Assembly (NCBI RefSeq): GCF_000305785.2 | Contig: NC_018868.3 | Location: 930,001-994,000 of the forward strand | From: Simiduia agarivorans SA1 = DSM 21679 | GTDB taxonomy: Bacteria; Pseudomonadota; Gammaproteobacteria; Pseudomonadales; Cellvibrionaceae | Length of the DNA stretch: 64,000 nucleotides | Direction: 5' to 3' | Shown: positions 1 through 64,000 of the stretch, piece by piece | How the letters are laid out: every line of letters starts with the position of its first letter | Numbering within the stretch: position 1 is the first letter of the stretch | The notes under the pieces: generated by a model | The model's input: the letters and a program-made list of their open reading frames with translations, nothing else | Databases searched by the model: none | What the model was told of the DNA's origin: nothing | Translations under genes and position numbers: made by a program

Positions 1-1426
1 CCCTGGCATGTGGACCGAAGCCCTGTTTACGGCCATTGCAGGTTTATCACACCCCCACACCCAGTTTGCTACCTTTACCAGCGCCGGCCTGGTCAGGCGG
101 GGCTTACAAGCAGCGGGATTCGAATGTGAAAAAGTCCCGGGATTTGGGCGCAAGCGGGAAATGCTGCGCGGTCAGTTCCGTGCGCTGCCGGATACAGGTC
201 TCAGCAAACTGACCCAGACGACCGCTACTCCCTGGTATCAATACCACAGCCTGCTGCCAAGCGGGCGCGCCGCGGTGATAGGCAGCGGTCTCGCCGGCGC
301 TCACACTGCGCGCGCACTGGCCGAATCGGGCTGGCAGGTAAGTGTATTTGAACGCCACCCAGCACCCGCGCAGGAAGCATCCGGCAATCGGCAGGGCGTG
401 CTTTACGCCAAACTCTCGCCTCAACGCCACCCGCAGGGGCGCATCAATCTGGCCGCCTACCAAATGGCCACCCAGACCTATCAGAAACACTGGCGCGCGG
501 GGCTGGGTGAGCAATGCGGCGTGCTTCAATTGGAAAACGATGAGGACCGGGCCCGGCGCTTTACACGCAATCTGCCCGCCGCTCTGGCACAGGCAGTGGA
601 TCAGGCGAACGCCAGTGCCCTGGCGGGGGTGCCCGTTAGCCAGGCGGCGGTCTGGCTGCCCGAGGCCGGCTGGCTGAACCCTAAAGCCGTGTGCCAGGAT
701 TTACTGACTCACCCGGCCATACAGTGCCAGTTCGGAACCGATATACGCCAATTGACCCAAGCGCCCGACCAACGTTGGCAACTCGAGGGCGAAGTACAAC
801 ACGGCCCATTCGAGCTGGTAGTGGTTTGCTGCGGTACCAGTGCCAACCAATTCGCACAAACCCGGCATTTACCGCTCAAACCTATTCGCGGCCAGGTCAG
901 TCATACCAACGTGCCCCCGGCGCTGACGCCATTAACAACCGTGGTTACCGGCGATGGCTATGTGGCACCGGCGCTGGATAGCACCCTGTGTACGGGTGCC
1001 AGCTTCACGCTCAGAAATCACCACCCCGCGCTGACTGACGCGGATCACGAGGCAAACGTAGGACAATTGCGCGCCCTGTTCGATGTGGCGCTGGAGGTTC
1101 AGGTGCAATCGGGCCGCGTGGGCTTCCGGTGCACAACCCCGGACTACCTTCCGGTCGCCGGACCAATACCCAACATCAATCAACTGGCAGACCATTTTGC
1201 GGGCCTCAGGCGCAACGCCAAAGCCGCGATCGGCGTCAGCGGCTGTTGGCATCAGGGCTTGATGGTCAATACCGGGCTTGGCTCCCGCGGTCTGGCCTAT
1301 GCACCACTCACCGCCCGCCTGGTCGCCGCTCTCGCCGGCGGCCTGCCCCTGCCCGTCCATCAGGATCTGTTAAAAGCATTGTCGCCAGCGCGCTTTGCGA
1401 TCCGTGACCTGATCCGGGGTAAGTGA
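1..1426 (+). CDS. mnmC: MnmC, bifunctional tRNA wobble-uridine modification enzyme (5' end outside window)
   Basis: This is the C-terminal part of the enzyme that finishes 5-methylaminomethyl-2-thiouridine at the tRNA wobble position. The reading frame is open to the window edge, so the true start lies upstream; the methionine at 8 is internal. The first 60 residues match the end of the SAM-dependent methyltransferase domain (ATFTSAGLVRRGLQ, then GFGRKREML). From about residue 88 an FAD-binding oxidase domain begins with a Rossmann motif (IGSGLAGAHTA), followed by a DAO-type fold with late motifs such as GLGSRGLAYAPL. The family normally has about 650 residues; 472 are visible. The oxidase domain removes the carboxymethyl group and the methyltransferase domain methylates the resulting amine. 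Identification is secure from domain order. Confidence 0.95.
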   Translation, partial: PGMWTEALFTAIAGLSHPHTQFATFTSAGLVRRGLQAAGFECEKVPGFGRKREMLRGQFRALPDTGLSKLTQTTATPWYQYHSLLPSGRAAVIGSGLAGAHTARALAESGWQVSVFERHPAPAQEASGNRQGVLYAKLSPQRHPQGRINLAAYQMATQTYQKHWRAGLGEQCGVLQLENDEDRARRFTRNLPAALAQAVDQANASALAGVPVSQAAVWLPEAGWLNPKAVCQDLLTHPAIQCQFGTDIRQLTQAPDQRWQLEGEVQHGPFELVVVCCGTSANQFAQTRHLPLKPIRGQVSHTNVPPALTPLTTVVTGDGYVAPALDSTLCTGASFTLRNHHPALTDADHEANVGQLRALFDVALEVQVQSGRVGFRCTTPDYLPVAGPIPNINQLADHFAGLRRNAKAAIGVSGCWHQGLMVNTGLGSRGLAYAPLTARLVAALAGGLPLPVHQDLLKALSPARFAIRDLIRGK

Positions 1427-1477
1427 TCTACACTCAGACAATGACCACTATTTGAGGACTGACGCCATGCTGTTGCA

Positions 1478-1780
1478 CTGCAGGACGCCCGCCGCACCGA
1501 GCTACCCGCCGGAGTTGATTCTGTTCACAATTACTACGAACTCCAGGTGTTTGATGAAATCGCCCGGCGGGACGAACGCGCGCGAGAAGATGCCGATTTT
1601 CTGGCCGATGTGGCCTGTGTCGCACTCAATCACCTGCCGCCACGTTACATCCGTCACGATGTGGACATGAGTTTTTTCCTTTCGCCTCAAGAGCAGGAAG
1701 AAATGCAGAAAAAAGTCCGCAAGGCAGTCAAGGATGCCTTGCGCTATGTGGCCGAACGCAGCAACCCGGACGGCGCTTAG
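1478..1780 (+). CDS. ComFB-like small protein, start possibly disrupted
   Basis: The frame encodes the late-competence ComFB family pattern: an upstream VHNYYELQVFDEI segment and the central ALNHLPPRYIRHDVDM core, about 80-100 residues in all. Family members are small soluble proteins; some bind cyclic dinucleotides, but no role can be assigned here. The start is the problem. The frame has no ATG, and the first conventional alternative, GTG at 1547, would cut off the conserved HNYYE segment. The only good start signal is GAGGA followed by ATG at 1467, which lies in another frame; one missing base between 1467 and 1480 would join it to this frame. I list the open frame from the CTG at 1478. 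The GTG start or a frameshifted gene are alternatives. Confidence 0.6.
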   Translation: MQDARRTELPAGVDSVHNYYELQVFDEIARRDERAREDADFLADVACVALNHLPPRYIRHDVDMSFFLSPQEQEEMQKKVRKAVKDALRYVAERSNPDGA

Positions 1781-2388
1781 GCCTTGTCAAATAACTCCGG
1801 CGAGCCAGCACCGCAGGCGATAATGGTTTTCATGGCCGCCTCCACCGTCACCGCCGGCAACAATGTGATGCAGCTCGCCGGCAGGTGATAGACAACACCC
1901 GAGGTCGGAATCGGGGCCGTAGGCATAAAAACGGTAAAATCCCCGTTGGGGTGCCTTGCCGTGACAATCACGGTCACAGTCACGGGTGAAGCCTCACCGT
2001 ATATCCGCGCCAATGCCACTTCACCGGACAGCAGACTGCTGGAAGCTCCACCGCCAAAAAATTGCGCCACTACATCGCTGATCGTTTTATAGCCCGGCGC
2101 CACGCGTTTCAATACCCGCTCCACCTGCGAGTGCAACCAGGCGCCAACACTGGTCATCACCAATAATCCGATCAGGCAGAATAAACCCAACATCAGGAAA
2201 AAAACTGCCATATCGGCAATCCCCTGCGGCCATTGGGTCTGGGCGACCAGCATAGCGGTAATCGGTTCCACCAGATCACTGAAAAAACCATAAAACCAGC
2301 GCACCAGCAAAAACAGGATGGTGATGGGCAGCACCACAGTCAATCCACCTAGTAAGGCCAGCCACAGAAATGATTTAATACGCGACAA
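1777..2388 (-). CDS. DUF502 family inner-membrane protein
   Basis: This membrane protein of about 203 residues has the DUF502 layout. A first hydrophobic segment follows RIKSFLWLALLGGL and a second strong transmembrane segment is AVFFLMLGLFCLIGLLVMTS. A conserved soluble C-terminal half has the features GYKTISDV and a late proline-containing pair (FMPTAPIPTSGVVYHLP). The function of the family is not established. I choose the TTG at 2388 because GGGGAG lies at good spacing upstream and because family members normally begin just before the RIK segment. An ATG at 2448 would add 20 residues and would overlap the divergent cyclotransferase gene. The 3' end overlaps the ComFB-like gene by 4 bases, tail to tail. 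Confidence 0.8.
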   Translation of the reverse strand: MSRIKSFLWLALLGGLTVVLPITILFLLVRWFYGFFSDLVEPITAMLVAQTQWPQGIADMAVFFLMLGLFCLIGLLVMTSVGAWLHSQVERVLKRVAPGYKTISDVVAQFFGGGASSSLLSGEVALARIYGEASPVTVTVIVTARHPNGDFTVFMPTAPIPTSGVVYHLPASCITLLPAVTVEAAMKTIIACGAGSPELFDKA

Positions 2389-2407
2389 GACAAATGCTCC
2401 CCAGAGA

Positions 2408-3193
2408 ATGCGCGTGCCTACTTTAATTGCCCTGCTGATATTTGTCATGAGTGCGAGCACATTTGCCGCACCTGTCCCGCTCGAATACCAGATACTGCAC
2501 GAACGCGCGCACCCTCACAGGGCGTTTACCCAGGGCCTGCTGATTCACCGTGGGCAATTCGTGGAATCCTCGGGCCTGTATCGACAATCCTTTGTTCAAC
2601 GTTACCCGGTGACAGACGGCGAGCCCGGATTGGTACGCCACCAATCACGCCGCGACTTCAGCGAAGGTCTGGCGTTTACCGGCAAGCATTATTGGCTGCT
2701 CACCTGGCAGCAGGGGCTGGCGCGCAAGCTCGACGCCGAACTGCGGCCGGTGTCGATCGCGCGCTATCAGGGCGAAGGCTGGGGCCTGACCTTTGATGGC
2801 CGGCAGTTGATCATGAGCAATGGCAGCGCCGAACTGAGCTTTCGCGATCCGGATAGTTTTGAACTCACGCAACAGCTGGCGGTAACGTACAAGAACCAGC
2901 CGTTAAACGCGATTAATGAACTGGAGTTCGCCGAAGGCCTGATCTGGGCCAACGTGTGGTTTTCACCGATGATCTACGCCATAGACCCTGCCAACGGCCA
3001 GGTTGTCTCTACGGTGGATCTGAGCGCGCTGGTGGACACTGAAAACAAGAGTCCGGACGCCGTACTCAACGGCATTGCCTACGACGCCGACGATCGCACC
3101 TTCTGGGTGACCGGTAAACGCTGGCGCAAACTCTATCAACTGCGCATTACACCCGGACCCGGCGCCATCACACAGGCCACCGACGCCCGCTAA
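2408..3193 (+). CDS. Glutaminyl-peptide cyclotransferase, secreted
   Basis: The protein (about 261 residues) matches the plant/bacterial type glutamine cyclotransferase family, a five-bladed beta-propeller that converts N-terminal glutamine to pyroglutamate. Visible family features are HRAFTQGLLI near the mature N-terminus, ESSGLYRQS, EGWGLTFDGRQL, the INELEF..G.IWANVW stretch and LNGIAYD. A signal peptide (MRVPTLIALLIFVMSASTFA) supports the ATG at 2408 and export to the periplasm. The start lies only 19 bases from the proposed start of the divergent DUF502 gene, so the two promoters must lie inside each other's coding or leader regions. The stop overlaps the downstream convergent cyclase gene by 3 bases. 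Confidence 0.88.
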   Translation: MRVPTLIALLIFVMSASTFAAPVPLEYQILHERAHPHRAFTQGLLIHRGQFVESSGLYRQSFVQRYPVTDGEPGLVRHQSRRDFSEGLAFTGKHYWLLTWQQGLARKLDAELRPVSIARYQGEGWGLTFDGRQLIMSNGSAELSFRDPDSFELTQQLAVTYKNQPLNAINELEFAEGLIWANVWFSPMIYAIDPANGQVVSTVDLSALVDTENKSPDAVLNGIAYDADDRTFWVTGKRWRKLYQLRITPGPGAITQATDAR

Positions 3194-4275
3194 CGGACCA
3201 CGAGCGGTTGCCAACGCACGCCGTTGCGGCCGGCTTTCTTAACCCGGTACATGGCGGCATCAGCCTGCCTTAACAACGCATCACTGAGTTCCGCCAGTGG
3301 AATACGGTATGCCTTGGGCTCCCAGCTACACACCCCGATACTCACTGTCAACGGCATGCTTTGTCCCGCCCGGGTTTCCAGGGTGAGCGCTTCAATCTGC
3401 TCGCGCACACGCTCCGCGGTTTCCATCGCCTTGGTCGCATCACAGGCGGGCAAAAGTGCCACAAATTCCTCGCCGCCAAAGCGGGCCAGAAGGTCAGTCT
3501 TGCGCAAGGCCTGCCGGAGCACGCGTGACACTTCACGCAGGCATAAATCTCCGTTGGCGTGACCGTAGTTATCATTGATTTGCTTGAAATGATCCAGGTC
3601 GACAAAGAAGCAACTCAAGGGCTGACCACTGCGCTCTGCGCGGGCCAGCTCAATCCCGAGATCCTGCTCAAACGCGGTTCGGTTGCCCACTTGTGTGAGC
3701 GGGTCCTGCCTGCCCTCATGGCGCAGATGCTCCTGCGTCAGACCATGATTGAGACACAGTGCCAATACGGCACCCAGATGCTCCAGAAAGTCAGTGGCCT
3801 TGTCGGCACTGAAGCGCTCGGGATCAGCCGCGGCCAGGTGCAAACTGCCTTGCAACTGGCCCTTGCAGTAAAGCGGAATGATCGCGGTAGAGCCGACCTC
3901 CGCTGCACCACTGAACAGGCGCGCCTGTGTCAACGGGTCCATCTGCCCCAGAATTGGTGCCCGACTGGCAGCAAAGAGATCATCGAAAAAAGCCTGCTGA
4001 TGGCGGACCTGCACCTTCGGCAACCATTGCCTCAGATTCAAGGCCTCGGTTAACTGCTCCCATTCATACTCGGGGTCGAACAATACCAGGCTGATCGCGG
4101 CCAGATCGAAATGCAAAGGGCCCTGCTTGACCAGCAAATCGAGCAACTCCGGCAGCCGGTCAGCTTCCAGCATACGGAACTCGAACGCATGGAACCGCCT
4201 GGCAATCGCCTGGTTCTCTTCAATTCGTCGGACCAGGCGCTCAATAATTGCCTGTAGCCGCTGAATCTCGCTCAT
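3190..4275 (-). CDS. Diguanylate cyclase with N-terminal DUF484/GAF-like sensor
   Basis: The first 30 residues are a helical, coiled-coil-like lead-in (IIERLVRRIEENQ). Residues about 30-180 resemble the DUF484/GAF-like sensory fold, and residues about 190-355 are a GGDEF domain. The active-site motif reads GGEEF at 267-271, a catalytically competent variant. The product-inhibition I-site is present as RKTD at 258-261, so feedback inhibition by c-di-GMP is expected. There is no transmembrane segment, so the enzyme is cytoplasmic. It should synthesise c-di-GMP from GTP. The gene converges on the cyclotransferase gene and diverges from trhP. The input signal cannot be inferred. Confidence 0.9.
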   Translation of the reverse strand: MSEIQRLQAIIERLVRRIEENQAIARRFHAFEFRMLEADRLPELLDLLVKQGPLHFDLAAISLVLFDPEYEWEQLTEALNLRQWLPKVQVRHQQAFFDDLFAASRAPILGQMDPLTQARLFSGAAEVGSTAIIPLYCKGQLQGSLHLAAADPERFSADKATDFLEHLGAVLALCLNHGLTQEHLRHEGRQDPLTQVGNRTAFEQDLGIELARAERSGQPLSCFFVDLDHFKQINDNYGHANGDLCLREVSRVLRQALRKTDLLARFGGEEFVALLPACDATKAMETAERVREQIEALTLETRAGQSMPLTVSIGVCSWEPKAYRIPLAELSDALLRQADAAMYRVKKAGRNGVRWQPLVVR

Positions 4276-4394
4276 TTATGCCTGACTCCCGATGCCATGA
4301 CCTGTTCACTGATTCAGTTATCGGCCAGGCCTGCAACAGTCTGAAGTGATTGAGGTAGAATAGCCGGCAATTGGTATTTATGTATGAGCGCTAA
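4276..4394. promoter_or_regulatory. Intergenic region between cyclase and trhP with a weak candidate promoter
   Basis: This 119-base gap separates divergent genes. A TAGAAT hexamer at 4356-4361 could be a -10 element for trhP, but the matching -35 (GCAACA at 4333-4338) is poor. No operator-like palindrome was seen. Confidence 0.3.
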
Positions 4395-5705
4395 ATGACT
4401 GAACTACTCTCCCCTGCCGGCACCCTGAAAAGCATGCGTTTCGCGTTCGCCTATGGCGCCGACGCCGTCTACGCAGGCCAGCCGCGCTACAGCCTGCGGG
4501 TGCGCAACAACGAATTCAACAAGCTGGAAAACCTGGCAGCTGCCGTGGAAGAAGCCCACGGCATGGGTAAGCAATTTTATCTGGCCAGCAATATCGCCCC
4601 CCACAATGACAAGGTCAAAACCTATTTGCGTGACCTGGAACCGGTGATCGCCATGCGCCCGGATGCCCTGATCATGTCCGACCCGGGCCTGATCATGCTG
4701 GTCAAAGACCGCTGGCCAGAGCAGGAAGTCCACTTGTCTGTGCAAGCCAATGCGGTGAACTGGGCATCGGTCAAGTTCTGGGGTAAACAGGGGATATCCC
4801 GGGTGATCCTGTCGCGCGAACTGTCCATCGATGAAATCGAAGAGATCCGCCAACAGTGCCCGGAGATGGAACTGGAAGTGTTTGTTCACGGCGCCTTGTG
4901 CATTGCGTATTCGGGCCGTTGTCTGCTGTCGGGCTATATGACTCACCGGGATTCCAATCAGGGAGCTTGCACCAATTCCTGCCGCTGGGAGTACAACGCC
5001 CACGACGCCCGTGAAAACGAACTGGGAGACCTGATCGCGGTCGACAAACCCCAGCTGTTTGATCCCAATGACGAAGTCCAGCCAGTGCTGTTGCAAGAGC
5101 GCTCGCGGCCGGGTGAATACATGCCGGCCTACGAGGATGAGCACGGCACCTATATCATGAACTCCAAAGACCTGCGCGCAGTACAGCACGTGGAGCGCTT
5201 GGTGAAAATGGGCATCCACTCGCTCAAAATCGAGGGGCGCACCAAAAGCCATTATTACGTGGGCAGAACCGCACAAGTCTACAGACGCGCCATCGACGAT
5301 GCCTTGGCAGGCAAGGCGTTCGACATGTCACTGATGGGGGAATTGGAGCACCTGGCCAATCGCGGCTACACGGAGGGCTTTTATCGCCGCCATGTGCCGA
5401 GCGAGTACCAGAATTACACCGAAGGCAATTCCGCCAATGTGAACCAACAGTTTGTTGGCGAGGCGCTGGATTTCAACGGCGAATGGCTCACCATCGAGGT
5501 AAAAAACCGGTTCGAATCCGGTGACACCATGGAGCTGATTACACCCCGTGGCAATCATCGCTTTACTCTGCCGGCAATCGAAAACAAGCAAGGCCAGGCA
5601 ATCGACGCGGCACCCGGCAGCGGACACCGGGTGCGCATTCCGGTCAATCCGGATTGGGTACCGGCTGAGCAGGTGCCTTATCTGATGCTGATGCGCTACC
5701 TCTGA
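4395..5705 (+). CDS. trhP: TrhP (YegQ), prephenate-dependent tRNA U34 hydroxylase, U32 family
   Basis: The 436-residue protein has the complete U32 family organisation. It opens with LLSPAGTLKSMRFAFAYGADAVY and carries the U32 signature around residues 160-180 (EVFVHGALCIAYSGRCLLS), including the two conserved cysteines. The later SLKIEGRTKSHYY block and a C-terminal beta-barrel region also match. The family was once annotated as peptidases. E. coli TrhP hydroxylates wobble uridine on the way to 5-oxyacetyl-uridine, so the role here is tRNA modification. The first ATG begins directly with the family's N-terminal motif. The gene stands alone. Its last 62 bases overlap the end of the convergent oxidoreductase gene. 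Confidence 0.92.
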   Translation: MTELLSPAGTLKSMRFAFAYGADAVYAGQPRYSLRVRNNEFNKLENLAAAVEEAHGMGKQFYLASNIAPHNDKVKTYLRDLEPVIAMRPDALIMSDPGLIMLVKDRWPEQEVHLSVQANAVNWASVKFWGKQGISRVILSRELSIDEIEEIRQQCPEMELEVFVHGALCIAYSGRCLLSGYMTHRDSNQGACTNSCRWEYNAHDARENELGDLIAVDKPQLFDPNDEVQPVLLQERSRPGEYMPAYEDEHGTYIMNSKDLRAVQHVERLVKMGIHSLKIEGRTKSHYYVGRTAQVYRRAIDDALAGKAFDMSLMGELEHLANRGYTEGFYRRHVPSEYQNYTEGNSANVNQQFVGEALDFNGEWLTIEVKNRFESGDTMELITPRGNHRFTLPAIENKQGQAIDAAPGSGHRVRIPVNPDWVPAEQVPYLMLMRYL

Positions 5706-7311
5706 TCAACTGCATGATCTTGTAACCCCGCCAGCCGGCCATCCGGGTGGCGGTCATCACCCCCGCCATCAACGCGCCACCCACACCCGCAGTCACCACG
5801 TCAGCACCGGTGAGGTACAGATTTTTGATGGGCGTTTGCGTGTGCAATCCAATCGCTTTGAAGCGTGCCGGCGTGTGATCCAGCCCGTAAATCTCGCCCT
5901 GCTCGTTCCACTGGAACCATTGGGTTGAGAGCGGGGTCGACAACTCATAAAAATCCAGCGCATCGCGCAAGGCGGGCCGGTGTTTGTACAGCACGGCCAA
6001 CAGCCGCTGGCTGATGAATTCTTTCAGCGCCTCATAATCGTCCCCACGCTTGCCCCACTCGGTACCCAGCCACGCCCTGAATTGTTCCATGCTCCCGATG
6101 GTGACGATTTCGACAGTGGATTTGCCCGGGTAATGCTTGTTCCATTCCGGGTCCTTGGTGGAGGGAAACGAAATATAGATCAGCGGAAAATCGGCTTCGG
6201 GCCTGGCCCGACTGGCTTGCATCTGGGCATCGTGATCGCTGCCCGGGTAGATCCACAAATTGGTGGAGTCCAGTCCCAGTGCTTGGGCGTCGCCTCTAAA
6301 GCCTGCGTAAATACAAAGGTGTGCAGAGGACAGGGGTACCCCCTGAAAATCCTGCTCAAACCGGGCCCGGCTGGCAGCCGGAATCAGACGGTTACGGGTG
6401 GGCATATAACCGGCGTTGCTGACCACCTTGTCGGCGCGGATGACATCGCCGTTAACCAATTTCACCCCGCGCGCTTCGCCTTGCTCGATGAGGATCTGGT
6501 CTACCCCGGCATAGGTGAACACCTCGCCACCCGATTGCTGAATGACCGGAATAATCGATTTGGCAATGGCCCAACTCCCGCCCACCGGATAAGCACCGCC
6601 GGCCAGATAATGCTTCGCCACCATGGCGTGCATGATAAAGGCAGACTCGGAAGGTGGCAGGCCATAATCACCCCATTGCCCCACCAACACCGCTTTGAGC
6701 TTGTGATTTTGCGTCAGCCCATCCAACACCTCTTTGGTGGACTGGAAGCATTCTTTAGGCAGAAACCAACGGCGCAACCGGGCATAAAACCGCCCCAGTG
6801 GCCGGGGCAACGTCAATCCCAGGAAATAGGTCGGCGTCGACTGGCTGAGCCGGGTGATCAGTGCGACATATCGCTCGATGGTTGCGCGCTCTTCGGGAAA
6901 ATGTTTTGCCAGCCGGTTAATAAACTCGGATTTTCCGCTCACAAAGTCAAAGCTTTCATCGCCCAGATGAATCTGATCATACACCTTGCCCATTTCTGCC
7001 CACTGCAGTGCGCCGTCGCTGATGGTATCGAACACCTTGCGCAGCAGACTCCAGGGGCGGTGCACCTCGCCTACGTAATGCACACCCACATCCCACTCAT
7101 AGCCCTGATTTTCATAGCTATGGGTATATCCACCCGCGGTATAGTGCTGCTCTAGGACGCACACTTTCTGGCCGAGCCTGGACAACAAGGCCGCCGTACA
7201 AAGCCCCCCGATACCGGACCCGATCACAATGGCATCGTAATGCTCAGCAGCTCGCCCCGTACGGTAGCGACGCCCGGTACGGACATTACGTGCAGCGGCT
7301 TTCTTGGTCAT
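5644..7311 (-). CDS. FAD-dependent oxidoreductase of the phytoene desaturase / retinol saturase type
   Basis: This 555-residue protein has an N-terminal FAD Rossmann motif (VIGSGIGGLCTAALLSRLG) near residue 28. It continues with the desaturase/isomerase family sequence VLEQHYTAGGYTHSYE and a C-terminal FAD-contact segment (NLYLTGADVVTAGVGGALMAG). The family includes CrtI-type desaturases, CrtISO and all-trans-retinol 13,14-reductases. The substrate cannot be fixed, and no other carotenoid gene is nearby. The ATG at 7311 starts shortly before the FAD motif; an open frame continues upstream but has no family sequence. Two PadR-type palindromes lie in the promoter, so the divergent PadR protein probably represses this gene. 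The 3' end overlaps trhP by 62 bases. Confidence 0.85.
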   Translation of the reverse strand: MTKKAAARNVRTGRRYRTGRAAEHYDAIVIGSGIGGLCTAALLSRLGQKVCVLEQHYTAGGYTHSYENQGYEWDVGVHYVGEVHRPWSLLRKVFDTISDGALQWAEMGKVYDQIHLGDESFDFVSGKSEFINRLAKHFPEERATIERYVALITRLSQSTPTYFLGLTLPRPLGRFYARLRRWFLPKECFQSTKEVLDGLTQNHKLKAVLVGQWGDYGLPPSESAFIMHAMVAKHYLAGGAYPVGGSWAIAKSIIPVIQQSGGEVFTYAGVDQILIEQGEARGVKLVNGDVIRADKVVSNAGYMPTRNRLIPAASRARFEQDFQGVPLSSAHLCIYAGFRGDAQALGLDSTNLWIYPGSDHDAQMQASRARPEADFPLIYISFPSTKDPEWNKHYPGKSTVEIVTIGSMEQFRAWLGTEWGKRGDDYEALKEFISQRLLAVLYKHRPALRDALDFYELSTPLSTQWFQWNEQGEIYGLDHTPARFKAIGLHTQTPIKNLYLTGADVVTAGVGGALMAGVMTATRMAGWRGYKIMQLIRGSASASDKAPAQPVPNPD

Positions 7312-7337
7312 AGTCAGGCCCTTTCTGGCGGAATGGA

Positions 7338-7355
7338 TATGCAAGTTTTTGCATA
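7338..7355. promoter_or_regulatory. Palindrome 1, probable PadR operator
   Basis: This is a perfect 7-base inverted repeat, TATGCAA-gttt-TTGCATA, 27 bases upstream of the oxidoreductase ATG. It matches the second palindrome at 7376-7395 in arms and in its 4-base spacer. The position between divergent genes, one of which encodes a PadR regulator, suggests an autoregulatory operator. Confidence 0.7.
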
Positions 7356-7375
7356 AGATAGCGCTGACACAGCTT

Positions 7376-7395
7376 ATATGCAACAATTTGCATAT
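7376..7395. promoter_or_regulatory. Palindrome 2, probable PadR operator
   Basis: This is a perfect 8-base inverted repeat, ATATGCAA-caat-TTGCATAT, 24 bases upstream of the padR ATG. The centre-to-centre distance to palindrome 1 is 39 bp. Each palindrome lies close to one of the two divergent genes. Confidence 0.7.
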
Positions 7396-7419
7396 CTGAG
7401 ACGTCACCGCCCGAGTACC

Positions 7420-7974
7420 ATGAGCCTCAAACACAGCCTTCTCGTCATGCTGAGCGCCGCACCCGCTACCGGCTACGAACTCAGCCAGCAATTCAAAGGG
7501 GGTATCGGCTTTTTCTGGAATGCCAGCCATCAACAGGTTTATCAGCAGCTGGCACAGATGGCAAAAGACGGCTGGGTGCAATATGAAACCCAAAGCCAAA
7601 CCGATAAACCGGACCGCAAAATATACGCCATCACCAACAAAGGCAGAGAGGCCTTATCACGCTGGCTGAGCACCCCTGTTGCACCCAGCAAATCCAAAGA
7701 TGCCCTGCTGATCAAACTGTTTGCCGGCGAAACGTTGGTATCTGTTGCAGTCCTGCAGGAAGAGCTCAGGCGCCACCGGGCCATTCACCAGAAGAACCTG
7801 GACAAGCTGCTAGTGATCGAACAGGAGTACCGGTCCAAGAGTGCCGCCGAACAACGCGCTCTGCAATTGCCCTACCTGACACTGAGGCGCGGCATTACCG
7901 GCGAAACAGCCTGGATTGCCTGGGCAGATGAAGCCCTGGCCGCACTCAGTGAACAAAAAAACGAATCCCCCTGA
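7420..7974 (+). CDS. PadR family transcriptional regulator
   Basis: The 184-residue protein has an N-terminal PadR winged helix (SLKHSLLVMLSAAPATGYEL, then NASHQQVYQQLAQMAKDGWV and the wing KIYAITNKGREAL). A C-terminal Vir_act_alpha_C-like helical dimerisation domain follows. I choose the ATG at 7420 because the family motif begins immediately after it; the earlier ATG at 7378 lies inside palindrome 2. PadR proteins usually repress genes for detoxification or envelope stress and respond to small aromatic or lipophilic ligands. The effector is unknown here. The likely target is the divergent FAD oxidoreductase and its own gene. Confidence 0.9.
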   Translation: MSLKHSLLVMLSAAPATGYELSQQFKGGIGFFWNASHQQVYQQLAQMAKDGWVQYETQSQTDKPDRKIYAITNKGREALSRWLSTPVAPSKSKDALLIKLFAGETLVSVAVLQEELRRHRAIHQKNLDKLLVIEQEYRSKSAAEQRALQLPYLTLRRGITGETAWIAWADEALAALSEQKNESP

Positions 7975-8086
7975 GTCAGCCGATACCAGACCAAGCGCCT
8001 GGGCATTGCCTGCTGACAGATAGAAGACAAGGCAAGGGCTTGCGAGAAACCATCAGATTACGGCGATGGGCAGGCTTGTGGCATGC

Positions 8087-8098
8087 ACCAGATCTGGT
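8087..8098. repeat. Perfect 12-bp palindrome downstream of padR
   Basis: ACCAGATCTGGT is a perfect palindrome in the 153-base gap between padR and the convergent GDPD gene. It has no loop and no T-run, so it is not a convincing terminator. I see nothing else definite in this gap. Confidence 0.3.
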
Positions 8099-8127
8099 AC
8101 CCCACTGTCAGAAGCGTTACCTGCATA

Positions 8128-9003
8128 TTACTCGGTGAGATTATCCCGTAAGCGAATCAAGCGGTCGGGGTAGTCGGTGATAATGCCGTCAACCCCCATC
8201 GCCATCAGCTCACGCATATCGTCCAGACTGTTGATCGTCCAAATATGCACCTTCACACCGCGCGCTTGCATTGCCGAAAGAAACGAATCAGTCACAATCG
8301 TAATGCTACCGCTGGTCATGGGCAGCTGTAGCGCCACACCGGGTAAATCATAAAGATGTGACAAGCCGATTTTTTCCAACAACACCAACCGGGTCACTTC
8401 GCCCTGAGACATGGACGTGGCCACCTCAGGACAGGCACTGCGGAAAGCCTCGAGCGGCTCGGTAAAAAAAGACCCCACTAACACCTGGTTTTGCAGGCCG
8501 CGCTCGCGCACTAATTGGCATAAGGCGGTATGAATCGGCGGCTCTGGCTGTTTGATTTCAATTATATAATGGGCATCGGGCAGTGCATCGAAGACTGCAG
8601 ACAGTGCTGGAATACGAATACCTTGCCCTGCCAAGGGGCTGTTTTTTTCCCGCAAAAAGCCGTGCGCTGCATCGAGCGCCTGTAACTGGGCAAAATCCAT
8701 TTCACGGATCAGCCCCGAACCATTGGTCATATCGTCCACTGTGTCATCGTGGCTCAGCACTAAAACACCGTCGCGGGTGGCGTGGATATCGATTTCGATA
8801 ATATCTGCGCCCACCCGATTGGCCATGAGCGCCGCTTCCAGCGTATTTTTAGGCTGTAATCCTTGCCCGGCACCGTGGGCGATCACCTCAAAACCGCGCC
8901 CCTCAAAATAAGCATGAGACTTTTGCGTCGGCGCAATACCCCAGCGCAAACCGGCATAGACCAGTGCGAGTGCCATCAGGATGTAAATGGAAATTCTGGC
9001 CAT
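8128..9003 (-). CDS. Glycerophosphodiester phosphodiesterase, membrane-anchored or exported
   Basis: This 291-residue GDPD-family TIM barrel has a hydrophobic N-terminus (IYILMALALVYAGL), indicating a membrane anchor or signal sequence. Family residues are visible: catalytic His43 (IAHGAG) and His85 (VLSHDD), metal ligands Glu70 and Asp72 (IEIDIHATRDG), and the closing GVDGIITDYPDRL. The usual AHRG motif reads AHGA, so the common arginine after the first histidine is replaced by glycine, which may alter phosphate binding. It should hydrolyse glycerophosphodiesters to glycerol-3-phosphate and an alcohol. It follows the NagX gene by 54 bases on the same strand, so it may be the last gene of the GlcNAc operon. 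The start has a good GGGGCAGG ribosome-binding site. Confidence 0.87.
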   Translation of the reverse strand: MARISIYILMALALVYAGLRWGIAPTQKSHAYFEGRGFEVIAHGAGQGLQPKNTLEAALMANRVGADIIEIDIHATRDGVLVLSHDDTVDDMTNGSGLIREMDFAQLQALDAAHGFLREKNSPLAGQGIRIPALSAVFDALPDAHYIIEIKQPEPPIHTALCQLVRERGLQNQVLVGSFFTEPLEAFRSACPEVATSMSQGEVTRLVLLEKIGLSHLYDLPGVALQLPMTSGSITIVTDSFLSAMQARGVKVHIWTINSLDDMRELMAMGVDGIITDYPDRLIRLRDNLTE

Positions 9004-9057
9004 GTGCCTGCCCCTTATCGAGAAGGCGACATGCTAACACTGCCAGACTGCGGGGCT

Positions 9058-10128
9058 CTAGAGTTTTATAAAAATCTGTCGACGGGCGAGATACGCGGCA
9101 ATCAACCAGAGCACCGCAAGATGACAGAGCGCAAATGCCAGCGATGCGGCCTTGGGTTCTAGTACGTGAGCAAAGACACCGAACAGCGTCTCATAAAGGG
9201 TCCCCTCCTGGGTTGGGAATAGCTGGTAACTACGCACCCACAACCAGGACAACACATAAATGAATAGCGGGTTCTGCCCCAGGCTGACCAGCGGCCGCTG
9301 GATAGCAGCACCCAATCGCCACTGCTCCATCAACAGCATCAGTGCCAGCGTCCAGCAAGCCAGGCCCGCCGTCAGCAATACAAAGCCCGGTGTCCACAAG
9401 GATTTATTGATTGGCAACGCCAGCGCATAGGTCATCAACAAGACAACCCCACCTGCACCCCATAACCCGAACTGCAAATACCGTAGCTGGCGCCCGGAGC
9501 GCAACCAACGGGCGGTTTCAAATCCGGCCAACACGGTGGCCACGGAGGGCCAGGTGCTGAGTAATCCCTCGGGATCAAACGCCAGCCCTTTACCCGCCCA
9601 CAGGTGGGACTCGCCAAACACCCAAAGATCCACCTGCCGGACCAGATTATGCTCCAGACTGTAGGGTTCGTGAGATAGCCACAGCAAGACCTGATAACTG
9701 GCCAGAATCGCGCCAATGCAAACAAGATTAAAGCGCGCCGGAACAAACACAACCAACAGCGCCGCAACCCCAAACGCGAGTCCAATCCGTTGCAACACAC
9801 CGGGCAAGCGTAGCTCATGAAGGGAAACAATAAATGGGTAGTATTCCAGCAATACACCCAACACTATCAACAGCAGGCTGCGACGAATAATTTTACGTAG
9901 CTGATCTGCACGCGTGAGTGACGCCATACCTTTCTGGGAAAAGTACAGCGATGCACCCACAATAAATAGAAAAAACGGAAACACCAGATCGGTAAATGTC
10001 CATCCCATCCAGTCTGCGTGCAACAATGGACCATACACATGAGCCCAGGATCCGGGCGTGTTCACCACAATCATCAATGCCAGCGTCAGACCACGCAGGG
10101 CATCCAATGCAATATAACGCTGTTTCAA
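9058..10128 (-). CDS. nagX: NagX-like membrane acyltransferase (DUF1624/DUF5009, HGSNAT-related)
   Basis: This polytopic membrane protein has about 10 hydrophobic segments. It opens with RYIALDALRGLTLALMIVVN and continues with DLVFPFFLFIVGASLYFS, both typical of the family related to heparan-alpha-glucosaminide N-acetyltransferase. Homologues called NagX occur in the GlcNAc operons of Shewanella and Xanthomonas relatives. A role in inner-membrane handling of amino sugars is assumed for them but not proven. I prefer the TTG at 10128, preceded by GGGGTG, since family members begin just before RYLALD; a TTG at 10161 would add 11 residues. It lies between the transporter and GDPD genes in the operon. 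Confidence 0.82.
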   Translation of the reverse strand: MKQRYIALDALRGLTLALMIVVNTPGSWAHVYGPLLHADWMGWTFTDLVFPFFLFIVGASLYFSQKGMASLTRADQLRKIIRRSLLLIVLGVLLEYYPFIVSLHELRLPGVLQRIGLAFGVAALLVVFVPARFNLVCIGAILASYQVLLWLSHEPYSLEHNLVRQVDLWVFGESHLWAGKGLAFDPEGLLSTWPSVATVLAGFETARWLRSGRQLRYLQFGLWGAGGVVLLMTYALALPINKSLWTPGFVLLTAGLACWTLALMLLMEQWRLGAAIQRPLVSLGQNPLFIYVLSWLWVRSYQLFPTQEGTLYETLFGVFAHVLEPKAASLAFALCHLAVLWLIAAYLARRQIFIKL

Positions 10129-10197
10129 CTCACACCCCGGAGGCGCACCCACACGCGACAAGATCTGTGCGTGTGGTAGCAGAATAAAGAAAAACGA

Positions 10198-11544
10198 CTA
10201 CTTGCCCCAGCTGCGAAGCTTGTGACCCCAGAGTGCGTAATAGAAAATAAAGGCATAACACGGAAGCATTATCCAATAGGCGTGTTGGCTGCTACCACCT
10301 TCTGCCAAAGCGCCGTAAACGAGTGGAATGATGGCGCCACCGGCGATACCCATGATCAGCAATGCTGAACCGATGCCGGTATATTTGCCCAGACCCTCTA
10401 GCGCAAGCGGCCATACTGTCGGCCAAACCATGGCATTTGCCAACCCTAATAACGCAAGAAACAATACCGTGTTGGGTACAGGGTCAATAGAAAATTCAAA
10501 CCAGAATATTTTTATATTGATCCACCCATACAATACTTCACTCAGCAGCTCCGACTCGCGCGATGCAGTCATTACTCCCACAGTGAAGAGCGCACCCAGG
10601 ATTGCACTTAGCAGCAGTGCGCGGTCCTGCGAAATAAACCTGGGAATAAGCACCACACCAAGCGCGTAGCCGATCACCATAAAGCTCATGGTGTAAGATG
10701 TCAGCGATCCAAAGTTAGATAAGCCCAGCCCCTGACCGTACATACCGATCGTATCGCCAGCGATCACCTCAACGCCAACATAAACAAACAGCGCAACCGC
10801 CCCCAAAATAACCTGCGGAAAGCCCAATATACCAAATTTATCAACAGCCCCATCATTGCCAGACTCTTCCTCTAAATCCGCCAACGGACTGAGATGAATA
10901 AATAGTGCAAGAATTACCAGCGCAGCAGTCATATAAAGATAGGGCGTTACCAGCCGCCCGGATAACTCACTTAAACGCGCTGTCCGCTCAGATTCGGACA
11001 GAGCCGCCAGAACAGTGCTGTCAAATTGATCCATTCCAGTCAGAATCCAGGTTGCAAAGACAGCCGGCACAACAATACCCGCCGCCTTATTCACTAATCC
11101 CATAATAGAAATACGCATCGCCGCACTTTCACGTGGTCCAATGCATACAATGTAAGGATTGGATGCAGTCTGCAATAACGTCAAACCACTTCCCAGCGCG
11201 GCAAGAGCAACCAGAAACATAAAATACTCGGTGCTTATCGCTGCGGGAATAAACAGCAGTGCACCGATGGTCATGACCACCAACCCGTACACCATGCCTT
11301 TTTTATAGCCCGTTTTTCGCAGTATCCATGCCGACGGCAACGCCATTAATGTATAGGCGATATAGAACGCAAAAGTAACGAACATCGCCTGGAACTCATT
11401 GAGCTCACAAACAATTTTTAAAAACGGAATAAGAGATCCATTCAACCAAGTCACAAATCCGAACATGAAAAACAAGGCGCCGATAATTATCATCGCCTCA
11501 ATTGTTTTCGACCGAGAATGTGACACTGCAACTGTGCTGCTCAT
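10198..11544 (-). CDS. nagP: NagP-type N-acetylglucosamine permease (MFS, FucP/FHS family)
   Basis: The 448-residue protein has about 12 transmembrane segments and the sugar-H+ symporter sequence characteristic of the FucP/NagP group: GALFFMFGFVTWLNGSLIPF, then FYIAYTLMALPSAWILRKTGYKKG and LQTASNPYIVCIGPRESAAMR. It should import GlcNAc, or GlcNAc released from chitobiose, across the inner membrane. Placement between a hexosaminidase and NagX genes, and downstream of a GlcNAc kinase, supports this substrate. Uptake by a permease plus a kinase, rather than a PTS, matches this locus. The ATG at 11544 is chosen over a TTG four codons upstream; neither has a strong ribosome-binding site. Confidence 0.9.
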   Translation of the reverse strand: MSSTVAVSHSRSKTIEAMIIIGALFFMFGFVTWLNGSLIPFLKIVCELNEFQAMFVTFAFYIAYTLMALPSAWILRKTGYKKGMVYGLVVMTIGALLFIPAAISTEYFMFLVALAALGSGLTLLQTASNPYIVCIGPRESAAMRISIMGLVNKAAGIVVPAVFATWILTGMDQFDSTVLAALSESERTARLSELSGRLVTPYLYMTAALVILALFIHLSPLADLEEESGNDGAVDKFGILGFPQVILGAVALFVYVGVEVIAGDTIGMYGQGLGLSNFGSLTSYTMSFMVIGYALGVVLIPRFISQDRALLLSAILGALFTVGVMTASRESELLSEVLYGWINIKIFWFEFSIDPVPNTVLFLALLGLANAMVWPTVWPLALEGLGKYTGIGSALLIMGIAGGAIIPLVYGALAEGGSSQHAYWIMLPCYAFIFYYALWGHKLRSWGK

Positions 11545-11565
11545 ACGAATTACCAATGATTGTTA

Positions 11566-13938
11566 TTATTTAACGATTATTTCATCAAAATACAAAGTAA
11601 CGGGCACCGGGGCGCGATGCTCGGTTGAGTACCGCTGCGCACCGTTTTCTGCAGTTACACGCACATAGCGGGCTGCCTGAGTATTAAATGTTACGGTCGC
11701 AGAAAGTGACTCTGCAGCCAGCTTGGCCTGACCCAACTCGCCCACCTTCTGCCACACGTCACCCGCTTCACTCAGCTCAACGGTTAACTTAGTCGGCGCA
11801 TAAAAATGACGGAATCGTCCTGCGTTAAATCCGATATTGACCAGACTCAGCTGTTTGACCTGCAGTAAATCCAACTCGGCGACCAACCCGCCCTCATTAA
11901 AGGTGGCCCAATCATCCAGCTGGAATATCTGGTCGCGCGATAACACACCATCGACCAAGGTCTGCTCAGGCTGCTTGTTCCAGGCCCGGTCAGCGTCAGT
12001 ACTCAACACAACCTTGGCGCCCCGAGCCAGATGATCCACCAGGGTGATACGCCGTTCATTAAACAGCCGGCCGGTTTGCGGGTCTTGCGCTTTTGCCCTA
12101 AGCAGACCGGCTTTCACCCGAATGGGTTCACGGTATACAGGGCTATTGATGCCAGGCAGGCTGCCATCGGTAGTGTAGCGGATCACCGCATCGGGCATAT
12201 CGCTGTCGAGACGGACCAGAAAGCCGTCTGGTACCGATTCAATCTGCGCATTGACCGCATAGACACTGGTCGCGTAGTTGAGACCAGCCGCCTCAAAACG
12301 ATCAAACATTTTGGGCAGCCGGCGGGCAAAATCCGGCCAGGATTTTTGCGATGCATCGGTCCACACTACTTCGGCCAGCGCACTCATGCGAGGCAGTACC
12401 ATGTACTGGGCTTTGGCAGGTGTTCTGACGTATTCGGTCCACAAATGCCCCTGTGCACCCAAAATACGTTTGGCCGCCGGGTCCTGTGCGAGCTCTTCCG
12501 GAATCACGCTAAAGCTATAGGTTTCGCTCACAGGCGTCAGGCCATGAATGGCGAGCGGCTCATCGATTGAGCGGGACTGGTAGTGATCAAAGTACAAATG
12601 CGACCCGGGTGCCATAATGGCATCGTGCCCTTCTCTGGCCGCATGGATAGCGCCTTCAATGCCACGCCAGGAGGTAATGGTGGCAGACGGATTAACGTCG
12701 CCTTCAAGGATTTCATCCCACCCAATGATTTGCTTTCCGAGCTTGTTAATGCTGGCTTCAACCCGCTTGATTATATAGCCCTGTAAAGCCATGTAGTCCT
12801 TCAGGCCCTCGCGCTCCATCAGCGCATTGCAGCTATCACAACTCTGCCACTGTTCGGTTTTAACCTCATCGCCACCTACGTGAATATAAGGTGAAGGAAA
12901 AAGCCCGGCCACTTCAGCAAAGACCTGATCCAGAAATGCAAACGTCGTTTCAGTGGGACAAAGCACTTCAGGAAATACGCCAAAGTTACTTTGTACGTCG
13001 GCCATTTCACCAGTACAGCCAAACTCCGGATAAGCCGCCAATATGGCTGAGGCGTGACCGGGAATATCAATTTCCGGGATGATGGTAACCTGACGAGCCT
13101 GCGCATAAGCAACCAGCTCGCGAATCTGGGCCTGCGTATAAAAACCACCCAGCGATTGATTGTCATAAAGCCCGTCGCGATCATAGGTGTGGCCGACCAC
13201 CGTTGCCGTGCGCCAGGCGCCGATGCTGGTCAATTTTGGAAACGCTTTGATCTCAATGCGCCAGCCCTGATCATCGGTCAGATGCCAATGCAGGTAGTTC
13301 AGCTTATGCAGTGCGAGCAAATCAATATACTGACGAATGAATTCAACAGGGAAAAAGGTCCGGCTCACATCCAGATGCATACCCCGGTACGAAAAGGCGG
13401 GCTCATCCTGAATCTCCAGCACCGGCACCAACCATTGGGATCGATTAATCGGGGCATTGATTTCAATATCAGCGGGCATCAACTGGCGCAGGCTTTGAAC
13501 GCCCCAAAACAGACCGGCCTTGGACGCGGCACTGATTCGGATTTCTGACAGGGAAACGGACAGTTTATAAGCCTCGCCGTTAGCTGACCCCACATCCGCG
13601 AGCTCCAGCCGGATCACATTTTGGGTCTCAGAGGCATCTGCCAGGGGAAATGTGTAGCCTGTTGCGGGACTGAACTGCTGACGCAGATAGTCTGCCAGAT
13701 CCTGAACATCGGGGTGAGCAACCAGGCGGGTGCCGGCATTGATCGCAAATGCCCCCTGCCCCCGAATCATTTCCCGCGGCTTGGGAATGATCGCAGCACT
13801 CACGCTCTCTTCAGCCAACAGAAAATCACTGTCGAGTTTCTGCTTAACAGCGGCTGGTTTCGTTGCGGTGTTATCTCCGCCGCAGCCTGCGAGCATCAAC
13901 ACCAGTGCAATAGCCGTCAACAACGTTCGATTGATCAC
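11566..13938 (-). CDS. GH20 beta-N-acetylhexosaminidase, lipoprotein
   Basis: The 790-residue exported lipoprotein has lipobox LAGC with Cys19. A GH20 N-terminal domain (IIPKPREMIRGQGAFAI) is followed by the catalytic barrel: GMHLDVSRTFFPVEFI, LHWHLTDDQGWRIEI and the catalytic pair Asp357-Glu358 in HVGGDEV. After the barrel (GAQGHLWTEYV, SALAEVVWT) come a chitobiase-type C-terminal domain (VIRYTTDGSLP) and a discoidin-like beta domain. It cleaves terminal GlcNAc from chitooligosaccharides in the periplasm or at the outer membrane. The start is GTG with an AAGGG site 7-9 bases upstream. It lies 20 bases after the kinase gene and 21 before the transporter gene, in one operon. Confidence 0.94.
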   Translation of the reverse strand: MINRTLLTAIALVLMLAGCGGDNTATKPAAVKQKLDSDFLLAEESVSAAIIPKPREMIRGQGAFAINAGTRLVAHPDVQDLADYLRQQFSPATGYTFPLADASETQNVIRLELADVGSANGEAYKLSVSLSEIRISAASKAGLFWGVQSLRQLMPADIEINAPINRSQWLVPVLEIQDEPAFSYRGMHLDVSRTFFPVEFIRQYIDLLALHKLNYLHWHLTDDQGWRIEIKAFPKLTSIGAWRTATVVGHTYDRDGLYDNQSLGGFYTQAQIRELVAYAQARQVTIIPEIDIPGHASAILAAYPEFGCTGEMADVQSNFGVFPEVLCPTETTFAFLDQVFAEVAGLFPSPYIHVGGDEVKTEQWQSCDSCNALMEREGLKDYMALQGYIIKRVEASINKLGKQIIGWDEILEGDVNPSATITSWRGIEGAIHAAREGHDAIMAPGSHLYFDHYQSRSIDEPLAIHGLTPVSETYSFSVIPEELAQDPAAKRILGAQGHLWTEYVRTPAKAQYMVLPRMSALAEVVWTDASQKSWPDFARRLPKMFDRFEAAGLNYATSVYAVNAQIESVPDGFLVRLDSDMPDAVIRYTTDGSLPGINSPVYREPIRVKAGLLRAKAQDPQTGRLFNERRITLVDHLARGAKVVLSTDADRAWNKQPEQTLVDGVLSRDQIFQLDDWATFNEGGLVAELDLLQVKQLSLVNIGFNAGRFRHFYAPTKLTVELSEAGDVWQKVGELGQAKLAAESLSATVTFNTQAARYVRVTAENGAQRYSTEHRAPVPVTLYFDEIIVK

Positions 13939-13958
13939 GAATAACCCTTATTTTGTTT

Positions 13959-14864
13959 TTAAGCCGTTTTTTCAAGCAGCGCCAGCTGCTTACGTGCAAA
14001 CAGAAATGCGCCCATTTCCGGGGCGGCAATCGCCGGTTGAACCGACGCAAGAATGGCTTCGGGCATCCACGCCTGCAGCGGGCCGGCAACACCACCAATC
14101 ATACTCAGCCTGCCTGGCTTAAGCGCCAGCAACTTTTCTGCCACCGCAGCAAGGTAATCGGCACCATCCTGAACCAACGCAAGACTCGTGGGATCTCCGG
14201 CTTGCGCCAGTTCAATCACGATGGGCGCGAGTCGCGCATAATCCCTTGAGGTCGCACCCGCCATACGGCTGACCATATCGATACCTTGTGCATCCAGTGC
14301 AGTCTCAATGCGGTGTTTGAGAGGGCCGGCTGGCGCAAGACCATCGGATGCCATGAGTGCATGCTTCAATGCTTCCAGTCCGAGCCAGGCGCCACTGCCT
14401 TTATCACCGAACGGAAATCCATGCGCACCAACAATCAGACTCTTGTTGCCCGTATGTGCATAGCCACAGCTGCCCGTACCTGAAATGATCACGGCGCCGT
14501 CTTCACCGTTATGAGCACCCAGACAAGCTATATGTAAGTCAGTGGTTAGGTGGAACTGGCCGAAAGGGTGCACCCACTGCTCGACTACCTGATACAACTC
14601 GGGAAGATTGACCCCCGCGAGTCCCGCGCCAGCCACCAGTCGGGGCAGCTGGTCAACGTCTAAACCAGCATCTTCCAATGCCAGCTCTGCGGCCAATTTG
14701 ATCGAGGTAAATGTCTGTTCCACGCCATGCAGAGGGTTGGCGGGCCCGGCGACACCTTCACCCAGAACCTGCCCTTGCTGACTCAACAATATGGCCTTGG
14801 TTTTACTACCTCCACCGTCAATGCCAAGGTACAGCTGACCTTCTCCTATTGGCATTTTCCCCAT
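13959..14864 (-). CDS. nagK: N-acetylglucosamine kinase, BadF/BadG family
   Basis: The 301-residue ASKHA-fold kinase has the phosphate-1 motif LGIDGGGSKTKAILL at the N-terminus. GTGSCGYA supplies the phosphate-2 region, and GDKGSGAWLGLEAL and the late GGVAGPL provide further family signatures of BadF/BadG-type GlcNAc kinases. It should phosphorylate cytoplasmic GlcNAc to GlcNAc-6-P. It is the first gene of the operon running kinase, hexosaminidase, permease, NagX and possibly GDPD. The ATG at 14864 has a GAGGTG ribosome-binding site. Two regulator palindromes upstream bracket its promoter. The downstream enzymes NagA and NagB are not in the window. Confidence 0.88.
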   Translation of the reverse strand: MGKMPIGEGQLYLGIDGGGSKTKAILLSQQGQVLGEGVAGPANPLHGVEQTFTSIKLAAELALEDAGLDVDQLPRLVAGAGLAGVNLPELYQVVEQWVHPFGQFHLTTDLHIACLGAHNGEDGAVIISGTGSCGYAHTGNKSLIVGAHGFPFGDKGSGAWLGLEALKHALMASDGLAPAGPLKHRIETALDAQGIDMVSRMAGATSRDYARLAPIVIELAQAGDPTSLALVQDGADYLAAVAEKLLALKPGRLSMIGGVAGPLQAWMPEAILASVQPAIAAPEMGAFLFARKQLALLEKTA

Positions 14865-15071
14865 TATTCACCTCGGCCCATTTCACTTTATTCTGTTTGG
14901 GAAGCGTATGCTTCAACCCTGTAAAGCCTCAATCGCAGCGGGAAAAAGAAGGGTTGGGACTGACAGGACACCAACCCGCAAGAGAGCATAGCTACGAGAG
15001 GAAAGAGCCAGAACCATGGAGCGGTTGCGGTGCACCATGGCTTTGGACCTCACATTGCCAATACCATGACT

Positions 15072-15083
15072 GACAACGTTGTC
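15072..15083. promoter_or_regulatory. NagR-type operator copy 1
   Basis: This is a perfect GACAACGTTGTC palindrome of the LacI-family type, lying just downstream of the -10 element of the kinase operon promoter. Binding here would block transcription initiation or clearance. Confidence 0.8.
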
Positions 15084-15085
15084 TA

Positions 15086-15114
15086 ACAGTAAGCAATTGG
15101 GACAACGTTGTCAA
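15086..15114 (-). promoter_or_regulatory. Promoter of the GlcNAc operon
   Basis: On the minus strand TTGACA (15109-15114) and TACTGT (15086-15091) are separated by 17 bases. The -35 is part of operator copy 2 and the -10 directly precedes operator copy 1. Transcription would run into the GlcNAc kinase gene. Confidence 0.6.
15101..15112. promoter_or_regulatory. NagR-type operator copy 2
   Basis: This perfect GACAACGTTGTC palindrome overlaps the minus-strand -35 hexamer of the GlcNAc operon. Its centre is 29 bp from copy 1. Confidence 0.8.
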
Positions 15115-15165
15115 GCCTTTTAGCGTAATCTGTTTTTCGGCAGAAATAAGGCGCAGTTTTCGTTT

Positions 15166-15177
15166 GACAACGTTGCC
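15166..15177. promoter_or_regulatory. NagR-type operator copy 3 over a plus-strand promoter
   Basis: GACAACGTTGCC differs from the palindrome by one base. It overlaps a plus-strand TTGACA at 15164-15169, with a weak -10 candidate TTTAGT at 15186-15191, and would control the DUF6445 gene starting at 15234. Confidence 0.65.
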
Positions 15178-15233
15178 ATTATTTCTTTAGTTTACTGTTT
15201 ACCTGAACAAATAGCACCCATACCGCAGCAGCC

Positions 15234-15941
15234 ATGTCCGGACTTTTCAGCGTTAACAAACATTGCACCATCCACACAATTCCCTTGGCTGATAGCAAAC
15301 TGATATGTATCGATGACTTTCTTGCAGATCCTGATACGCTGGTTGCATACGCCAAAACCCAACCCTTTACACCCTACCCCGGCGTGAGGGAGCGCAAGGG
15401 TTATCCTGGTGTGCGTGCGAAAGCACCAGATGATTACTCCTACAATATGACAACGTTTGTAGAGCCGTTGATAAAATCAACCTTTGATGTGCCGGCACAT
15501 CTCGACATACGCAAAAGCATCTGTGCCATGTCACTGTTGACCATCCCGGGTGAACTTTTAGGCCCGCTGCAGCGCACGCCACATTTTGACTCAAGTACAC
15601 CGCATCATATTGCCGCAGTACTGTATTTATGTGGTCCTGAGCACGGCGGAACCGCTTTCTATCGTCACAAAGCTACCGGACTGTCCCGGATTACCGAATC
15701 GGATGTAGACAACTATCTCGACCGTTATTACCAAGAAATCAATCAGAATAAGCCTTCCAATGCGTATTTTTCGGACGAAAATCAATTTTTTCAGATTTTT
15801 CACAAGGTAGATGCCAAATTCAATCGGCTGGTGCTTTATCGTGGCTCCCACCTTCATAGCGCCTACATCAATTCAAACGACAGCATTTGCGACGATCCGG
15901 ACACAGGCCGGCTCACAGTCAACACTTTTTTCGATTTTTAA
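15234..15941 (+). CDS. DUF6445 family protein, possible 2OG-Fe(II)-type dioxygenase fold
   Basis: I recognise this 235-residue soluble protein as DUF6445-like; its function is not established. The spacing of His117-x-Asp119 (TPHFDSST), a later histidine pair in GSHLHS (206-208) and Arg226 before the terminal strand NTFFDF resembles the HxD...H...R metal and 2-oxoglutarate ligand pattern. That reading is inference. Relatives occur beside TonB-dependent receptors and tryptophan-halogenase-like genes in carbohydrate-utilisation loci, as here. Its promoter contains operator copy 3, linking it to GlcNAc control. It overlaps the convergent halogenase gene by 4 bases. The start lacks a clear ribosome-binding site. 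Confidence 0.65.
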   Translation: MSGLFSVNKHCTIHTIPLADSKLICIDDFLADPDTLVAYAKTQPFTPYPGVRERKGYPGVRAKAPDDYSYNMTTFVEPLIKSTFDVPAHLDIRKSICAMSLLTIPGELLGPLQRTPHFDSSTPHHIAAVLYLCGPEHGGTAFYRHKATGLSRITESDVDNYLDRYYQEINQNKPSNAYFSDENQFFQIFHKVDAKFNRLVLYRGSHLHSAYINSNDSICDDPDTGRLTVNTFFDF

Positions 15942-17455
15942 TATTGACCTTTCGCGTGCGCTGCAGCATAGGCCGCATTAAACCGGTTTAGCCACTCCCT
16001 GTGCGCTAGTAACTGGCTGATCCACTGACCTGCCTGGGATTGATGTGCCACCAATTGCTGCCTCAAAAACTCCTCTTCGTAGGGTGTGGACGTTTTCAGG
16101 TTAGTGGGGTATTTCATGCCGTAAAGCACGTACAGGTAATTATCCACGTCAAACAAATCGAAACGACTGAAAAAATCGGATTTCAACGGTGTTCTGGAAC
16201 GCCAAATCGAAAGCCTCTCGGCCAGCGTGTCAGACATGGCTGACGGTGCTGTCACAGCGCGCCAAAAATCTGTATCACGCCGATCAGATATACAATAGTG
16301 CAGCTGAACGAAATCAATTATTCGCTCCCACACGTATCGGACGACCCGGTTACAATATTGAGCAGCAGCGTTCATACCATCAGCACCGAAATGGATATTC
16401 CTGGCCAGCAGTTCTGCTGAAAAATCGGTAACCAGGATAGATGTGGCTTCCAATGGTTCAACAAAGCCCTGGGATAATCCCAGCGACGCACAGTTTTTTG
16501 ACCAGAATGCGTTCCTGTAGCCAATACGCATCGGAAGCATGCGATACGTCAGGTCTTCAGGCACCACCTGACAATAGTTCGCCAACGCCACAACCGCCTG
16601 GTCACGATCAATAGACTGACTTGAATAGACAAAACCCACCCCACGACGGCTTTGCAATGGAATATCCCATAACCATCCTGCTTCATGCGCCTTAGCCAAT
16701 GTGAAACAAGGGATATGCTCAGGCGTGGCGAGCTGCTGTGTGGCCAATACCGTATCAGTTTGGATCCTGCTGGACTGGTCCATAAAAGGGATCGAAAGCG
16801 CCCCCCCCAATAGCAGAGCACTGAAACCTGAACAGTCAACAAAAAAATCGGCTGTAAACACCTTGCCGTCAGCAGCCACCAGGGATTCGATCTCACCAGA
16901 GTGACTGAGCCGGACTTCCCTGACGGTTGCAGTGTGTCGTTTTACACCCAGCCGGCTAACCGCATTGTCAGCCAACAACTCACCAAATTTCTTTGCATCA
17001 AAATGGTAGGCGTAATCAACTACGCCCTCATACTCGGACGAAGATATTAATTTAGGGGATCGGCCAGACTCCATCAAAGGCGCAGCAGCGCTGACAGAAT
17101 CAAAACGCACATCCGGTTGACTCAATAGGCAACTGGTGGCGTCATAGCCGTTGGGAAAGGGGGACGCAAATGGATGGAAATAACTGCTGTCAGTGCCTGA
17201 CATCCAGCCGTCAAACCGGATACCTTGCTTAAATGTCACATCACAACGCGCAAGCAGCTCTGATTCAGGAATGCCAAATTTTTTCAGCGAACGGCGAATG
17301 TGAGGTACAGTACCCTCACCCACGCCGATAATTCCGATCTCATCGGATTCAATCAACATGATCTCAACCGGCTCGCCCCGCAGCTCTACCGCCAGATGGT
17401 TTGCAGCAAGCCAACCTGCCGTACCCCCGCCAACTATGATGATGCGTTTTGTCAT
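15938..17455 (-). CDS. Flavin-dependent tryptophan-halogenase family protein
   Basis: The 505-residue protein carries the family hallmarks. The FAD motif GGGTAGWLAA is at residues 9-18 and VGEGTVPHIR near 45. The lysine that channels hypohalous acid is Lys76 in VTFKQGIRF, and the WxWxIP motif is WLWDIP at 261-266. GFVEPLEATSI contains the conserved glutamate. On sequence all key residues are present, so activity is plausible, but the substrate is unknown; relatives in carbohydrate loci are common and uncharacterised. A reductase partner is not evident. The ATG at 17455 follows GGGGGGAG closely. A terminator separates it from the TonB receptor upstream, so it needs read-through or its own promoter. 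Confidence 0.87.
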   Translation of the reverse strand: MTKRIIIVGGGTAGWLAANHLAVELRGEPVEIMLIESDEIGIIGVGEGTVPHIRRSLKKFGIPESELLARCDVTFKQGIRFDGWMSGTDSSYFHPFASPFPNGYDATSCLLSQPDVRFDSVSAAAPLMESGRSPKLISSSEYEGVVDYAYHFDAKKFGELLADNAVSRLGVKRHTATVREVRLSHSGEIESLVAADGKVFTADFFVDCSGFSALLLGGALSIPFMDQSSRIQTDTVLATQQLATPEHIPCFTLAKAHEAGWLWDIPLQSRRGVGFVYSSQSIDRDQAVVALANYCQVVPEDLTYRMLPMRIGYRNAFWSKNCASLGLSQGFVEPLEATSILVTDFSAELLARNIHFGADGMNAAAQYCNRVVRYVWERIIDFVQLHYCISDRRDTDFWRAVTAPSAMSDTLAERLSIWRSRTPLKSDFFSRFDLFDVDNYLYVLYGMKYPTNLKTSTPYEEEFLRQQLVAHQSQAGQWISQLLAHREWLNRFNAAYAAAHAKGQY

Positions 17456-17527
17456 GGCTCCCCCCTTAATCGCTGAGCATGCACACAGATTGTTCGAACT
17501 AACGGACCGGATGAAAAACTATCAGCT

Positions 17528-17560
17528 AAAAAAAAGCCCAGTATACACTGGGCTTTTTTG
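17528..17560. terminator. Bidirectional terminator after the TonB receptor gene
   Basis: The stem GCCCAGT (17536-17542) pairs with ACTGGGC (17547-17553) around an ATAC loop and is flanked by A- and T-runs on both sides. It lies 19 bases downstream of the receptor stop codon. A second small repeat, TGACTAA...TTAGTCA (17559-17578), sits between stop and terminator. Confidence 0.85.
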
Positions 17561-17578
17561 ACTAATAATGTTTAGTCA

Positions 17579-20236
17579 TCAGAAGCGAACATTCAAGCCT
17601 AGCTTGTATGAAGCCTCACCCATGAAGGACCAGGCTGGATAACCCTCCTTCAATGGATCCTTCACCGTCGTGTTTGCGGCCGCAGCACCATACTGGACAT
17701 CATCAGCCTCCAGAATGTTGTTGGCCTCGAAAGTGAGGTTGATCATATCAGTCACATTCCAGCCAAAGCTCAGGTCCAGTGTACCAAAGTCATCGTGCAT
17801 ACGGTTACCGTACCAACCGGTTTCACGAACCATGTACTCAGAACGGTAATTATAGGCAGCACGCGCTGAGAACTGATCGTTTTCCCAGTAACCCACGATA
17901 TTGGCTACATGCTGGGAAGAAAGGGTGAATACACCGATATTATCCTGGAAGCTTTCAGCTGGCGCGTTGCCATTGGCGTAGGTGTAATTCACCGACGTAC
18001 CAAATCCATTATCGAATGCATGATTTACCTGGAATTCGAAACCATCAATTTTACCGCCACCGGCATTGATATACTGGTTAACAGTCCAGCTATCCAGACC
18101 ACTGTCGGGACTGATGACGCCGATTTGTTGGTCCACTTCAGTAACAGTACTGATGAAGTTTTCGATGTCTTTCTTGAAGTAGGCTACAGAGATCACATTA
18201 CCGTCACCGTAGTAGTACTCAACGCCAAGATCCGCTTGACTGGATTTCTGTGGCAGCAGACCTGGATCACCAAATGTTACTGTTTCATTTCCGGCTACAG
18301 TATCCTGAAAACCGGCCATCTGACCGCGGAACATGTTTTCATAGTTAGCCCGCGTGATCGCCTGACCCGCTGAGAATCGCAACAACAAATCTTCAGTCAG
18401 ATCAAACACTACGTTTACGCTTGGCAACACATCGCTATAGCTTGATTTGTCGGTAACCAGCGCGGTTCCCCAACCGTTGTTCTGCGCAACGTCTCCGGGT
18501 GCCAGTGGAGTGCCATCCAAATCATAGCCGGTCGCGGACGCATCGGTCTGCACATAGCGCAGGCCAAAGTTACCGCGGAAGCCTTCGCCTTCAAAGTTGG
18601 CCATGACATATGCCGAAAGATTGTCTTCTTTCAACAAACCGAAGCCTGGACGCTCTTCAACAAATGAATCAATGTTGTCCAACGTATTGGCCATCATCGC
18701 GCCGATATTCGGACGTGGGTTGGTCCAACCGTTGGGGCCGGTTTTGATAGTGCCACTGTAAAGACTCTCGGTCGGTACCGAAACTATATCAGCTGCATCT
18801 ACAAACACTGACCGCAGGGTTTGCTTCTTAAACTCATGCTGGGTAGAGCGAACACCGGTTTTGATCGAGGAAATAGCGCCAAAATCAACATCGAAGGTAA
18901 AATCCAGTTGCGCAAAGGTCTCTTCGTCTGAGTTCGGACCTTTGGTTGTCGCCCATGAACCAGCAGGCGCGACAGTTGGACCAAGATCGGCAACACTGAC
19001 GGATTGATCAGATGAAGGATTGATATCGATCACTTTTCCTGTTGCATCGATAGTACCGGTCCACTGAGGAATACTTGAACCAGCGGTCCACCAGCCATAA
19101 GAATAGTTGGTTGTTAAACTGGTGCCACCCTCAGCCTTGGTACTGCCAATAACCGCTTCGGCTTTGAAACCGTCCAGCTCGTAAGTACCGTCCAGGCTAT
19201 ACGTATCTGACGTCATTTTGCCGGAACGGGCCCAGGTCTGGATAAATGCATCAGTAGCATTGGCTGCGGTGGTTTCACTCTTCAGGCAAACACCGTTAGG
19301 GTTAAATCCTGAGGTCACATTATCATTGCGCAATGTGCAGTTTGCATCGGGGAAAATGTAGTGACTGGTATTGGAGTTATCGCCAACAAGTTCCATGCTC
19401 AGAATGTGAGCACCAAACTCCAGATTCTCGGTAGGACGCACCTGCGCATTGATGTCGAAAGCTGTGCGCTCGCGCTCCTGAACAAACGTGGTTGGCGCCA
19501 CGTCAGACGACCAACGGGTATCGGCTTCAACACCACGGCGTACGTAGTCGCCCTCGGCACGTGCAGCCGCGACCAGAATCCCGAATGTTTCCGAGTCATC
19601 TTTCCAGCTGTACAGACCCGAGACTTCTGGCGCGAAATCATCACTGACAGTTCCCATACCACCTTTGAGGCTCAAAAACGCTTTGTTCGCCTCCAGTTCA
19701 AATGGGCGACGGGTTTTCACAATAACGGTTCCGCCAATGCCGCCCTCGGCCAGGTCCGCCTGAGTGGATTTGTACACATCCATACCGCCAATCAGTTCGG
19801 ACGGCAGCAGTGAATAGTTGAACGAACGATCCTGTGCTTGCTGGTCAAACCAACCGGTAGAGGCCACTGATTGACCATTCAGGGTTGTGTAAGTCATTTG
19901 TGGATCAGATCCGCGGATGGATACAGAGGCACCCTGGCCAAATGCACGACCAACACTCACACCGGGGATACGACCCAGCGCCTGCCCCACATCGGAGTCC
20001 GGAAGCTTGCCGATATCTTCGGCGGTAACAGCGTCCACTACCGCATTGGCGTCGCGCTTGATGTCTGCAGCAGCTTTCAATGAGCCACGAATTCCCAGCA
20101 CCTGAATTTCTTCAATTTCGCTGGCCGCATCCTGCGCAAACGCAGGTACCGCCACCATGGACAAAGCACCCAGAGACCCAACGGTTACCAGAGCGCGATT
20201 CACCTTTTTGATTGCATCGCTTAGTTTTGTAGACAT
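17579..20236 (-). CDS. TonB-dependent receptor, probable chitooligosaccharide/GlcNAc importer
   Basis: The 885-residue outer-membrane receptor has an N-terminal signal peptide (cut near VAVPAFAQD). A plug domain follows, with the start typical of the carbohydrate subfamily (EEIQVLGIRGSLKAAADIKR, AVTAEDIGKLPDSDVGQALGRIPGV, VSIRGSDPQMTYTTLNGQ). It ends in a 22-strand-type barrel finishing with an aromatic C-terminus (YKLGLNVRF). Substrate assignment rests on context: two operators identical to those of the GlcNAc operon lie in its promoter. The start has a good AAGGGGAC site. It would supply oligosaccharides to the periplasmic GH20 enzyme. Confidence 0.9.
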   Translation of the reverse strand: MSTKLSDAIKKVNRALVTVGSLGALSMVAVPAFAQDAASEIEEIQVLGIRGSLKAAADIKRDANAVVDAVTAEDIGKLPDSDVGQALGRIPGVSVGRAFGQGASVSIRGSDPQMTYTTLNGQSVASTGWFDQQAQDRSFNYSLLPSELIGGMDVYKSTQADLAEGGIGGTVIVKTRRPFELEANKAFLSLKGGMGTVSDDFAPEVSGLYSWKDDSETFGILVAAARAEGDYVRRGVEADTRWSSDVAPTTFVQERERTAFDINAQVRPTENLEFGAHILSMELVGDNSNTSHYIFPDANCTLRNDNVTSGFNPNGVCLKSETTAANATDAFIQTWARSGKMTSDTYSLDGTYELDGFKAEAVIGSTKAEGGTSLTTNYSYGWWTAGSSIPQWTGTIDATGKVIDINPSSDQSVSVADLGPTVAPAGSWATTKGPNSDEETFAQLDFTFDVDFGAISSIKTGVRSTQHEFKKQTLRSVFVDAADIVSVPTESLYSGTIKTGPNGWTNPRPNIGAMMANTLDNIDSFVEERPGFGLLKEDNLSAYVMANFEGEGFRGNFGLRYVQTDASATGYDLDGTPLAPGDVAQNNGWGTALVTDKSSYSDVLPSVNVVFDLTEDLLLRFSAGQAITRANYENMFRGQMAGFQDTVAGNETVTFGDPGLLPQKSSQADLGVEYYYGDGNVISVAYFKKDIENFISTVTEVDQQIGVISPDSGLDSWTVNQYINAGGGKIDGFEFQVNHAFDNGFGTSVNYTYANGNAPAESFQDNIGVFTLSSQHVANIVGYWENDQFSARAAYNYRSEYMVRETGWYGNRMHDDFGTLDLSFGWNVTDMINLTFEANNILEADDVQYGAAAANTTVKDPLKEGYPAWSFMGEASYKLGLNVRF

Positions 20237-20320
20237 GTCTGTCCCCTTCTTGTTCTAACACTTGTTTTTTATATGACCTAGAACCACAAACAACCGCCCA
20301 GAGCCTCTTTGAGCCATTCA

Positions 20321-20332
20321 GACAACGTTGTC
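20321..20332. promoter_or_regulatory. NagR-type operator copy 4
   Basis: This perfect GACAACGTTGTC palindrome lies downstream of the receptor promoter -10 region, 85 bases before the receptor start codon. Confidence 0.8.
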
Positions 20333-20356
20333 GGTAGGCTGACATTATGACGATTG

Positions 20357-20368
20357 GACAACGTTGTC
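20357..20368. promoter_or_regulatory. NagR-type operator copy 5 overlapping receptor promoter -35
   Basis: This perfect GACAACGTTGTC palindrome overlaps a minus-strand TTGACA at 20365-20370. A -10 candidate follows at 15 (CATAAT) or 17 bases (TAATGT). The layout copies the GlcNAc operon promoter: one operator on the -35 and one after the -10, centres 36 bp apart. Confidence 0.8.
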
Positions 20369-20408
20369 AACTATTTTTGAGCCTAATCTTGGTGTCAGAT
20401 TGCGCATT

Positions 20409-21266
20409 TCAGGGATTAATCAGTGTCCAGGCGGCCACGGCGGGGTTAAAAAAGCCGCATTGTGTGTAAGCCCGCTCAATTTCGCCTTGCTCTCTCAAGA
20501 TCTTAAGCCCTTTTTGCAAGGCTGAGAACGTTGCGTCTGCAGAGGGGTAATTTTTGGCAACCGCGATAACCCGCTCGGCGGGAAATGCCACCTTGATGCC
20601 CGGGACCGGGACCAGGTAGCGACCGTCCTCCGCTACAATTCTCAGATCATTGCCTTGAGGAAACGGTGCGAGAACGATGTCGGCCCGACCGGCCAACACC
20701 ATGCGGACCATGGACTCCCAGCTGCTCGCATACTGTATCCGGCTGAAGCCCATCTGTTCCAACAGGCTCCAATCCATCTTCCAGTTTCTGCTGGTTACCG
20801 GGGTGTATTGAGTGAGGGCTGAAAGGTCCTGCGGTTGAGAGAGGATGGGATGCCCCGCCCGGGTGTACACACCAACCACAAACTCCCCACGACGTATCAG
20901 GGGGCTGCTGACCCAAAGGTGTTCAACCATGTCGCGGGCGTCGAAGTCCCAGACACTGGTGCCGCTAAGCGCAACCTTACCTTCTGCCAACTGCTGCAAG
21001 ATTCGCAGGTAACCATCCATCGGACGCAAATCAGCCTCAGCGACACCGCCCTCTCGAAGCGCCCGTTGCACCAGAATAACCTCGACGACGTCCCGGCGGC
21101 TGCCCGGAAAATCATAACGGACAGGCTCAGGCTGTACGCCAAAGCTGGATTGATAGTCTTCGAGAACATCCGTTGGCACCGCTAAAGTTACGTCTGCTGA
21201 TGCAGAGATAACGTAAGAAGAACCCAAAAGCAGGAGTAAGAGCGCTGGTATGATTCGATTAACCAT
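20409..21266 (-). CDS. Periplasmic solute-binding protein, family 3-like
   Basis: The 285-residue exported protein has a signal peptide (MVNRIIPALLLLLLGSSYVISASA) and the two-lobe pattern of extracellular solute-binding proteins of the amino-acid/polar family. No ABC permease or ATPase gene is adjacent, so it may act in sensing or signalling rather than transport; the ligand is unknown. I choose the ATG at 21266, because the signal peptide starts there and GGGGGAG precedes it. That ribosome-binding site is locked in a long inverted repeat (21267-21320). An ATG at 21290 would add 8 residues and lies in the hairpin loop. It follows the giant exoprotein gene by 63 bases on the same strand and may be co-transcribed with it. 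Confidence 0.75.
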   Translation of the reverse strand: MVNRIIPALLLLLLGSSYVISASADVTLAVPTDVLEDYQSSFGVQPEPVRYDFPGSRRDVVEVILVQRALREGGVAEADLRPMDGYLRILQQLAEGKVALSGTSVWDFDARDMVEHLWVSSPLIRRGEFVVGVYTRAGHPILSQPQDLSALTQYTPVTSRNWKMDWSLLEQMGFSRIQYASSWESMVRMVLAGRADIVLAPFPQGNDLRIVAEDGRYLVPVPGIKVAFPAERVIAVAKNYPSADATFSALQKGLKILREQGEIERAYTQCGFFNPAVAAWTLINP

Positions 21267-21320
21267 GGCTCCCCCTTGTTTGCTACCCATTGGATAAGAC
21301 TAGCAAAGGACGGGGGAGCC
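21267..21320 (-). promoter_or_regulatory. Hairpin covering the ribosome-binding site of the solute-binding protein gene
   Basis: GGCTCCCCC (21267-21275) pairs perfectly with GGGGGAGCC (21312-21320), and inside it TTTGCTA (21279-21285) pairs with TAGCAAA (21301-21307), leaving a 15-base loop. In the minus-strand transcript the GGGGGAG ribosome-binding site forms the 3' arm, directly before the ATG. This could be a translational switch. There is no T-run, so a simple terminator is less likely. Confidence 0.65.
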
Positions 21321-21329
21321 AATGGAACA

Positions 21330-24300
21330 CTAAACGCCTATTTCATCGGAAATCTGAACCCACTGCAGCGGCCGCATATTGACTGCGGCCATGCCTGTTT
21401 CATCCTGATCGGGTTTTCCTGGCTGGGGACGGCCAAGGGTAATAAAGGCCTTGCCTTTAATAACTATTACCTTGATAACGTCGCCGATATAAATCTTGTC
21501 AGGGTTCTTGATGCCCGGGTTCTGCTGCCACAGCTCTTTCCACCGGAATGGGTCCTTCAGAAACTTGTTGGCGATATCCCACAAAGTGTCTCCCTCAATG
21601 ACCTGGTAACTCTGCTCATAACCATCTTTTAACTCAGGTACAGCTGCCTCCTCGGGAATCAATAACAAGGTTTCTGCCGGCTGGCGCTCATCCGACTCCT
21701 CTTCTTCCTCAGTTTCCCCTGCTGCTGTCGCGTCTGCGGGTAACAGCACACCGGCCACCAACCTGAACTCCCCGCCGGCGACAGAGTCAACGCTGGCGCT
21801 GTAGGGACTGACCGCTTCAAAAATAGCCGGATCCACCTGCGAGAAATCTTCGACTGCAGTTTGTACCGCACTTTTCACCCCTTGAGCTGCCTGGGTACCG
21901 TACACGGATTCAGTGCGGTTACCGGCAAACGCTGTGCTCGCAGGAATTGAGCCGATATACAAAGGCTCGACGTAGGTCAGCGCATTAAACGATAACGCGC
22001 CCGACGCATTGATGGCCGCCGGATTCAACTCATCGCCAATTTCGAGGAAAGGTTGAGCACCGGTACCCACGGTCACGTTGGTCCCGGTCAGATTGGTACC
22101 ACCAGCGGCAAAGAACAGCGAATTTCCGTTCGCCGACGTCAATATCACGTTGCCGTTTCCGGCATTGATAGCATCAACTGTCGTGTCAGTCTGGGTGACC
22201 ACCGAGATATCCTCGTTAGCACTACTGGTATCAATACCTAACAGGCTACCGCTGAACACCAAATCTACCGGCCCGGTCGCTTGCAAGGACAGCTCGGCAA
22301 AGGCCACATTGCCGGAAGCAGATCCCAGAGAAATCATGGCATTTTCTGCATTTGCAAAGTTCAATGTCATGCCGTTCGCTGTCACACCACTACCGGCAAA
22401 GGCGCCGGCGGCCGTAGAGGACAACACTAAACTGCTGCCTTCGTCCGTCAACAACTCGAAACCCGCAAACTCATAACCGCCAAGCTGACTGATACCGTCA
22501 CTTAATTGCCAGTTCAGTCCACCAGCCGAAATCAGCTCGTCCTGCCCGGCAGAGCCTTCCAGTGAAAGCGGAGCGAAGCTGTTGTTCACCACCCGAACGG
22601 CATCGTCACCTGCACCCAGATTAAGATTCGCGAGTCCTCCGGCTTCCAGCAACACTGTGTCATCTCCGGCGCCCGTCACCAAACTGGCAATACTGCCCCC
22701 TGCAAAAACAACCTGATCCCGGCCGCCGCCCAATGTCATGGACTCGACTCCGCTGAACACCAAGGTGTTCGTGCCATTGGTTACACTGGAACTAGTACCT
22801 GTCAATGACCAGTCCAGATCGCTATCGGGCCCCACTAGAGAATCTTGCCCGGAGCCACCGAGAAATGCCTGTACGCCGCTGTAGGTAATACTGCCGTAAA
22901 CCAATTGGTTAAGACTCTCGAGCCTGACCTGTGAATTCACATCCGCGCCATACAATGTCCCCGTGCCGGCGACCTGTTCAATACCGGTGAAAAGCACTGA
23001 AACACTGTCCAGCTCTACGCGCGCACTGTTGTCAGCTAACACACCATTCGACGTTACCGCACGCCAAAGACCATTAGCTGACGTTACGCTATCCACACCA
23101 TTGCCTGCCGCCACTGTTTCTACGCGGGCAAACGCAATGCCTGCGGTTTCAATTTGTCCGGCATCAGTGACGATAAAATTATTGCCTGAGGCACTACCTT
23201 GAATGCTGTTGTCACCTGCAGCGCCATCAACATGACTGACACCAGAAAACGCGACATCCATAACGCTCACTGCGTTATTCTGGTTACCGAGAAGAAAAAC
23301 ATTTGACTGGCTATTGCCTACGAGTGTCAGCGACGCGCCGGTGATACTTCTGACGCCGCTTACCAACAGATCACTGACGGAATACTCACCGCCAGTTTCC
23401 GACAAGCGAATCTGATCAGCCTGCGTCAGGCTCAGAACATCATTACTCTGAGCATTGAACACTGCTACTTGCCCGAATGACGTGCCGCCGACTACCAATG
23501 TCTGGCTGCCGCTGTCAAAAGTAAACGTCTCACTTACACTGGCATTCGCCAGTACTGTGGCATCCTGAGCAGAATATCCGGCGAGACCAGAAAAACGTAT
23601 GCCCGATGCATCGACACCATCGCTCTGGATCTGCCACTGCTGCTGGAAATCCCCTTTTACGGTCACGTCATCGGCGCCAGTGGTCACGGCAACCAAATCA
23701 GAGAAATCGAGCGCATTGATTGATACCCGGCCGCCGCTCAACACCAGGGAAGTTCCGTTTTCTTCAATCAGCAGCGATTCGGCGCCTCTGAAGGTTGCTA
23801 TGCCAGAGACGGTCAGGCCTGAAGTTGTAACGACATCTGCGCCTTGGTAAGCCCAACTGCGCGAGTCGGTTGCCTGTATTGTCTGGGCGCTCGCAAGCCC
23901 CTGCAAATGCATAACGCCACTGTATTGAATTCCGCTATGACTTATTACACCTGCTCCGGACAGGGAAAGCAGTGCGCCCTCTTCGGTTACCGACAGTGCG
24001 TCGGCATTAACGCGCTCCAGACCACCGATCAGCATCTCACCCGCGCGTACCTGTTGATTACCCTGTGCGGTTATCGTGGTAATGCCATCCAGCGAGTCGA
24101 GGTTGCCTCCAAATGCGGCTTGGGAAACACCATCAATCAATACCCCGTCGGTAAGCAGACTATTGGCACCAACATACTGAATTTGATTGCCCGCAAGGGA
24201 ACCGAGAACAGACGACGCTCCGGCCGTTTCCAACCCGGTAAACTCGATGCCGGCTACCTGTACTTTTTGCGTATCACCGGTCAATTGCAGATCAAAATTA

Positions 24301-27300
24301 CCCGCGTTGACTCGATCTTCACCACCACCCAAATCGATCGAGCTAAATCCGGATGTCTGGCTGGTAGTAATGGTCATGGCGTTGGCAGAAATGGAATGAC
24401 TGCTTTGCACAACAAGCTCATCCGCCAACCCGGAAGCAGCGAAAACGGATTCAGACAGGGTTACAGCCTCAACACCATTGAAACTGATTCCCTGAGTACT
24501 GAAACCTGATGGAGTACCATCCAGCGACAATGTAGTAGTGGATACTTGATCAGACACACCATTGGCGGACCACTGGTTCACACCGGTAAAGTGCATGTCG
24601 AACACATCAACAGTGCCAACAGCCGTTACTTGATAGTGACCACTAGTCTGGCTCTCCACTGTTGCCACGTGAACGTTGGTTGCGCCGGTCACTGAAAAAT
24701 TTTCATGACTAAGTGCACCAGCCTGACCATTTACGCTGGCACTGCCGCCCAGCAGAGATAACAGATTTGCATTACCATTCAATGCGAGCACGATACTGTT
24801 CGCGCTGGAATCAATTAGCGTGGTTCCAATCGATACCTGACCTTGCTGATCGACTGTGAGCAATGCAACCGCCTGGTCCACATCAAAGGCGTTTACATTC
24901 CCCGCAATTTGCGCGAGACCTGATAATGCAATGCCAGCGCCTGCAGATGCAGTAAAATTATCCGAATCGTGAACGGTGAGTTGAGTCGGACCTGAAAATT
25001 CAACACGATCATCCTGCCCAGTGCCGACAATTGAAGCCAACCCACTGAAATGTACTGCGTTGATACTGACACTTCCGTCCGCAGACACAGATACATTATT
25101 GGCCGCACTGGTATCCAGTAGAAGATTGCCGGAACTTGCTGTTTCGATGTTTGAGATTCTGATGCCGCTGGCATAAACCTCGGAACCGTCCAGTTGGAAT
25201 TCGGTTGAGGTATCGGCGTTAAAATGATCCGTTGCACCTGCACCATCCACAATCCATGTTGACATATCGCCAGCGAGCTGGACCGTCATGCCATTGGCAG
25301 AAAGGCTATTAGCAGACAACGCAAATGTATCTGAACCGGCGCTCCCCTGAAGCCGATTGGTAAGACCGATAATGAGTTCCACGTTTTCGAACAACAAACC
25401 ATTATTGATGGCACTGTTCTCACCTGCGAGCAGCCAGTCCTGACCTGCAATGCCTGTCACGCTATCGTAACCGTCACCACCGTCAAAGCCGGAATAACCG
25501 TCAAAATCGATACCGTTCACTCTTATGGTGTCATGATCCATGACAAAAAGTACGTCATCTTCTCCACTGCCAACAACGGCAGCATTCTCTATTACCTCAA
25601 CATTGGAAATCAGCATGCCATCGGTAAATACTGTACCCGACTGACTCTGCAACTCGACATCTTTACCTGCACGGGCGATTAAAGTATCAACTCCGTCGGC
25701 CATGTTAACGGAGGTCAAACCGCCGTTTTCAGCAGTCACTGTCATCCCTGCTACGATTACAGAGCCTGCTGCTGCAATTTCCATCACATCAGCATTTTGG
25801 GTTAATACAAGGCTTTTGCTGACGCCTGATAACGACTCGACCGCGTTGAAGGTGATGCCATTGCCGATCGCGGACTGGTTGCCTACAACCTCCCAGCTAC
25901 CAAGTCCGAATACCTCATCGTTGCCATCACCGGCATTCACATCGGTAATACCGTCAAACAAAACACCATTGGCCTGAAGATAATTTTCCGATGGAATACT
26001 GAAAGTATCACCACCAGAGGAGCCGGTAAGCACTACGCTGGCAGAACTGACTGCATCCAGTCCGGTAAAGCTGATGCCGTTACTGAACGCCGCCTGATCG
26101 ACTCCGGTTAAGGTCCAGCTGCCACCATTGGCCGCCAATGTGACCGCTGCATCCGCAGTCACCGCACCGATACCGGTAAACACCAGCTCACTCGTGGTGA
26201 AGTTACCGTCCACACCACCAAGGATCGCGGTCAAGTCTGACACCGCACGTACATCCCCATTGGTGACCGTGTGCAGATCAAGGAAGTTAACGCCATCGCG
26301 TGCAACTTCGCCGCCGTTTACTGCCACCTCTGCCCCGGCGGCATTGAGTTGATCGTCGCCGCCTGACGCCGCCACGGTGGCTATACCGTTAAAGGTCATG
26401 CCATTCACTGACACACTGTTGGTGCCGGCCACTTGATAATTGTCTTGCGATGCGGAACCGGTCAGCGTGTGTGTACCCGCGGCGTAGTTTGCCGTTTCAA
26501 TGCCGACAAACTCCACAGCACCCAGGCGGGCGCCAACACTGTCACCATCACCGGTGCCCAGGGTCCAGCTTGCAGCATCCATTACCAGCACCGTATCGTT
26601 CGGACCGGCACCGGCGTTGACGCGGGTGACGGCCATAAAATCGATACCGGTGGTGGTATCTGTCAGGGTGGTCCCTGCCATCTGGAAACTGTCACTGCCC
26701 GAGGTGCCGTTGACAATACCGTTGCCGGTAGCCTCTTCGATGTTCAGGAACGAGAGACCGTTGCTGCGGGCACCGCCCGTAATCAATGTCCATTCGGCAC
26801 CGGTGCTGGTAACCGTATCATCGCCCCCGGCGGTGTTTACCTGGCTCAGGTTGGTGAACTCGAGCGCGCCGCCCGCCAAGGTCAGGCGCGTACCATCCCA
26901 GGTCAATTGCTCGGCTACATCGGAGCCCAACACACTGCCATTGCTGTACTGCACAATACCGCTGACAGCGGGGCCCCCGGTCAGGCTGACATTCTGCCCG
27001 TTGTCGAGCACAATTTCGGCACCGGACACATCCAGCACGCTGGCGGCGTTGCCGGTCAGGCTGGTAAGGGCCGAGTCGCTGTCAAAGCGGATAGCGCTCC
27101 CGGCAATATCAACCCGGTTCTGGGTGCCGTTATAGGTCAGGTCTGCCGTGGTACTGCTGAGATCCAGGGCAGTAAAATTGCCACCGGCGGTTTCCAAACC
27201 AGTGAAGGTAATGTTGCGCGTCTCCGCTTGCTGCGCTGATGCGTCGACCAGTGTCCAAACGGCGCTGCTGTTGGCCGCGTCGGCCGTGCCAACAGCGTTG

Positions 27301-30300
27301 ACACTGGCGAGCCCGTCAAAATCAATCCCGCGCACAGTGAGCAACTGATCGCCGGTCACCACATACTCTTCAGACTGACCGGCTTCGCCGGTAAGCGCTC
27401 CGACGGATGCGTCAGACACACCAGTGACCAACAAGTTGGTGACCCACAAGGTATTGTTGTTGCCGCTACCGGCAAGTGCCGCCTGAGCAGCGGACACCTG
27501 ACCGCTACTGAGGTTAACCTGCGCAAACCCGCCGGCCCGGTTAAAGCCGATCCCGTTCAAGGTGAAGCTGAGGTTATCGGTCCCGGCAATAAAACTGTCT
27601 GTAGCACTGCCGCCATTGACGTCAGTGGCAGCGGATGTGACCTGGCTGAAGCCCACAAACTCGGTCGTGGTCGCGCCGGTTAATTGCAACGCGCTGCTAC
27701 CGCTAAAACCCCAGAGGCTTGCACCGTTCGTGCTGGTAACCTGACTCCCGTTGGTCGCTGTCAGACGTTCTGCATCGACAAAGTTGATGCCGGCATAGGT
27801 GAAGTCGTCGTTAGCGTCCAACAGGATATTTTGTGCACCACTGTCAGCAACTGTGATCGCGCCACCGGTCGCAGTGGTCAGGTTAACAACCGTCAGACCG
27901 TCGGTCAGAGCCAATCCACTCAGGCTGGAGACAGACGCGCTATTGCCGGTCAGATCCAGCTGATCGCCGCCGCCCTGCAAATCCAAGGTGGTGTAACCCG
28001 CACTGTTGGCAAACGCCACGCCGTTGAGGGTGATAAGATTTTTATCAAACCCAGCAGCCAACACATCCAGGCCGGTGGTCGCGATCAGGGTCGCGTTTGC
28101 ACGATTATCTTCCACGGCCTCAATCTGATTGAACACCAGGCTGTCGTAACCGGCTGATTGATCGCCCAACGATACCCAGTTAATCGCGCCTGCAACGGGG
28201 CCAACAACCGTGTCGGTGCCGCCGCCGGCATTGATGGTGTTTACACCGGTAAATGCTATGGCATTGGCCATTATGGGGTCAGTGTTACTGGCAACACTGA
28301 AGTCATCGTCCAGCACGGAACCCGTGAGCACTGCGTTTGAGGAGGCAACCGTATCCAATCCGGTAAAGCTGATGCCGTTACTGAACGCCGCCTGATCGAC
28401 TCCGGTTAAGGTCCAGCTGCCACCATTGGCCGCCAATGTGACCGCTGCATCCGCACTCACCGCACCGATACCGGTAAACACCAGCTCACTCGTGGTGAAG
28501 TTACCGTCCACACCACCAAGGATCGCGGTCAAGTCTGACACCGCACGTACATCCCCATTGGTGACCGTGTGCAAATCAAGGAAGTTAACGCCATCGCGTG
28601 CAACTTCGCCGCCGTTTACTGCCACCTCTGCCCCGGCGGCATTGAGTTGATCGTCGCCGCCTGACGCCGCCACGGTGGCTATACCGTTAAAGGTCATGCC
28701 ATTCACTGACACACTGTTGGTGCCGGCCACTTGATAATTGTCTTGCGATGCGGAACCGGTCAGCGTGTGTGTACCCGCGGCGTAGTTTGCCGTTTCAATG
28801 CCGACAAACTCCACAGCACCCAGGCGGGCGCCAACACTGTCACCATCACCGGTGCCCAGGGTCCAGCTTGCAGCATCCATTACCAGCACCGTATCGTTCG
28901 GACCGGCACCGGCGTTGACGCGGGTGACGGCCATAAAATCGATACCGGTGGTGGTATCTGTCAGGGTGGTCCCTGCCATCTGGAAACTGTCACTGCCCGA
29001 GGTGCCGTTGACAACACCGTTGCCGGTAGCCTTTTCGATGTTCAGGAACGAGAGACCATTGCTGCGGGCACCGCCCGTAATCAATGTCCATTCGGCACCG
29101 GTGCTGGTAACCGTATCATCGCCACCGGCGGTGTTTACCTGGCTAAGATTACTGAACTGCAGCGAACCACCGGCCAGCGTCAGGGTTGTGCCGTCCCAGT
29201 TGAACTGCTCCGCCACCGAGGAACCCAACAAGCTGCCATTACTGAAAAGGCTAATCCCGGTCACTGACGGACCGCTGGCAAGCGCGACATTCTGGGCATT
29301 ATCTAATTGGATTTGTGCACCGGACACGTTCAACGAACCGGCACCATTGCCCACCAAACTGGTGAGCTGGATATTGCTGTCAAACCGGATGCTGGCACCA
29401 GCTATATCAATGCTGTGCTGGCTGCCGTTATAGGTGAGATCGGCTGTGGTTGCACTCAGATCAAGCCCTGTGAAGTTCCCGCCGGCGGTTTCCAATCCGG
29501 TAAAGGTAATCCCTTGGGTGCGGGCTTGTTGGGAAGCGGCATCCAATAAGGTCCAGTCACTGCTTGTGGTGGCGGCATCTGCACCGCCAACGGCGGTAAC
29601 ACTCGCAAGCGAGCTGAAATCAATGCCACGCGTGGTCAGTAAGCCACTGCCTGTAACACTGTAAGTTTCTGATTGCCCTGACTCACCGGCGAGTGAAGCC
29701 ACGGCAGCGGTTTCCACGCCATCAATTTCAATGCTCGCAACCAACAAACGATTGTCGGCTCCCGTGCCCGCCAGTGTGGCCTGATCAGCCACCAGGTTGC
29801 CGTTGTTCAGAATAACCTGGTCAAAACCCGCAGCGTGGCTGAAGCTAACGCCGTTCAATACAAAGCCGAGGTTATTGGCACTGGCAGTATATTGATCAGC
29901 GACTGCCCCGCCGTTTACAGAATCGGCCGCCGAGGTGACATTATTGAACCCTTCAAACACCGTTGTGATCGCGCCCACCAGCTGAAGGTCATCGCCGCCA
30001 AAACCCCAGATGCTCGATGCATTGGTACTGGTGATACTGCTGCCATTACTGGCAGCCAGGCGCTCGGCATTAACAAAAGTAATGCCGGCATAGGCAAAGT
30101 CATCGTTCAGATCCAATGTCAAACTCTGCACATTAACATCAGTCAGGGTAATGGCGCCGCCGATGGCACTGGTCAGATTGGTAATAGCCAATCCATCGGC
30201 CAGTGCCAACGCCCCTGCTTCAGAAACGCTAACCGTATTGCCTGCAAGATTCAGCTGATCACCGCCGCCGTTAAGATCGAGCGTGGCATAATCCGAGGCG

Positions 30301-33300
30301 TTTTCAAACGTCACACCATTAAGTGTAATGAGATTTTTGGTGAAACCCACCGACAATGCATCTATGCCATTGGTAGCGGTTAACGTTGCCCCCGCACGAT
30401 CATCAACCAGTGTTTCAATCTGATTAAAGACAAGGCCATCGTACCTGGCAGCCTTGTCCCCCAGTGACACCCAGTTAATGGTGCCACTGGTTGGACCAGT
30501 TACTGTGTCACTGCCGTCGCGGGTATTTACCGTTGTGACGCCGGTAAATGCGATACCGTTTGCGGTGATGGGGCCGGCAATGCTGGTAAAACTGTACGCA
30601 TCGTTGCCATCCGATCCGGACAGCACACTGCCGGAGGAATCAACATTGTCCAGATTGGTAAAACCAATACCATTACTGGAGGCCGCGCCGCTGGCGCCGG
30701 ACAAAGTCCAGCTACCTCCCGTGACTGAGAGGTTGACCGCCGTCTCGGCGCTTACTGCGGTGATCCCGGTGAACACCAGCCCAGCCGAGGTGAAGTCGCC
30801 ATCGGCAACGCCCAAGGTCAGCGCCAAATCCGTTTGAGCATGCACAGTGGCATTCGCTATCGTCTGCAGGCCAGTGAATTCAATACCGTTTCGTTCAGCT
30901 ACAGCAACACTTACATTAACCTGTGCGCCGCCTGCACTTAACTGGTCATTGCCGTCGAGCGCCACTACCTCGCCTATGTTTTCAAAGCTCATGTCATTGG
31001 CTAACAGAGTATTGGCGCCAGTGACCTGATAATTGTCCACCGAGGCGGAACCGGTAAGCGCGTGGTTGCCTGCGCTGTAGCTGGCGGTATCAATACCGAC
31101 AAACTCCACGCCACTTAATGTCGCGCCAACAGCAGCACCGTCGCTGGTGCCAAGCGTCCAGGTGCTCGTGTCGTTTACCACCAGGGTATCGCCAATCGCA
31201 GCGCCGGCATCGACCCGACTAACGGATAGGTATTCAATACCTGTGGAAGTATCGGTCAACGTTGAGCCTGAAAATTCAAGGCTATCAGCACCCACCTTGC
31301 CAAAAACAACGCCTGCTGACGCAACGGAATTAACGCCTAAAACGGTGACAGAAGCCCCACTCACACTCGCTATGGCGCCGGCGTCCGTTAACTGCCAAGA
31401 GTCACCACCGATAATAGTATCCCCACCGGACACACCATCGATTTCTTCCAAATCATCCAGATTGAAATCGATCGAATTAAATTGATTACTCGCGTCAGTG
31501 GACAAGTTAATACTTTCGAACTCAGAGCTCAATCGCAAACGCCGGAACCCACTTGCGGCCGCCACCCGCTCAAATAAAATACCACCAGTACTGTCATTTG
31601 GCAGCGCGGTCACTCTTACCTGTGTAGAGGCCAGCTGGCTACCAGCATCATTGGCCGTTGTAATCCACACAGCCTCCTCGCCCTGCAGATCCACTACCTG
31701 ATACGTCAGGTTTGCCCCGCTGACTGTTGCGACGCTCGAAAAGCCTTCAAAACTCTGACCTGAGGCACTCAGCGCTAGTGCGGTGCCGTTTTGCTGAACC
31801 GTGATATCGGTTACACCCGCCAGATCAAGTGCTACATCCGATGCACTCGTAAAAAACCCTTCAGCATCGGCAATTCGCACGATAGATGTAGAACTAACTT
31901 GCAAACGCAAACGGCCATTGCCATTGTTTCGATTCCATACACCACCGGGCAAACTGATCTGACTAATATCAAACGTATCAAGCCCGTCACCGCCATCCAC
32001 ATCCAATGAAAATTGATTACCGGTGTTATAGTAAAGCTCTCCCAATATGTTGGTACTTCCATTTCCGGAAAGACCCACATTAATTTCTATTTCATCTGCC
32101 GAGATTATTCCAAAATTGGTAAAACTACCTTGGGCGCTGGCAACAAAAATTCCGTCATTTAAGTCAATCTGCATGCCCGCAGCAATATCAATATTGGCAT
32201 TAGAAATTAATTCAAGAGTAGGATTTTCGCCGGCAATAGCTTGAATATTGCCACCAATATAAATCCCCGCTTGCTGCCCGACTGGTGTGCCGGTTGCCTC
32301 TAACGTTAAGGTGTGGCTACTGGCAATGGAAATATCTGTCAACAAACGAATACCACTCGCCGTATTATCCTGACCGTTCAGGCTACCATCTGAGGCCAGT
32401 GCATTGCTGGAAATGGTGACGGAACCATCCGCAAGCTCATTCTGCAGAGTCCCTACATAAAGGTAATTTGCCTCAATTTTGTTCTCGTTTCCGATCTCAA
32501 GATATCCCGGATTTATCGTCCACTCTCCAGCATTTCCATTCGCACCACCTTCGGTCGCTACCACGCCACCAAGTAACACAGATTGCTGACCAGACGTCTC
32601 TACCTCACCGCCGTTACCATCTTCGCCAGCTCCGGTTGCCCTCAGCTCTCCCAAAAATTCCAGGTTTTCGTTCGCCCAAGCAACAACCAACCCACCGTCA
32701 CCGGAGCCAGTTGCTGATGCCGACACCACAGCACCGGATTCAATTACAGTGGTATTGGCCGAAATTTCGCCTTGAGATGAATCTACTGAGCCTCGGTAAC
32801 CACCACCCAACAGGACCGCACCTCCCGCATCAGTACCATCCGCACTGATAGTTGAGGCAGATCGTAAAGTCACCTCCGAACCCAATACTTTTACCGAACC
32901 ACCGCTCGAGCCTTCTGCCTTAATATTACCGATTACTTCAGAGCTATCAGACTGAATGAATACCTCACCGCCAACACCGGCAGTACCGCTCGCGTCCAGC
33001 AAACCCGACACGCTGACCGCTCCACCTGTGGCGGATAACCGGATCACACCGCCAGTGGTATTAATGCCCTTGGCTACAACTGTTCCAGTATTATTCACCG
33101 CAGCATCAAATAAATCTTTGGCTACAGACGCGTCCAGCAACACCCGCTGGCCTTCAATACTCCCAGCATTAAGCACCGCCGAATCAACACCGCTTTCCTT
33201 TTCCAACACTGCACGGGAAATCTGAACACCCAGCATATTATCAGCGTCGAAGCTAATCACTGCCTCATCTGCAGCAGAAAGCGAAACCACATCCGCTTTT

Positions 33301-33866
33301 ATCAATCCATGGTTTTCGACGCGCTTACCAACCAGCGCGGCGCTCGACGCGTTAATGGTGCCGTAGTTAATGACGCTCCCCCCACTATCGGCGAGCCCCA
33401 TTAATTTATACTCGCCATTCATAAAGTCAGCAGGATTGATATCCAAGCCGGAAACCGCGATACCGCCAACATCTACAGACGCTGTTTCGGTAAAGAGCAC
33501 GCCATTGGGATTTACCAGTAACACGTGACCATTGGATTCAATAGAACCATGAATAGTTGAGGCGTTATCGTCAAGAATCCGGTTTAGCACCAGCGCTGAA
33601 GCAGAAGGCTGCACGTACAATACTTTTTCATCTGCGGCCAGATTGAACGTATCCCAGTTTATCGCCATCAGATCAGACGTTTGATTAACCTGAGTAGTGC
33701 TGCCGTTCTGCGAAATATCGCCGTCGCCGCCTACAATGTTGCCACCCGTAGGCTCCGCTATAGGCAAGGATGAGTAGGTCACCAGTCCCGTGACCAATCC
33801 ACCCATCATCAAGCGGTGCAGATTAATTGCTTTCGCCAGGGCTTTTCTTACATTGAAGGCGTTCAT
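21330..33866 (-). CDS. Giant two-partner-secretion exoprotein (TpsA, filamentous haemagglutinin type) with C-terminal LysM domain
   Basis: The 4,178-residue protein begins with an extended signal region (NVRKALAKAINLHRLMMGGLVTGLV). A TPS secretion domain follows: GGNIVGGDGDISQNG, INWDTFNLAADEKV, LVLNRILDDNASTIHG and the NPNG motif in LLVNPNGVLF. The body is repetitive beta-helix-like sequence with many short NGI.F.GL/ GGDD-type units, arranged in 766-residue super-repeats over 26.0-31.3 kb. An acidic linker (ETEEEEESDERQ) leads to a LysM domain at about 4087-4136 (EGDTLWDIANKFLKDP, then IYIGDVIKV). It should be secreted to the cell surface by the TpsB encoded upstream. A LysM at the end could bind peptidoglycan and retain the C-terminus. 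The ATG at 33866 follows AAGGA. The family role is adhesion or contact; specificity is unknown. Confidence 0.9.
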   Translation of the reverse strand: MNAFNVRKALAKAINLHRLMMGGLVTGLVTYSSLPIAEPTGGNIVGGDGDISQNGSTTQVNQTSDLMAINWDTFNLAADEKVLYVQPSASALVLNRILDDNASTIHGSIESNGHVLLVNPNGVLFTETASVDVGGIAVSGLDINPADFMNGEYKLMGLADSGGSVINYGTINASSAALVGKRVENHGLIKADVVSLSAADEAVISFDADNMLGVQISRAVLEKESGVDSAVLNAGSIEGQRVLLDASVAKDLFDAAVNNTGTVVAKGINTTGGVIRLSATGGAVSVSGLLDASGTAGVGGEVFIQSDSSEVIGNIKAEGSSGGSVKVLGSEVTLRSASTISADGTDAGGAVLLGGGYRGSVDSSQGEISANTTVIESGAVVSASATGSGDGGLVVAWANENLEFLGELRATGAGEDGNGGEVETSGQQSVLLGGVVATEGGANGNAGEWTINPGYLEIGNENKIEANYLYVGTLQNELADGSVTISSNALASDGSLNGQDNTASGIRLLTDISIASSHTLTLEATGTPVGQQAGIYIGGNIQAIAGENPTLELISNANIDIAAGMQIDLNDGIFVASAQGSFTNFGIISADEIEINVGLSGNGSTNILGELYYNTGNQFSLDVDGGDGLDTFDISQISLPGGVWNRNNGNGRLRLQVSSTSIVRIADAEGFFTSASDVALDLAGVTDITVQQNGTALALSASGQSFEGFSSVATVSGANLTYQVVDLQGEEAVWITTANDAGSQLASTQVRVTALPNDSTGGILFERVAAASGFRRLRLSSEFESINLSTDASNQFNSIDFNLDDLEEIDGVSGGDTIIGGDSWQLTDAGAIASVSGASVTVLGVNSVASAGVVFGKVGADSLEFSGSTLTDTSTGIEYLSVSRVDAGAAIGDTLVVNDTSTWTLGTSDGAAVGATLSGVEFVGIDTASYSAGNHALTGSASVDNYQVTGANTLLANDMSFENIGEVVALDGNDQLSAGGAQVNVSVAVAERNGIEFTGLQTIANATVHAQTDLALTLGVADGDFTSAGLVFTGITAVSAETAVNLSVTGGSWTLSGASGAASSNGIGFTNLDNVDSSGSVLSGSDGNDAYSFTSIAGPITANGIAFTGVTTVNTRDGSDTVTGPTSGTINWVSLGDKAARYDGLVFNQIETLVDDRAGATLTATNGIDALSVGFTKNLITLNGVTFENASDYATLDLNGGGDQLNLAGNTVSVSEAGALALADGLAITNLTSAIGGAITLTDVNVQSLTLDLNDDFAYAGITFVNAERLAASNGSSITSTNASSIWGFGGDDLQLVGAITTVFEGFNNVTSAADSVNGGAVADQYTASANNLGFVLNGVSFSHAAGFDQVILNNGNLVADQATLAGTGADNRLLVASIEIDGVETAAVASLAGESGQSETYSVTGSGLLTTRGIDFSSLASVTAVGGADAATTSSDWTLLDAASQQARTQGITFTGLETAGGNFTGLDLSATTADLTYNGSQHSIDIAGASIRFDSNIQLTSLVGNGAGSLNVSGAQIQLDNAQNVALASGPSVTGISLFSNGSLLGSSVAEQFNWDGTTLTLAGGSLQFSNLSQVNTAGGDDTVTSTGAEWTLITGGARSNGLSFLNIEKATGNGVVNGTSGSDSFQMAGTTLTDTTTGIDFMAVTRVNAGAGPNDTVLVMDAASWTLGTGDGDSVGARLGAVEFVGIETANYAAGTHTLTGSASQDNYQVAGTNSVSVNGMTFNGIATVAASGGDDQLNAAGAEVAVNGGEVARDGVNFLDLHTVTNGDVRAVSDLTAILGGVDGNFTTSELVFTGIGAVSADAAVTLAANGGSWTLTGVDQAAFSNGISFTGLDTVASSNAVLTGSVLDDDFSVASNTDPIMANAIAFTGVNTINAGGGTDTVVGPVAGAINWVSLGDQSAGYDSLVFNQIEAVEDNRANATLIATTGLDVLAAGFDKNLITLNGVAFANSAGYTTLDLQGGGDQLDLTGNSASVSSLSGLALTDGLTVVNLTTATGGAITVADSGAQNILLDANDDFTYAGINFVDAERLTATNGSQVTSTNGASLWGFSGSSALQLTGATTTEFVGFSQVTSAATDVNGGSATDSFIAGTDNLSFTLNGIGFNRAGGFAQVNLSSGQVSAAQAALAGSGNNNTLWVTNLLVTGVSDASVGALTGEAGQSEEYVVTGDQLLTVRGIDFDGLASVNAVGTADAANSSAVWTLVDASAQQAETRNITFTGLETAGGNFTALDLSSTTADLTYNGTQNRVDIAGSAIRFDSDSALTSLTGNAASVLDVSGAEIVLDNGQNVSLTGGPAVSGIVQYSNGSVLGSDVAEQLTWDGTRLTLAGGALEFTNLSQVNTAGGDDTVTSTGAEWTLITGGARSNGLSFLNIEEATGNGIVNGTSGSDSFQMAGTTLTDTTTGIDFMAVTRVNAGAGPNDTVLVMDAASWTLGTGDGDSVGARLGAVEFVGIETANYAAGTHTLTGSASQDNYQVAGTNSVSVNGMTFNGIATVAASGGDDQLNAAGAEVAVNGGEVARDGVNFLDLHTVTNGDVRAVSDLTAILGGVDGNFTTSELVFTGIGAVTADAAVTLAANGGSWTLTGVDQAAFSNGISFTGLDAVSSASVVLTGSSGGDTFSIPSENYLQANGVLFDGITDVNAGDGNDEVFGLGSWEVVGNQSAIGNGITFNAVESLSGVSKSLVLTQNADVMEIAAAGSVIVAGMTVTAENGGLTSVNMADGVDTLIARAGKDVELQSQSGTVFTDGMLISNVEVIENAAVVGSGEDDVLFVMDHDTIRVNGIDFDGYSGFDGGDGYDSVTGIAGQDWLLAGENSAINNGLLFENVELIIGLTNRLQGSAGSDTFALSANSLSANGMTVQLAGDMSTWIVDGAGATDHFNADTSTEFQLDGSEVYASGIRISNIETASSGNLLLDTSAANNVSVSADGSVSINAVHFSGLASIVGTGQDDRVEFSGPTQLTVHDSDNFTASAGAGIALSGLAQIAGNVNAFDVDQAVALLTVDQQGQVSIGTTLIDSSANSIVLALNGNANLLSLLGGSASVNGQAGALSHENFSVTGATNVHVATVESQTSGHYQVTAVGTVDVFDMHFTGVNQWSANGVSDQVSTTTLSLDGTPSGFSTQGISFNGVEAVTLSESVFAASGLADELVVQSSHSISANAMTITTSQTSGFSSIDLGGGEDRVNAGNFDLQLTGDTQKVQVAGIEFTGLETAGASSVLGSLAGNQIQYVGANSLLTDGVLIDGVSQAAFGGNLDSLDGITTITAQGNQQVRAGEMLIGGLERVNADALSVTEEGALLSLSGAGVISHSGIQYSGVMHLQGLASAQTIQATDSRSWAYQGADVVTTSGLTVSGIATFRGAESLLIEENGTSLVLSGGRVSINALDFSDLVAVTTGADDVTVKGDFQQQWQIQSDGVDASGIRFSGLAGYSAQDATVLANASVSETFTFDSGSQTLVVGGTSFGQVAVFNAQSNDVLSLTQADQIRLSETGGEYSVSDLLVSGVRSITGASLTLVGNSQSNVFLLGNQNNAVSVMDVAFSGVSHVDGAAGDNSIQGSASGNNFIVTDAGQIETAGIAFARVETVAAGNGVDSVTSANGLWRAVTSNGVLADNSARVELDSVSVLFTGIEQVAGTGTLYGADVNSQVRLESLNQLVYGSITYSGVQAFLGGSGQDSLVGPDSDLDWSLTGTSSSVTNGTNTLVFSGVESMTLGGGRDQVVFAGGSIASLVTGAGDDTVLLEAGGLANLNLGAGDDAVRVVNNSFAPLSLEGSAGQDELISAGGLNWQLSDGISQLGGYEFAGFELLTDEGSSLVLSSTAAGAFAGSGVTANGMTLNFANAENAMISLGSASGNVAFAELSLQATGPVDLVFSGSLLGIDTSSANEDISVVTQTDTTVDAINAGNGNVILTSANGNSLFFAAGGTNLTGTNVTVGTGAQPFLEIGDELNPAAINASGALSFNALTYVEPLYIGSIPASTAFAGNRTESVYGTQAAQGVKSAVQTAVEDFSQVDPAIFEAVSPYSASVDSVAGGEFRLVAGVLLPADATAAGETEEEEESDERQPAETLLLIPEEAAVPELKDGYEQSYQVIEGDTLWDIANKFLKDPFRWKELWQQNPGIKNPDKIYIGDVIKVIVIKGKAFITLGRPQPGKPDQDETGMAAVNMRPLQWVQISDEIGV
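26061..26846 (-). repeat. Near-identical 786-bp repeat copy inside the exoprotein gene (second copy at 28359)
   Basis: Aligned base by base with 28359-29144 at an offset of exactly 2,298 bp, this segment shows only six differences. It is the partial third unit of the 766-residue super-repeat. Flanking sequence on both sides diverges quickly. Confidence 0.9.
28359..29144 (-). repeat. Near-identical 786-bp repeat copy inside the exoprotein gene (partner at 26061)
   Basis: This is the same segment in the second super-repeat. The next copy, again offset by 2,298 bp (about 30657-31442), is clearly homologous but diverged. The recent duplication or gene conversion is therefore confined to this stretch. 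Confidence 0.9.
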
Positions 33867-33925
33867 TATCCCGTATTCCTTAACAGATAAAGGGTTTAGT
33901 TCTGTTGTCATCCGTTTCTTGCGGG

Positions 33926-35914
33926 TTAGCGCAAAAAGAGAGTAAAGTCCGCAAATACCTGCGCGGAGTCGGCATCGGCACCAATCAATTCATTGGAGGA
34001 CACAGCTTCCAATGGCTGCGCCACCGACACCTGGGCCGCAAAGGACTCGTTCCAGCTGAATTTAAAAATCAGACCAGCGCTGGCAAGGCGAGCCCAGGAA
34101 TCAGATCCATCGGGCTCAAAATTTACTACCGAACCATAACCTGCATCAGCTAAAAATCCCCACTGAAACACGTCATTCAGTCTGTTACCGCCACCCACAT
34201 TGGGATTGAGCGATTCGGGGAGGTTGAAAAACCATTCAGCACTGACCAACCCGGCTTGATCAGCGGAATAGTCGCGCACGCTATACCCGCGCACACCGTT
34301 AGCACCACCCAAGGACAGCTGTTCAAATGCAGGCAGCAAACGATCTGCATATTGCCAACGGGACTTAAACACTAAACGCGACTCGGTATCTGTGAATGGC
34401 AGCGGGACAAAGAACAAACTATTGGTATCCAGAGCAAACTTATAAAAATCTTCGCCGCGGCCTTCCACCACTGGATTCTGATGCAGACCATACTGAAGTT
34501 TGGCATTGGCAATATTCAGCATCCGGACACTGGAGCCAAGGCTATCCACATACAGGCCAAGCTCTCCACCGCGCACATGATCTCCACCGCGATAGGTTTC
34601 CACTACTGAGTCCATGTCGGTTTCTTTATCAGTGAGGCTTAAACCACTGCTGAGGTTGAAATCCCGCGAACGATGCCATTTATGATCAATACTGGCAGCA
34701 AAGGTCTTGTTGACACCTTCCAATTCCAGGCGATTGATTATGTCGTCATCATCTCCGGTAAGCTTAAATACATTGTAATCGGCTGACAGTTCAACCCGTG
34801 TCCGGGGAGATAGCAGTGGGAAACTATAGCGAACCTGACCCAGGTTGGAATTACCTGGTGTATGGGACTTCAAAAAGCCGAGTGTCAAGGCGTCGCCATA
34901 GCCCAATGGGTTCATCCAATCAAACAAAGCGTAGGTGCGCTTGTCGCCGGTAAACGTTGAGCCGTGATTGTCCGCGCGCAATGCAAACTTCCAAGCCTGC
35001 TCGTCACGCACTTTTAAATTCAGGGCGGTTTCGCCGGGGTTGTCACCCGGGCTGAAATAGCCGGTAACATTCAAACCCGGCAAATCATTGAGGAGATACA
35101 TCCCCTCCTCTACATCAGCATGATTGACCAGTTCACCCAAATGCTCTTCAAAGGGCGAGGCCAGCGTCGACTCCCGGTAACGTTCGTTATCATGGGCCAC
35201 CACCTTGCCCAATCGCCCTTCCTGCACAGTCAATGACACCACGCCATCAACCACGTCCTGAGCTGGAATCTGGACCTGTGCCAGAAACAAACCCTGACGG
35301 CGATAGTAACCGGTAATTTCTGCGGCGATTTCTTCCAAATCACCGTAGCTCATTCCCCGCTCCGCATTTTGCAGCTTGATAATATTAATGAGACGCTGCA
35401 GGTTTTTTGGTGTTACCCGATCGGGCATGTCCTGCGCCCCGATTTCTGAAAGGTAGCCTGCAATTTCCTCTAGGTTTTCACGCGTAAAACCATGCGCCAC
35501 GACCTGATCTTCCTTCATGTACTTTACGCGAAGCTGTTCAGCCATCTGGCGTACTTTATCGGCGGTAATACCGTGATCAGGAAATTCTTCCAAGCGGACA
35601 AAATCGAACCGTTTGACTGCAATCCGCGGCCCTTCATCCCTCAATCGCTGCAGCGGAATTTCTGTATCGAGTTGTGGCGCTGCTGTATCAATGGTTCTCA
35701 GCAAAAACTCTTTGGTAATATCCTGACCTGCATCTGGCGTCACATCGGATTCAAATGCTGAGCGAACAGAACTACGAAAACTAGACTCGGCCTCAGTTGT
35801 TTGAGCTTCTACACCCATGGCAGCAATTGTATTTGCCAACAAAACAGCGCAAGCCAATCGTTTGGAATCTTTTATCACACCTGATTTACACATTAGATTT
35901 TCCACTGAATACAT
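33926..35914 (-). CDS. TpsB outer-membrane transporter (FhaC/ShlB type)
   Basis: The 662-residue partner transporter has a signal-like N-terminus (LACAVLLANTIAAMGVEAQT) and an unusually long N-terminal region of about 80 residues. Two POTRA domains follow (around 95-300; IAGYLSEIGA, ITGYYRRQGLFLAQVQIPAQDV..GVVSLTVQEGRLG, LNDLPGLNVTGYFSPGDNPGET). A 16-strand barrel carries the conserved VRGY motif (GGANGVRGYSVRD) and ends in FADFTLFLR. It recognises the TPS domain of the exoprotein encoded next on the same strand and exports it. It starts 6 bases after the kinase stop, with a second possible ATG at 35893, so co-transcription with the kinase is very likely. Confidence 0.92.
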   Translation of the reverse strand: MYSVENLMCKSGVIKDSKRLACAVLLANTIAAMGVEAQTTEAESSFRSSVRSAFESDVTPDAGQDITKEFLLRTIDTAAPQLDTEIPLQRLRDEGPRIAVKRFDFVRLEEFPDHGITADKVRQMAEQLRVKYMKEDQVVAHGFTRENLEEIAGYLSEIGAQDMPDRVTPKNLQRLINIIKLQNAERGMSYGDLEEIAAEITGYYRRQGLFLAQVQIPAQDVVDGVVSLTVQEGRLGKVVAHDNERYRESTLASPFEEHLGELVNHADVEEGMYLLNDLPGLNVTGYFSPGDNPGETALNLKVRDEQAWKFALRADNHGSTFTGDKRTYALFDWMNPLGYGDALTLGFLKSHTPGNSNLGQVRYSFPLLSPRTRVELSADYNVFKLTGDDDDIINRLELEGVNKTFAASIDHKWHRSRDFNLSSGLSLTDKETDMDSVVETYRGGDHVRGGELGLYVDSLGSSVRMLNIANAKLQYGLHQNPVVEGRGEDFYKFALDTNSLFFVPLPFTDTESRLVFKSRWQYADRLLPAFEQLSLGGANGVRGYSVRDYSADQAGLVSAEWFFNLPESLNPNVGGGNRLNDVFQWGFLADAGYGSVVNFEPDGSDSWARLASAGLIFKFSWNESFAAQVSVAQPLEAVSSNELIGADADSAQVFADFTLFLR

Positions 35915-35920
35915 CCCTGT

Positions 35921-38482
35921 TTAACGACGGGCTTCACGTACCAACCGAAACCCCACCAAGGGATCGGCACCACCGTCGTAGTTGACTTTTGTAGTTGCCA
36001 GACAATTGCTCATGGCATCCAAATGACTCCCCCCCACTGCCAGCAGGCCAACAGTGTCTTTTACCATTTCCGAGGCATTGCCAACGCCATTGACCAGACC
36101 GTATTTATTAGCCTTTCCTGATGTAGCACTGACTAACTCACCGCCTTTTTCGATACCACCATATTTAAGGTAACAATTTCGGTCTGGCGCCTCGCGCTCG
36201 CCACCAGCACTCACTGCGGAGAACCATTCCGGATAGGTGGGCAGCCGATATTGATACCCCGTTTGATTACTCAACCAATCGAGATATTGATAAACTTGTG
36301 CTCGGGAAACATTGGTCACAGGAAACCGCGCCTCCGCGCGCGTCTGACAGGCACCGCTAATATCACACCAAGCCTTGAGGTCACCCCAGCTTACCTCGTA
36401 TTTTGATATAGCTATGGATTGTGCGCCCTCGCCTTTTACCACCACCAGAGAAGGTCCAATATCACCATTTTTCATGGGGTCGGCACAGACAAAGCGACTG
36501 CCGCGCCCTCCGCTCCCTGGTTCAAGATGTCCGCAATAGTCAATGGTAAGCCCGGCAATCATGGCTTGATCCGGTAAAAGCGTTTGGGCCTGCTCCAACA
36601 AAGGTGTTGCGCGACGCGGATTTTCCCGGGCTAACCCAGAGATACACCGGTGTAACTCGCTGGCTACCACAGGCCTGATCTGGTTTGATTTCTTTGCGTC
36701 CAACGCTTTCATGGTAGCGAGAGAACCGGCGATGTCCCGATCGATACTCATACTGAAACCGCAACGCAATTGACGCTCCAGGTCAGATACAACAGCGTCA
36801 ATTTTTTTTGCGTGCTCACGCGCTTTTTGCTGGGCTTCTGCTCTGGCGGCCGCGCGCTGCTCCGCCTCAATCCTCGCTTCTTCGGCACGCTGCTCTGCGG
36901 CCAGGCGTGCCACCAGTTCAGTGCGACCCAACTCTACTTCCGCTTTCAGCGCCAGATAATCCTTATCCTCACCGCTACCCCAGGCTTCGGCACGCACAAT
37001 GGTTCGTTCGCCATTCTCGAGTTCACCTCCAGCTACATATTCCTTTGCAGCCTCAAGAAATTTTTGCGCCATACCGTCGCGAATTTCTTGCTCGAACACC
37101 GGATCGTTCGTCAGCTCACCGTACTCTGCCAGTTCCTTCCGAACGTCACGCTCCCAATCAACTGACAGGCTACCCAATGCCAACAAGCGCCTGAGGCTTT
37201 CTTGCTTATCGGCTATTCGACTGACCAGCAGCTCCTGCTGCAATTGCTGCTCCAACTCTGCCTTGTAGGCCGCATCGACAGCTGCCTGCTCCCTGTACTG
37301 CACAACAAACGCCGCGCCCAATGCGGAAGCGCTCAATACCGACACGGTCAATGCCAGCCATAGCGCCCGACTGCGACCAAAAAACTGACGCATAAACTCG
37401 GCAGCATCAGGGGTCCGCTGTATCCGCGAAAACTGCAATGCCGACTCCAACGCTCGCCACTGCCGCCGGGTTAACCCTCTGATACGCTTGGGTCTTAATT
37501 TCTGTGCCTGCGCTTTATCCGCCGGTAATTTGTTAAATGGATGGCGACCCGCAAATAACTCATACGCTACGCACCCCAGCGCATAGACATCGTCGCTTTG
37601 GCAAGGATCCTCACCTTTAAGCATTTCCAGACTGGCATACGCAGGGGTCAACGCACCCAAAGACCCGGCATCGAACAGGGTTTTTTCACCAACCTGACCT
37701 TGCATACCGCCGGCCACAGCCCGCGCGATACCGAAATCAAACACCTTGGCGCCTTTGGTCTTGGTGACAAAAATATTGCCGGGCTTGAAATCGGAGTGCA
37801 CTATGCGCTGAGAATGCGCATGTATCAGCGCTGATGTTATATCCCTGAGGATCTTTTCCGCCTGCTCTTTATCCAGCCCTTTACCGGCGAGCTGGCGGAT
37901 AAGTTTATCCAGCGGCGTACCATCGAGGTATTCCATGGTCATGAACACGATGTCACCATCGCGATCAAAATCATAGACAGTCACAATGTTCGGATGCGCC
38001 AGATTCTGGCTCTTCCTCGCCTCGCGCTGCAAAGAAATAAAAGCATCCGGATGCTGTCTGAAATCATCATTCAACAGCTTTACTGCAAGATAAGGATCGC
38101 TGTCATTGGCCTCGACCTTTCTACGATCCAAAGCACGGTAAACAGCACCCATCCCGCCAGAGCCAAGCAGATTGACCAACTCAAACCGGTCTTTAATCAG
38201 GGTTTTATTTGTCGCTTGGGTACTGATGGATTGAGGTATTTCTGTTGAAACCGCCAGGGGCACCTGACCAGAAATTGCTGCACTGGCGGAAAAAACGGTT
38301 TTATCGAGATTAGTTATGGATTTGGCGACTACGTTTGGACTGCGCGACTCCTGTACTGGAACTCTGGCACCCACAAACACCGTAGCATCGTCCGCTGGAA
38401 CCTGATCAGGCTTACCACTTCTGGCTTGCCTTCTGCCGTCTGCCAGCGAAGGAACCACGCGGGTTTTATCTTCAATATCCAT
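35921..38482 (-). CDS. ppkA: PpkA-like transmembrane Ser/Thr kinase with C-terminal formylglycine-generating-enzyme-like domain
   Basis: The 853-residue protein has a disordered N-terminus and a Hanks-type kinase at about 100-365. The glycine loop is GSGGMG, AVKLL has the catalytic lysine, the catalytic loop reads HSDFKPGN, and DFG is intact. The usual HRD arginine is serine, making it a non-RD kinase. A transmembrane helix (about 373-395) is followed by a long charged coiled-coil region rich in Glu, Ala and Arg. An FGE-sulfatase/SUMF1-like domain occupies the last ~180 residues (ISKYEVSWGDLKAWC, RLPTYPEWFSAV, GLVNGVGNASEMV, VGFRLVRE) and would be periplasmic. In T6SS clusters such kinases phosphorylate Fha. 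It diverges from tagH and is followed immediately by tpsB. The start is uncertain between ATG 38482 and GTG 38494. Confidence 0.87.
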   Translation of the reverse strand: MDIEDKTRVVPSLADGRRQARSGKPDQVPADDATVFVGARVPVQESRSPNVVAKSITNLDKTVFSASAAISGQVPLAVSTEIPQSISTQATNKTLIKDRFELVNLLGSGGMGAVYRALDRRKVEANDSDPYLAVKLLNDDFRQHPDAFISLQREARKSQNLAHPNIVTVYDFDRDGDIVFMTMEYLDGTPLDKLIRQLAGKGLDKEQAEKILRDITSALIHAHSQRIVHSDFKPGNIFVTKTKGAKVFDFGIARAVAGGMQGQVGEKTLFDAGSLGALTPAYASLEMLKGEDPCQSDDVYALGCVAYELFAGRHPFNKLPADKAQAQKLRPKRIRGLTRRQWRALESALQFSRIQRTPDAAEFMRQFFGRSRALWLALTVSVLSASALGAAFVVQYREQAAVDAAYKAELEQQLQQELLVSRIADKQESLRRLLALGSLSVDWERDVRKELAEYGELTNDPVFEQEIRDGMAQKFLEAAKEYVAGGELENGERTIVRAEAWGSGEDKDYLALKAEVELGRTELVARLAAEQRAEEARIEAEQRAAARAEAQQKAREHAKKIDAVVSDLERQLRCGFSMSIDRDIAGSLATMKALDAKKSNQIRPVVASELHRCISGLARENPRRATPLLEQAQTLLPDQAMIAGLTIDYCGHLEPGSGGRGSRFVCADPMKNGDIGPSLVVVKGEGAQSIAISKYEVSWGDLKAWCDISGACQTRAEARFPVTNVSRAQVYQYLDWLSNQTGYQYRLPTYPEWFSAVSAGGEREAPDRNCYLKYGGIEKGGELVSATSGKANKYGLVNGVGNASEMVKDTVGLLAVGGSHLDAMSNCLATTKVNYDGGADPLVGFRLVREARR

Positions 38483-38863
38483 ATTACGACCCACTTATTC
38501 GTAGTAAAAGCCTTCCATGCTTTTATTCTGTTGAGGCAATTTGCTGTTGCAATGATAAACAGTTTGCCACCGCATATTTCATTGGTACGAGTGTACCTTG
38601 CATGCGTAAACCGGGTGACCGGCAGGATTCTACTTGAATCGCCAAACGCCTACCAAGAAAGACTGATTTTTAATTACTCAATAAATACGCATGTACCAAG
38701 TTGAGTTTTTTTTGATCTGCTTCTACCACGATTGATTAACGCTTTCGGGAAAACAACTACTAAAGCACGAACCCCTGCGTTAGAATCCGACGCCTCTCAG
38801 CTGGTAAAACTGGCTGCTCGTTGCAGACAATACTGCTCGACAAAAATGTGACACGGTAGACAA
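38483..38863. promoter_or_regulatory. Intergenic region between the kinase-TPS operon and the T6SS operon
   Basis: These 381 bases separate the two divergent operons and must hold both promoters. A TAGAAT at 38781-38786 could be a plus-strand -10, but its -35 is poor. No strong palindrome, terminator or small gene was found. Confidence 0.4.
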
Positions 38864-40438
38864 ATGGATTTAATACTGACGATCATCGCCGATCCCGACG
38901 GCACCAACATGATAAACCACACCAAGGTATTCACTCAGTCCGGTGGCGCCATAGGACGGGCGGATAAAAATGATTGGATTCTGCCCGACCCAGGTCGCAT
39001 AGTCTCATCCCAACATGCTGCCATCAGCTTCAAAGATGCTCACTACTGGCTTACAGACACAAGCACTAACGGGCTCTTTCTGAACGATGGTACCACCCCT
39101 CTTGGGCCAGGCGCGCCGCATAAAATGGTAGATGGCGATATCTTCGCAATGGGTGAATACAAGGTGCGTGTCAGCATACGCCCGCCGAAACACGACCCTA
39201 ACCACATTCCCGATGGTCTTGGAACGGTTGACTTTTTAGATGAATCAGACAAAACGCAATTCAGCGCGGGCATGGCAGGAGCCCTCACCGCACAAAAGCA
39301 AGCGAGCCAATTTGACGACCTGCTAGATTCACCGTCAACGCCAGCACATAGTCAATCTCAACAATGGGGCTTTGTTAATCAGGAAGAGGCCAGCACACCA
39401 AGCCATGAGGCAATAAGTGACCCAATGGCCTTATTCAGCTCCCCAACGCCCACACCAGGAAACTCGGATTGGGACGATGACTGGTGGAAAGAAGGCAGCA
39501 CTGCCGACAATGCGGTGGCGACTTCACACGCAGTTCAGACACCGCACATCGTTAAGCCCGTCCCGCAGCCGTCGTCCCCACCTGCCGCCATACCAACAAG
39601 CGCTTTGCAGGCCGCCGCCGGGCGGCAACCCATGACCGGACAATCGATGGAACACAGCCAGGCTGCCACACTCAGCCAGGAAGCCAACCCTTTTGCGGCG
39701 TCGCGCCAATTACTTGATGGTGCCGCGCCGCCCCCTACCCAACCGGTGCCGCCAGCAAAACCTGTTCAGCAGTCATCCGCCCCGGTAACCACAAATCCGC
39801 AAGCCAGCCAGGCCCAGCGAAAAGTGGCAGACGCTGGCGCTGCGGTGAGTATCGCGCAGGCACTTGGGCTCACCGATCTACCCGCTGCCGCTCAAGTCAA
39901 TATTCCGACCCATGCAGTCGGCATTATCCGGGAGACGGTAAATCGGCTTATTGATTTACTCAGAGCCCGTAACACCATTAAAAATGAACTGCGCGTTCAG
40001 CGCACGATGATTCAGACCACCGACAATAACCCGTTAAAATTTTCGGCCAATGAAGATGACGCCCTGAGAACACTTTTCGGTCAGAACACGTCAGCATTTC
40101 TAAGCCCGGTTGCTGCAGTTCAAGACAGCTTCGACGATCTATCAGATCATCAGGTGGCTGTCCTGGCAGGAACACGGGCGGCCTACAAAGCAATGCTCAA
40201 TCATTTTGCACCTGATCGACTGGCATCGCGTTTTGGTCAATCCGGATCGCTTTTGGCCAGTAAAGGCGCCAAAAACTGGGCAGCCTATTGCGAACACTAC
40301 AAAGAACTTTTGCGCGACACAGAGACCACGTACGACGACCTGTTTGGCGAGGAGTTTGCTGCTGCTTACGAAAAGCAGCTGACCGACCTTAAAAACGCAC
40401 GCGCATTGTCTAAACGCAATCGCAGTACATCCGCATAA
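38864..40438 (+). CDS. tagH: T6SS FHA-domain protein TagH/Fha
   Basis: The 524-residue cytoplasmic protein has an N-terminal FHA domain at about 20-100 (GAIGRADKNDWILPDPGRIVSSQHAAI, then TDTSTNGLFLND). FHA domains bind phosphothreonine. A low-complexity Pro/Ala/Gln-rich linker occupies about 130-330. The C-terminal TagH domain (about 350-510) carries the family pattern LLRARNTIKNELRVQRTMI and NPLKFS. In other systems Fha is phosphorylated by PpkA and triggers T6SS assembly, so the divergent kinase is its likely partner. First gene of the T6SS operon; tssJ follows 19 bases later. Confidence 0.92.
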   Translation: MDLILTIIADPDGTNMINHTKVFTQSGGAIGRADKNDWILPDPGRIVSSQHAAISFKDAHYWLTDTSTNGLFLNDGTTPLGPGAPHKMVDGDIFAMGEYKVRVSIRPPKHDPNHIPDGLGTVDFLDESDKTQFSAGMAGALTAQKQASQFDDLLDSPSTPAHSQSQQWGFVNQEEASTPSHEAISDPMALFSSPTPTPGNSDWDDDWWKEGSTADNAVATSHAVQTPHIVKPVPQPSSPPAAIPTSALQAAAGRQPMTGQSMEHSQAATLSQEANPFAASRQLLDGAAPPPTQPVPPAKPVQQSSAPVTTNPQASQAQRKVADAGAAVSIAQALGLTDLPAAAQVNIPTHAVGIIRETVNRLIDLLRARNTIKNELRVQRTMIQTTDNNPLKFSANEDDALRTLFGQNTSAFLSPVAAVQDSFDDLSDHQVAVLAGTRAAYKAMLNHFAPDRLASRFGQSGSLLASKGAKNWAAYCEHYKELLRDTETTYDDLFGEEFAAAYEKQLTDLKNARALSKRNRSTSA

Positions 40439-40457
40439 ACAACGTCGAGAGCAACCT

Positions 40458-40961
40458 ATGAAAAATATCGCTCGCCTACTTTTATCAGCAGGCATCTCGT
40501 TAATAACAGTTTTGATCGTGTCGGGCTGTCAAACCACCCGCGAAACGCTCAACTTGGACACTAACGCAGAGGTCCACTTATACGCAGGTGAGCATATAAA
40601 CCCAGACCAGGACAGCCGTGCCTCACCACTGGTTATCCGACTTTTCAAACTGGCGGATGATCGTCAATTTGGCCGGGAAGATTTTTTAAACCTTTATGAA
40701 AACGCGGAAAATCGATTAGGTAAGGATCTACTGGATACGATTGTGCTTAAGGAATTGGCGCCTGGTGAGCACCGCGTTGAAAACCTGTCTCTGACCCCTG
40801 AAGTGGCCTACATTGGCGTTCTCGCTGAGTTCGTCCAATACCAGGACGCCAGCGCAGTAACTATATTCCCGATCACGGCACATACTAGCAACGAAATTCA
40901 TCTGCAAATTGAAAAACTCGCGCTGAAAGCTGGTAAACCCATCAAAAAATCTCGTCGATAA
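40458..40961 (+). CDS. tssJ: TssJ, T6SS outer-membrane lipoprotein
   Basis: The 167-residue lipoprotein has lipobox VSGC with acylated Cys24. It has the TssJ/VasD beta-sandwich pattern: SPLVIRLFKLADDRQFGREDFLNLY, then LKELAPGEHR and the late YIGVLAEFVQYQDA. It anchors the membrane complex to the outer membrane by contacting the periplasmic end of TssM. Placement between tagH and tssK is a common order. Confidence 0.92.
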   Translation: MKNIARLLLSAGISLITVLIVSGCQTTRETLNLDTNAEVHLYAGEHINPDQDSRASPLVIRLFKLADDRQFGREDFLNLYENAENRLGKDLLDTIVLKELAPGEHRVENLSLTPEVAYIGVLAEFVQYQDASAVTIFPITAHTSNEIHLQIEKLALKAGKPIKKSRR

Positions 40962-40994
40962 CACCCTGCCACAACCGGTAAATAAGGAAATTAT

Positions 40995-42329
40995 ATGTCG
41001 GCAATGAATAAAGTTATCTGGTCGGAGGGAATGTTTCTCAGGCCACAGCACTTTCAGCAACAGGATCGTTACTGGGAGCGATTTATTGAAGGTCGATTAG
41101 CCAGCTTCACGGAGCACAGCTGGGGCATACACAGCCTGAGCATCGATGCCGAACCATTGACGTTAGGCAAGCTGTCATTGACTGAAATTAAAGCAGTGTT
41201 TCCGGATGGCACCCCTTACCTGGCACCGGATATAGAAATGCCGCCACCGATTCTGGAGATTCCCGACAATACTCAGGATCTCACCATATTCCTTTGCGTT
41301 CCCCTAAAACGTCCGGGCAGCCAGGACTCTATTCGCTCAGAGGAAGACTTGCCACAGGCACGTTATCAGACATACAACTACGACATCCGCAACAGCACCT
41401 CGCAGTCGAGCGAACCAGCCCGGATTCAGATTGGCAAGCTCCGGGTCTGCCTGAAAACCGGCAACGACGATTTGAGCGGTTATGCCAGCATTCCGGTCGC
41501 ACGCGTTATAGAACGAATGCCGGACAAGCCGGTAAAGCTGGACCGGGATTTTATCCCGCCGGTGGTCCGTTGCAGTGCATCGCTCAATCTCAATAGCTAC
41601 CTACAAGAGGTGGCCGGCCTGCTCAAACAAAGGGGTGACGCACTGGGAAACCGACTGGCGGATAGCGGCCGCGCCGGAAGCGCGGAGATTGCTGACTATA
41701 TGTTACTGCAGGTAATTAACCGATTTGAACCGCAAATCCGGCAGTTTATCGACGAGGATCACCTGCACCCCTATAACCTCTACACGAGCCTGATTCAATT
41801 GGCTGGCGAGTTAGCAACCTTCACCGCCAGCGAAAAACGTGCACCTCAACTGTCGCCGTACAGGCATGACGATCTGCGCAGCACTTATGGCGATCTGTTT
41901 GGCGCTTTGCGTCAGTCGCTCAGCACAGTTTTGGAACAAACTGCAACGCCGCTCGCGCTGGTTGAACGGAAATACGGAATACATGTCGCCCCCATCACTG
42001 ATCCTTCAATGATGGTGAGCAGCTCATTTGTACTGGCAGTCAAAGCTGATGTCCAAACTGAGCTGCTTCGGTCACGCTTCCCAACTCAGGCCAAGATTGC
42101 ACCCGTTGAAACCATTCGGGAATTAATTACAACACAGATGCCCGGCGTGAAGATACGCGCACTACCGGTGGCGCCAAGACAAATTCCGTACCATGCAGGC
42201 TTTATCTATTTTGAGCTGGAAAAATCAGGGGCTGTCTGGCAGAGCTTCCAACGTTCAGGTGGATTCGCAGTTCATCTGGGGGCGAACTTCCCTGGACTGG
42301 CAATGGAACTCTGGGCGATAAGGAACTAA
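40995..42329 (+). CDS. tssK: TssK, T6SS baseplate-membrane complex adaptor
   Basis: The 444-residue protein opens with the diagnostic KVIWSEGMFLRPQHFQQQDR block. It continues with the family's three-domain shoulder/neck/head organisation; LLQVINRFEPQIRQFI lies in the middle and PYHAGFIYFELEKSG near the end. TssK trimers join the TssFG wedge of the baseplate to TssL and TssM. Strong AAGGA site upstream of ATG 40995. TssL follows after 3 bases. Confidence 0.95.
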   Translation: MSAMNKVIWSEGMFLRPQHFQQQDRYWERFIEGRLASFTEHSWGIHSLSIDAEPLTLGKLSLTEIKAVFPDGTPYLAPDIEMPPPILEIPDNTQDLTIFLCVPLKRPGSQDSIRSEEDLPQARYQTYNYDIRNSTSQSSEPARIQIGKLRVCLKTGNDDLSGYASIPVARVIERMPDKPVKLDRDFIPPVVRCSASLNLNSYLQEVAGLLKQRGDALGNRLADSGRAGSAEIADYMLLQVINRFEPQIRQFIDEDHLHPYNLYTSLIQLAGELATFTASEKRAPQLSPYRHDDLRSTYGDLFGALRQSLSTVLEQTATPLALVERKYGIHVAPITDPSMMVSSSFVLAVKADVQTELLRSRFPTQAKIAPVETIRELITTQMPGVKIRALPVAPRQIPYHAGFIYFELEKSGAVWQSFQRSGGFAVHLGANFPGLAMELWAIRN

Positions 42330-42332
42330 GTC

Positions 42333-43154
42333 ATGCAACAAGACCGTACTATCATGGTGCCCACGCCCGGTGCACGCAAAGGCTCAGCACCCAGACCGCA
42401 ATCCTATGCCGGCACACCTTTGGCCGAACGGGTTCATATTCGCAAAGGTCTTAATCCATTGGTGAATACTGCAACCACATTACTCGCAGTGGCTACCAAA
42501 CTTCGTACGACCCCACAGCATTCAGATGTCCCTGATCTGCACCGTAAACTGACCGAAGAACTCAAAGACTTTGAACAAAGGGCCCGGGCACAGGGGTGCG
42601 CAGAGGAATCCGTCGTTACCGCTCGTTACTTGCTCTGCACGCTGGTGGACGAAATCGTCCTCAATACACCATGGGGCGCCAATAGCGGGTGGAGCCAACA
42701 CTCATTGCTCAGCCTGTTTCACCACGAAACTTTCGGTGGCGAGAAGTGCTTTTCCATCCTGACGCGATTACTGGAAAGCCCTGGGCGAAACCTGGATCTT
42801 CTGGAATTATTTTATCTTTGCCTGAGCCTTGGATTTGAAGGTAAATATCGCCTGGCACCTCGTGGTCACGAGCAACTGGAACAGGTAAGAGACAACCTAT
42901 ACCAGACGCTGGAAAACCAACGACCATTTCCAGAGCAAGATCTATCCCCTCACTGGGAAACAGACACCGTTAAACCCAAATACCGGTTTGATCTTATCCC
43001 GTTGTGGGTCATTGCAGCTACCTTCGGCGCAATACTACTGCTTAGCTACTCCGGCCTGCGGTGGTGGCTGCATGACACTACGCATCCAGTTGCGGCAGAT
43101 ATCGAAAGCCGGATAGCACTGGATTCAACCATTATTAACCAACAACCACAGTAA
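42333..43154 (+). CDS. tssL: TssL (DotU/IcmH), T6SS inner-membrane component
   Basis: The 273-residue protein has a proline- and basic-rich N-terminal tail. The cytoplasmic DotU domain follows (ARYLLCTLVDEIVLNTPWG, HHETFGGEKCFSIL, CLSLGFEGKYR). One transmembrane helix lies near the C-terminus (LWVIAATFGAILLLSYSGL), with a short periplasmic tail. It lacks the OmpA-like peptidoglycan-binding extension present in some TssL proteins, and no separate TagL is in the window. Confidence 0.94.
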   Translation: MQQDRTIMVPTPGARKGSAPRPQSYAGTPLAERVHIRKGLNPLVNTATTLLAVATKLRTTPQHSDVPDLHRKLTEELKDFEQRARAQGCAEESVVTARYLLCTLVDEIVLNTPWGANSGWSQHSLLSLFHHETFGGEKCFSILTRLLESPGRNLDLLELFYLCLSLGFEGKYRLAPRGHEQLEQVRDNLYQTLENQRPFPEQDLSPHWETDTVKPKYRFDLIPLWVIAATFGAILLLSYSGLRWWLHDTTHPVAADIESRIALDSTIINQQPQ

Positions 43155-43180
43155 AAATTCTGGGCACAAGGGAGATTGGC

Positions 43181-46100
43181 ATGAAACGCCTGGCGGACTT
43201 TTTTACCCATAAATGGACTTTGGGGATACTGGGATTGCTCGCGCTGTCCTGCGTTGTTTGGTTTGGTGCTGACTACATCAAATTCGGAGAGGACAACCAC
43301 ACATTAAGCAGTACGACGCGAATCGCGATTATCGGGGTCTGCTGGCTGATATGGATTGTCTGGCAAATAGCCACTCTGGTACTCGAGCGTCGTCAGAATG
43401 ACGCACTCATAGCGTCTATTCAGGAAGAGCCGGAGAGCGTATCCCCCGATGAAGAGCGCAGCCGCGAAGAGTTAGAGACCATTGCCCAGCGGTTCCGCGA
43501 AGCAATGGTGACCCTCAAAAAAGCACGCTTCAAAAAGGGAGGCCGGGCCCTTAGCCTTTATCAACTTCCCTGGTATATCATCATCGGCCCGCCGGGTGCC
43601 GGCAAAACCACAGCCCTGATAAATTCCGGCCTGGAATTCCCACTCGCCAAACAATCCGATCAAAAACCCCTGGCAGGCGTTGGCGGCACCCGTAACTGCG
43701 ATTGGTGGTTTACCAACGATGCCGTGCTGATCGATACGGCCGGCCGATACACAACCCAGGACAGCCATCGCGCCATCGACAACACTGCATGGCGAGCGTT
43801 TATAGACCTGCTTAAAAGACATCGTCGCCGGCGGCCGATTAATGGCGCAATCCTCGCGATCAGCCTGCAAGACCTGATGGTCCAGACTGCTGAGCAACGC
43901 ACTCACCAAGCTAAAACGCTGCGCACACGTATTAACGAGCTGCATCAGGAGTTTGGTATCCGGTTCCCCATTTATCTTACCTTTACCAAATGTGATTTAG
44001 TCGCTGGATTCGCCGAGTTTTTTTCCAACCTATCGCAGGCCGAGCGAGAGCAGGTATGGGGCGTAAGTTTCCCCTACTCCACAGACGCAGATGTTGATCA
44101 AGCCATCGCCGGGTTCAGCGGAGAATTTGATCTGTTGATTGAACGCCTAAACCAACGGGTACTGTGGCGGGTTCAGCAGGAGCGAAATCTGGACCGCAGA
44201 GCAGTACTGCAGGCATTTCCTGCACGCATGGAGGCGTTATCGGAAGTTATCAGCGAATTTGTGAAGCAGACTTTTGCGGGCAATCGTTATGACACACAAC
44301 CGCTACTGCGTGGTGTTTACTTCACCAGTGCAACACAGGAAGGCTCCCCTATTGATCGGATGATGGCCAGCGTCTCCGCCAATTTTGGCCTTGATCGTGA
44401 CATGGGCAAGGTCCAAAACAATTCCGGCAAAAGCTTTTTCCTGCACCGACTCCTTAAGCACATCATATTCCCAGAATCGGAACTGGTTGGCGTAAACAAG
44501 AAAATCGAAACCTCGCTCTTGTGGGGCAGAAGAGCCGCCATGGCAGCATTAACGCTGGCGACCGCCGGCACATTGCTACTGTGGTCCGGAAGCCTCGCTC
44601 AGAATAAAATCAAGATGGCCGAAGTCAGCCAGGCCACCGACGCGTTTCAGACATTGGAACCCGCCCTTCGCCAAGCTACCCCTGACCTGGAAACCGTCGC
44701 CAAAGCATTTGAACATCTCGCACATGCATCCAGTGTTTATGACCAGGACGATCATCCCTGGCTGCAAAATCTTGGGCTTTACGATCCCAGTGTAGATCAC
44801 GCTGCCGACCGCCTCTACAGCGCCAAACTGAGAGAGTATTTCTATCCGTTACTGGCCAAAACCCTTGCTGCAAAGGTTCGCGAAGATCAGTATAAAGACG
44901 CCGAACTTATCGACAGTCTGAAGCTCTATCTTATGTTATTCGACAGCGAACGACGGGATTTGGCTGCGATCGGTGAAAAAACCAACAAACTCTGGACCGA
45001 ACAACTTACCGGCAAAGCAACGGTACTTAAGGCGTTGAATACGCATTTATTGAAAGCGCTTCAGGAGCCAGTGCCACAGGACTTCGTATCGGACACACGA
45101 CTGGTACAACAGAGCCGACGCCAATTGGCTCGGATGCCGGTGGCGCAGCGTATCTTCGGCCGCCTCGAATCTGGCAACCTTGGCCAGACGGAGGTTTCCA
45201 TTACAGAAGCCCTCGGCCTTGGCTCACCAGAGGACCTGGGACTTGATAGCAACAGCGAAAGCGCTCGCATCCCCCTGCTCTACACTAAAGCGAGCTACAA
45301 AGAGCTGGACTTCACGGCCGAATCCCCTCTCCTGGACCAGTTGGATCAGGACCGCTGGATCTACGGTGGGAATCTCGCAAGCCAGGATCTGACCGAAACC
45401 GATAGAGAGCAGATCATTGGTCAGGTCAAAAAACGTTACATGACTCGCTATGCAGACGAATGGAACAAGCTACTGGCGGCGGTACAATTAACTCGCCTTA
45501 ATTCAACTCACCAGGCAATTGACTTGCTCGACCAGTGGGCCGATCCGATATCCTCGCCCTTACTCGCGCTGATCCAAATTACTGCCGAGAATACTGAGCT
45601 TACACCAAGTCTGGATTTGGACATCAACACGGGTGCGGCAGCAAGAATAGCGGGTGGGCGGGCTGCCACCGTGGCTAGCCTGGGTGGTCAGGCACTGGGC
45701 TCCTTAGCATCCAGACTTCCGCCTACGCCGGTTGATCTGCAATTCGACGAGATACACCGCCTAGTAAAGACCGCTGATAATCGACCCGCGAAAATTCAGG
45801 ATTACCTCGCAGCGCTGGATGAATTGAAAGAGTTTCTGATGGAAATTGACAGTGCTCCTGACTCCAACGAAGCCGCGTTCGTGGCAGCGAAAGCGCGGTT
45901 TGGCAACGGTGGCGGCGGCCAAATCAAGCAACTCAGGGTAAAAGCGCAAGGCGCTCCAGAGCCACTGAACCTATGGATAAACGCCATTGCCGATCAGACA
46001 TGGGGCCTTCTACTTGCGAAAACGAAATTGCATATAGATCAGATTTGGCACGAGCAAGTATTCAGCAGCTATCGCAGTAATTTACAGGGGCGCTACCCCA

Positions 46101-46717
46101 TGGCTTCTCATGTAGAATTTGAAACACCCGTCGGTGAATTCAATCGTTATTTCAAACCTGGCGGGATAGAACAACAATTTGTGAATAGCTACCTGTCCCA
46201 CTTTATCGATGTTCGCCGTTGGACCGTGAAAAGTCTTGAAGGCCAATCACTCAAAATTTCCAATAAAAGCCTGCGACAATTCAGGCAGGCCGATGATATT
46301 CGACGCGCCTATTTTTCTGGCGGCCCGAACGCGAGCATGCAATTCAAAATTGAGCCCACAAAGCTTGACTCAGGTGTTCGCTTATTTGCACTTGAGCTAG
46401 GCGAAAACCGGGTGAATTACTCCCATGGCCCACGCACACTCAAGCCCATGAAGTGGACAGGTGGCGAAGACATGCGGGTCAGGGTTATCTTTGAAGATCT
46501 CAATGAAACGGTGCACCGCAAGCACTACGAAGGCGACTGGTCGTGGCTTAGATTGCTGGATGACTCACATATCGATGAGACCGGCAACAAAAGCATTAAA
46601 CATATCGTGTTTGAGGAAAATGGGCGCCGTGCCGAATTTCGCCTGGTTGCCAACACTGGCGTCAATCCATTCGATCGTCAACTTCTGAAAAATTACGACT
46701 GCCCACAGTACCTGTGA
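43181..46717 (+). CDS. tssM: TssM (IcmF), T6SS inner-membrane channel component
   Basis: The 1,178-residue protein has two N-terminal transmembrane helices (about 12-33 and 48-68). A cytoplasmic NTPase-like domain has a complete Walker A GPPGAGKT at 136-143. A third helix lies at about 450-472, and a long periplasmic IcmF-related and C-terminal beta domain reaches the TssJ-binding end. The intact Walker A suggests nucleotide binding. It overlaps tagF by 4 bases, indicating translational coupling. Confidence 0.95.
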   Translation: MKRLADFFTHKWTLGILGLLALSCVVWFGADYIKFGEDNHTLSSTTRIAIIGVCWLIWIVWQIATLVLERRQNDALIASIQEEPESVSPDEERSREELETIAQRFREAMVTLKKARFKKGGRALSLYQLPWYIIIGPPGAGKTTALINSGLEFPLAKQSDQKPLAGVGGTRNCDWWFTNDAVLIDTAGRYTTQDSHRAIDNTAWRAFIDLLKRHRRRRPINGAILAISLQDLMVQTAEQRTHQAKTLRTRINELHQEFGIRFPIYLTFTKCDLVAGFAEFFSNLSQAEREQVWGVSFPYSTDADVDQAIAGFSGEFDLLIERLNQRVLWRVQQERNLDRRAVLQAFPARMEALSEVISEFVKQTFAGNRYDTQPLLRGVYFTSATQEGSPIDRMMASVSANFGLDRDMGKVQNNSGKSFFLHRLLKHIIFPESELVGVNKKIETSLLWGRRAAMAALTLATAGTLLLWSGSLAQNKIKMAEVSQATDAFQTLEPALRQATPDLETVAKAFEHLAHASSVYDQDDHPWLQNLGLYDPSVDHAADRLYSAKLREYFYPLLAKTLAAKVREDQYKDAELIDSLKLYLMLFDSERRDLAAIGEKTNKLWTEQLTGKATVLKALNTHLLKALQEPVPQDFVSDTRLVQQSRRQLARMPVAQRIFGRLESGNLGQTEVSITEALGLGSPEDLGLDSNSESARIPLLYTKASYKELDFTAESPLLDQLDQDRWIYGGNLASQDLTETDREQIIGQVKKRYMTRYADEWNKLLAAVQLTRLNSTHQAIDLLDQWADPISSPLLALIQITAENTELTPSLDLDINTGAAARIAGGRAATVASLGGQALGSLASRLPPTPVDLQFDEIHRLVKTADNRPAKIQDYLAALDELKEFLMEIDSAPDSNEAAFVAAKARFGNGGGGQIKQLRVKAQGAPEPLNLWINAIADQTWGLLLAKTKLHIDQIWHEQVFSSYRSNLQGRYPMASHVEFETPVGEFNRYFKPGGIEQQFVNSYLSHFIDVRRWTVKSLEGQSLKISNKSLRQFRQADDIRRAYFSGGPNASMQFKIEPTKLDSGVRLFALELGENRVNYSHGPRTLKPMKWTGGEDMRVRVIFEDLNETVHRKHYEGDWSWLRLLDDSHIDETGNKSIKHIVFEENGRRAEFRLVANTGVNPFDRQLLKNYDCPQYL

Positions 46718-47376
46718 AAAAATTAGCTTTTGGTTTATACGGGAAACTACCCGCGCACGGCGACTTCATTGAGCGCAACCTGCAGAGCCAGTTCATTCGT
46801 CACTGGGATGACTGGTTGCAGCGCGCGATCAGCGACAGCAGGGACCAACTCGGCGAAAACTGGTTGGACAACTACCTCACCAGCCCCATGTGGCGATTTT
46901 CCCTAGGCCAGGGCATTATCGATGCCAACAGCTGGATCGGTCTGCTGGTACCAAGCGTGGATTCTGTAGGTCGGTACTTTCCATTGACCATAGCAACAAC
47001 GGTCCCAGCTGATCAGGATCCATTTTCCCTGCTGATCAACAATGCCGTGGCGTTTGAAACGATTGAGCAAACGGCAATTGATGCACTGCAGCAGGGGCTG
47101 AGTGTTGACGAACTATGGGAACGCCTCGATAACGCCGTGCCACCGCTGTCCCCTGCGCCTTACACTTCGAGCTTTTTCGAACAGTCTCAACTGCTTGTGA
47201 GCAACCAGAACAGTCTACGGGCAGCAGCATCGGGTTTGCTTTATGGCCTGGCACGATGCAGCTTTTCCAGCACAAGCTATTGGTACGCAAGTACAGATGA
47301 AGTGACAGAATTTATTTCATCACGCCTTCCTGAAGGGGAATATTTTTCATCAATGCTAACCGGTCACTGGCGATAA
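46714..47376 (+). CDS. tagF: TagF, T6SS-associated regulator
   Basis: The 220-residue protein begins with the TagF signature FGLYGKLPAHGDFIERNL and includes the WLQRAISDSRDQLGENWLDNYL and PMWRFSLGQG blocks. In Pseudomonas and Agrobacterium TagF represses assembly independently of the kinase by interacting with Fha or the TssLM complex. Here it is not fused to a PppA phosphatase domain, unlike the Agrobacterium TagF-PppA protein. Confidence 0.92.
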   Translation: MKKLAFGLYGKLPAHGDFIERNLQSQFIRHWDDWLQRAISDSRDQLGENWLDNYLTSPMWRFSLGQGIIDANSWIGLLVPSVDSVGRYFPLTIATTVPADQDPFSLLINNAVAFETIEQTAIDALQQGLSVDELWERLDNAVPPLSPAPYTSSFFEQSQLLVSNQNSLRAAASGLLYGLARCSFSSTSYWYASTDEVTEFISSRLPEGEYFSSMLTGHWR

Positions 47377-47601
47377 ATGCGACGCACAGCACGCAAAAAT
47401 TCACGATGAGAACGAGTGTACCAACTCGGGTCGCGGGGCGCCTGAAAAATAGCCGCTTTTACTGAAAATACTTCTAAAGAATTAATACAGCGTGTAGTCT
47501 AGCGCCCTGCGATGGAGAGTCACCGCAACGGACAAAATTCCAACAAGGACGAATGGACACGCTGGAAAACTGACGCCAGCCATCTTCGAAGGAAACGATT
47601 T
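47377..47601. other. Gap between tagF and tssA
   Basis: These 225 bases lie between two T6SS gene blocks on the same strand. I saw no hairpin terminator and no clear promoter. An open frame in phase with tssA extends back to 47512, but it lacks family sequence and a good start, so I treat it as leader. Confidence 0.5.
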
Positions 47602-48843
47602 ATGTCTATGGAGCACGTAATAGATCTCGACAGTTTGCTCACGCCCATCAGTGAGAACGAGCCTCAAGGTTCAGATTTACGCGCAGATCGCTCGCCCAAC
47701 TCCCTTTACTATGCCATCAAAGACGCGCGTAACAACGCCCGCGCGGCTGAACGCTCAGCTATGTTTGATGAAGACGTAGATCTGATGTCCCCCTGGAAGC
47801 AGGTCGCTGACCTGGCCCCCGCAATTCTCCGCGAAACAAGTAAGGATCTGGAGGTAAGTTGCTGGTACACCGAGGCATTGATCCGCCTGCACGGTTTAAG
47901 CGGCCTGCGCGACGGCTTACAACTGATCAAAAAGCTGATCGAAGATCATTGGGAGGGCCTCTATCCGCAACCCGATGAGGATGGGATAGAAACTAAGGTC
48001 GCCCCCTTAACCGGCCTCAATGGCGATGGCGGTGAAGGCACGCTGCTCGCGCCACTCAGAAACATGCCGATTACACTGGAAGAAGCCGGAGGCGCTTTTT
48101 CACTGTGGCAATACCAGCAAGCGCGTGATGCGGATCGCATTGTGGATGAGGACGAAAAAGTCAGTCGTTTTGACAGCCTCGGTTATAGCCTGAAGAGTAT
48201 CAGCGATACCATCGCCGCCACCGCTGTGCCGCAAGCAGTCAGTGTGGTCGAAACTCTCGAAGAATGTCTTGACCTGTTCAAATCCTCACAGGCTTTACTG
48301 CGCAGCCACTGCGACCATGAGGCGCCGCCCAGCTCAAATATTTCCAACTTACTGGAAGAGCTTCTGCGCACGGCGCGATTCATCTACAAAGAAAAACTCG
48401 AAGCCGCACAGGTAGCACAGGAAGCGACCCAAAATGCTGCTGCAGAAAGCGAAAGTGCGGACGCAGCCGGCACAAGCGGATTACCCGTCACGGGCATTAG
48501 CGCCCCTTCCGGTGCCATCAGCGACCGTGAAGATGCTCTTAAGCGTCTGGAAACCGTTGCCGAGTACTTCCGACGTTATGAACCACACTCCCCCATTGGC
48601 CCTGGGCTTGAGCGGCTGGCAACATGGGGCCGTATGACCGTCGCGGAACTCATGATGGAGCTCCTGCCAGAAGATTCGGCCAAAGGTATTTTTTCTCAAC
48701 TCACCGGGGTCAAACTCGATGGGTCAGATACGGCAACTTATATCGCTCCGCCCAAAGCGGCTGCGCCCCAAGCTGCCAACCCACCCAGTCAGGCGGCACC
48801 TGCTGCCGAAGCTGAACAAAACGAAGCAAGTATGGGCTGGTAG
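47602..48843 (+). CDS. tssA: TssA, T6SS baseplate/cap protein (ImpA N-terminal domain)
   Basis: The 413-residue protein has the ImpA_N domain in its first ~160 residues (LLTPISENEPQGSDLR, KDLEVSCWYTEALIRLHGLSGLRDGL, WEGLYPQPDEDG, PLTGLNGDGGEGTLL). A variable middle is followed by a C-terminal region with the LKRLETVAEYFRRYEPHSP block of short TssA proteins. The tail is Ala/Pro-rich. TssA primes tail tube and sheath polymerisation at the baseplate. The ATG at 47602 follows GAAGGAAAC at proper distance; an upstream ATG at 47512 would add 30 residues without family similarity. Confidence 0.92.
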   Translation: MSMEHVIDLDSLLTPISENEPQGSDLRADRSPNSLYYAIKDARNNARAAERSAMFDEDVDLMSPWKQVADLAPAILRETSKDLEVSCWYTEALIRLHGLSGLRDGLQLIKKLIEDHWEGLYPQPDEDGIETKVAPLTGLNGDGGEGTLLAPLRNMPITLEEAGGAFSLWQYQQARDADRIVDEDEKVSRFDSLGYSLKSISDTIAATAVPQAVSVVETLEECLDLFKSSQALLRSHCDHEAPPSSNISNLLEELLRTARFIYKEKLEAAQVAQEATQNAAAESESADAAGTSGLPVTGISAPSGAISDREDALKRLETVAEYFRRYEPHSPIGPGLERLATWGRMTVAELMMELLPEDSAKGIFSQLTGVKLDGSDTATYIAPPKAAAPQAANPPSQAAPAAEAEQNEASMGW

Positions 48844-48891
48844 CCTGAATAACGTTTAACGCTCTCTATCTTCAGGAAAGGAGATCCAAGT

Positions 48892-49410
48892 ATGTCAGAA
48901 AGTATTCACAATAAACTGAAGCGTGTACGCAAGCCACGCGTTCATATCACCTACGACGTAGAGACCAATGGCGCAGAAGTCAAAAAAGAACTGCCTTTTG
49001 TAGTTGGTGTAATGGGCGACTACTCAGGAGACAACGCCGAGTCCCGCAAAGCGTTGAAAGACCGTAAGTTTGTTCAAATTGATCGCGACAACTTCAACGA
49101 AGCCATGGCCAAGGTCAACCCAAAGCTTGAACTCCAGGTGGAAAACACGCTGGCCGGCGATGGCAGCAAAATGGGCGTCAACCTGGACTTCAAAAGCATG
49201 GATAGCTTCAGCCCAGAAGCCATTGTCGACCAGGTGGAGCCTTTAAAACAGTTACTGGAGGCTCGCAATAAACTGCGGGACCTGCTGAGCAAAGCTGATC
49301 GATCCGAAGAGCTTGAAAAGGTGTTGGAAGAAATCCTTAAGAACGCCGATAACGTTACTGACATTTCCAAAGAGCTTGGCATTTCTGAAGAGGCCGAAAA
49401 GGGAGAGTAA
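48892..49410 (+). CDS. tssB: TssB (VipA), T6SS sheath small subunit
   Basis: The 172-residue protein carries the VipA signature: [48 protein letters not shown] and the C-terminal helices [17 protein letters not shown]. It forms the contractile sheath with TssC. Its ribosome-binding site AAAGGAGAT is the strongest in the operon, in line with the high copy number of sheath subunits. Confidence 0.96.
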
Positions 49411-49412
49411 GA

Positions 49413-50900
49413 ATGAGCACTGAAGCCGTAGTTGAAAATGCAGCCGCTGAGGAAGCGGGCTCCGCCAGTTTGCTTGAGCAAGCACTCAGCCATACCAAAC
49501 AGACGTCTCGCGAAGAAGCGCAAGACCTGCTCTCAAACCTGACCAAGCAGGTCATGCAGGGCACCGTTACCTGGGATAAGAATCTCACTAAAACCATTAC
49601 CGCAGCCGTCTATGCCATCGACGTGGCCATGTCCAAACAGCTGTCCGCCATTCTGCACCAGGAAAAACTCCAAAAGCTGGAAGGTTCCTGGCGCGGCCTG
49701 AATCATCTTGTGATGAATAGCGAAACAGGCAAGACACTCAAAATTCGTATGCTTAACCTGTCAAAGCGCGAGCTGTTCCGCGATCTGGACAAGGCCGTTG
49801 AGTTTGATCAAAGCCAGATTTTCAAAAAGATGTACGAGGAAGAGTTCGGCACGGCTGGCGGTGAGCCCTATGGTGCCATGATCGGGGACTTTGAATTCAG
49901 CAATCACCCCGAAGACATCGAACTCCTGACCAAAATGTCCAATGTTGCAGCTGCCGGTTTCTGCCCATTCATTTCGGCCGCAGGCGCAGAGATGATGGGT
50001 TTTGACAGCTTCACCGAACTGTCCAAACCACGTGACCTGGGTGCGATCTTTGAGTCGGCTGAATACATCAAATGGCGCTCATTCCGCGACAGCGATGACT
50101 CGCGCTTTGTTACTCTGGTAATGCCGCGGGTATTATCCCGCCTGCCATATGGCGCTTCTACCAAGCCGGTGGAATCATTCAATTTTGAGGAGTTTGATCA
50201 GGATGCGTCAGGCATGTCCAAGGCTGCCGAGCACGATCAATACTGTTGGATGAATGCGGCCTACGTTATGGGAGCAACACTCACCAAAGCGTTTGCAGAA
50301 AACTCCTGGTGTACCGCTATTCGCGGTGCAGAAGGTGGCGGCAAGGTCGAAGGCCTGCCTACCCATCTGTTCAAAAGCGACGATGGCGATACAGATATCA
50401 AGTGTCCAACTGAAATTGGTATTACCGATCGCCGTGAAGCCGAGCTGTCTGCGCAAGGGTTCCTGCCACTGTGTCACTACAAAAACACTGACTACTCGGT
50501 TTTCTTCGGCGCACAGACCGCCCAGAAGCCAAAGAAATATGACAACCCTGATGCTACGGCCAATGCGTCCATTTCAGCACGCCTGCCCTACCTGATGGCC
50601 ACTTCCCGTATAGCCCATTACCTGAAAGTAATGGCACGGGACAAAGTTGGCTCATTCATGGAGGCAAGCGACTGCGAGCGTTGGCTCAACAAATGGATCG
50701 CGCAATATACAAACTCCAACCCTGAAGCTTCTGCCGAAATGAAAGCCAAATATCCATTGGCCGAGGCAAGAGTGGAGGTCAAAGAGATTCCTGGCCAGCC
50801 AGGCTCATACAGCGCTGTTGCCTACCTTAAACCATGGTTGCAAATGGAAGAGCTGACCACCTCCATGCGTATGGTAGCCAATATTCCAACGCCAAGCTAA
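49413..50900 (+). CDS. tssC: TssC (VipB), T6SS sheath large subunit
   Basis: The 495-residue protein matches the canonical sheath large subunit. It has the [20 protein letters not shown] block, [54 protein letters not shown] and the C-terminal [18 protein letters not shown]. The last part contributes to the handshake with TssB. It starts 2 bases after the tssB stop, with a GGAGAG site. A GC-rich hairpin separates it from the second tssC-like gene. Confidence 0.96.
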
Positions 50901-50908
50901 AGCATTCA

Positions 50909-50930
50909 CCCCGGCGCACCTGCGCCGGGG
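50909..50930 (+). other. GC hairpin between tssC and tssC2
   Basis: CCCCGGCGCA pairs perfectly with TGCGCCGGGG with two bases between the arms. No T-run follows, so it is not a standard terminator. It may protect the upstream tssBC mRNA or reduce read-through into tssC2. Confidence 0.7.
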
Positions 50931-50963
50931 TTGCTTCACCACCCAGTTCCCAGGATTGGAACC

Positions 50964-52475
50964 TTGTCTGCACTTACCGACGCCATAGACGCCAGCAAAG
51001 GCCAGCTTGCCCGTAGGGACGACATTCGCATCGGCCTTCACCCTGACCAGCTGAGCAGGTTTCTGGCAACGGAAAACAGTCGTGACGCATTCACCCATTG
51101 GCTTGCAGTCTGCCCTCCCGGTTACCGTGGCGCACGTCTACGGAACTACCTCAATGCACAAATTGCCCAGATAGACGAATTGATTTGCGAGCAACTGAAC
51201 GCGATCATCCATCATGGACGCTTTCAGGCACTGGAGGCACGTTGGCTTGGCCTTTGGCAGCAAGTAGATGCCAGTGGGATAGCCGAGAACATCAAAATCA
51301 AGCTACTGGACGTGAGTTGGCGAGAATTGGTCAGGGATATAGAGCGCGCCCCTGACATTGATCAGTCAGCACTTTTTCATCTGGTGTACAACCTCGAATT
51401 TGGCACCCCGGGTGGAGAGCCATTTGGCGTGTTACTGGGTGACTACGAGGTTAGCCATAAACCAGATGCAGACCACCCTCACGACGACATTGCGACACTG
51501 CAGGGCATTAGTCGCACAGCGGCTGCCGCGTTCGCGCCATTTATATGCGGAGCGTCACCCAGGCTATTCGGACTTGATAGCTTTCAGGCTCTGGGCCAGG
51601 CAATCAACATCAGCTCAGTATTTGAACACAAAGAATACACCCGGTGGCACGCCATGCGTAGTCAGGATGACACCCGATTCATCGCGCTTGCCTTACCCAA
51701 GGTATTGATGCGAAGGCCATACAACAGAAAGTTCCAGTCTTTTCGCGGCATCCGGTTTCAGGAGTATCATCAGGCCCATAGCACCGACTACCTTTGGGGC
51801 AACGCCTGCTTTGCTATCGGAACCGTACTGATTCGGGAATTTGCGGAAGTGGGTTGGTTCTCGCACATCCGTGGAGTCGCCAGAGATTATCACGGTGGCG
51901 GACTGGTGAGTCGTTTTCCGTGCGAGACCTTTGCCACGGATACACATCCGGCAAGAGTCCGTATGAATACGCAGGTGCTGATAACGGATTTTCAGGAACG
52001 AGAGCTCACAGAACACGGGTTAATCAGCCTATGCCACTGTTACGACACACCCTATTCGGCTTTCAATGCCATGCCTTCACTTCAGGCACCAAAACGATTT
52101 AACCACAAATCGGCGGACGCCAATGCCAGAATAAGCGCGATGTTACAGCAAGTAATGTGTGCATCACGTTTTGCCCAATACATAAAGGTAATGATCCGTG
52201 ACAAGGTGGGCGCCTACATTAGAGCAGACGAGTGCGAACGCCTGTTACAGCAGTGGCTGGATCGCTATACCACCGGGCGTGATGATCTGTCGTGGGAAAT
52301 GCTTGCGCGTTATCCATTGCGGGAGGCGAGAGTCGAAGTACACGAAGAACCCGGCAATCCGGGCATTTACCAAAGCGTCATTCACCTAAAAACCCACTAC
52401 AACGTCGACCAACTGGTTTCCGAATTAAGACTGACTACATCTTTGTCAGCGGGATCTGTAGGTACAGTAAAGTAA
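50964..52475 (+). CDS. TssC-like second sheath subunit (TssC2, ImpD/TssC40 type)
   Basis: The ~503-residue paralogue of TssC keeps the core blocks in divergent form: HGRFQALEARWLGLW, ELVRDIERAPDIDQSALFHLV, EFGTPGGEPFGVLLGDYEV, AFAPFICGASPRLFGLDSFQAL, and EEPGNPGIYQSVIHLKTHY at the end. Similar paired genes are known as impC/impD in Rhizobium and tssC40/tssC41 in Agrobacterium. The role of the second copy is unclear. No ATG precedes the conserved region. I choose TTG at 50964, with AGGATTGGA upstream; another TTG at 50931 is possible. A weak start and the preceding hairpin both predict low expression relative to tssC. Confidence 0.88.
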   Translation: MSALTDAIDASKGQLARRDDIRIGLHPDQLSRFLATENSRDAFTHWLAVCPPGYRGARLRNYLNAQIAQIDELICEQLNAIIHHGRFQALEARWLGLWQQVDASGIAENIKIKLLDVSWRELVRDIERAPDIDQSALFHLVYNLEFGTPGGEPFGVLLGDYEVSHKPDADHPHDDIATLQGISRTAAAAFAPFICGASPRLFGLDSFQALGQAINISSVFEHKEYTRWHAMRSQDDTRFIALALPKVLMRRPYNRKFQSFRGIRFQEYHQAHSTDYLWGNACFAIGTVLIREFAEVGWFSHIRGVARDYHGGGLVSRFPCETFATDTHPARVRMNTQVLITDFQERELTEHGLISLCHCYDTPYSAFNAMPSLQAPKRFNHKSADANARISAMLQQVMCASRFAQYIKVMIRDKVGAYIRADECERLLQQWLDRYTTGRDDLSWEMLARYPLREARVEVHEEPGNPGIYQSVIHLKTHYNVDQLVSELRLTTSLSAGSVGTVK

Positions 52476-52476
52476 C

Positions 52477-52950
52477 ATGATGCAAAGTGCAGATAAAAAA
52501 TTACTGGTTCCGGTGCTTGATCGATTAATGGATCAGGCGAGCATCAACGCACAGCCGCACCAGCTATTGAAACAATTACGAGAAAGCGTCCGAAGGGATC
52601 TTGAAATACTGTTTAACACCCGATTCCGTTGCGTTTCACCACCGGACGGATGCAATCACCTTAAATCCAGTCTTGTTAATTTCGGACTCCCAGACCTTTC
52701 TACGATCAATCTTGCCGCACAAGAACAACGCAAACGTTTTTGCAGGGATATTGAAAAGGCGATACTCACCTTTGAACCCAGAATCAAGACCGTAAAGGTT
52801 CAATCCGATAGCAAGATTGACCCGGAAAACCCGTTTATTACTTTCCGAATTGAAGCTGTACTTCACACCAACCCGGCACCCGAGCTTATTATCTTCGATT
52901 CTGCCTTGGATTTAATAAAGCAAAGCGTTGATATTTCCGAGATTCAATGA
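52477..52950 (+). CDS. tssE: TssE, T6SS baseplate gp25-like protein
   Basis: The 157-residue protein has the gp25-like lysozyme-fold domain of TssE, without catalytic function. It includes LLKQLRESVRRDLEILFNTR early, GLPDLSTINL in the middle and NPFITFRIEAVLH at the end. It starts 1 base after the tssC2 stop and overlaps tssF by 4 bases (ATGA). No clear ribosome-binding site, so coupling to tssC2 translation is likely. Confidence 0.9.
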   Translation: MMQSADKKLLVPVLDRLMDQASINAQPHQLLKQLRESVRRDLEILFNTRFRCVSPPDGCNHLKSSLVNFGLPDLSTINLAAQEQRKRFCRDIEKAILTFEPRIKTVKVQSDSKIDPENPFITFRIEAVLHTNPAPELIIFDSALDLIKQSVDISEIQ

Positions 52951-54776
52951 TGAGTGACGAACTACTACTACAATATGAGAAAGAGCTGGCCTTTATAAAT
53001 CAAAGTGCTGGAGAGTTTGCCAGAAAACATCCTGCAGCTGCGTCTCGCCTTCAACTGTCATCTGATGCAGTGGATGACCCGCTGGTAGGAAAACTACTAT
53101 CAGGATTTGCCTACCTCAATGCCCGGGTACAACAAAAACTGAATGACGACTTTCCCGAATTAACAGATGCAATTCTGGATACGGTTTACCCTCACTATTT
53201 ACGACCGTTTCCCAGCGCCTGCATCGTCCAATTCGAACCATCGGCCCAACTGGATGAGTACATCCCGGTTAACCGTGGGTTGGCGATAGAATCTGAAAGT
53301 TTTCAGGGGCAGACATGTCAGTTTCAGACCACGGCAGACGCAGATCTGTTACCTGCCACCGTTACGCACGCAAGCCTTATGCCGAGGCCTTTTATTGCAC
53401 CAGGATCAAACGATATTGCCGGTGCAGGCGGCGTGTTAAAAATTTCACTCTCTACATTGTCAGAAAAAATATGCTTTTCCGATCTAGGCATCCATCGATT
53501 GCGGTTTTTCCTGAGAGGCCTGCCACAACATGTGAATCCGCTGTACGACATGCTATTTACCAAGACCTTAAGACTGGTATTAGCTAAAAGCGAAACTGAC
53601 CCCAACCCTGTATTCCTTCCGTCCACTGCACTCCGACCCGTGGGATTCAGCGAGCACGAGGCCTTAATCCCCTACCCGCAAAATGCGTTCGAAGGCTATA
53701 GAATACTCACCGAGTATTTCTGTTTTCCAGAAAAGTTCTTATTCATTGACATTGTGGAAATTAAGGAATATGTACGCAATTACAACAACGACCTGAATCT
53801 TTATATCTATTTTTCTGAATCAGACACTGAGCTTGAAAATCAGATCAACGCCAGCATGTTTTCGCTGGGTTGCACGCCCGCAATCAACCTGTTCAAACAA
53901 ACAGCAGACCCAATTCCCTTAAACCATACCGAGTATAACTATCGGATTGTCCCGGATGCACGCAGAGCTGACGGACTTGAAGTGTATAGCATTGATAAAG
54001 TTACAGCCACGAACAGCACCGGACAAAGTATCAGCTACAAGCCGTTTTATGGACTGAACCACGCAGACAGCGAGTCTCAAATTGCTTATTGGTTCACCCG
54101 CAGGGTGCCTGTGGTTGAAGGCGAACACCTCAATGAGCCCGCATCTGAAGTGGACATCAGTCTGGTGAACCTGAATTACTCGCCGTTTTCCATCACCGAC
54201 CACACTCTGGAGATTCAAACTACCAGCTCAAACCGGAACCTGCCAAAGAGATTACCAACAGGCGGAGGCCAACCCTATATGCAGGTGATCGAAGATAGCC
54301 TGCCTGCCGAGCGGATCAGCTGTGTAGTAACACCAACAGCAGCCATCCGCCCGCCTCAACGAGAAGCAGGATACTGGCGCCTGATCTCTCACCTTAACCT
54401 TAATTACCTTTCCCTGTCAGACGGCCAGGGTTCAACGGATGCTTTGAAAGAAATACTGCGATTGTATGACTTCAAAAACTCTTCATCGACACGCAAAATT
54501 ATTGAGTCTATCGCTCGGCTTAAAACCAACAGTATGACTGCGCCAATTCAGGTCGACGGCATGGTATCTATGTGTCGGGGCACCGCCGTGCACATAGAAT
54601 TTGACAAATTAATGCTGAACGGCGTTAGCGTACTCTTGCTTGCCAGTGTTTTAGAACACTTTCTTGGCCTTTATTGTTCCATTAATTCATTTACCCGTCT
54701 AAAAGCGAGTTTCACCGGGCATGACAAGGAGTTTAAGCGATGGCCACCCCGCGCCGGCGAAAAGACCTTGCTCTGA
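52947..54776 (+). CDS. tssF: TssF, T6SS baseplate wedge protein
   Basis: The 609-residue protein opens with the TssF motif LLQYEKELAFINQSAGEFARKHP and contains DDPLVGKLLSGFAYLNARVQQKL, DFPELTDAILDTVYPHYLRPFPS and the late GTAVHIEFDK and LASVLEHFLGLYCSINSFTRL blocks. It forms the TssF2-TssG wedge. The end overlaps tssG by 37 bases in a different frame. Confidence 0.95.
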   Translation: MMSDELLLQYEKELAFINQSAGEFARKHPAAASRLQLSSDAVDDPLVGKLLSGFAYLNARVQQKLNDDFPELTDAILDTVYPHYLRPFPSACIVQFEPSAQLDEYIPVNRGLAIESESFQGQTCQFQTTADADLLPATVTHASLMPRPFIAPGSNDIAGAGGVLKISLSTLSEKICFSDLGIHRLRFFLRGLPQHVNPLYDMLFTKTLRLVLAKSETDPNPVFLPSTALRPVGFSEHEALIPYPQNAFEGYRILTEYFCFPEKFLFIDIVEIKEYVRNYNNDLNLYIYFSESDTELENQINASMFSLGCTPAINLFKQTADPIPLNHTEYNYRIVPDARRADGLEVYSIDKVTATNSTGQSISYKPFYGLNHADSESQIAYWFTRRVPVVEGEHLNEPASEVDISLVNLNYSPFSITDHTLEIQTTSSNRNLPKRLPTGGGQPYMQVIEDSLPAERISCVVTPTAAIRPPQREAGYWRLISHLNLNYLSLSDGQGSTDALKEILRLYDFKNSSSTRKIIESIARLKTNSMTAPIQVDGMVSMCRGTAVHIEFDKLMLNGVSVLLLASVLEHFLGLYCSINSFTRLKASFTGHDKEFKRWPPRAGEKTLL

Positions 54777-55882
54777 TCGATCAGTTAAAACAGGAACCTC
54801 ATCGCTTCGAATTTTTTCAGGCGGTAAGAATTCTTGAAACGGCCAGTGCTCAGGATCACTCCCAGCAATATGCCAGGGCGCCGGTAGCTGCATTGGCTCA
54901 GCCCGGCAAGGAAGCCATTCGCTTCACCTGCTCTGAAAAACTGCACTTTATCGGGGAGGACATTCTTTCCATCGGAACTGAACCCAATGGGGAGGAGTCT
55001 GCTTCTGGGGAGCAACAGATACGCTGGCTGATGAACGTAAGCTTTTTTGGCTTAGCTGGCGCTCAAGGTGTCCTGCCCTATCGATTCAGCGAAATTATTC
55101 AGCAAGAACAAAAAAGTAAAAATACCGCGCTTAAGGATTTTTTTGACCTTTTCAATCACCGTTCCACATCTCTGTTTCATCAGGCCTGGCACAAATACCG
55201 CCTACCAGTAAACTATGAACGTGCTCGACAGTCAGGTAAATCTCACAAAGATCTATTTACCAATGCAATACTGAGCCTGGCTGGACTGGGCACATCGGAG
55301 CTCCATTACCGACTACCCTTCCCGGACGAAATGATTGCCGGCCTTACATCCGGCTTCGCGCGTCAAACGACTACGGCCAGCGATTTAAAGGGCATGATCC
55401 GACATGCGTTTGGACTGGATGTCGACATCAGTCAATTTCAGGGTCAATGGCAACCTTTAGATCCGGAGGTGGCGTGCCGCTTACCCGATGAAGAAACGGG
55501 TTTGGGGATCAACAATCAATTGGGTGTCAATACAGTCATCGGCAGCTATTGTTATCACGCGCAAAGCAAGTTTTCAGTAGTGATAGCGCCACTCCCATAC
55601 AAGCGTTTCATGGAACTGGCCCCCGGCACGCGCAAGCTGGAAGCCCTGAAGTCAATGATCAAGCTTGCAGTAGGAACAGAACTTGAATTTGACATTGCCA
55701 TAACCACTACACAAAGCAAAGTTCCACCTTGCAGGCTAGTACAAGAAGACGATTATCAACCCACCCTGGGATGGAATACCCATTTACACGCGGACAAGAT
55801 TGACGCCATCGAGTCCATCGACATCCACCTGTCTCAATCCATCGAACAGCCAGAAGAAGGCTTACAGCTAGCGAATACATAG
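54740..55882 (+). CDS. tssG: TssG, T6SS baseplate wedge protein
   Basis: The 380-residue protein has the TssG signature start: LIDQLKQEPHRFEFFQAVRILE. It continues with MNVSFFGLAGAQGVLPYRFSE, LKDFFDLFNHRSTSLFHQAWHKYR and a C-terminal LGWNTHL block. It works with TssF and TssK. The ATG at 54740 has a GGAG site inside the end of tssF. Confidence 0.95.
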   Translation: MATPRRRKDLALIDQLKQEPHRFEFFQAVRILETASAQDHSQQYARAPVAALAQPGKEAIRFTCSEKLHFIGEDILSIGTEPNGEESASGEQQIRWLMNVSFFGLAGAQGVLPYRFSEIIQQEQKSKNTALKDFFDLFNHRSTSLFHQAWHKYRLPVNYERARQSGKSHKDLFTNAILSLAGLGTSELHYRLPFPDEMIAGLTSGFARQTTTASDLKGMIRHAFGLDVDISQFQGQWQPLDPEVACRLPDEETGLGINNQLGVNTVIGSYCYHAQSKFSVVIAPLPYKRFMELAPGTRKLEALKSMIKLAVGTELEFDIAITTTQSKVPPCRLVQEDDYQPTLGWNTHLHADKIDAIESIDIHLSQSIEQPEEGLQLANT

Positions 55883-55891
55883 GGATATAAC

Positions 55892-58543
55892 ATGATCAAC
55901 ATCAATCTGAAATCATTGGTTGACCGGATGGCACCTGCGTTGCGGGATGCACTCGAAGGGGCCGCCGGTCTGTCTATGGCGCAAAGTCACTACCATGTAG
56001 AGCTTGAACACTGGCTGATTAAAATTCTCGATAACGGCCAGTCCGACCTGCAATTGGTATTGGAAAAATTTGAAATCGACGTGCCACAGTTCGCACGCGA
56101 ATTGGGCACGGCTATCGGAAAATTCAAAACCGGCAGCAGTCGACCTGCAGCACTGTCCACCAGTCTGGTGGATGCTGCCAAATATGCGTGGATGCTTGCA
56201 TCTGTGGAATATGGCCACGGCGCTATCACCTCGGGCCATCTGATCACTGCAGCATTGCTGGATGGGCAGCTCAAAGATCAATTGTTCACCGGCTGCAAAG
56301 AGTTACGCTCTATCGCTCCAGAATCATTAAGGGAGGCAGCTCGCGCGCTAATTGGTGCCGGTAAAGAGCTACCACGGACCGAGTCCAGCAGGTCTGCTGT
56401 TGACCCTGCAGGTATCGAAGTCTCCAAATCGCCTGCGCTGGACAAATACACCATCAACCTCACAGAGCGCGCAAAAAAGGGAGAGATCGATCCTGTATTA
56501 GGACGTGACGATGAAATCAGGCAATGCATCGATATCCTTACCCGCCGTCGCCAGAACAACCCAATCCTGACCGGTGAAGCCGGCGTTGGGAAAACCGCCG
56601 TTGTAGAAGGCTTCGCCTTGCGCATTGCCCAAGGCGATGTACCTGAACCCCTCAGAAACGTTGCGGTCCGAACACTCGATCTCGGGCTATTACAGGCAGG
56701 CGCAAGCGTTAAAGGTGAATTCGAAAATCGCCTCAAGAGCGTCATTGAAGAAGTACGCGCTTCGCTAACCCCGATTATCCTGTTCATCGATGAAGCGCAT
56801 ACCATGATTGGTGCAGGCGGAAAAGAAGGTCAGGGCGATGCGGCAAACTTACTCAAGCCAGCACTGGCCCGCGGCGAGTTACGCACCATTGCAGCCACAA
56901 CCTGGGCGGAATACAAGAAGTATTTCGAACGGGATCCAGCCCTGACCCGACGCTTTCAGGTGGTCAAGGTGGAAGAACCCGACGAGGCCACAGCTATCGA
57001 TATGATGCGCGGTATCGCCACAAGCCTTACAGAACATCATAAGGTCCGGATACTGGACGAAGCCATAATCGCATCGGTCAGATTATCCCATCGCTATATC
57101 CCCGGCAGGCAACTTCCAGACAAATCTGTCAGCTTACTGGATACCGCTTGTGCCCGCGTTGCACTCAGCCAGTCTGCAACACCCGGCGCAATTGAAGATT
57201 GCCGTCGGCAGATAGAACGCGCCGAAACCACGTTAAAACGCCTGCAAAGAGAACATGCGGCCAGTAACACTCAGCAAGAAGATATTGATCTATGGCATAG
57301 CCAAAAGCAGGCCGCCGAATCGCGATTGTCTGAACTCGAGCAGCAGTTAGTTGAAGAAACCGCCCTAATTGATGAAATCAAAGCAATTCATCAACGCATC
57401 GATGCCCATTTTGCCGGTAAAGAAGAAGACTTGATCAGCGATGACAGCTTCTCAAACCTGCAACACAGCCTGGTAGAGCTTTCCACTAAGCTCAAAGCTC
57501 TGCAGGGCAACACCCCACTGATGCAAGCGGCCGTGGATGAGCAGGCCATCGCCGAAGTCATTGCGAATTGGACCGGTATTCCCGTTGGAAAAATGGTTGA
57601 TGATGAAATACGCGCGGTCCAATCGCTCGCAACACGTCTGGGTGAACGGGTAATCGGTCAACCCCATGCACTGGAGGCTGTAGCGCAAGCAGTCCGCACT
57701 TCTCGTGCCGGCCTCACAGACCCACGCAAACCCGTGGGCGTGTTCCTGTTCTGTGGTACCAGTGGCGTCGGAAAAACTGAAACAGCCCTGGCATTGGCAG
57801 ATCAGCTCTTTGGAGGTGAGCAAAATATTACGACGATTAACATGTCGGAATTCAAGGAAGAGCATAAAGTTTCTATGCTGCTAGGCTCTCCACCCGGTTA
57901 CGTTGGCTATGGCGAAGGTGGCGTACTCACAGAGGCAGCGCGTCGTAAACCCTATTCCGTTATTCTGTTGGATGAAATGGAAAAGGCACACCCCGGTGTA
58001 CAGGATATTTTCTACAACCTGTTTGATAAGGGCACCATTAAAGACGGTGAAGGTCGTGACATTGACTTCAAAAATACTGTCATAATCATGACGTCAAATG
58101 CTGGTGAAGATGCAATTCGGGCTATTTTCCAGCAAGTGGAAGAAAAACCTGAACCGGATGTACTTTTGGACAATATCCGCCCGCATTTATTGCGCAGCTT
58201 CAAACCAGCGTTTTTGGGTCGAGCGAATGTCATCGCATATTACCCCCGTGGATCGACGACGTACCTGATGAAGATTGCGGCAATTAACATGAGAAAGATT
58301 GAACATCGTGTCAAGAGTCATTACGGCGCAGCGTTCAGCTACGATGAAGATGTTCTGCTGCATATTGTCGCCCGCTGCCAGGAATCTGACACCGGCGCCC
58401 GAAATATCGAAAACATTCTCAACCGGACATTGCTTCCTACGATGGCAGCCGAGTGTTTGGAAAAGCTTGCCAATGGTGAGCTGATCCAAAAACTCCATAT
58501 CGGTGTTACAGAGGAAGGTGATTTCACCTACCAGCTGAGCTGA
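55892..58543 (+). CDS. tssH: TssH (ClpV), T6SS sheath-disassembling AAA+ ATPase
   Basis: The 883-residue protein has an N-domain (first ~160 residues) of the ClpV type, which binds the TssC N-terminus. Two AAA+ modules have Walker A motifs GEAGVGKT (228-235) and GTSGVGKT (622-629), separated by a coiled-coil middle domain (about 420-540). It recycles contracted sheaths. Last gene of the plus-strand T6SS operon; a strong terminator follows. Confidence 0.96.
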   Translation: MININLKSLVDRMAPALRDALEGAAGLSMAQSHYHVELEHWLIKILDNGQSDLQLVLEKFEIDVPQFARELGTAIGKFKTGSSRPAALSTSLVDAAKYAWMLASVEYGHGAITSGHLITAALLDGQLKDQLFTGCKELRSIAPESLREAARALIGAGKELPRTESSRSAVDPAGIEVSKSPALDKYTINLTERAKKGEIDPVLGRDDEIRQCIDILTRRRQNNPILTGEAGVGKTAVVEGFALRIAQGDVPEPLRNVAVRTLDLGLLQAGASVKGEFENRLKSVIEEVRASLTPIILFIDEAHTMIGAGGKEGQGDAANLLKPALARGELRTIAATTWAEYKKYFERDPALTRRFQVVKVEEPDEATAIDMMRGIATSLTEHHKVRILDEAIIASVRLSHRYIPGRQLPDKSVSLLDTACARVALSQSATPGAIEDCRRQIERAETTLKRLQREHAASNTQQEDIDLWHSQKQAAESRLSELEQQLVEETALIDEIKAIHQRIDAHFAGKEEDLISDDSFSNLQHSLVELSTKLKALQGNTPLMQAAVDEQAIAEVIANWTGIPVGKMVDDEIRAVQSLATRLGERVIGQPHALEAVAQAVRTSRAGLTDPRKPVGVFLFCGTSGVGKTETALALADQLFGGEQNITTINMSEFKEEHKVSMLLGSPPGYVGYGEGGVLTEAARRKPYSVILLDEMEKAHPGVQDIFYNLFDKGTIKDGEGRDIDFKNTVIIMTSNAGEDAIRAIFQQVEEKPEPDVLLDNIRPHLLRSFKPAFLGRANVIAYYPRGSTTYLMKIAAINMRKIEHRVKSHYGAAFSYDEDVLLHIVARCQESDTGARNIENILNRTLLPTMAAECLEKLANGELIQKLHIGVTEEGDFTYQLS

Positions 58544-58551
58544 TCAGACGA

Positions 58552-58588
58552 CCACTAAAAAGCCCGCCTTCGGCGGGCTTTTTAGTGG
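58552..58588. terminator. Strong bidirectional terminator between tssH and the convergent minus-strand genes
   Basis: The arms CCACTAAAAAGCCCGCC and GGCGGGCTTTTTAGTGG are perfect 17-base complements around TTC (a CTTCGG-type tetraloop). T-runs occur in both directions. It serves tssH on plus and the unrecognised gene ending at 58629 on minus. Confidence 0.93.
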
Positions 58589-58628
58589 ATTAGCCATCAA
58601 ACCTTCGGCCAACTGCTTTTTTCTGATA

Positions 58629-59483
58629 TCAACTCGCGCTAAAACTGTTGGCCATAGCGCTGAAAAGCAACCGATAACGCGAAAACTGGTCTGTGGTGGT
58701 CCAGCCGTAACTGCAAAAAAAGTGCTTTTTGGCCTCGTGCACACCGATATGATAACTCACGTCTTTATCACCTACCCTACCCGTAAGTCGTGCATGTATC
58801 GCAGATTTCCCTTCCACTATTTGTATTTCGCCTTGAATACGACCGCTGTCAACCCAATGTTTCGCTGCTTCACAAACTGCCTCAGCGTATTGTTTCAATG
58901 GCACCAAGACACCCACACTGGGTTTACTTTGGCGGATAGCAATCCAATAGAGTTCCGTCTCACAATCACCAAATGCCAAACAAGCATTTGGATTAAGCTG
59001 CGGGAGCGATCGCCAGTGCACTGGCACACAAAAGGAGCCGAAACCATCAGGATCGACGTATCGCTTGAGTTTTACTCTGGATGTTTGAGGAGAGCGCCGG
59101 AGAGTGACCGCGGTCGCCGCCTTTCCGGCTCGTTGAATAGGCGTATTATCACGATTATCCGACCGCACCGGACTCCGATAGCAAATATTGCCACCACGCA
59201 CCAAAGCCACTTGCCACCCGGCAGACTGAACTTTTTTTACCCAGGATCGGGCTTGCTCCGATGTAACACCCTTGGCTATCCGCGTAGTGGTGCGATCTAA
59301 CAGCAATCGAGCACGAGCGCGGTTCTTCCCAACCAGAGCAAAAAGCCCTGCATTACGTTGACGTTGATCCAAGTCGCCGAATGGCCTGCCTACAAAATAG
59401 ACATCGACCAATGTTTTTAATGGATCGACTGCGTCAGTTTTATTGATTTTTGATAATGTCGCCTGAGTTTTCACCCTTTCCAT
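58629..59483 (-). CDS. Unrecognised T6SS-linked protein with two modules (possible DcrB/PsbP-like C-terminal half)
   Basis: I do not recognise this 284-residue soluble protein with certainty. Residues ~25-100 (VYFVGRPFGDLDQRQRNAGLFALVG, then KGVTSEQARSWVKKVQSAGWQVAL) resemble a small alpha/beta module often fused to other domains in gammaproteobacteria. Residues ~140-284 show a beta-rich pattern ending in RYLLFSAMANSF-like sequence (actual: RYRLLFSAMANSF). This recalls the DcrB/PsbP-like fold of EagR-type T6SS adaptors. That link is inference. It is the last gene after hcp, vgrG, DUF6931 and paar, 44 bases behind paar. ATG 59483 has AGGA nine bases upstream. Adaptor, effector or immunity-type roles are all possible. 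Confidence 0.6.
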   Translation of the reverse strand: MERVKTQATLSKINKTDAVDPLKTLVDVYFVGRPFGDLDQRQRNAGLFALVGKNRARARLLLDRTTTRIAKGVTSEQARSWVKKVQSAGWQVALVRGGNICYRSPVRSDNRDNTPIQRAGKAATAVTLRRSPQTSRVKLKRYVDPDGFGSFCVPVHWRSLPQLNPNACLAFGDCETELYWIAIRQSKPSVGVLVPLKQYAEAVCEAAKHWVDSGRIQGEIQIVEGKSAIHARLTGRVGDKDVSYHIGVHEAKKHFFCSYGWTTTDQFSRYRLLFSAMANSFSAS

Positions 59484-59527
59484 GGTAACCATTCCTAGAT
59501 CGCAACTTTTATTATTTACTCTGGTAG

Positions 59528-59821
59528 TTAACCACCAATCAATACCGTTGGGCAGCCAACGACAATTTTGCCTCCATGATTACAAGAATCACCCATGCGG
59601 GCTGCGGGCTTATTGGAGATAAGCACCGTACCGCTGCCACTGGCGATACCATCAGGTGGACCAACACAAACACACATACTGCCAACAGTGGCGGAGGGAA
59701 GACCACCGATAATCACTGTTGGTCCACCAGGGGTTGCTATGGGCCCTCCCACATGAGGGACTGTGCCCGTGACAGCCGGACATACATGCATATCAGTAAT
59801 CCGTGACGCCGGTTTACCCAT
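59528..59821 (-). CDS. PAAR-domain protein, T6SS spike tip
   Basis: The 97-residue protein is a single PAAR repeat domain. It contains the initial ITDMHVCP, the GGPIATPGGPTVIIGGLPSA turn-rich repeats, PAARMGDSCNHGG and the final GCPTVLIGG. Histidines and cysteines fit zinc-binding at the tip of the VgrG spike. It has no N- or C-terminal toxin extension. ATG 59821 overlaps the end of the DUF6931 gene by 8 bases; an upstream frame to 59875 lacks PAAR sequence. Confidence 0.93.
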   Translation of the reverse strand: MGKPASRITDMHVCPAVTGTVPHVGGPIATPGGPTVIIGGLPSATVGSMCVCVGPPDGIASGSGTVLISNKPAARMGDSCNHGGKIVVGCPTVLIGG

Positions 59822-60428
59822 GAGCCACCGCCTCCTTGATACTGGTTGATACCGGTGCAATTCCGTTGCCACCACAGGCTATATTGATACCTTGGGCCAG
59901 AAAGGTTTTGTAGGCATTCTCTGGGGCATCCTCATCCTTCGCCACCGCGGCCAAACACACCGCGCCAGCGACGGCATGGGCATACAAATATTCTGGTGGC
60001 GAAATCGCCGGCTCACCGTCACCTGCCATACTGCCGGCGCTCCAGGATGCCGCTGTAGCGGCCCAACTTGAAGGCGTGCGAAATTTGGTTTTCTCGCCTA
60101 ACATCTTCGCCCGAAGTCGGTTCGCTTCGGTGGGCTTCTTTGCCCAGGCTTCTGCAGCCAAAAGGGCCTGCTGATTATTCTCATCCGTTTCCGGTGTCTG
60201 GACGGCACGTGCAGCCAGGCACGCCCACCAGACGGCTTCACGCTTTGGCAAAGCATGCGCCATCAATTTGACTGCATCGAGGTAATAACCTTTCTCGGTT
60301 AAACGCTCTATGGAAATACGAGGCGTCGTATCCAACACCACTTCAGACTCAGCATCCTCTTCGCTGATCTCGAAATGCGCGAGCAACTCCCTTGCAGTAT
60401 GTGCCTGAATTTTTATCCACTCATTCAT
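59814..60428 (-). CDS. DUF6931 family T6SS-associated protein
   Basis: The 204-residue soluble protein is rich in Ala and Trp. The stretches AEAWAKKPTEANRLRAKML, FRTPSSWAATAASWSAGSM and YLYAHAVAGAVCLAAVA match what I remember as DUF6931, a family found between vgrG and PAAR genes. Its helical repeats suggest an adaptor or chaperone, but no function is established. It starts 8 bases after vgrG and overlaps paar. Confidence 0.72.
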   Translation of the reverse strand: MNEWIKIQAHTARELLAHFEISEEDAESEVVLDTTPRISIERLTEKGYYLDAVKLMAHALPKREAVWWACLAARAVQTPETDENNQQALLAAEAWAKKPTEANRLRAKMLGEKTKFRTPSSWAATAASWSAGSMAGDGEPAISPPEYLYAHAVAGAVCLAAVAKDEDAPENAYKTFLAQGINIACGGNGIAPVSTSIKEAVAHG

Positions 60429-60436
60429 AATTTCAA

Positions 60437-62323
60437 TCAGTTAATTTTAGTTAGACTACCTTTGATGGTCAGCATTCCACCCGCCTTCACCTCAGCAGTT
60501 GCATCACCTTTTGCCTTCAGCGTGGTGCCTTTGATTTCAATTCCCGAAGGAGTCAACTTGATCGAAGAGCCTCCCACTTTCAATTCTATTGAGGCTTTGG
60601 ACGTAATCTTTACTGCACCTTTGACATCGATTGTTTGCGTACCCTTTTTAATCGTCAGCGCCTGATTGCCACTATCAATACTGATCGTCTGATCACCTTT
60701 TTTAACCGTGTGCGTCTCATTCCCTTCGGCTACTGTTAGCGTCCGGTTTTTAATCACTTCAATCGTTTGGTCATTCTCGATTTTGCCTTTCTGGTCATTA
60801 TGGACGATAAAGTTGTGATCCTTGCCCGCCTCCATAAATATCTCTTCGGCGCCCTTTTTATCGTCAAACCGCAATTCATTAAAAGCGCTGCCGTCCCACT
60901 CTGTCTTCCACCCCGACTGCGTCGACGTGTAATTCGGCCCGGTATTGGTTGCGTTATAGACTGCACCGGAGACAATCGGTCGATCAGGATCGCCATTAAG
61001 GTAGGTCACAATCACCTCTTGTCCAATCCGAGGAACAAAGTTTGCCCCCCAGTTTTTACCTGAAAATGCTTGCTGGACTCTTACCCAACAAGAGTTTTGC
61101 TGGCTATTCCAAGGAAATTTAACTTTCAGTTGCGTATACGCATCTTGCGAGCTATCGGCGCCGGTAGCCTTCACCTCCAGTACCGTTGCCACCATAGGGT
61201 AATTAACCTTTCGCTGATAACGTAGAGGATGAGGACGAGGCATGATATCAACAGGTACCGCACGAAATTGGTTTTGGAAACCGCTCACAACGCCATTGCC
61301 ATCAGCCGCACTGATAGATAAGGCAACGATGAGATACTTACCCTTCTCCGTATCCAGAGAATGCTCTAATTCGAAGCGCCCGCCTGCACAGAATGCCGCG
61401 CAATCACTGGTCGCATCCGCCAGTTCATGACCGCTTTCAATAGACTCCATGGCCATCTTTGCCCGGTGCCTGTTGGTTTTGTCTGTTATTTTATGTTTAG
61501 GATCTGCGTCCTGCTCAAAAGTATAACGCCCAAAAGTACGCAGCTTGTATGCTGCTACGTCATTCAATTTATTACTGGTCTTGATTTCAAGCTTGTGATC
61601 TTTGTCGGGTGTAAATTCGTTGTAGTCTTTAAACTCAAAGCCACCGGTGTGGTAAGCAAATTGTTTTGACCAGGCGTGAATAGTGCTTTTCGCTGGATGG
61701 GAACCGCCACCGTCATATTCCACAACACTATCAGGCAGATCGTAGAAACCTTGCGCATCGTCTGTGACAACCAGCTCGAGACTGCCTTCGGAATGCACAA
61801 AATAATAGGCAATCCCCTCCTCTGCCATCAATCTTGAAACAAAATCGAAGTCGGTTTCGTCAAACTGAACGCAGTATTCTCTCACCGCATAACTCGCATT
61901 GAGTTTAAGACTGAGCTTAACGACCTTGCTGTACTCGCCCAGAACATCTTCCACTATTTGCTTTGCGGTCTTGTTGTGGAAAACTCGGTTATTGCTACCG
62001 AGTGACGCGAACCAGAGCCCTGGCACCAGGATTGCACGATACTTTCTCAGCCCTTCGGCATTCACATCAAGCATCGCAAATTGGTTTACGTAGCCATGAA
62101 TGAAGCGTCGCTGTTCTTGCCCATCCCGGTTTAACGTCAGCGTCAAAGGCTTACCCACTAAATCTTTTTGGGTGATCGCGTGATTCTCAGACCACAATTC
62201 AATCTCATAGCGGAACAGCCCAGATATCGATTCTTCGCCATTAAGGGATGTTGCGATAAGCTGGTCGGCGCCCAGCGGGGAATTGACGTGAATTAAACGG
62301 TGCTTTTGCGTGAGATTTGCCAT
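60437..62323 (-). CDS. vgrG: VgrG (TssI), T6SS spike protein
   Basis: The 628-residue protein has a gp27-like base (HRLIHVNSPLGADQLIATSL, GLFRYEIELWSE, FDFVSRLMAEEGIAYYF) and a gp5-like OB fold (LKVKFPWNSQQNSCWVRVQQ, NGDPDRPIVSGAVYN). A long beta-helix needle follows, of repeating KK/KG-turn units (VKKGDQTISIDSGNQALTIK). It ends in LTIKGSLTKIN with no extra effector domain. ATG 62323 precedes the domain directly. A terminator lies between hcp and this gene, so vgrG expression may be lower or separately promoted. Confidence 0.95.
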   Translation of the reverse strand: MANLTQKHRLIHVNSPLGADQLIATSLNGEESISGLFRYEIELWSENHAITQKDLVGKPLTLTLNRDGQEQRRFIHGYVNQFAMLDVNAEGLRKYRAILVPGLWFASLGSNNRVFHNKTAKQIVEDVLGEYSKVVKLSLKLNASYAVREYCVQFDETDFDFVSRLMAEEGIAYYFVHSEGSLELVVTDDAQGFYDLPDSVVEYDGGGSHPAKSTIHAWSKQFAYHTGGFEFKDYNEFTPDKDHKLEIKTSNKLNDVAAYKLRTFGRYTFEQDADPKHKITDKTNRHRAKMAMESIESGHELADATSDCAAFCAGGRFELEHSLDTEKGKYLIVALSISAADGNGVVSGFQNQFRAVPVDIMPRPHPLRYQRKVNYPMVATVLEVKATGADSSQDAYTQLKVKFPWNSQQNSCWVRVQQAFSGKNWGANFVPRIGQEVIVTYLNGDPDRPIVSGAVYNATNTGPNYTSTQSGWKTEWDGSAFNELRFDDKKGAEEIFMEAGKDHNFIVHNDQKGKIENDQTIEVIKNRTLTVAEGNETHTVKKGDQTISIDSGNQALTIKKGTQTIDVKGAVKITSKASIELKVGGSSIKLTPSGIEIKGTTLKAKGDATAEVKAGGMLTIKGSLTKIN

Positions 62324-62394
62324 GACCCGGTACGTATCCTTGTATTTTCCAAGCAGAATCACTGACGAAGCTTTCAGGTAATACTGAAAACGCC

Positions 62395-62430
62395 AAAAGG
62401 CCGGGGCCCTGCAATTGCAAGGCGCCGACC
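62395..62430 (-). terminator. Terminator downstream of hcp
   Basis: On the minus strand a 14-pair stem with one mismatch (GGTCGGCGCCTTGC paired with GCAGGGCCCCGGCC, loop AATT) is followed by TTTT. It lies 20 bases after the hcp stop and before vgrG, which would raise hcp transcript over vgrG. Confidence 0.75.
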
Positions 62431-62449
62431 CTCAACCCTGTAAAATGAC

Positions 62450-62938
62450 TTACAGAGGTGTAGCTTTGGTGAGATCGTAACCAACACGCATATTTTTGGT
62501 GTTCTTGTTGGTCTTGTCTGCGTGAGTCAGATCCGCTTCAATTTTAGCGAAGCTCAGAGAGATCGACTCAACCGGAGCTCCACCAGTGCTGGCAGACACG
62601 CTGTAAGAGGCAATGATCACATCTTCGAGTGTGTAAGTAGCGTACTTCTCAACTTTGTTCGCACCGGTTTGAACCACGTGAATCTCTACCTTCACGCCTT
62701 CGTCACCAGTTACGGAAGCCTTGAACAGACCACCGGATGCGGCATCCAGCGGCTTAGTCACAGTGACTTCAGACAGGCTTGGGCGGGTCGCCTCACGGTT
62801 AGCCATTGCACCGGCTTCCATGGTGATTGCGCGGCCAACGCCAAAGTGGAAGTTATCCAGCTCAATCCAGTTAGCGTAACCTTCTGCGGTTACGTTGCCA
62901 GCGGGTGAATTGCCATTGAAGTTCATGTAAATCGCCAT
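62450..62938 (-). CDS. hcp: Hcp (TssD), T6SS tube protein
   Basis: The 162-residue protein has the Hcp1-type fold: IYMNFNGNSPAGNVTAEGYANWIELDNFHFGVGR, then PSLSEVTVTKPLDAASGGLFKASV and a closing strand SISLSFAKIE. Hexameric rings form the secreted inner tube and carry small effectors. It is the first gene of the minus-strand hcp-vgrG set and has its own upstream region of about 360 bases. Confidence 0.95.
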   Translation of the reverse strand: MAIYMNFNGNSPAGNVTAEGYANWIELDNFHFGVGRAITMEAGAMANREATRPSLSEVTVTKPLDAASGGLFKASVTGDEGVKVEIHVVQTGANKVEKYATYTLEDVIIASYSVSASTGGAPVESISLSFAKIEADLTHADKTNKNTKNMRVGYDLTKATPL

Positions 62939-63302
62939 GTCAGAATTCCTCTTTCGTTAGGTCGATAAAATAGACAACGTCTTATTACTTTCCAGCAGTC
63001 CCTTATGGAAAGGATCAACTGCCTGCTCTTGCTCTTAAGCAATTGGCAAGCATTTAAGCAAACGGAAGGATTCAAGAAAAGTGAGATAGCGGAAGGGAAT
63101 TTCGACTCTGGCACGAATTTTAAATTTCACTCTGACCCCATTTTTTAGCGAACAGAACAGAAGTGTGATCCGTTTGGCAAAACCCGCATTATCCGGCGAT
63201 TTTTTACTCACAACGGCCGTTACAAACCCAATTCAACACCTCTGTCGGCAATTGACTCTGACACCTTTTTGAACGCATTTTTTCGCAACGGACGTACCAG
63301 TT
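62939..63302. other. Upstream region of hcp with repeated CAGAGT-type motifs
   Basis: This 364-base gap must contain the hcp promoter. Read on the minus strand it has three related motifs: CCAGAGTCGAAA (near 63104-63116), GGGGTCAGAGTGAAA (63127-63141) and GGTGTCAGAGTCAA (63245-63260), followed or preceded by A/T-rich runs. They may be remnants of a small repeat or mobile element. No gene was found. Confidence 0.4.
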
Positions 63303-64000
63303 TTAGGGTTTATCCGGTGCTTTAACATGATCCGACAAGCGCTGATGCAAATAGCCCAACGCCAGCAGGGCGAACCCGAGCCCCATAAATGACGCCACTC
63401 GCCACAAGCCCTCAAGACCGGCCATGTCCCACAAAAATATCTTGCCGATCACCAGACTCAATAACACCATACCCGTGCGATATAGGACGGATTGCCTATG
63501 CCAGACAATACCGATCATCAACCCCATCGCCCCCATAAGCCAGACGATGGAGTAGCTGTAAAGCTCGCCGTTACCCGTGGGTTGGACCAGCGAAATACTG
63601 CCCTGCCACAGGTGCCTGATTTCAAAATTAATGGTCAGAAACAGAGAAAGCGCCGCCGTAACCCAGGGCCACTGCGCTGCCGGCACAACACGCAGCTTGC
63701 GCGCGAGCAGCAATAGCGCGACCGGGGCACCCAGCGCTGGCATCAGGAGATTAAACACAGGCCGCGCGGAAATGGCATCGACTAACCAAGCCGCGGAATC
63801 CAACGCCGCCAGCACAAGCACCACATAATGCAGCGCAGCGATAGCAAGCTGAAGCCGGCTATATACGCTGTACCAGCGCTTGAGTGCGGAATCCAGTAAG
63901 GCCTTGCGCTCATACAGGCATGCCATCGCGCCAAACAACCACACATTCACCACACATTCCTCGGCGCTGAAGCGGGTGGCAAATGGGTCGCCGCCATTGA
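63303..64000 (-). CDS. DUF2339 membrane protein, C-terminal part (5' end outside window)
   Basis: The frame is open to the window edge (preceding residues DPFATRFSAEECVVNVWLFGAM), so this is the 3' part of a larger gene. About six transmembrane helices are visible in 231 residues, with the family-typical ending (GKIFLWDMAGLEGLWRVASFMGLGFALLALGYLHQRL). DUF2339 proteins are large polytopic membrane proteins of unknown function. It lies upstream of hcp on the same strand but is separated by 364 bases. Confidence 0.82.
   Translation of the reverse strand, partial: NGGDPFATRFSAEECVVNVWLFGAMACLYERKALLDSALKRWYSVYSRLQLAIAALHYVVLVLAALDSAAWLVDAISARPVFNLLMPALGAPVALLLLARKLRVVPAAQWPWVTAALSLFLTINFEIRHLWQGSISLVQPTGNGELYSYSIVWLMGAMGLMIGIVWHRQSVLYRTGMVLLSLVIGKIFLWDMAGLEGLWRVASFMGLGFALLALGYLHQRLSDHVKAPDKP

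Follow-up and report, generated by a model that had tools for sequence, protein, structure and literature searches.

Two-partner secretion (TPS) systems of the FHA/HMW type pair an exoprotein bearing a TPS domain with a transporter that consists of POTRA domains and a ShlB barrel. How a T6SS-bearing cell senses its neighbour through the outer membrane is a question that is settled in few species. In the available parts of the corresponding reports, the known inputs of PpkA kinases, namely TssW, RtkS and TagQRST, belong to the cell envelope, and their genes adjoin ppkA or lie close to it (PMC12607579, PMC6082577, PMC6657622, PMC10482370). One of them, TssW of Acidovorax citrulli, resides in the outer membrane, and its gene lies between ppkA and fha (PMC12607579). 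As for surface proteins linked to a T6SS, the putative lipoprotein TasL is needed for killing in hydrogel and not on surfaces, and sheath assembly was still seen in that study (PMC9040878).

The locus studied here lies in a window of 64,000 nucleotides (the whole stretch of DNA that was analysed) from Simiduia agarivorans, whose genome is a single contig of 4.3 Mb. It holds a PpkA-type kinase, both proteins of a TPS system and a T6SS operon. A giant surface protein that is genetically tied to a PpkA-type kinase makes the sensing question testable in marine bacteria that are not pathogens.

The kinase, tpsB and tpsA

The kinase gene (35921..38482, minus strand, stop codon at 35921-35923) encodes a PpkA-type membrane Ser/Thr kinase with Pfam matches to Pkinase (1.1e-38) and FGE-sulfatase (1.2e-8). 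It is followed on the same strand by tpsB (33926..35914), coding for the outer-membrane transporter TpsB, and by tpsA (21330..33911), coding for the exoprotein TpsA. A sequence-only reading of the window had placed the tpsB start 6 bases from the kinase stop and tpsA downstream of tpsB, as is indeed the case: the tpsB ATG is at 35914, and 14 bases separate the end of tpsB at 33926 from the first tpsA ATG at 33911. The 4,178 residues which it gave for TpsA apply to translation from the second ATG (33866), but the longer frame from 33911 counts 4,193. Judging from the short gaps, the three genes are likely to form a single transcript. A consensus scan of positions 33000-39400 is uninformative on this point, since the numbers of sites are at chance level (4 promoter-like sites vs 6.5 expected in shuffles, 9 terminator-like sites vs 6.3); the sites include a promoter-like one inside tpsB (minus strand, 34086-34059) and a terminator-like one near its end (minus strand, 33967-33948). 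Further downstream, the gene after tpsA (20409-21290) belongs to no Pfam or NCBIfam family and by eye resembles a solute-binding protein, and a tryptophan halogenase adjoins a TonB-dependent receptor at 15938-20236.

On the other side of the kinase, whose ATG is at 38482, an intergenic region of 381 bases (38483..38863, without strand) leads to the ATG of tagH/fha at 38864 on the opposite strand, so that the divergence and distance reported earlier stand. TagH/Fha (38864..40438, plus strand) carries an FHA domain and T6SS_FHA_C and is the presumed substrate of the kinase. It heads the T6SS operon TssJ-K-L-M-TagF-TssA-B-C1-C2-E-F-G-ClpV (40458..58543, plus strand), whose TagF was matched as TagF_N in the family search of the window; DUF6931, VgrG and Hcp follow on the minus strand (59814..62938). 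The operon contains two tandem TssC-like (VipB) genes (49413-52475), an arrangement that relatives show as well. A 287-aa ORF of the minus strand (58629-59492) belongs to no Pfam or NCBIfam family, and distant relatives of it (31% and 21% identity) adjoin T6SS genes in two other loci (L050, L061).

The AlphaFold2 model of the full-length kinase (mean pLDDT 76, pTM 0.40) comprises the kinase domain (residues 101-336), a helix at about 372-397 which is presumed to be the transmembrane segment of the predicted topology, a helical region and a C-terminal FGE-like domain. The latter (residues 640-853; 35924..36565, minus strand), which is presumably periplasmic, was also modelled alone (pLDDT 83.5, pTM 0.84). 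Foldseek assigns it the FGE fold (PvdO 3.5e-9, FGE structures about 1e-6); its other matches are related folds, including a Treponema variable protein. In a 19-row alignment of diverse kinases, eight cysteines after the helix are invariant, and in a 19-row alignment of the FGE-like domain six are. A comparison with what we take to be the positions of the catalytic cysteine pair of FGE found, by eye, the pattern GGS..D...C with one of the two expected cysteines, four PDB profile alignments being indecisive. As the fold is present and one expected catalytic cysteine is missing by eye, we do not claim that the domain is an FGE enzyme. With a Ser/Thr kinase domain followed by a predicted transmembrane segment and a periplasmic part, and encoded together with a T6SS and an Fha (FHA plus T6SS_FHA_C), the protein corresponds to a PpkA. 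A gene for the cognate phosphatase PppA is absent from the window; all five PP2C_2 matches lie outside it, elsewhere in the same genome.

Both partners of a TPS system are present, TpsB with POTRA_2 and ShlB and TpsA with a TPS secretion domain at residues 84-157 (33441..33662, minus strand). This domain is the filamentous-haemagglutinin N-terminal domain TIGR01901 (E 1.9e-18), a Pfam scan giving no TPS-domain match. It is on this domain that TpsA may be labelled an adhesin; bearing it, TpsA is probably no large outer-membrane lipoprotein of the TasL type. Near the C-terminus, the conserved element DPAIFEAVSPY (residues 4027-4037; 21801..21833, minus strand) precedes a LysM domain (residues 4102-4148; 21468..21608, minus strand; Pfam LysM 3.2e-10). 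A reading of TpsA as a CDI (CdiBA) toxin was discarded, given that Pfam finds LysM only and no toxin family at the C-terminus, and that the gene in the place of an immunity gene is the one without a family at 20409-21290. So was a LysM anchor as the explanation of the whole system: of 10 further TpsA C-termini, Pfam finds LysM in 2, which come from the genus of the window, and it is kept as a lineage feature only. By eye, LysM also follows the DPAIF element in L187 and L193.

The strict motif of the C-terminal element, DP[AG][IVL]F..[VLI], occurs in the last 500 residues of 17 of 1476 ORFs (>=200 aa), all of them TpsA proteins or a TpsA fragment (L115) encoded near such a kinase or in its T6SS island; L193 and L207 hold further strict-motif TpsA, and the version seen in L075 and L077 begins with NP. 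Of 16 stretches with a generic TpsB, 7 contain TpsA-like ORFs recognisable by a loose NPNG pattern, and none of these 8 ORFs has the element. The strict motif is also absent from the linked TpsA that make up the D type (L064, L066, L067, L155, L194, L196, L198), in which a looser IF..I..F-like element is seen by eye. As for TpsB, the second TpsB of the same genome and other generic ones are about 24-33% identical to it. The region before POTRA_2 is mostly uncovered by generic matches, most of which begin at about residue 145-190, and the same is true of some kinase-linked ones (G118, G222, G324, G459); the link between coverage of the N-terminus by TpsB rows and kinase-positive genomes (32/35 vs 21/58) cannot be separated from the effect of overall similarity and counts for little. 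Split frames were met twice, in the TpsB of a congener (G128, L049:13910-15890) and in the TpsA of G071 (L085:3754-13640), each in two frames through decay or assembly error.

Conservation of the kinase-TpsB-TpsA order

The sequence-only reading had treated the three-gene order as something to be looked for beyond this genome and its absence there as a point of refutation; the order does recur, widely and among deeply diverged lineages. Among 144 genomes of the window's family (Cellvibrionaceae, taken broadly; NCBI has a separate family, Microbulbiferaceae, for Microbulbifer), the kinase was detected in 101, TpsB in 95 and TssK in 92. The tabulation retained 89 kinase rows from 88 of the 101 kinase-positive genomes (13 with a match to the kinase domain only, and all secondary matches but one, were left out) and 90 of the 92 TssK genomes, two weak ones being dropped. 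TpsB matches were taken down to about 5e-39 only, so generic TpsB went uncounted. Within these limits, TpsB lies directly downstream (<=2.4 kb, same strand) in 50 of the 89 rows, an arrangement that random placement of TpsB would give in about 0.03%. In the other rows it is 2.4-50 kb away (17), further on the contig (4) or not on the contig (18). TssK is within 35 kb of the kinase in 75 of the 89.

A set of named loci, the best 80 of at least 546 relatives, includes 77 with an intact kinase (L159, L163 and L164 have no intact 700-aa ORF). TpsB comes directly after 28 of the 77, 27 found by script plus L156, in which TpsB overlaps the kinase end; ExbB comes next in 40, something else in 8 and the contig end in 1. 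The TpsB-next group includes Microbulbifer, Aestuariicella, Endozoicomonas, Parendozoicomonas, Sessilibacter, Marinibactrum, a genome of the BD1-7 clade and an Oleispira MAG. A TpsA-like frame stands behind TpsB in 25 of the 28; among the loci read gene by gene, none stands there in L139, L154, L156 and L203. Behind PppA-kinase-TpsB, an ORF of 101-115 aa takes the place of TpsA in L202 (12668-13015), L203 (12445-12759) and L156 (14414-14719), and its start resembles a signal peptide by eye.

The order extends beyond the family. An order-wide sample of 390 genomes gave 74 kinase matches, of which 22, spread over 8 families, have a TpsB match on the same strand no more than 3.6 kb downstream. 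All 74 kinase rows were entered, TpsB rows only from genomes of interest, and the 12 pairs outside the window's family were inspected gene by gene; some of the named loci and sampled genomes are identical (L149=G119, L154=G285=L202, L105=G176, L113=G212, L104=G163). The pair order holds down to about 33% kinase identity, and in L066, L149 and L154 the kinase frame shares 4 bases with that of TpsB. An adjacent TpsB is missing beside the Thalassolituus-type kinases and that of G005.

The two proteins have also diverged together. Kinase and TpsB distances are strongly correlated over the 33 pairs whose TpsB frame exceeds 500 aa (Mantel r = 0.95), and remain so when Microbulbifer and the window genus are removed (r = 0.86, n = 18); in both cases 0 of 2000 permutations reach the value. 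On a tree of 89 kinases (that of the window, 77 from named loci and 11 from fetched family loci), the TpsB-next state changes 3 times vs 28.2 in shuffles. The tree is a quick one with 12 open forks, so that gains cannot be counted with certainty or distinguished from losses, and its labels were set by hand for L156 (TPS), L059 (other) and L074, L076 and L078 (ExbB). A functional link between the kinase and the TPS pair is well supported by the shared gene order.

The T6SS and the changing FHA neighbour

The surroundings of the kinase follow four layouts. In layout A, that of the window, kinase-TpsB-TpsA diverges from Fha-TssJ-TssK. In layout B, that of Microbulbifer, the triplet closes the T6SS island after Hcp and VgrG, and its distance from TssK is about 22-32 kb when both are on one contig; the exceptions are G097, whose TpsB and kinase are 15 kb apart, and G104, in which the pair is present and TssK is far off on the same contig. 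Layout C, that of the sister clade, reads TssM-TagF-PppA-kinase-ExbB-ExbD-ExbD-TonB, the place behind TagF-PppA being the position expected of PpkA. In the family, 15 rows of this layout have TpsB at a distance of 3.5-47 kb, in some cases on the other strand; most of the stretches read show TpsA in front of TpsB, and Hcp and VgrG follow in L073 and L077. Layout D is the triplet without a T6SS nearby. Since ExbB-ExbD-ExbD-TonB directly follows 40 of the 77 intact kinases of the best 80 loci, the FGE-kinase does not require an adjacent TPS. The Exb/TonB genes of layout C (e.g. L076:6303-8970) represent an energy-coupled envelope link, which may be the functional counterpart of TpsB. Between TonB and TpsA, L076 also has an ORF of 411 aa and a related pair of 365 and 314 aa (11525-14690), possibly T6SS cargo with its partners.

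Other arrangements bring the TPS genes closer to the T6SS. In L155 and L198, TssA-TssB-TssC comes immediately after kinase-TpsB-TpsA and has the same orientation, and in G441 TpsB-TpsA, preceded by a PP2C phosphatase gene, occupy the far end of the island. The adjacency in L155 and L198, together with the sister clusters that hold TpsA-TpsB inside the T6SS island, supports the view that the TPS belongs with the T6SS. The sequence-only reading had gone as far as to see adhesion and T6SS activation as one device. The kinase-TPS linkage and the islands just mentioned agree with this, but its tie to the T6SS is too narrow: no T6SS sheath gene (VipB, PF05943) was found in 13 of 23 tested genomes with an adjacent kinase-TpsB pair, a proportion that is not a rate, as the genomes were picked partly because no T6SS was seen nearby. 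VipB is missing in the five g25 genomes (four of them with Fha-kinase-TpsB-TpsA) and in L147, L154, L156, G459, G368, G442, G285, G424, G222 and G324; L154 and G285 being the same and counted once, 13 distinct genomes result. The other 10, including L105, L113, L139 and L151, have VipB somewhere. Completeness is 97-99% for g25 and 97-100% for the seven G genomes without VipB, L147 and L156 being MAGs without completeness values; in G324, one of the 13, the kinase frame is broken.

The FHA neighbour of the kinase depends on the lineage. In two of the loci without a T6SS (L064 of g25 and L194 of G459), a protein with FHA and T6SS_FHA_C is encoded before the kinase. In L147 (8327-9241) and L197 (8675-9592), whose genomes have no VipB, a fusion of adenylate/guanylate cyclase and FHA takes this place, and a PP2C gene is divergent in L197, as it is in L147 by a 32% BLAST match to a PppA reference. 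As these neighbours are either T6SS-type Fha or cyclase-FHA proteins, the FHA protein beside the kinase varies while the kinase-TPS pair stays.

Possible roles of the exoprotein and the closest described systems

Several scenarios may explain why a TPS pair accompanies the kinase. We give about even credence to one in which kinase-TpsB-TpsA is a conserved envelope-spanning signalling module, in which the surface state is read by the kinase and an FHA effector is phosphorylated. TpsB would export TpsA, which would be displayed at the surface, its C-terminal end (DPAIF..V..Y, in some lineages then LysM) staying near or in the periplasm. The state of TpsA and TpsB (binding, pulling or loss) could then be read by the periplasmic FGE-like domain, for which the sequence-only reading had also suggested a role in sensing assembly or binding of the exoprotein, upon which the kinase would phosphorylate an FHA-domain effector, in the window the Fha of the T6SS, and the weapon would be assembled once the surface protein reports a neighbour. 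In relatives without a T6SS, the same module would be connected to other FHA proteins, a nucleotide cyclase among them. TpsB-TpsA would thus probably be the input and the T6SS one of several outputs. The linkage is observed; the direction of the signal and the sensing of contact are what we infer from it, and the contact site in the periplasm, the role of FHA proteins as outputs and the phosphorylation of Fha by this kinase are likewise proposed from the sequences.

The direction could also be the reverse, the kinase and its FHA partner regulating the production or export of the exoprotein, with the T6SS co-regulated. Gene order alone cannot separate input from output, and in the 13 of 23 tested genomes where the pair persists without a sheath gene the TPS is the most obvious client. 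Nevertheless, TpsB and TpsA act outside the cytoplasm and the kinase domain and FHA proteins inside, and the envelope proteins encoded beside ppkA are inputs in the available parts of the reports on TssW and RtkS (PMC12607579, PMC6082577). The FHA partner, moreover, is exchanged while the TPS stays constant, which favours input over output and makes this reversal improbable. A little less so, though still unlikely, is a role in adhesion without signalling, in which the exoprotein keeps prey within reach of the T6SS and is placed in one operon with the kinase so that the two are expressed together. Adhesins are common among TPS exoproteins. TasL offers a precedent in Vibrio (PMC9040878). Yet the constant partner of the TPS is the kinase and not the T6SS, the pair being found without a T6SS beside Fha or cyclase-FHA genes, and the strong co-divergence of kinase and TpsB speaks against this role too. 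The least credible explanation, to which we attach very little weight, is that genes for surface proteins and for competition share an island and that their order has no functional meaning. The family rows in which TpsB is distant from the kinase (17 at 2.4-50 kb and 4 further) or has no match on the contig (18 of the 89) could be read in this way, but strand, order and short gaps are kept over 8 families, to about 33% kinase identity, and the TpsB-next state clusters on the kinase tree.

The signalling module with the TPS pair as input is thus the reading retained here, and the recurrence of the coupling in many bacteria points to the surface protein as the probable means by which the kinase senses the outside. 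A broader proposal, which we hold more tentatively than the module itself, is that FGE-kinase, TpsB and TpsA make up a general outer-membrane contact receptor kinase of Gram-negatives, with a giant exported filament as antenna and interchangeable FHA effectors. The periplasmic end of the filament and the transporter would act on the kinase, and T6SS Fha, lone Fha or cyclase-FHA would carry the output. If true, there would be a class of surface receptors that have a secretion pair in place of the ligand-binding domain. The versions without a T6SS and with cyclase-FHA neighbours would separate sensing from the firing of the weapon. No kinase-TPS module or T6SS-linked TPS is described in the titles and abstract beginnings of the literature matches listed, a search to which subscription journals are mostly external. 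As far as that search reaches, the module is a real, conserved and undescribed variant of the PpkA/Fha pathway.

Its closest described relative is the TagQRST-PpkA-PppA-Fha1 system of the P. aeruginosa H1-T6SS, where a membrane PpkA-type kinase is likewise encoded with the T6SS Fha, and the envelope inputs of that threonine phosphorylation pathway come from the same locus, as the proposed ones do here (PMC6657622, PMC10482370). Unlike that pathway, the window has a TPS transporter and exoprotein as neighbours, an FGE-like domain in the kinase itself and an island without PppA. TagR is itself presumably FGE-like. The TssW-PpkA-Fha system, like the window, has an outer-membrane neighbour, TssW interacting with the periplasmic domain of PpkA and positioning the T6SS; in the available part of its report TssW is not called a TPS protein, (PMC12607579), whereas the neighbours here are TpsB and a giant exoprotein, in a module that is also found in genomes lacking a T6SS. 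In Serratia marcescens, the linked protein RtkS binds the periplasmic domain of PpkA and stabilises the kinase, and differs from TpsB and TpsA in being a soluble periplasmic protein (PMC6082577). TasL of Vibrio fischeri is, like TpsA, a large surface protein encoded with a T6SS, and is required for contact, but it is a putative lipoprotein with fibronectin-like repeats for which the available text describes no link to a kinase (PMC9040878). With the FHA/HMW-type TPS systems, finally, the pair of the window shares the TPS domain, POTRA and the ShlB barrel, and it differs from them in being encoded with a kinase and in the C-terminal DPAIF element carried by most linked TpsA.
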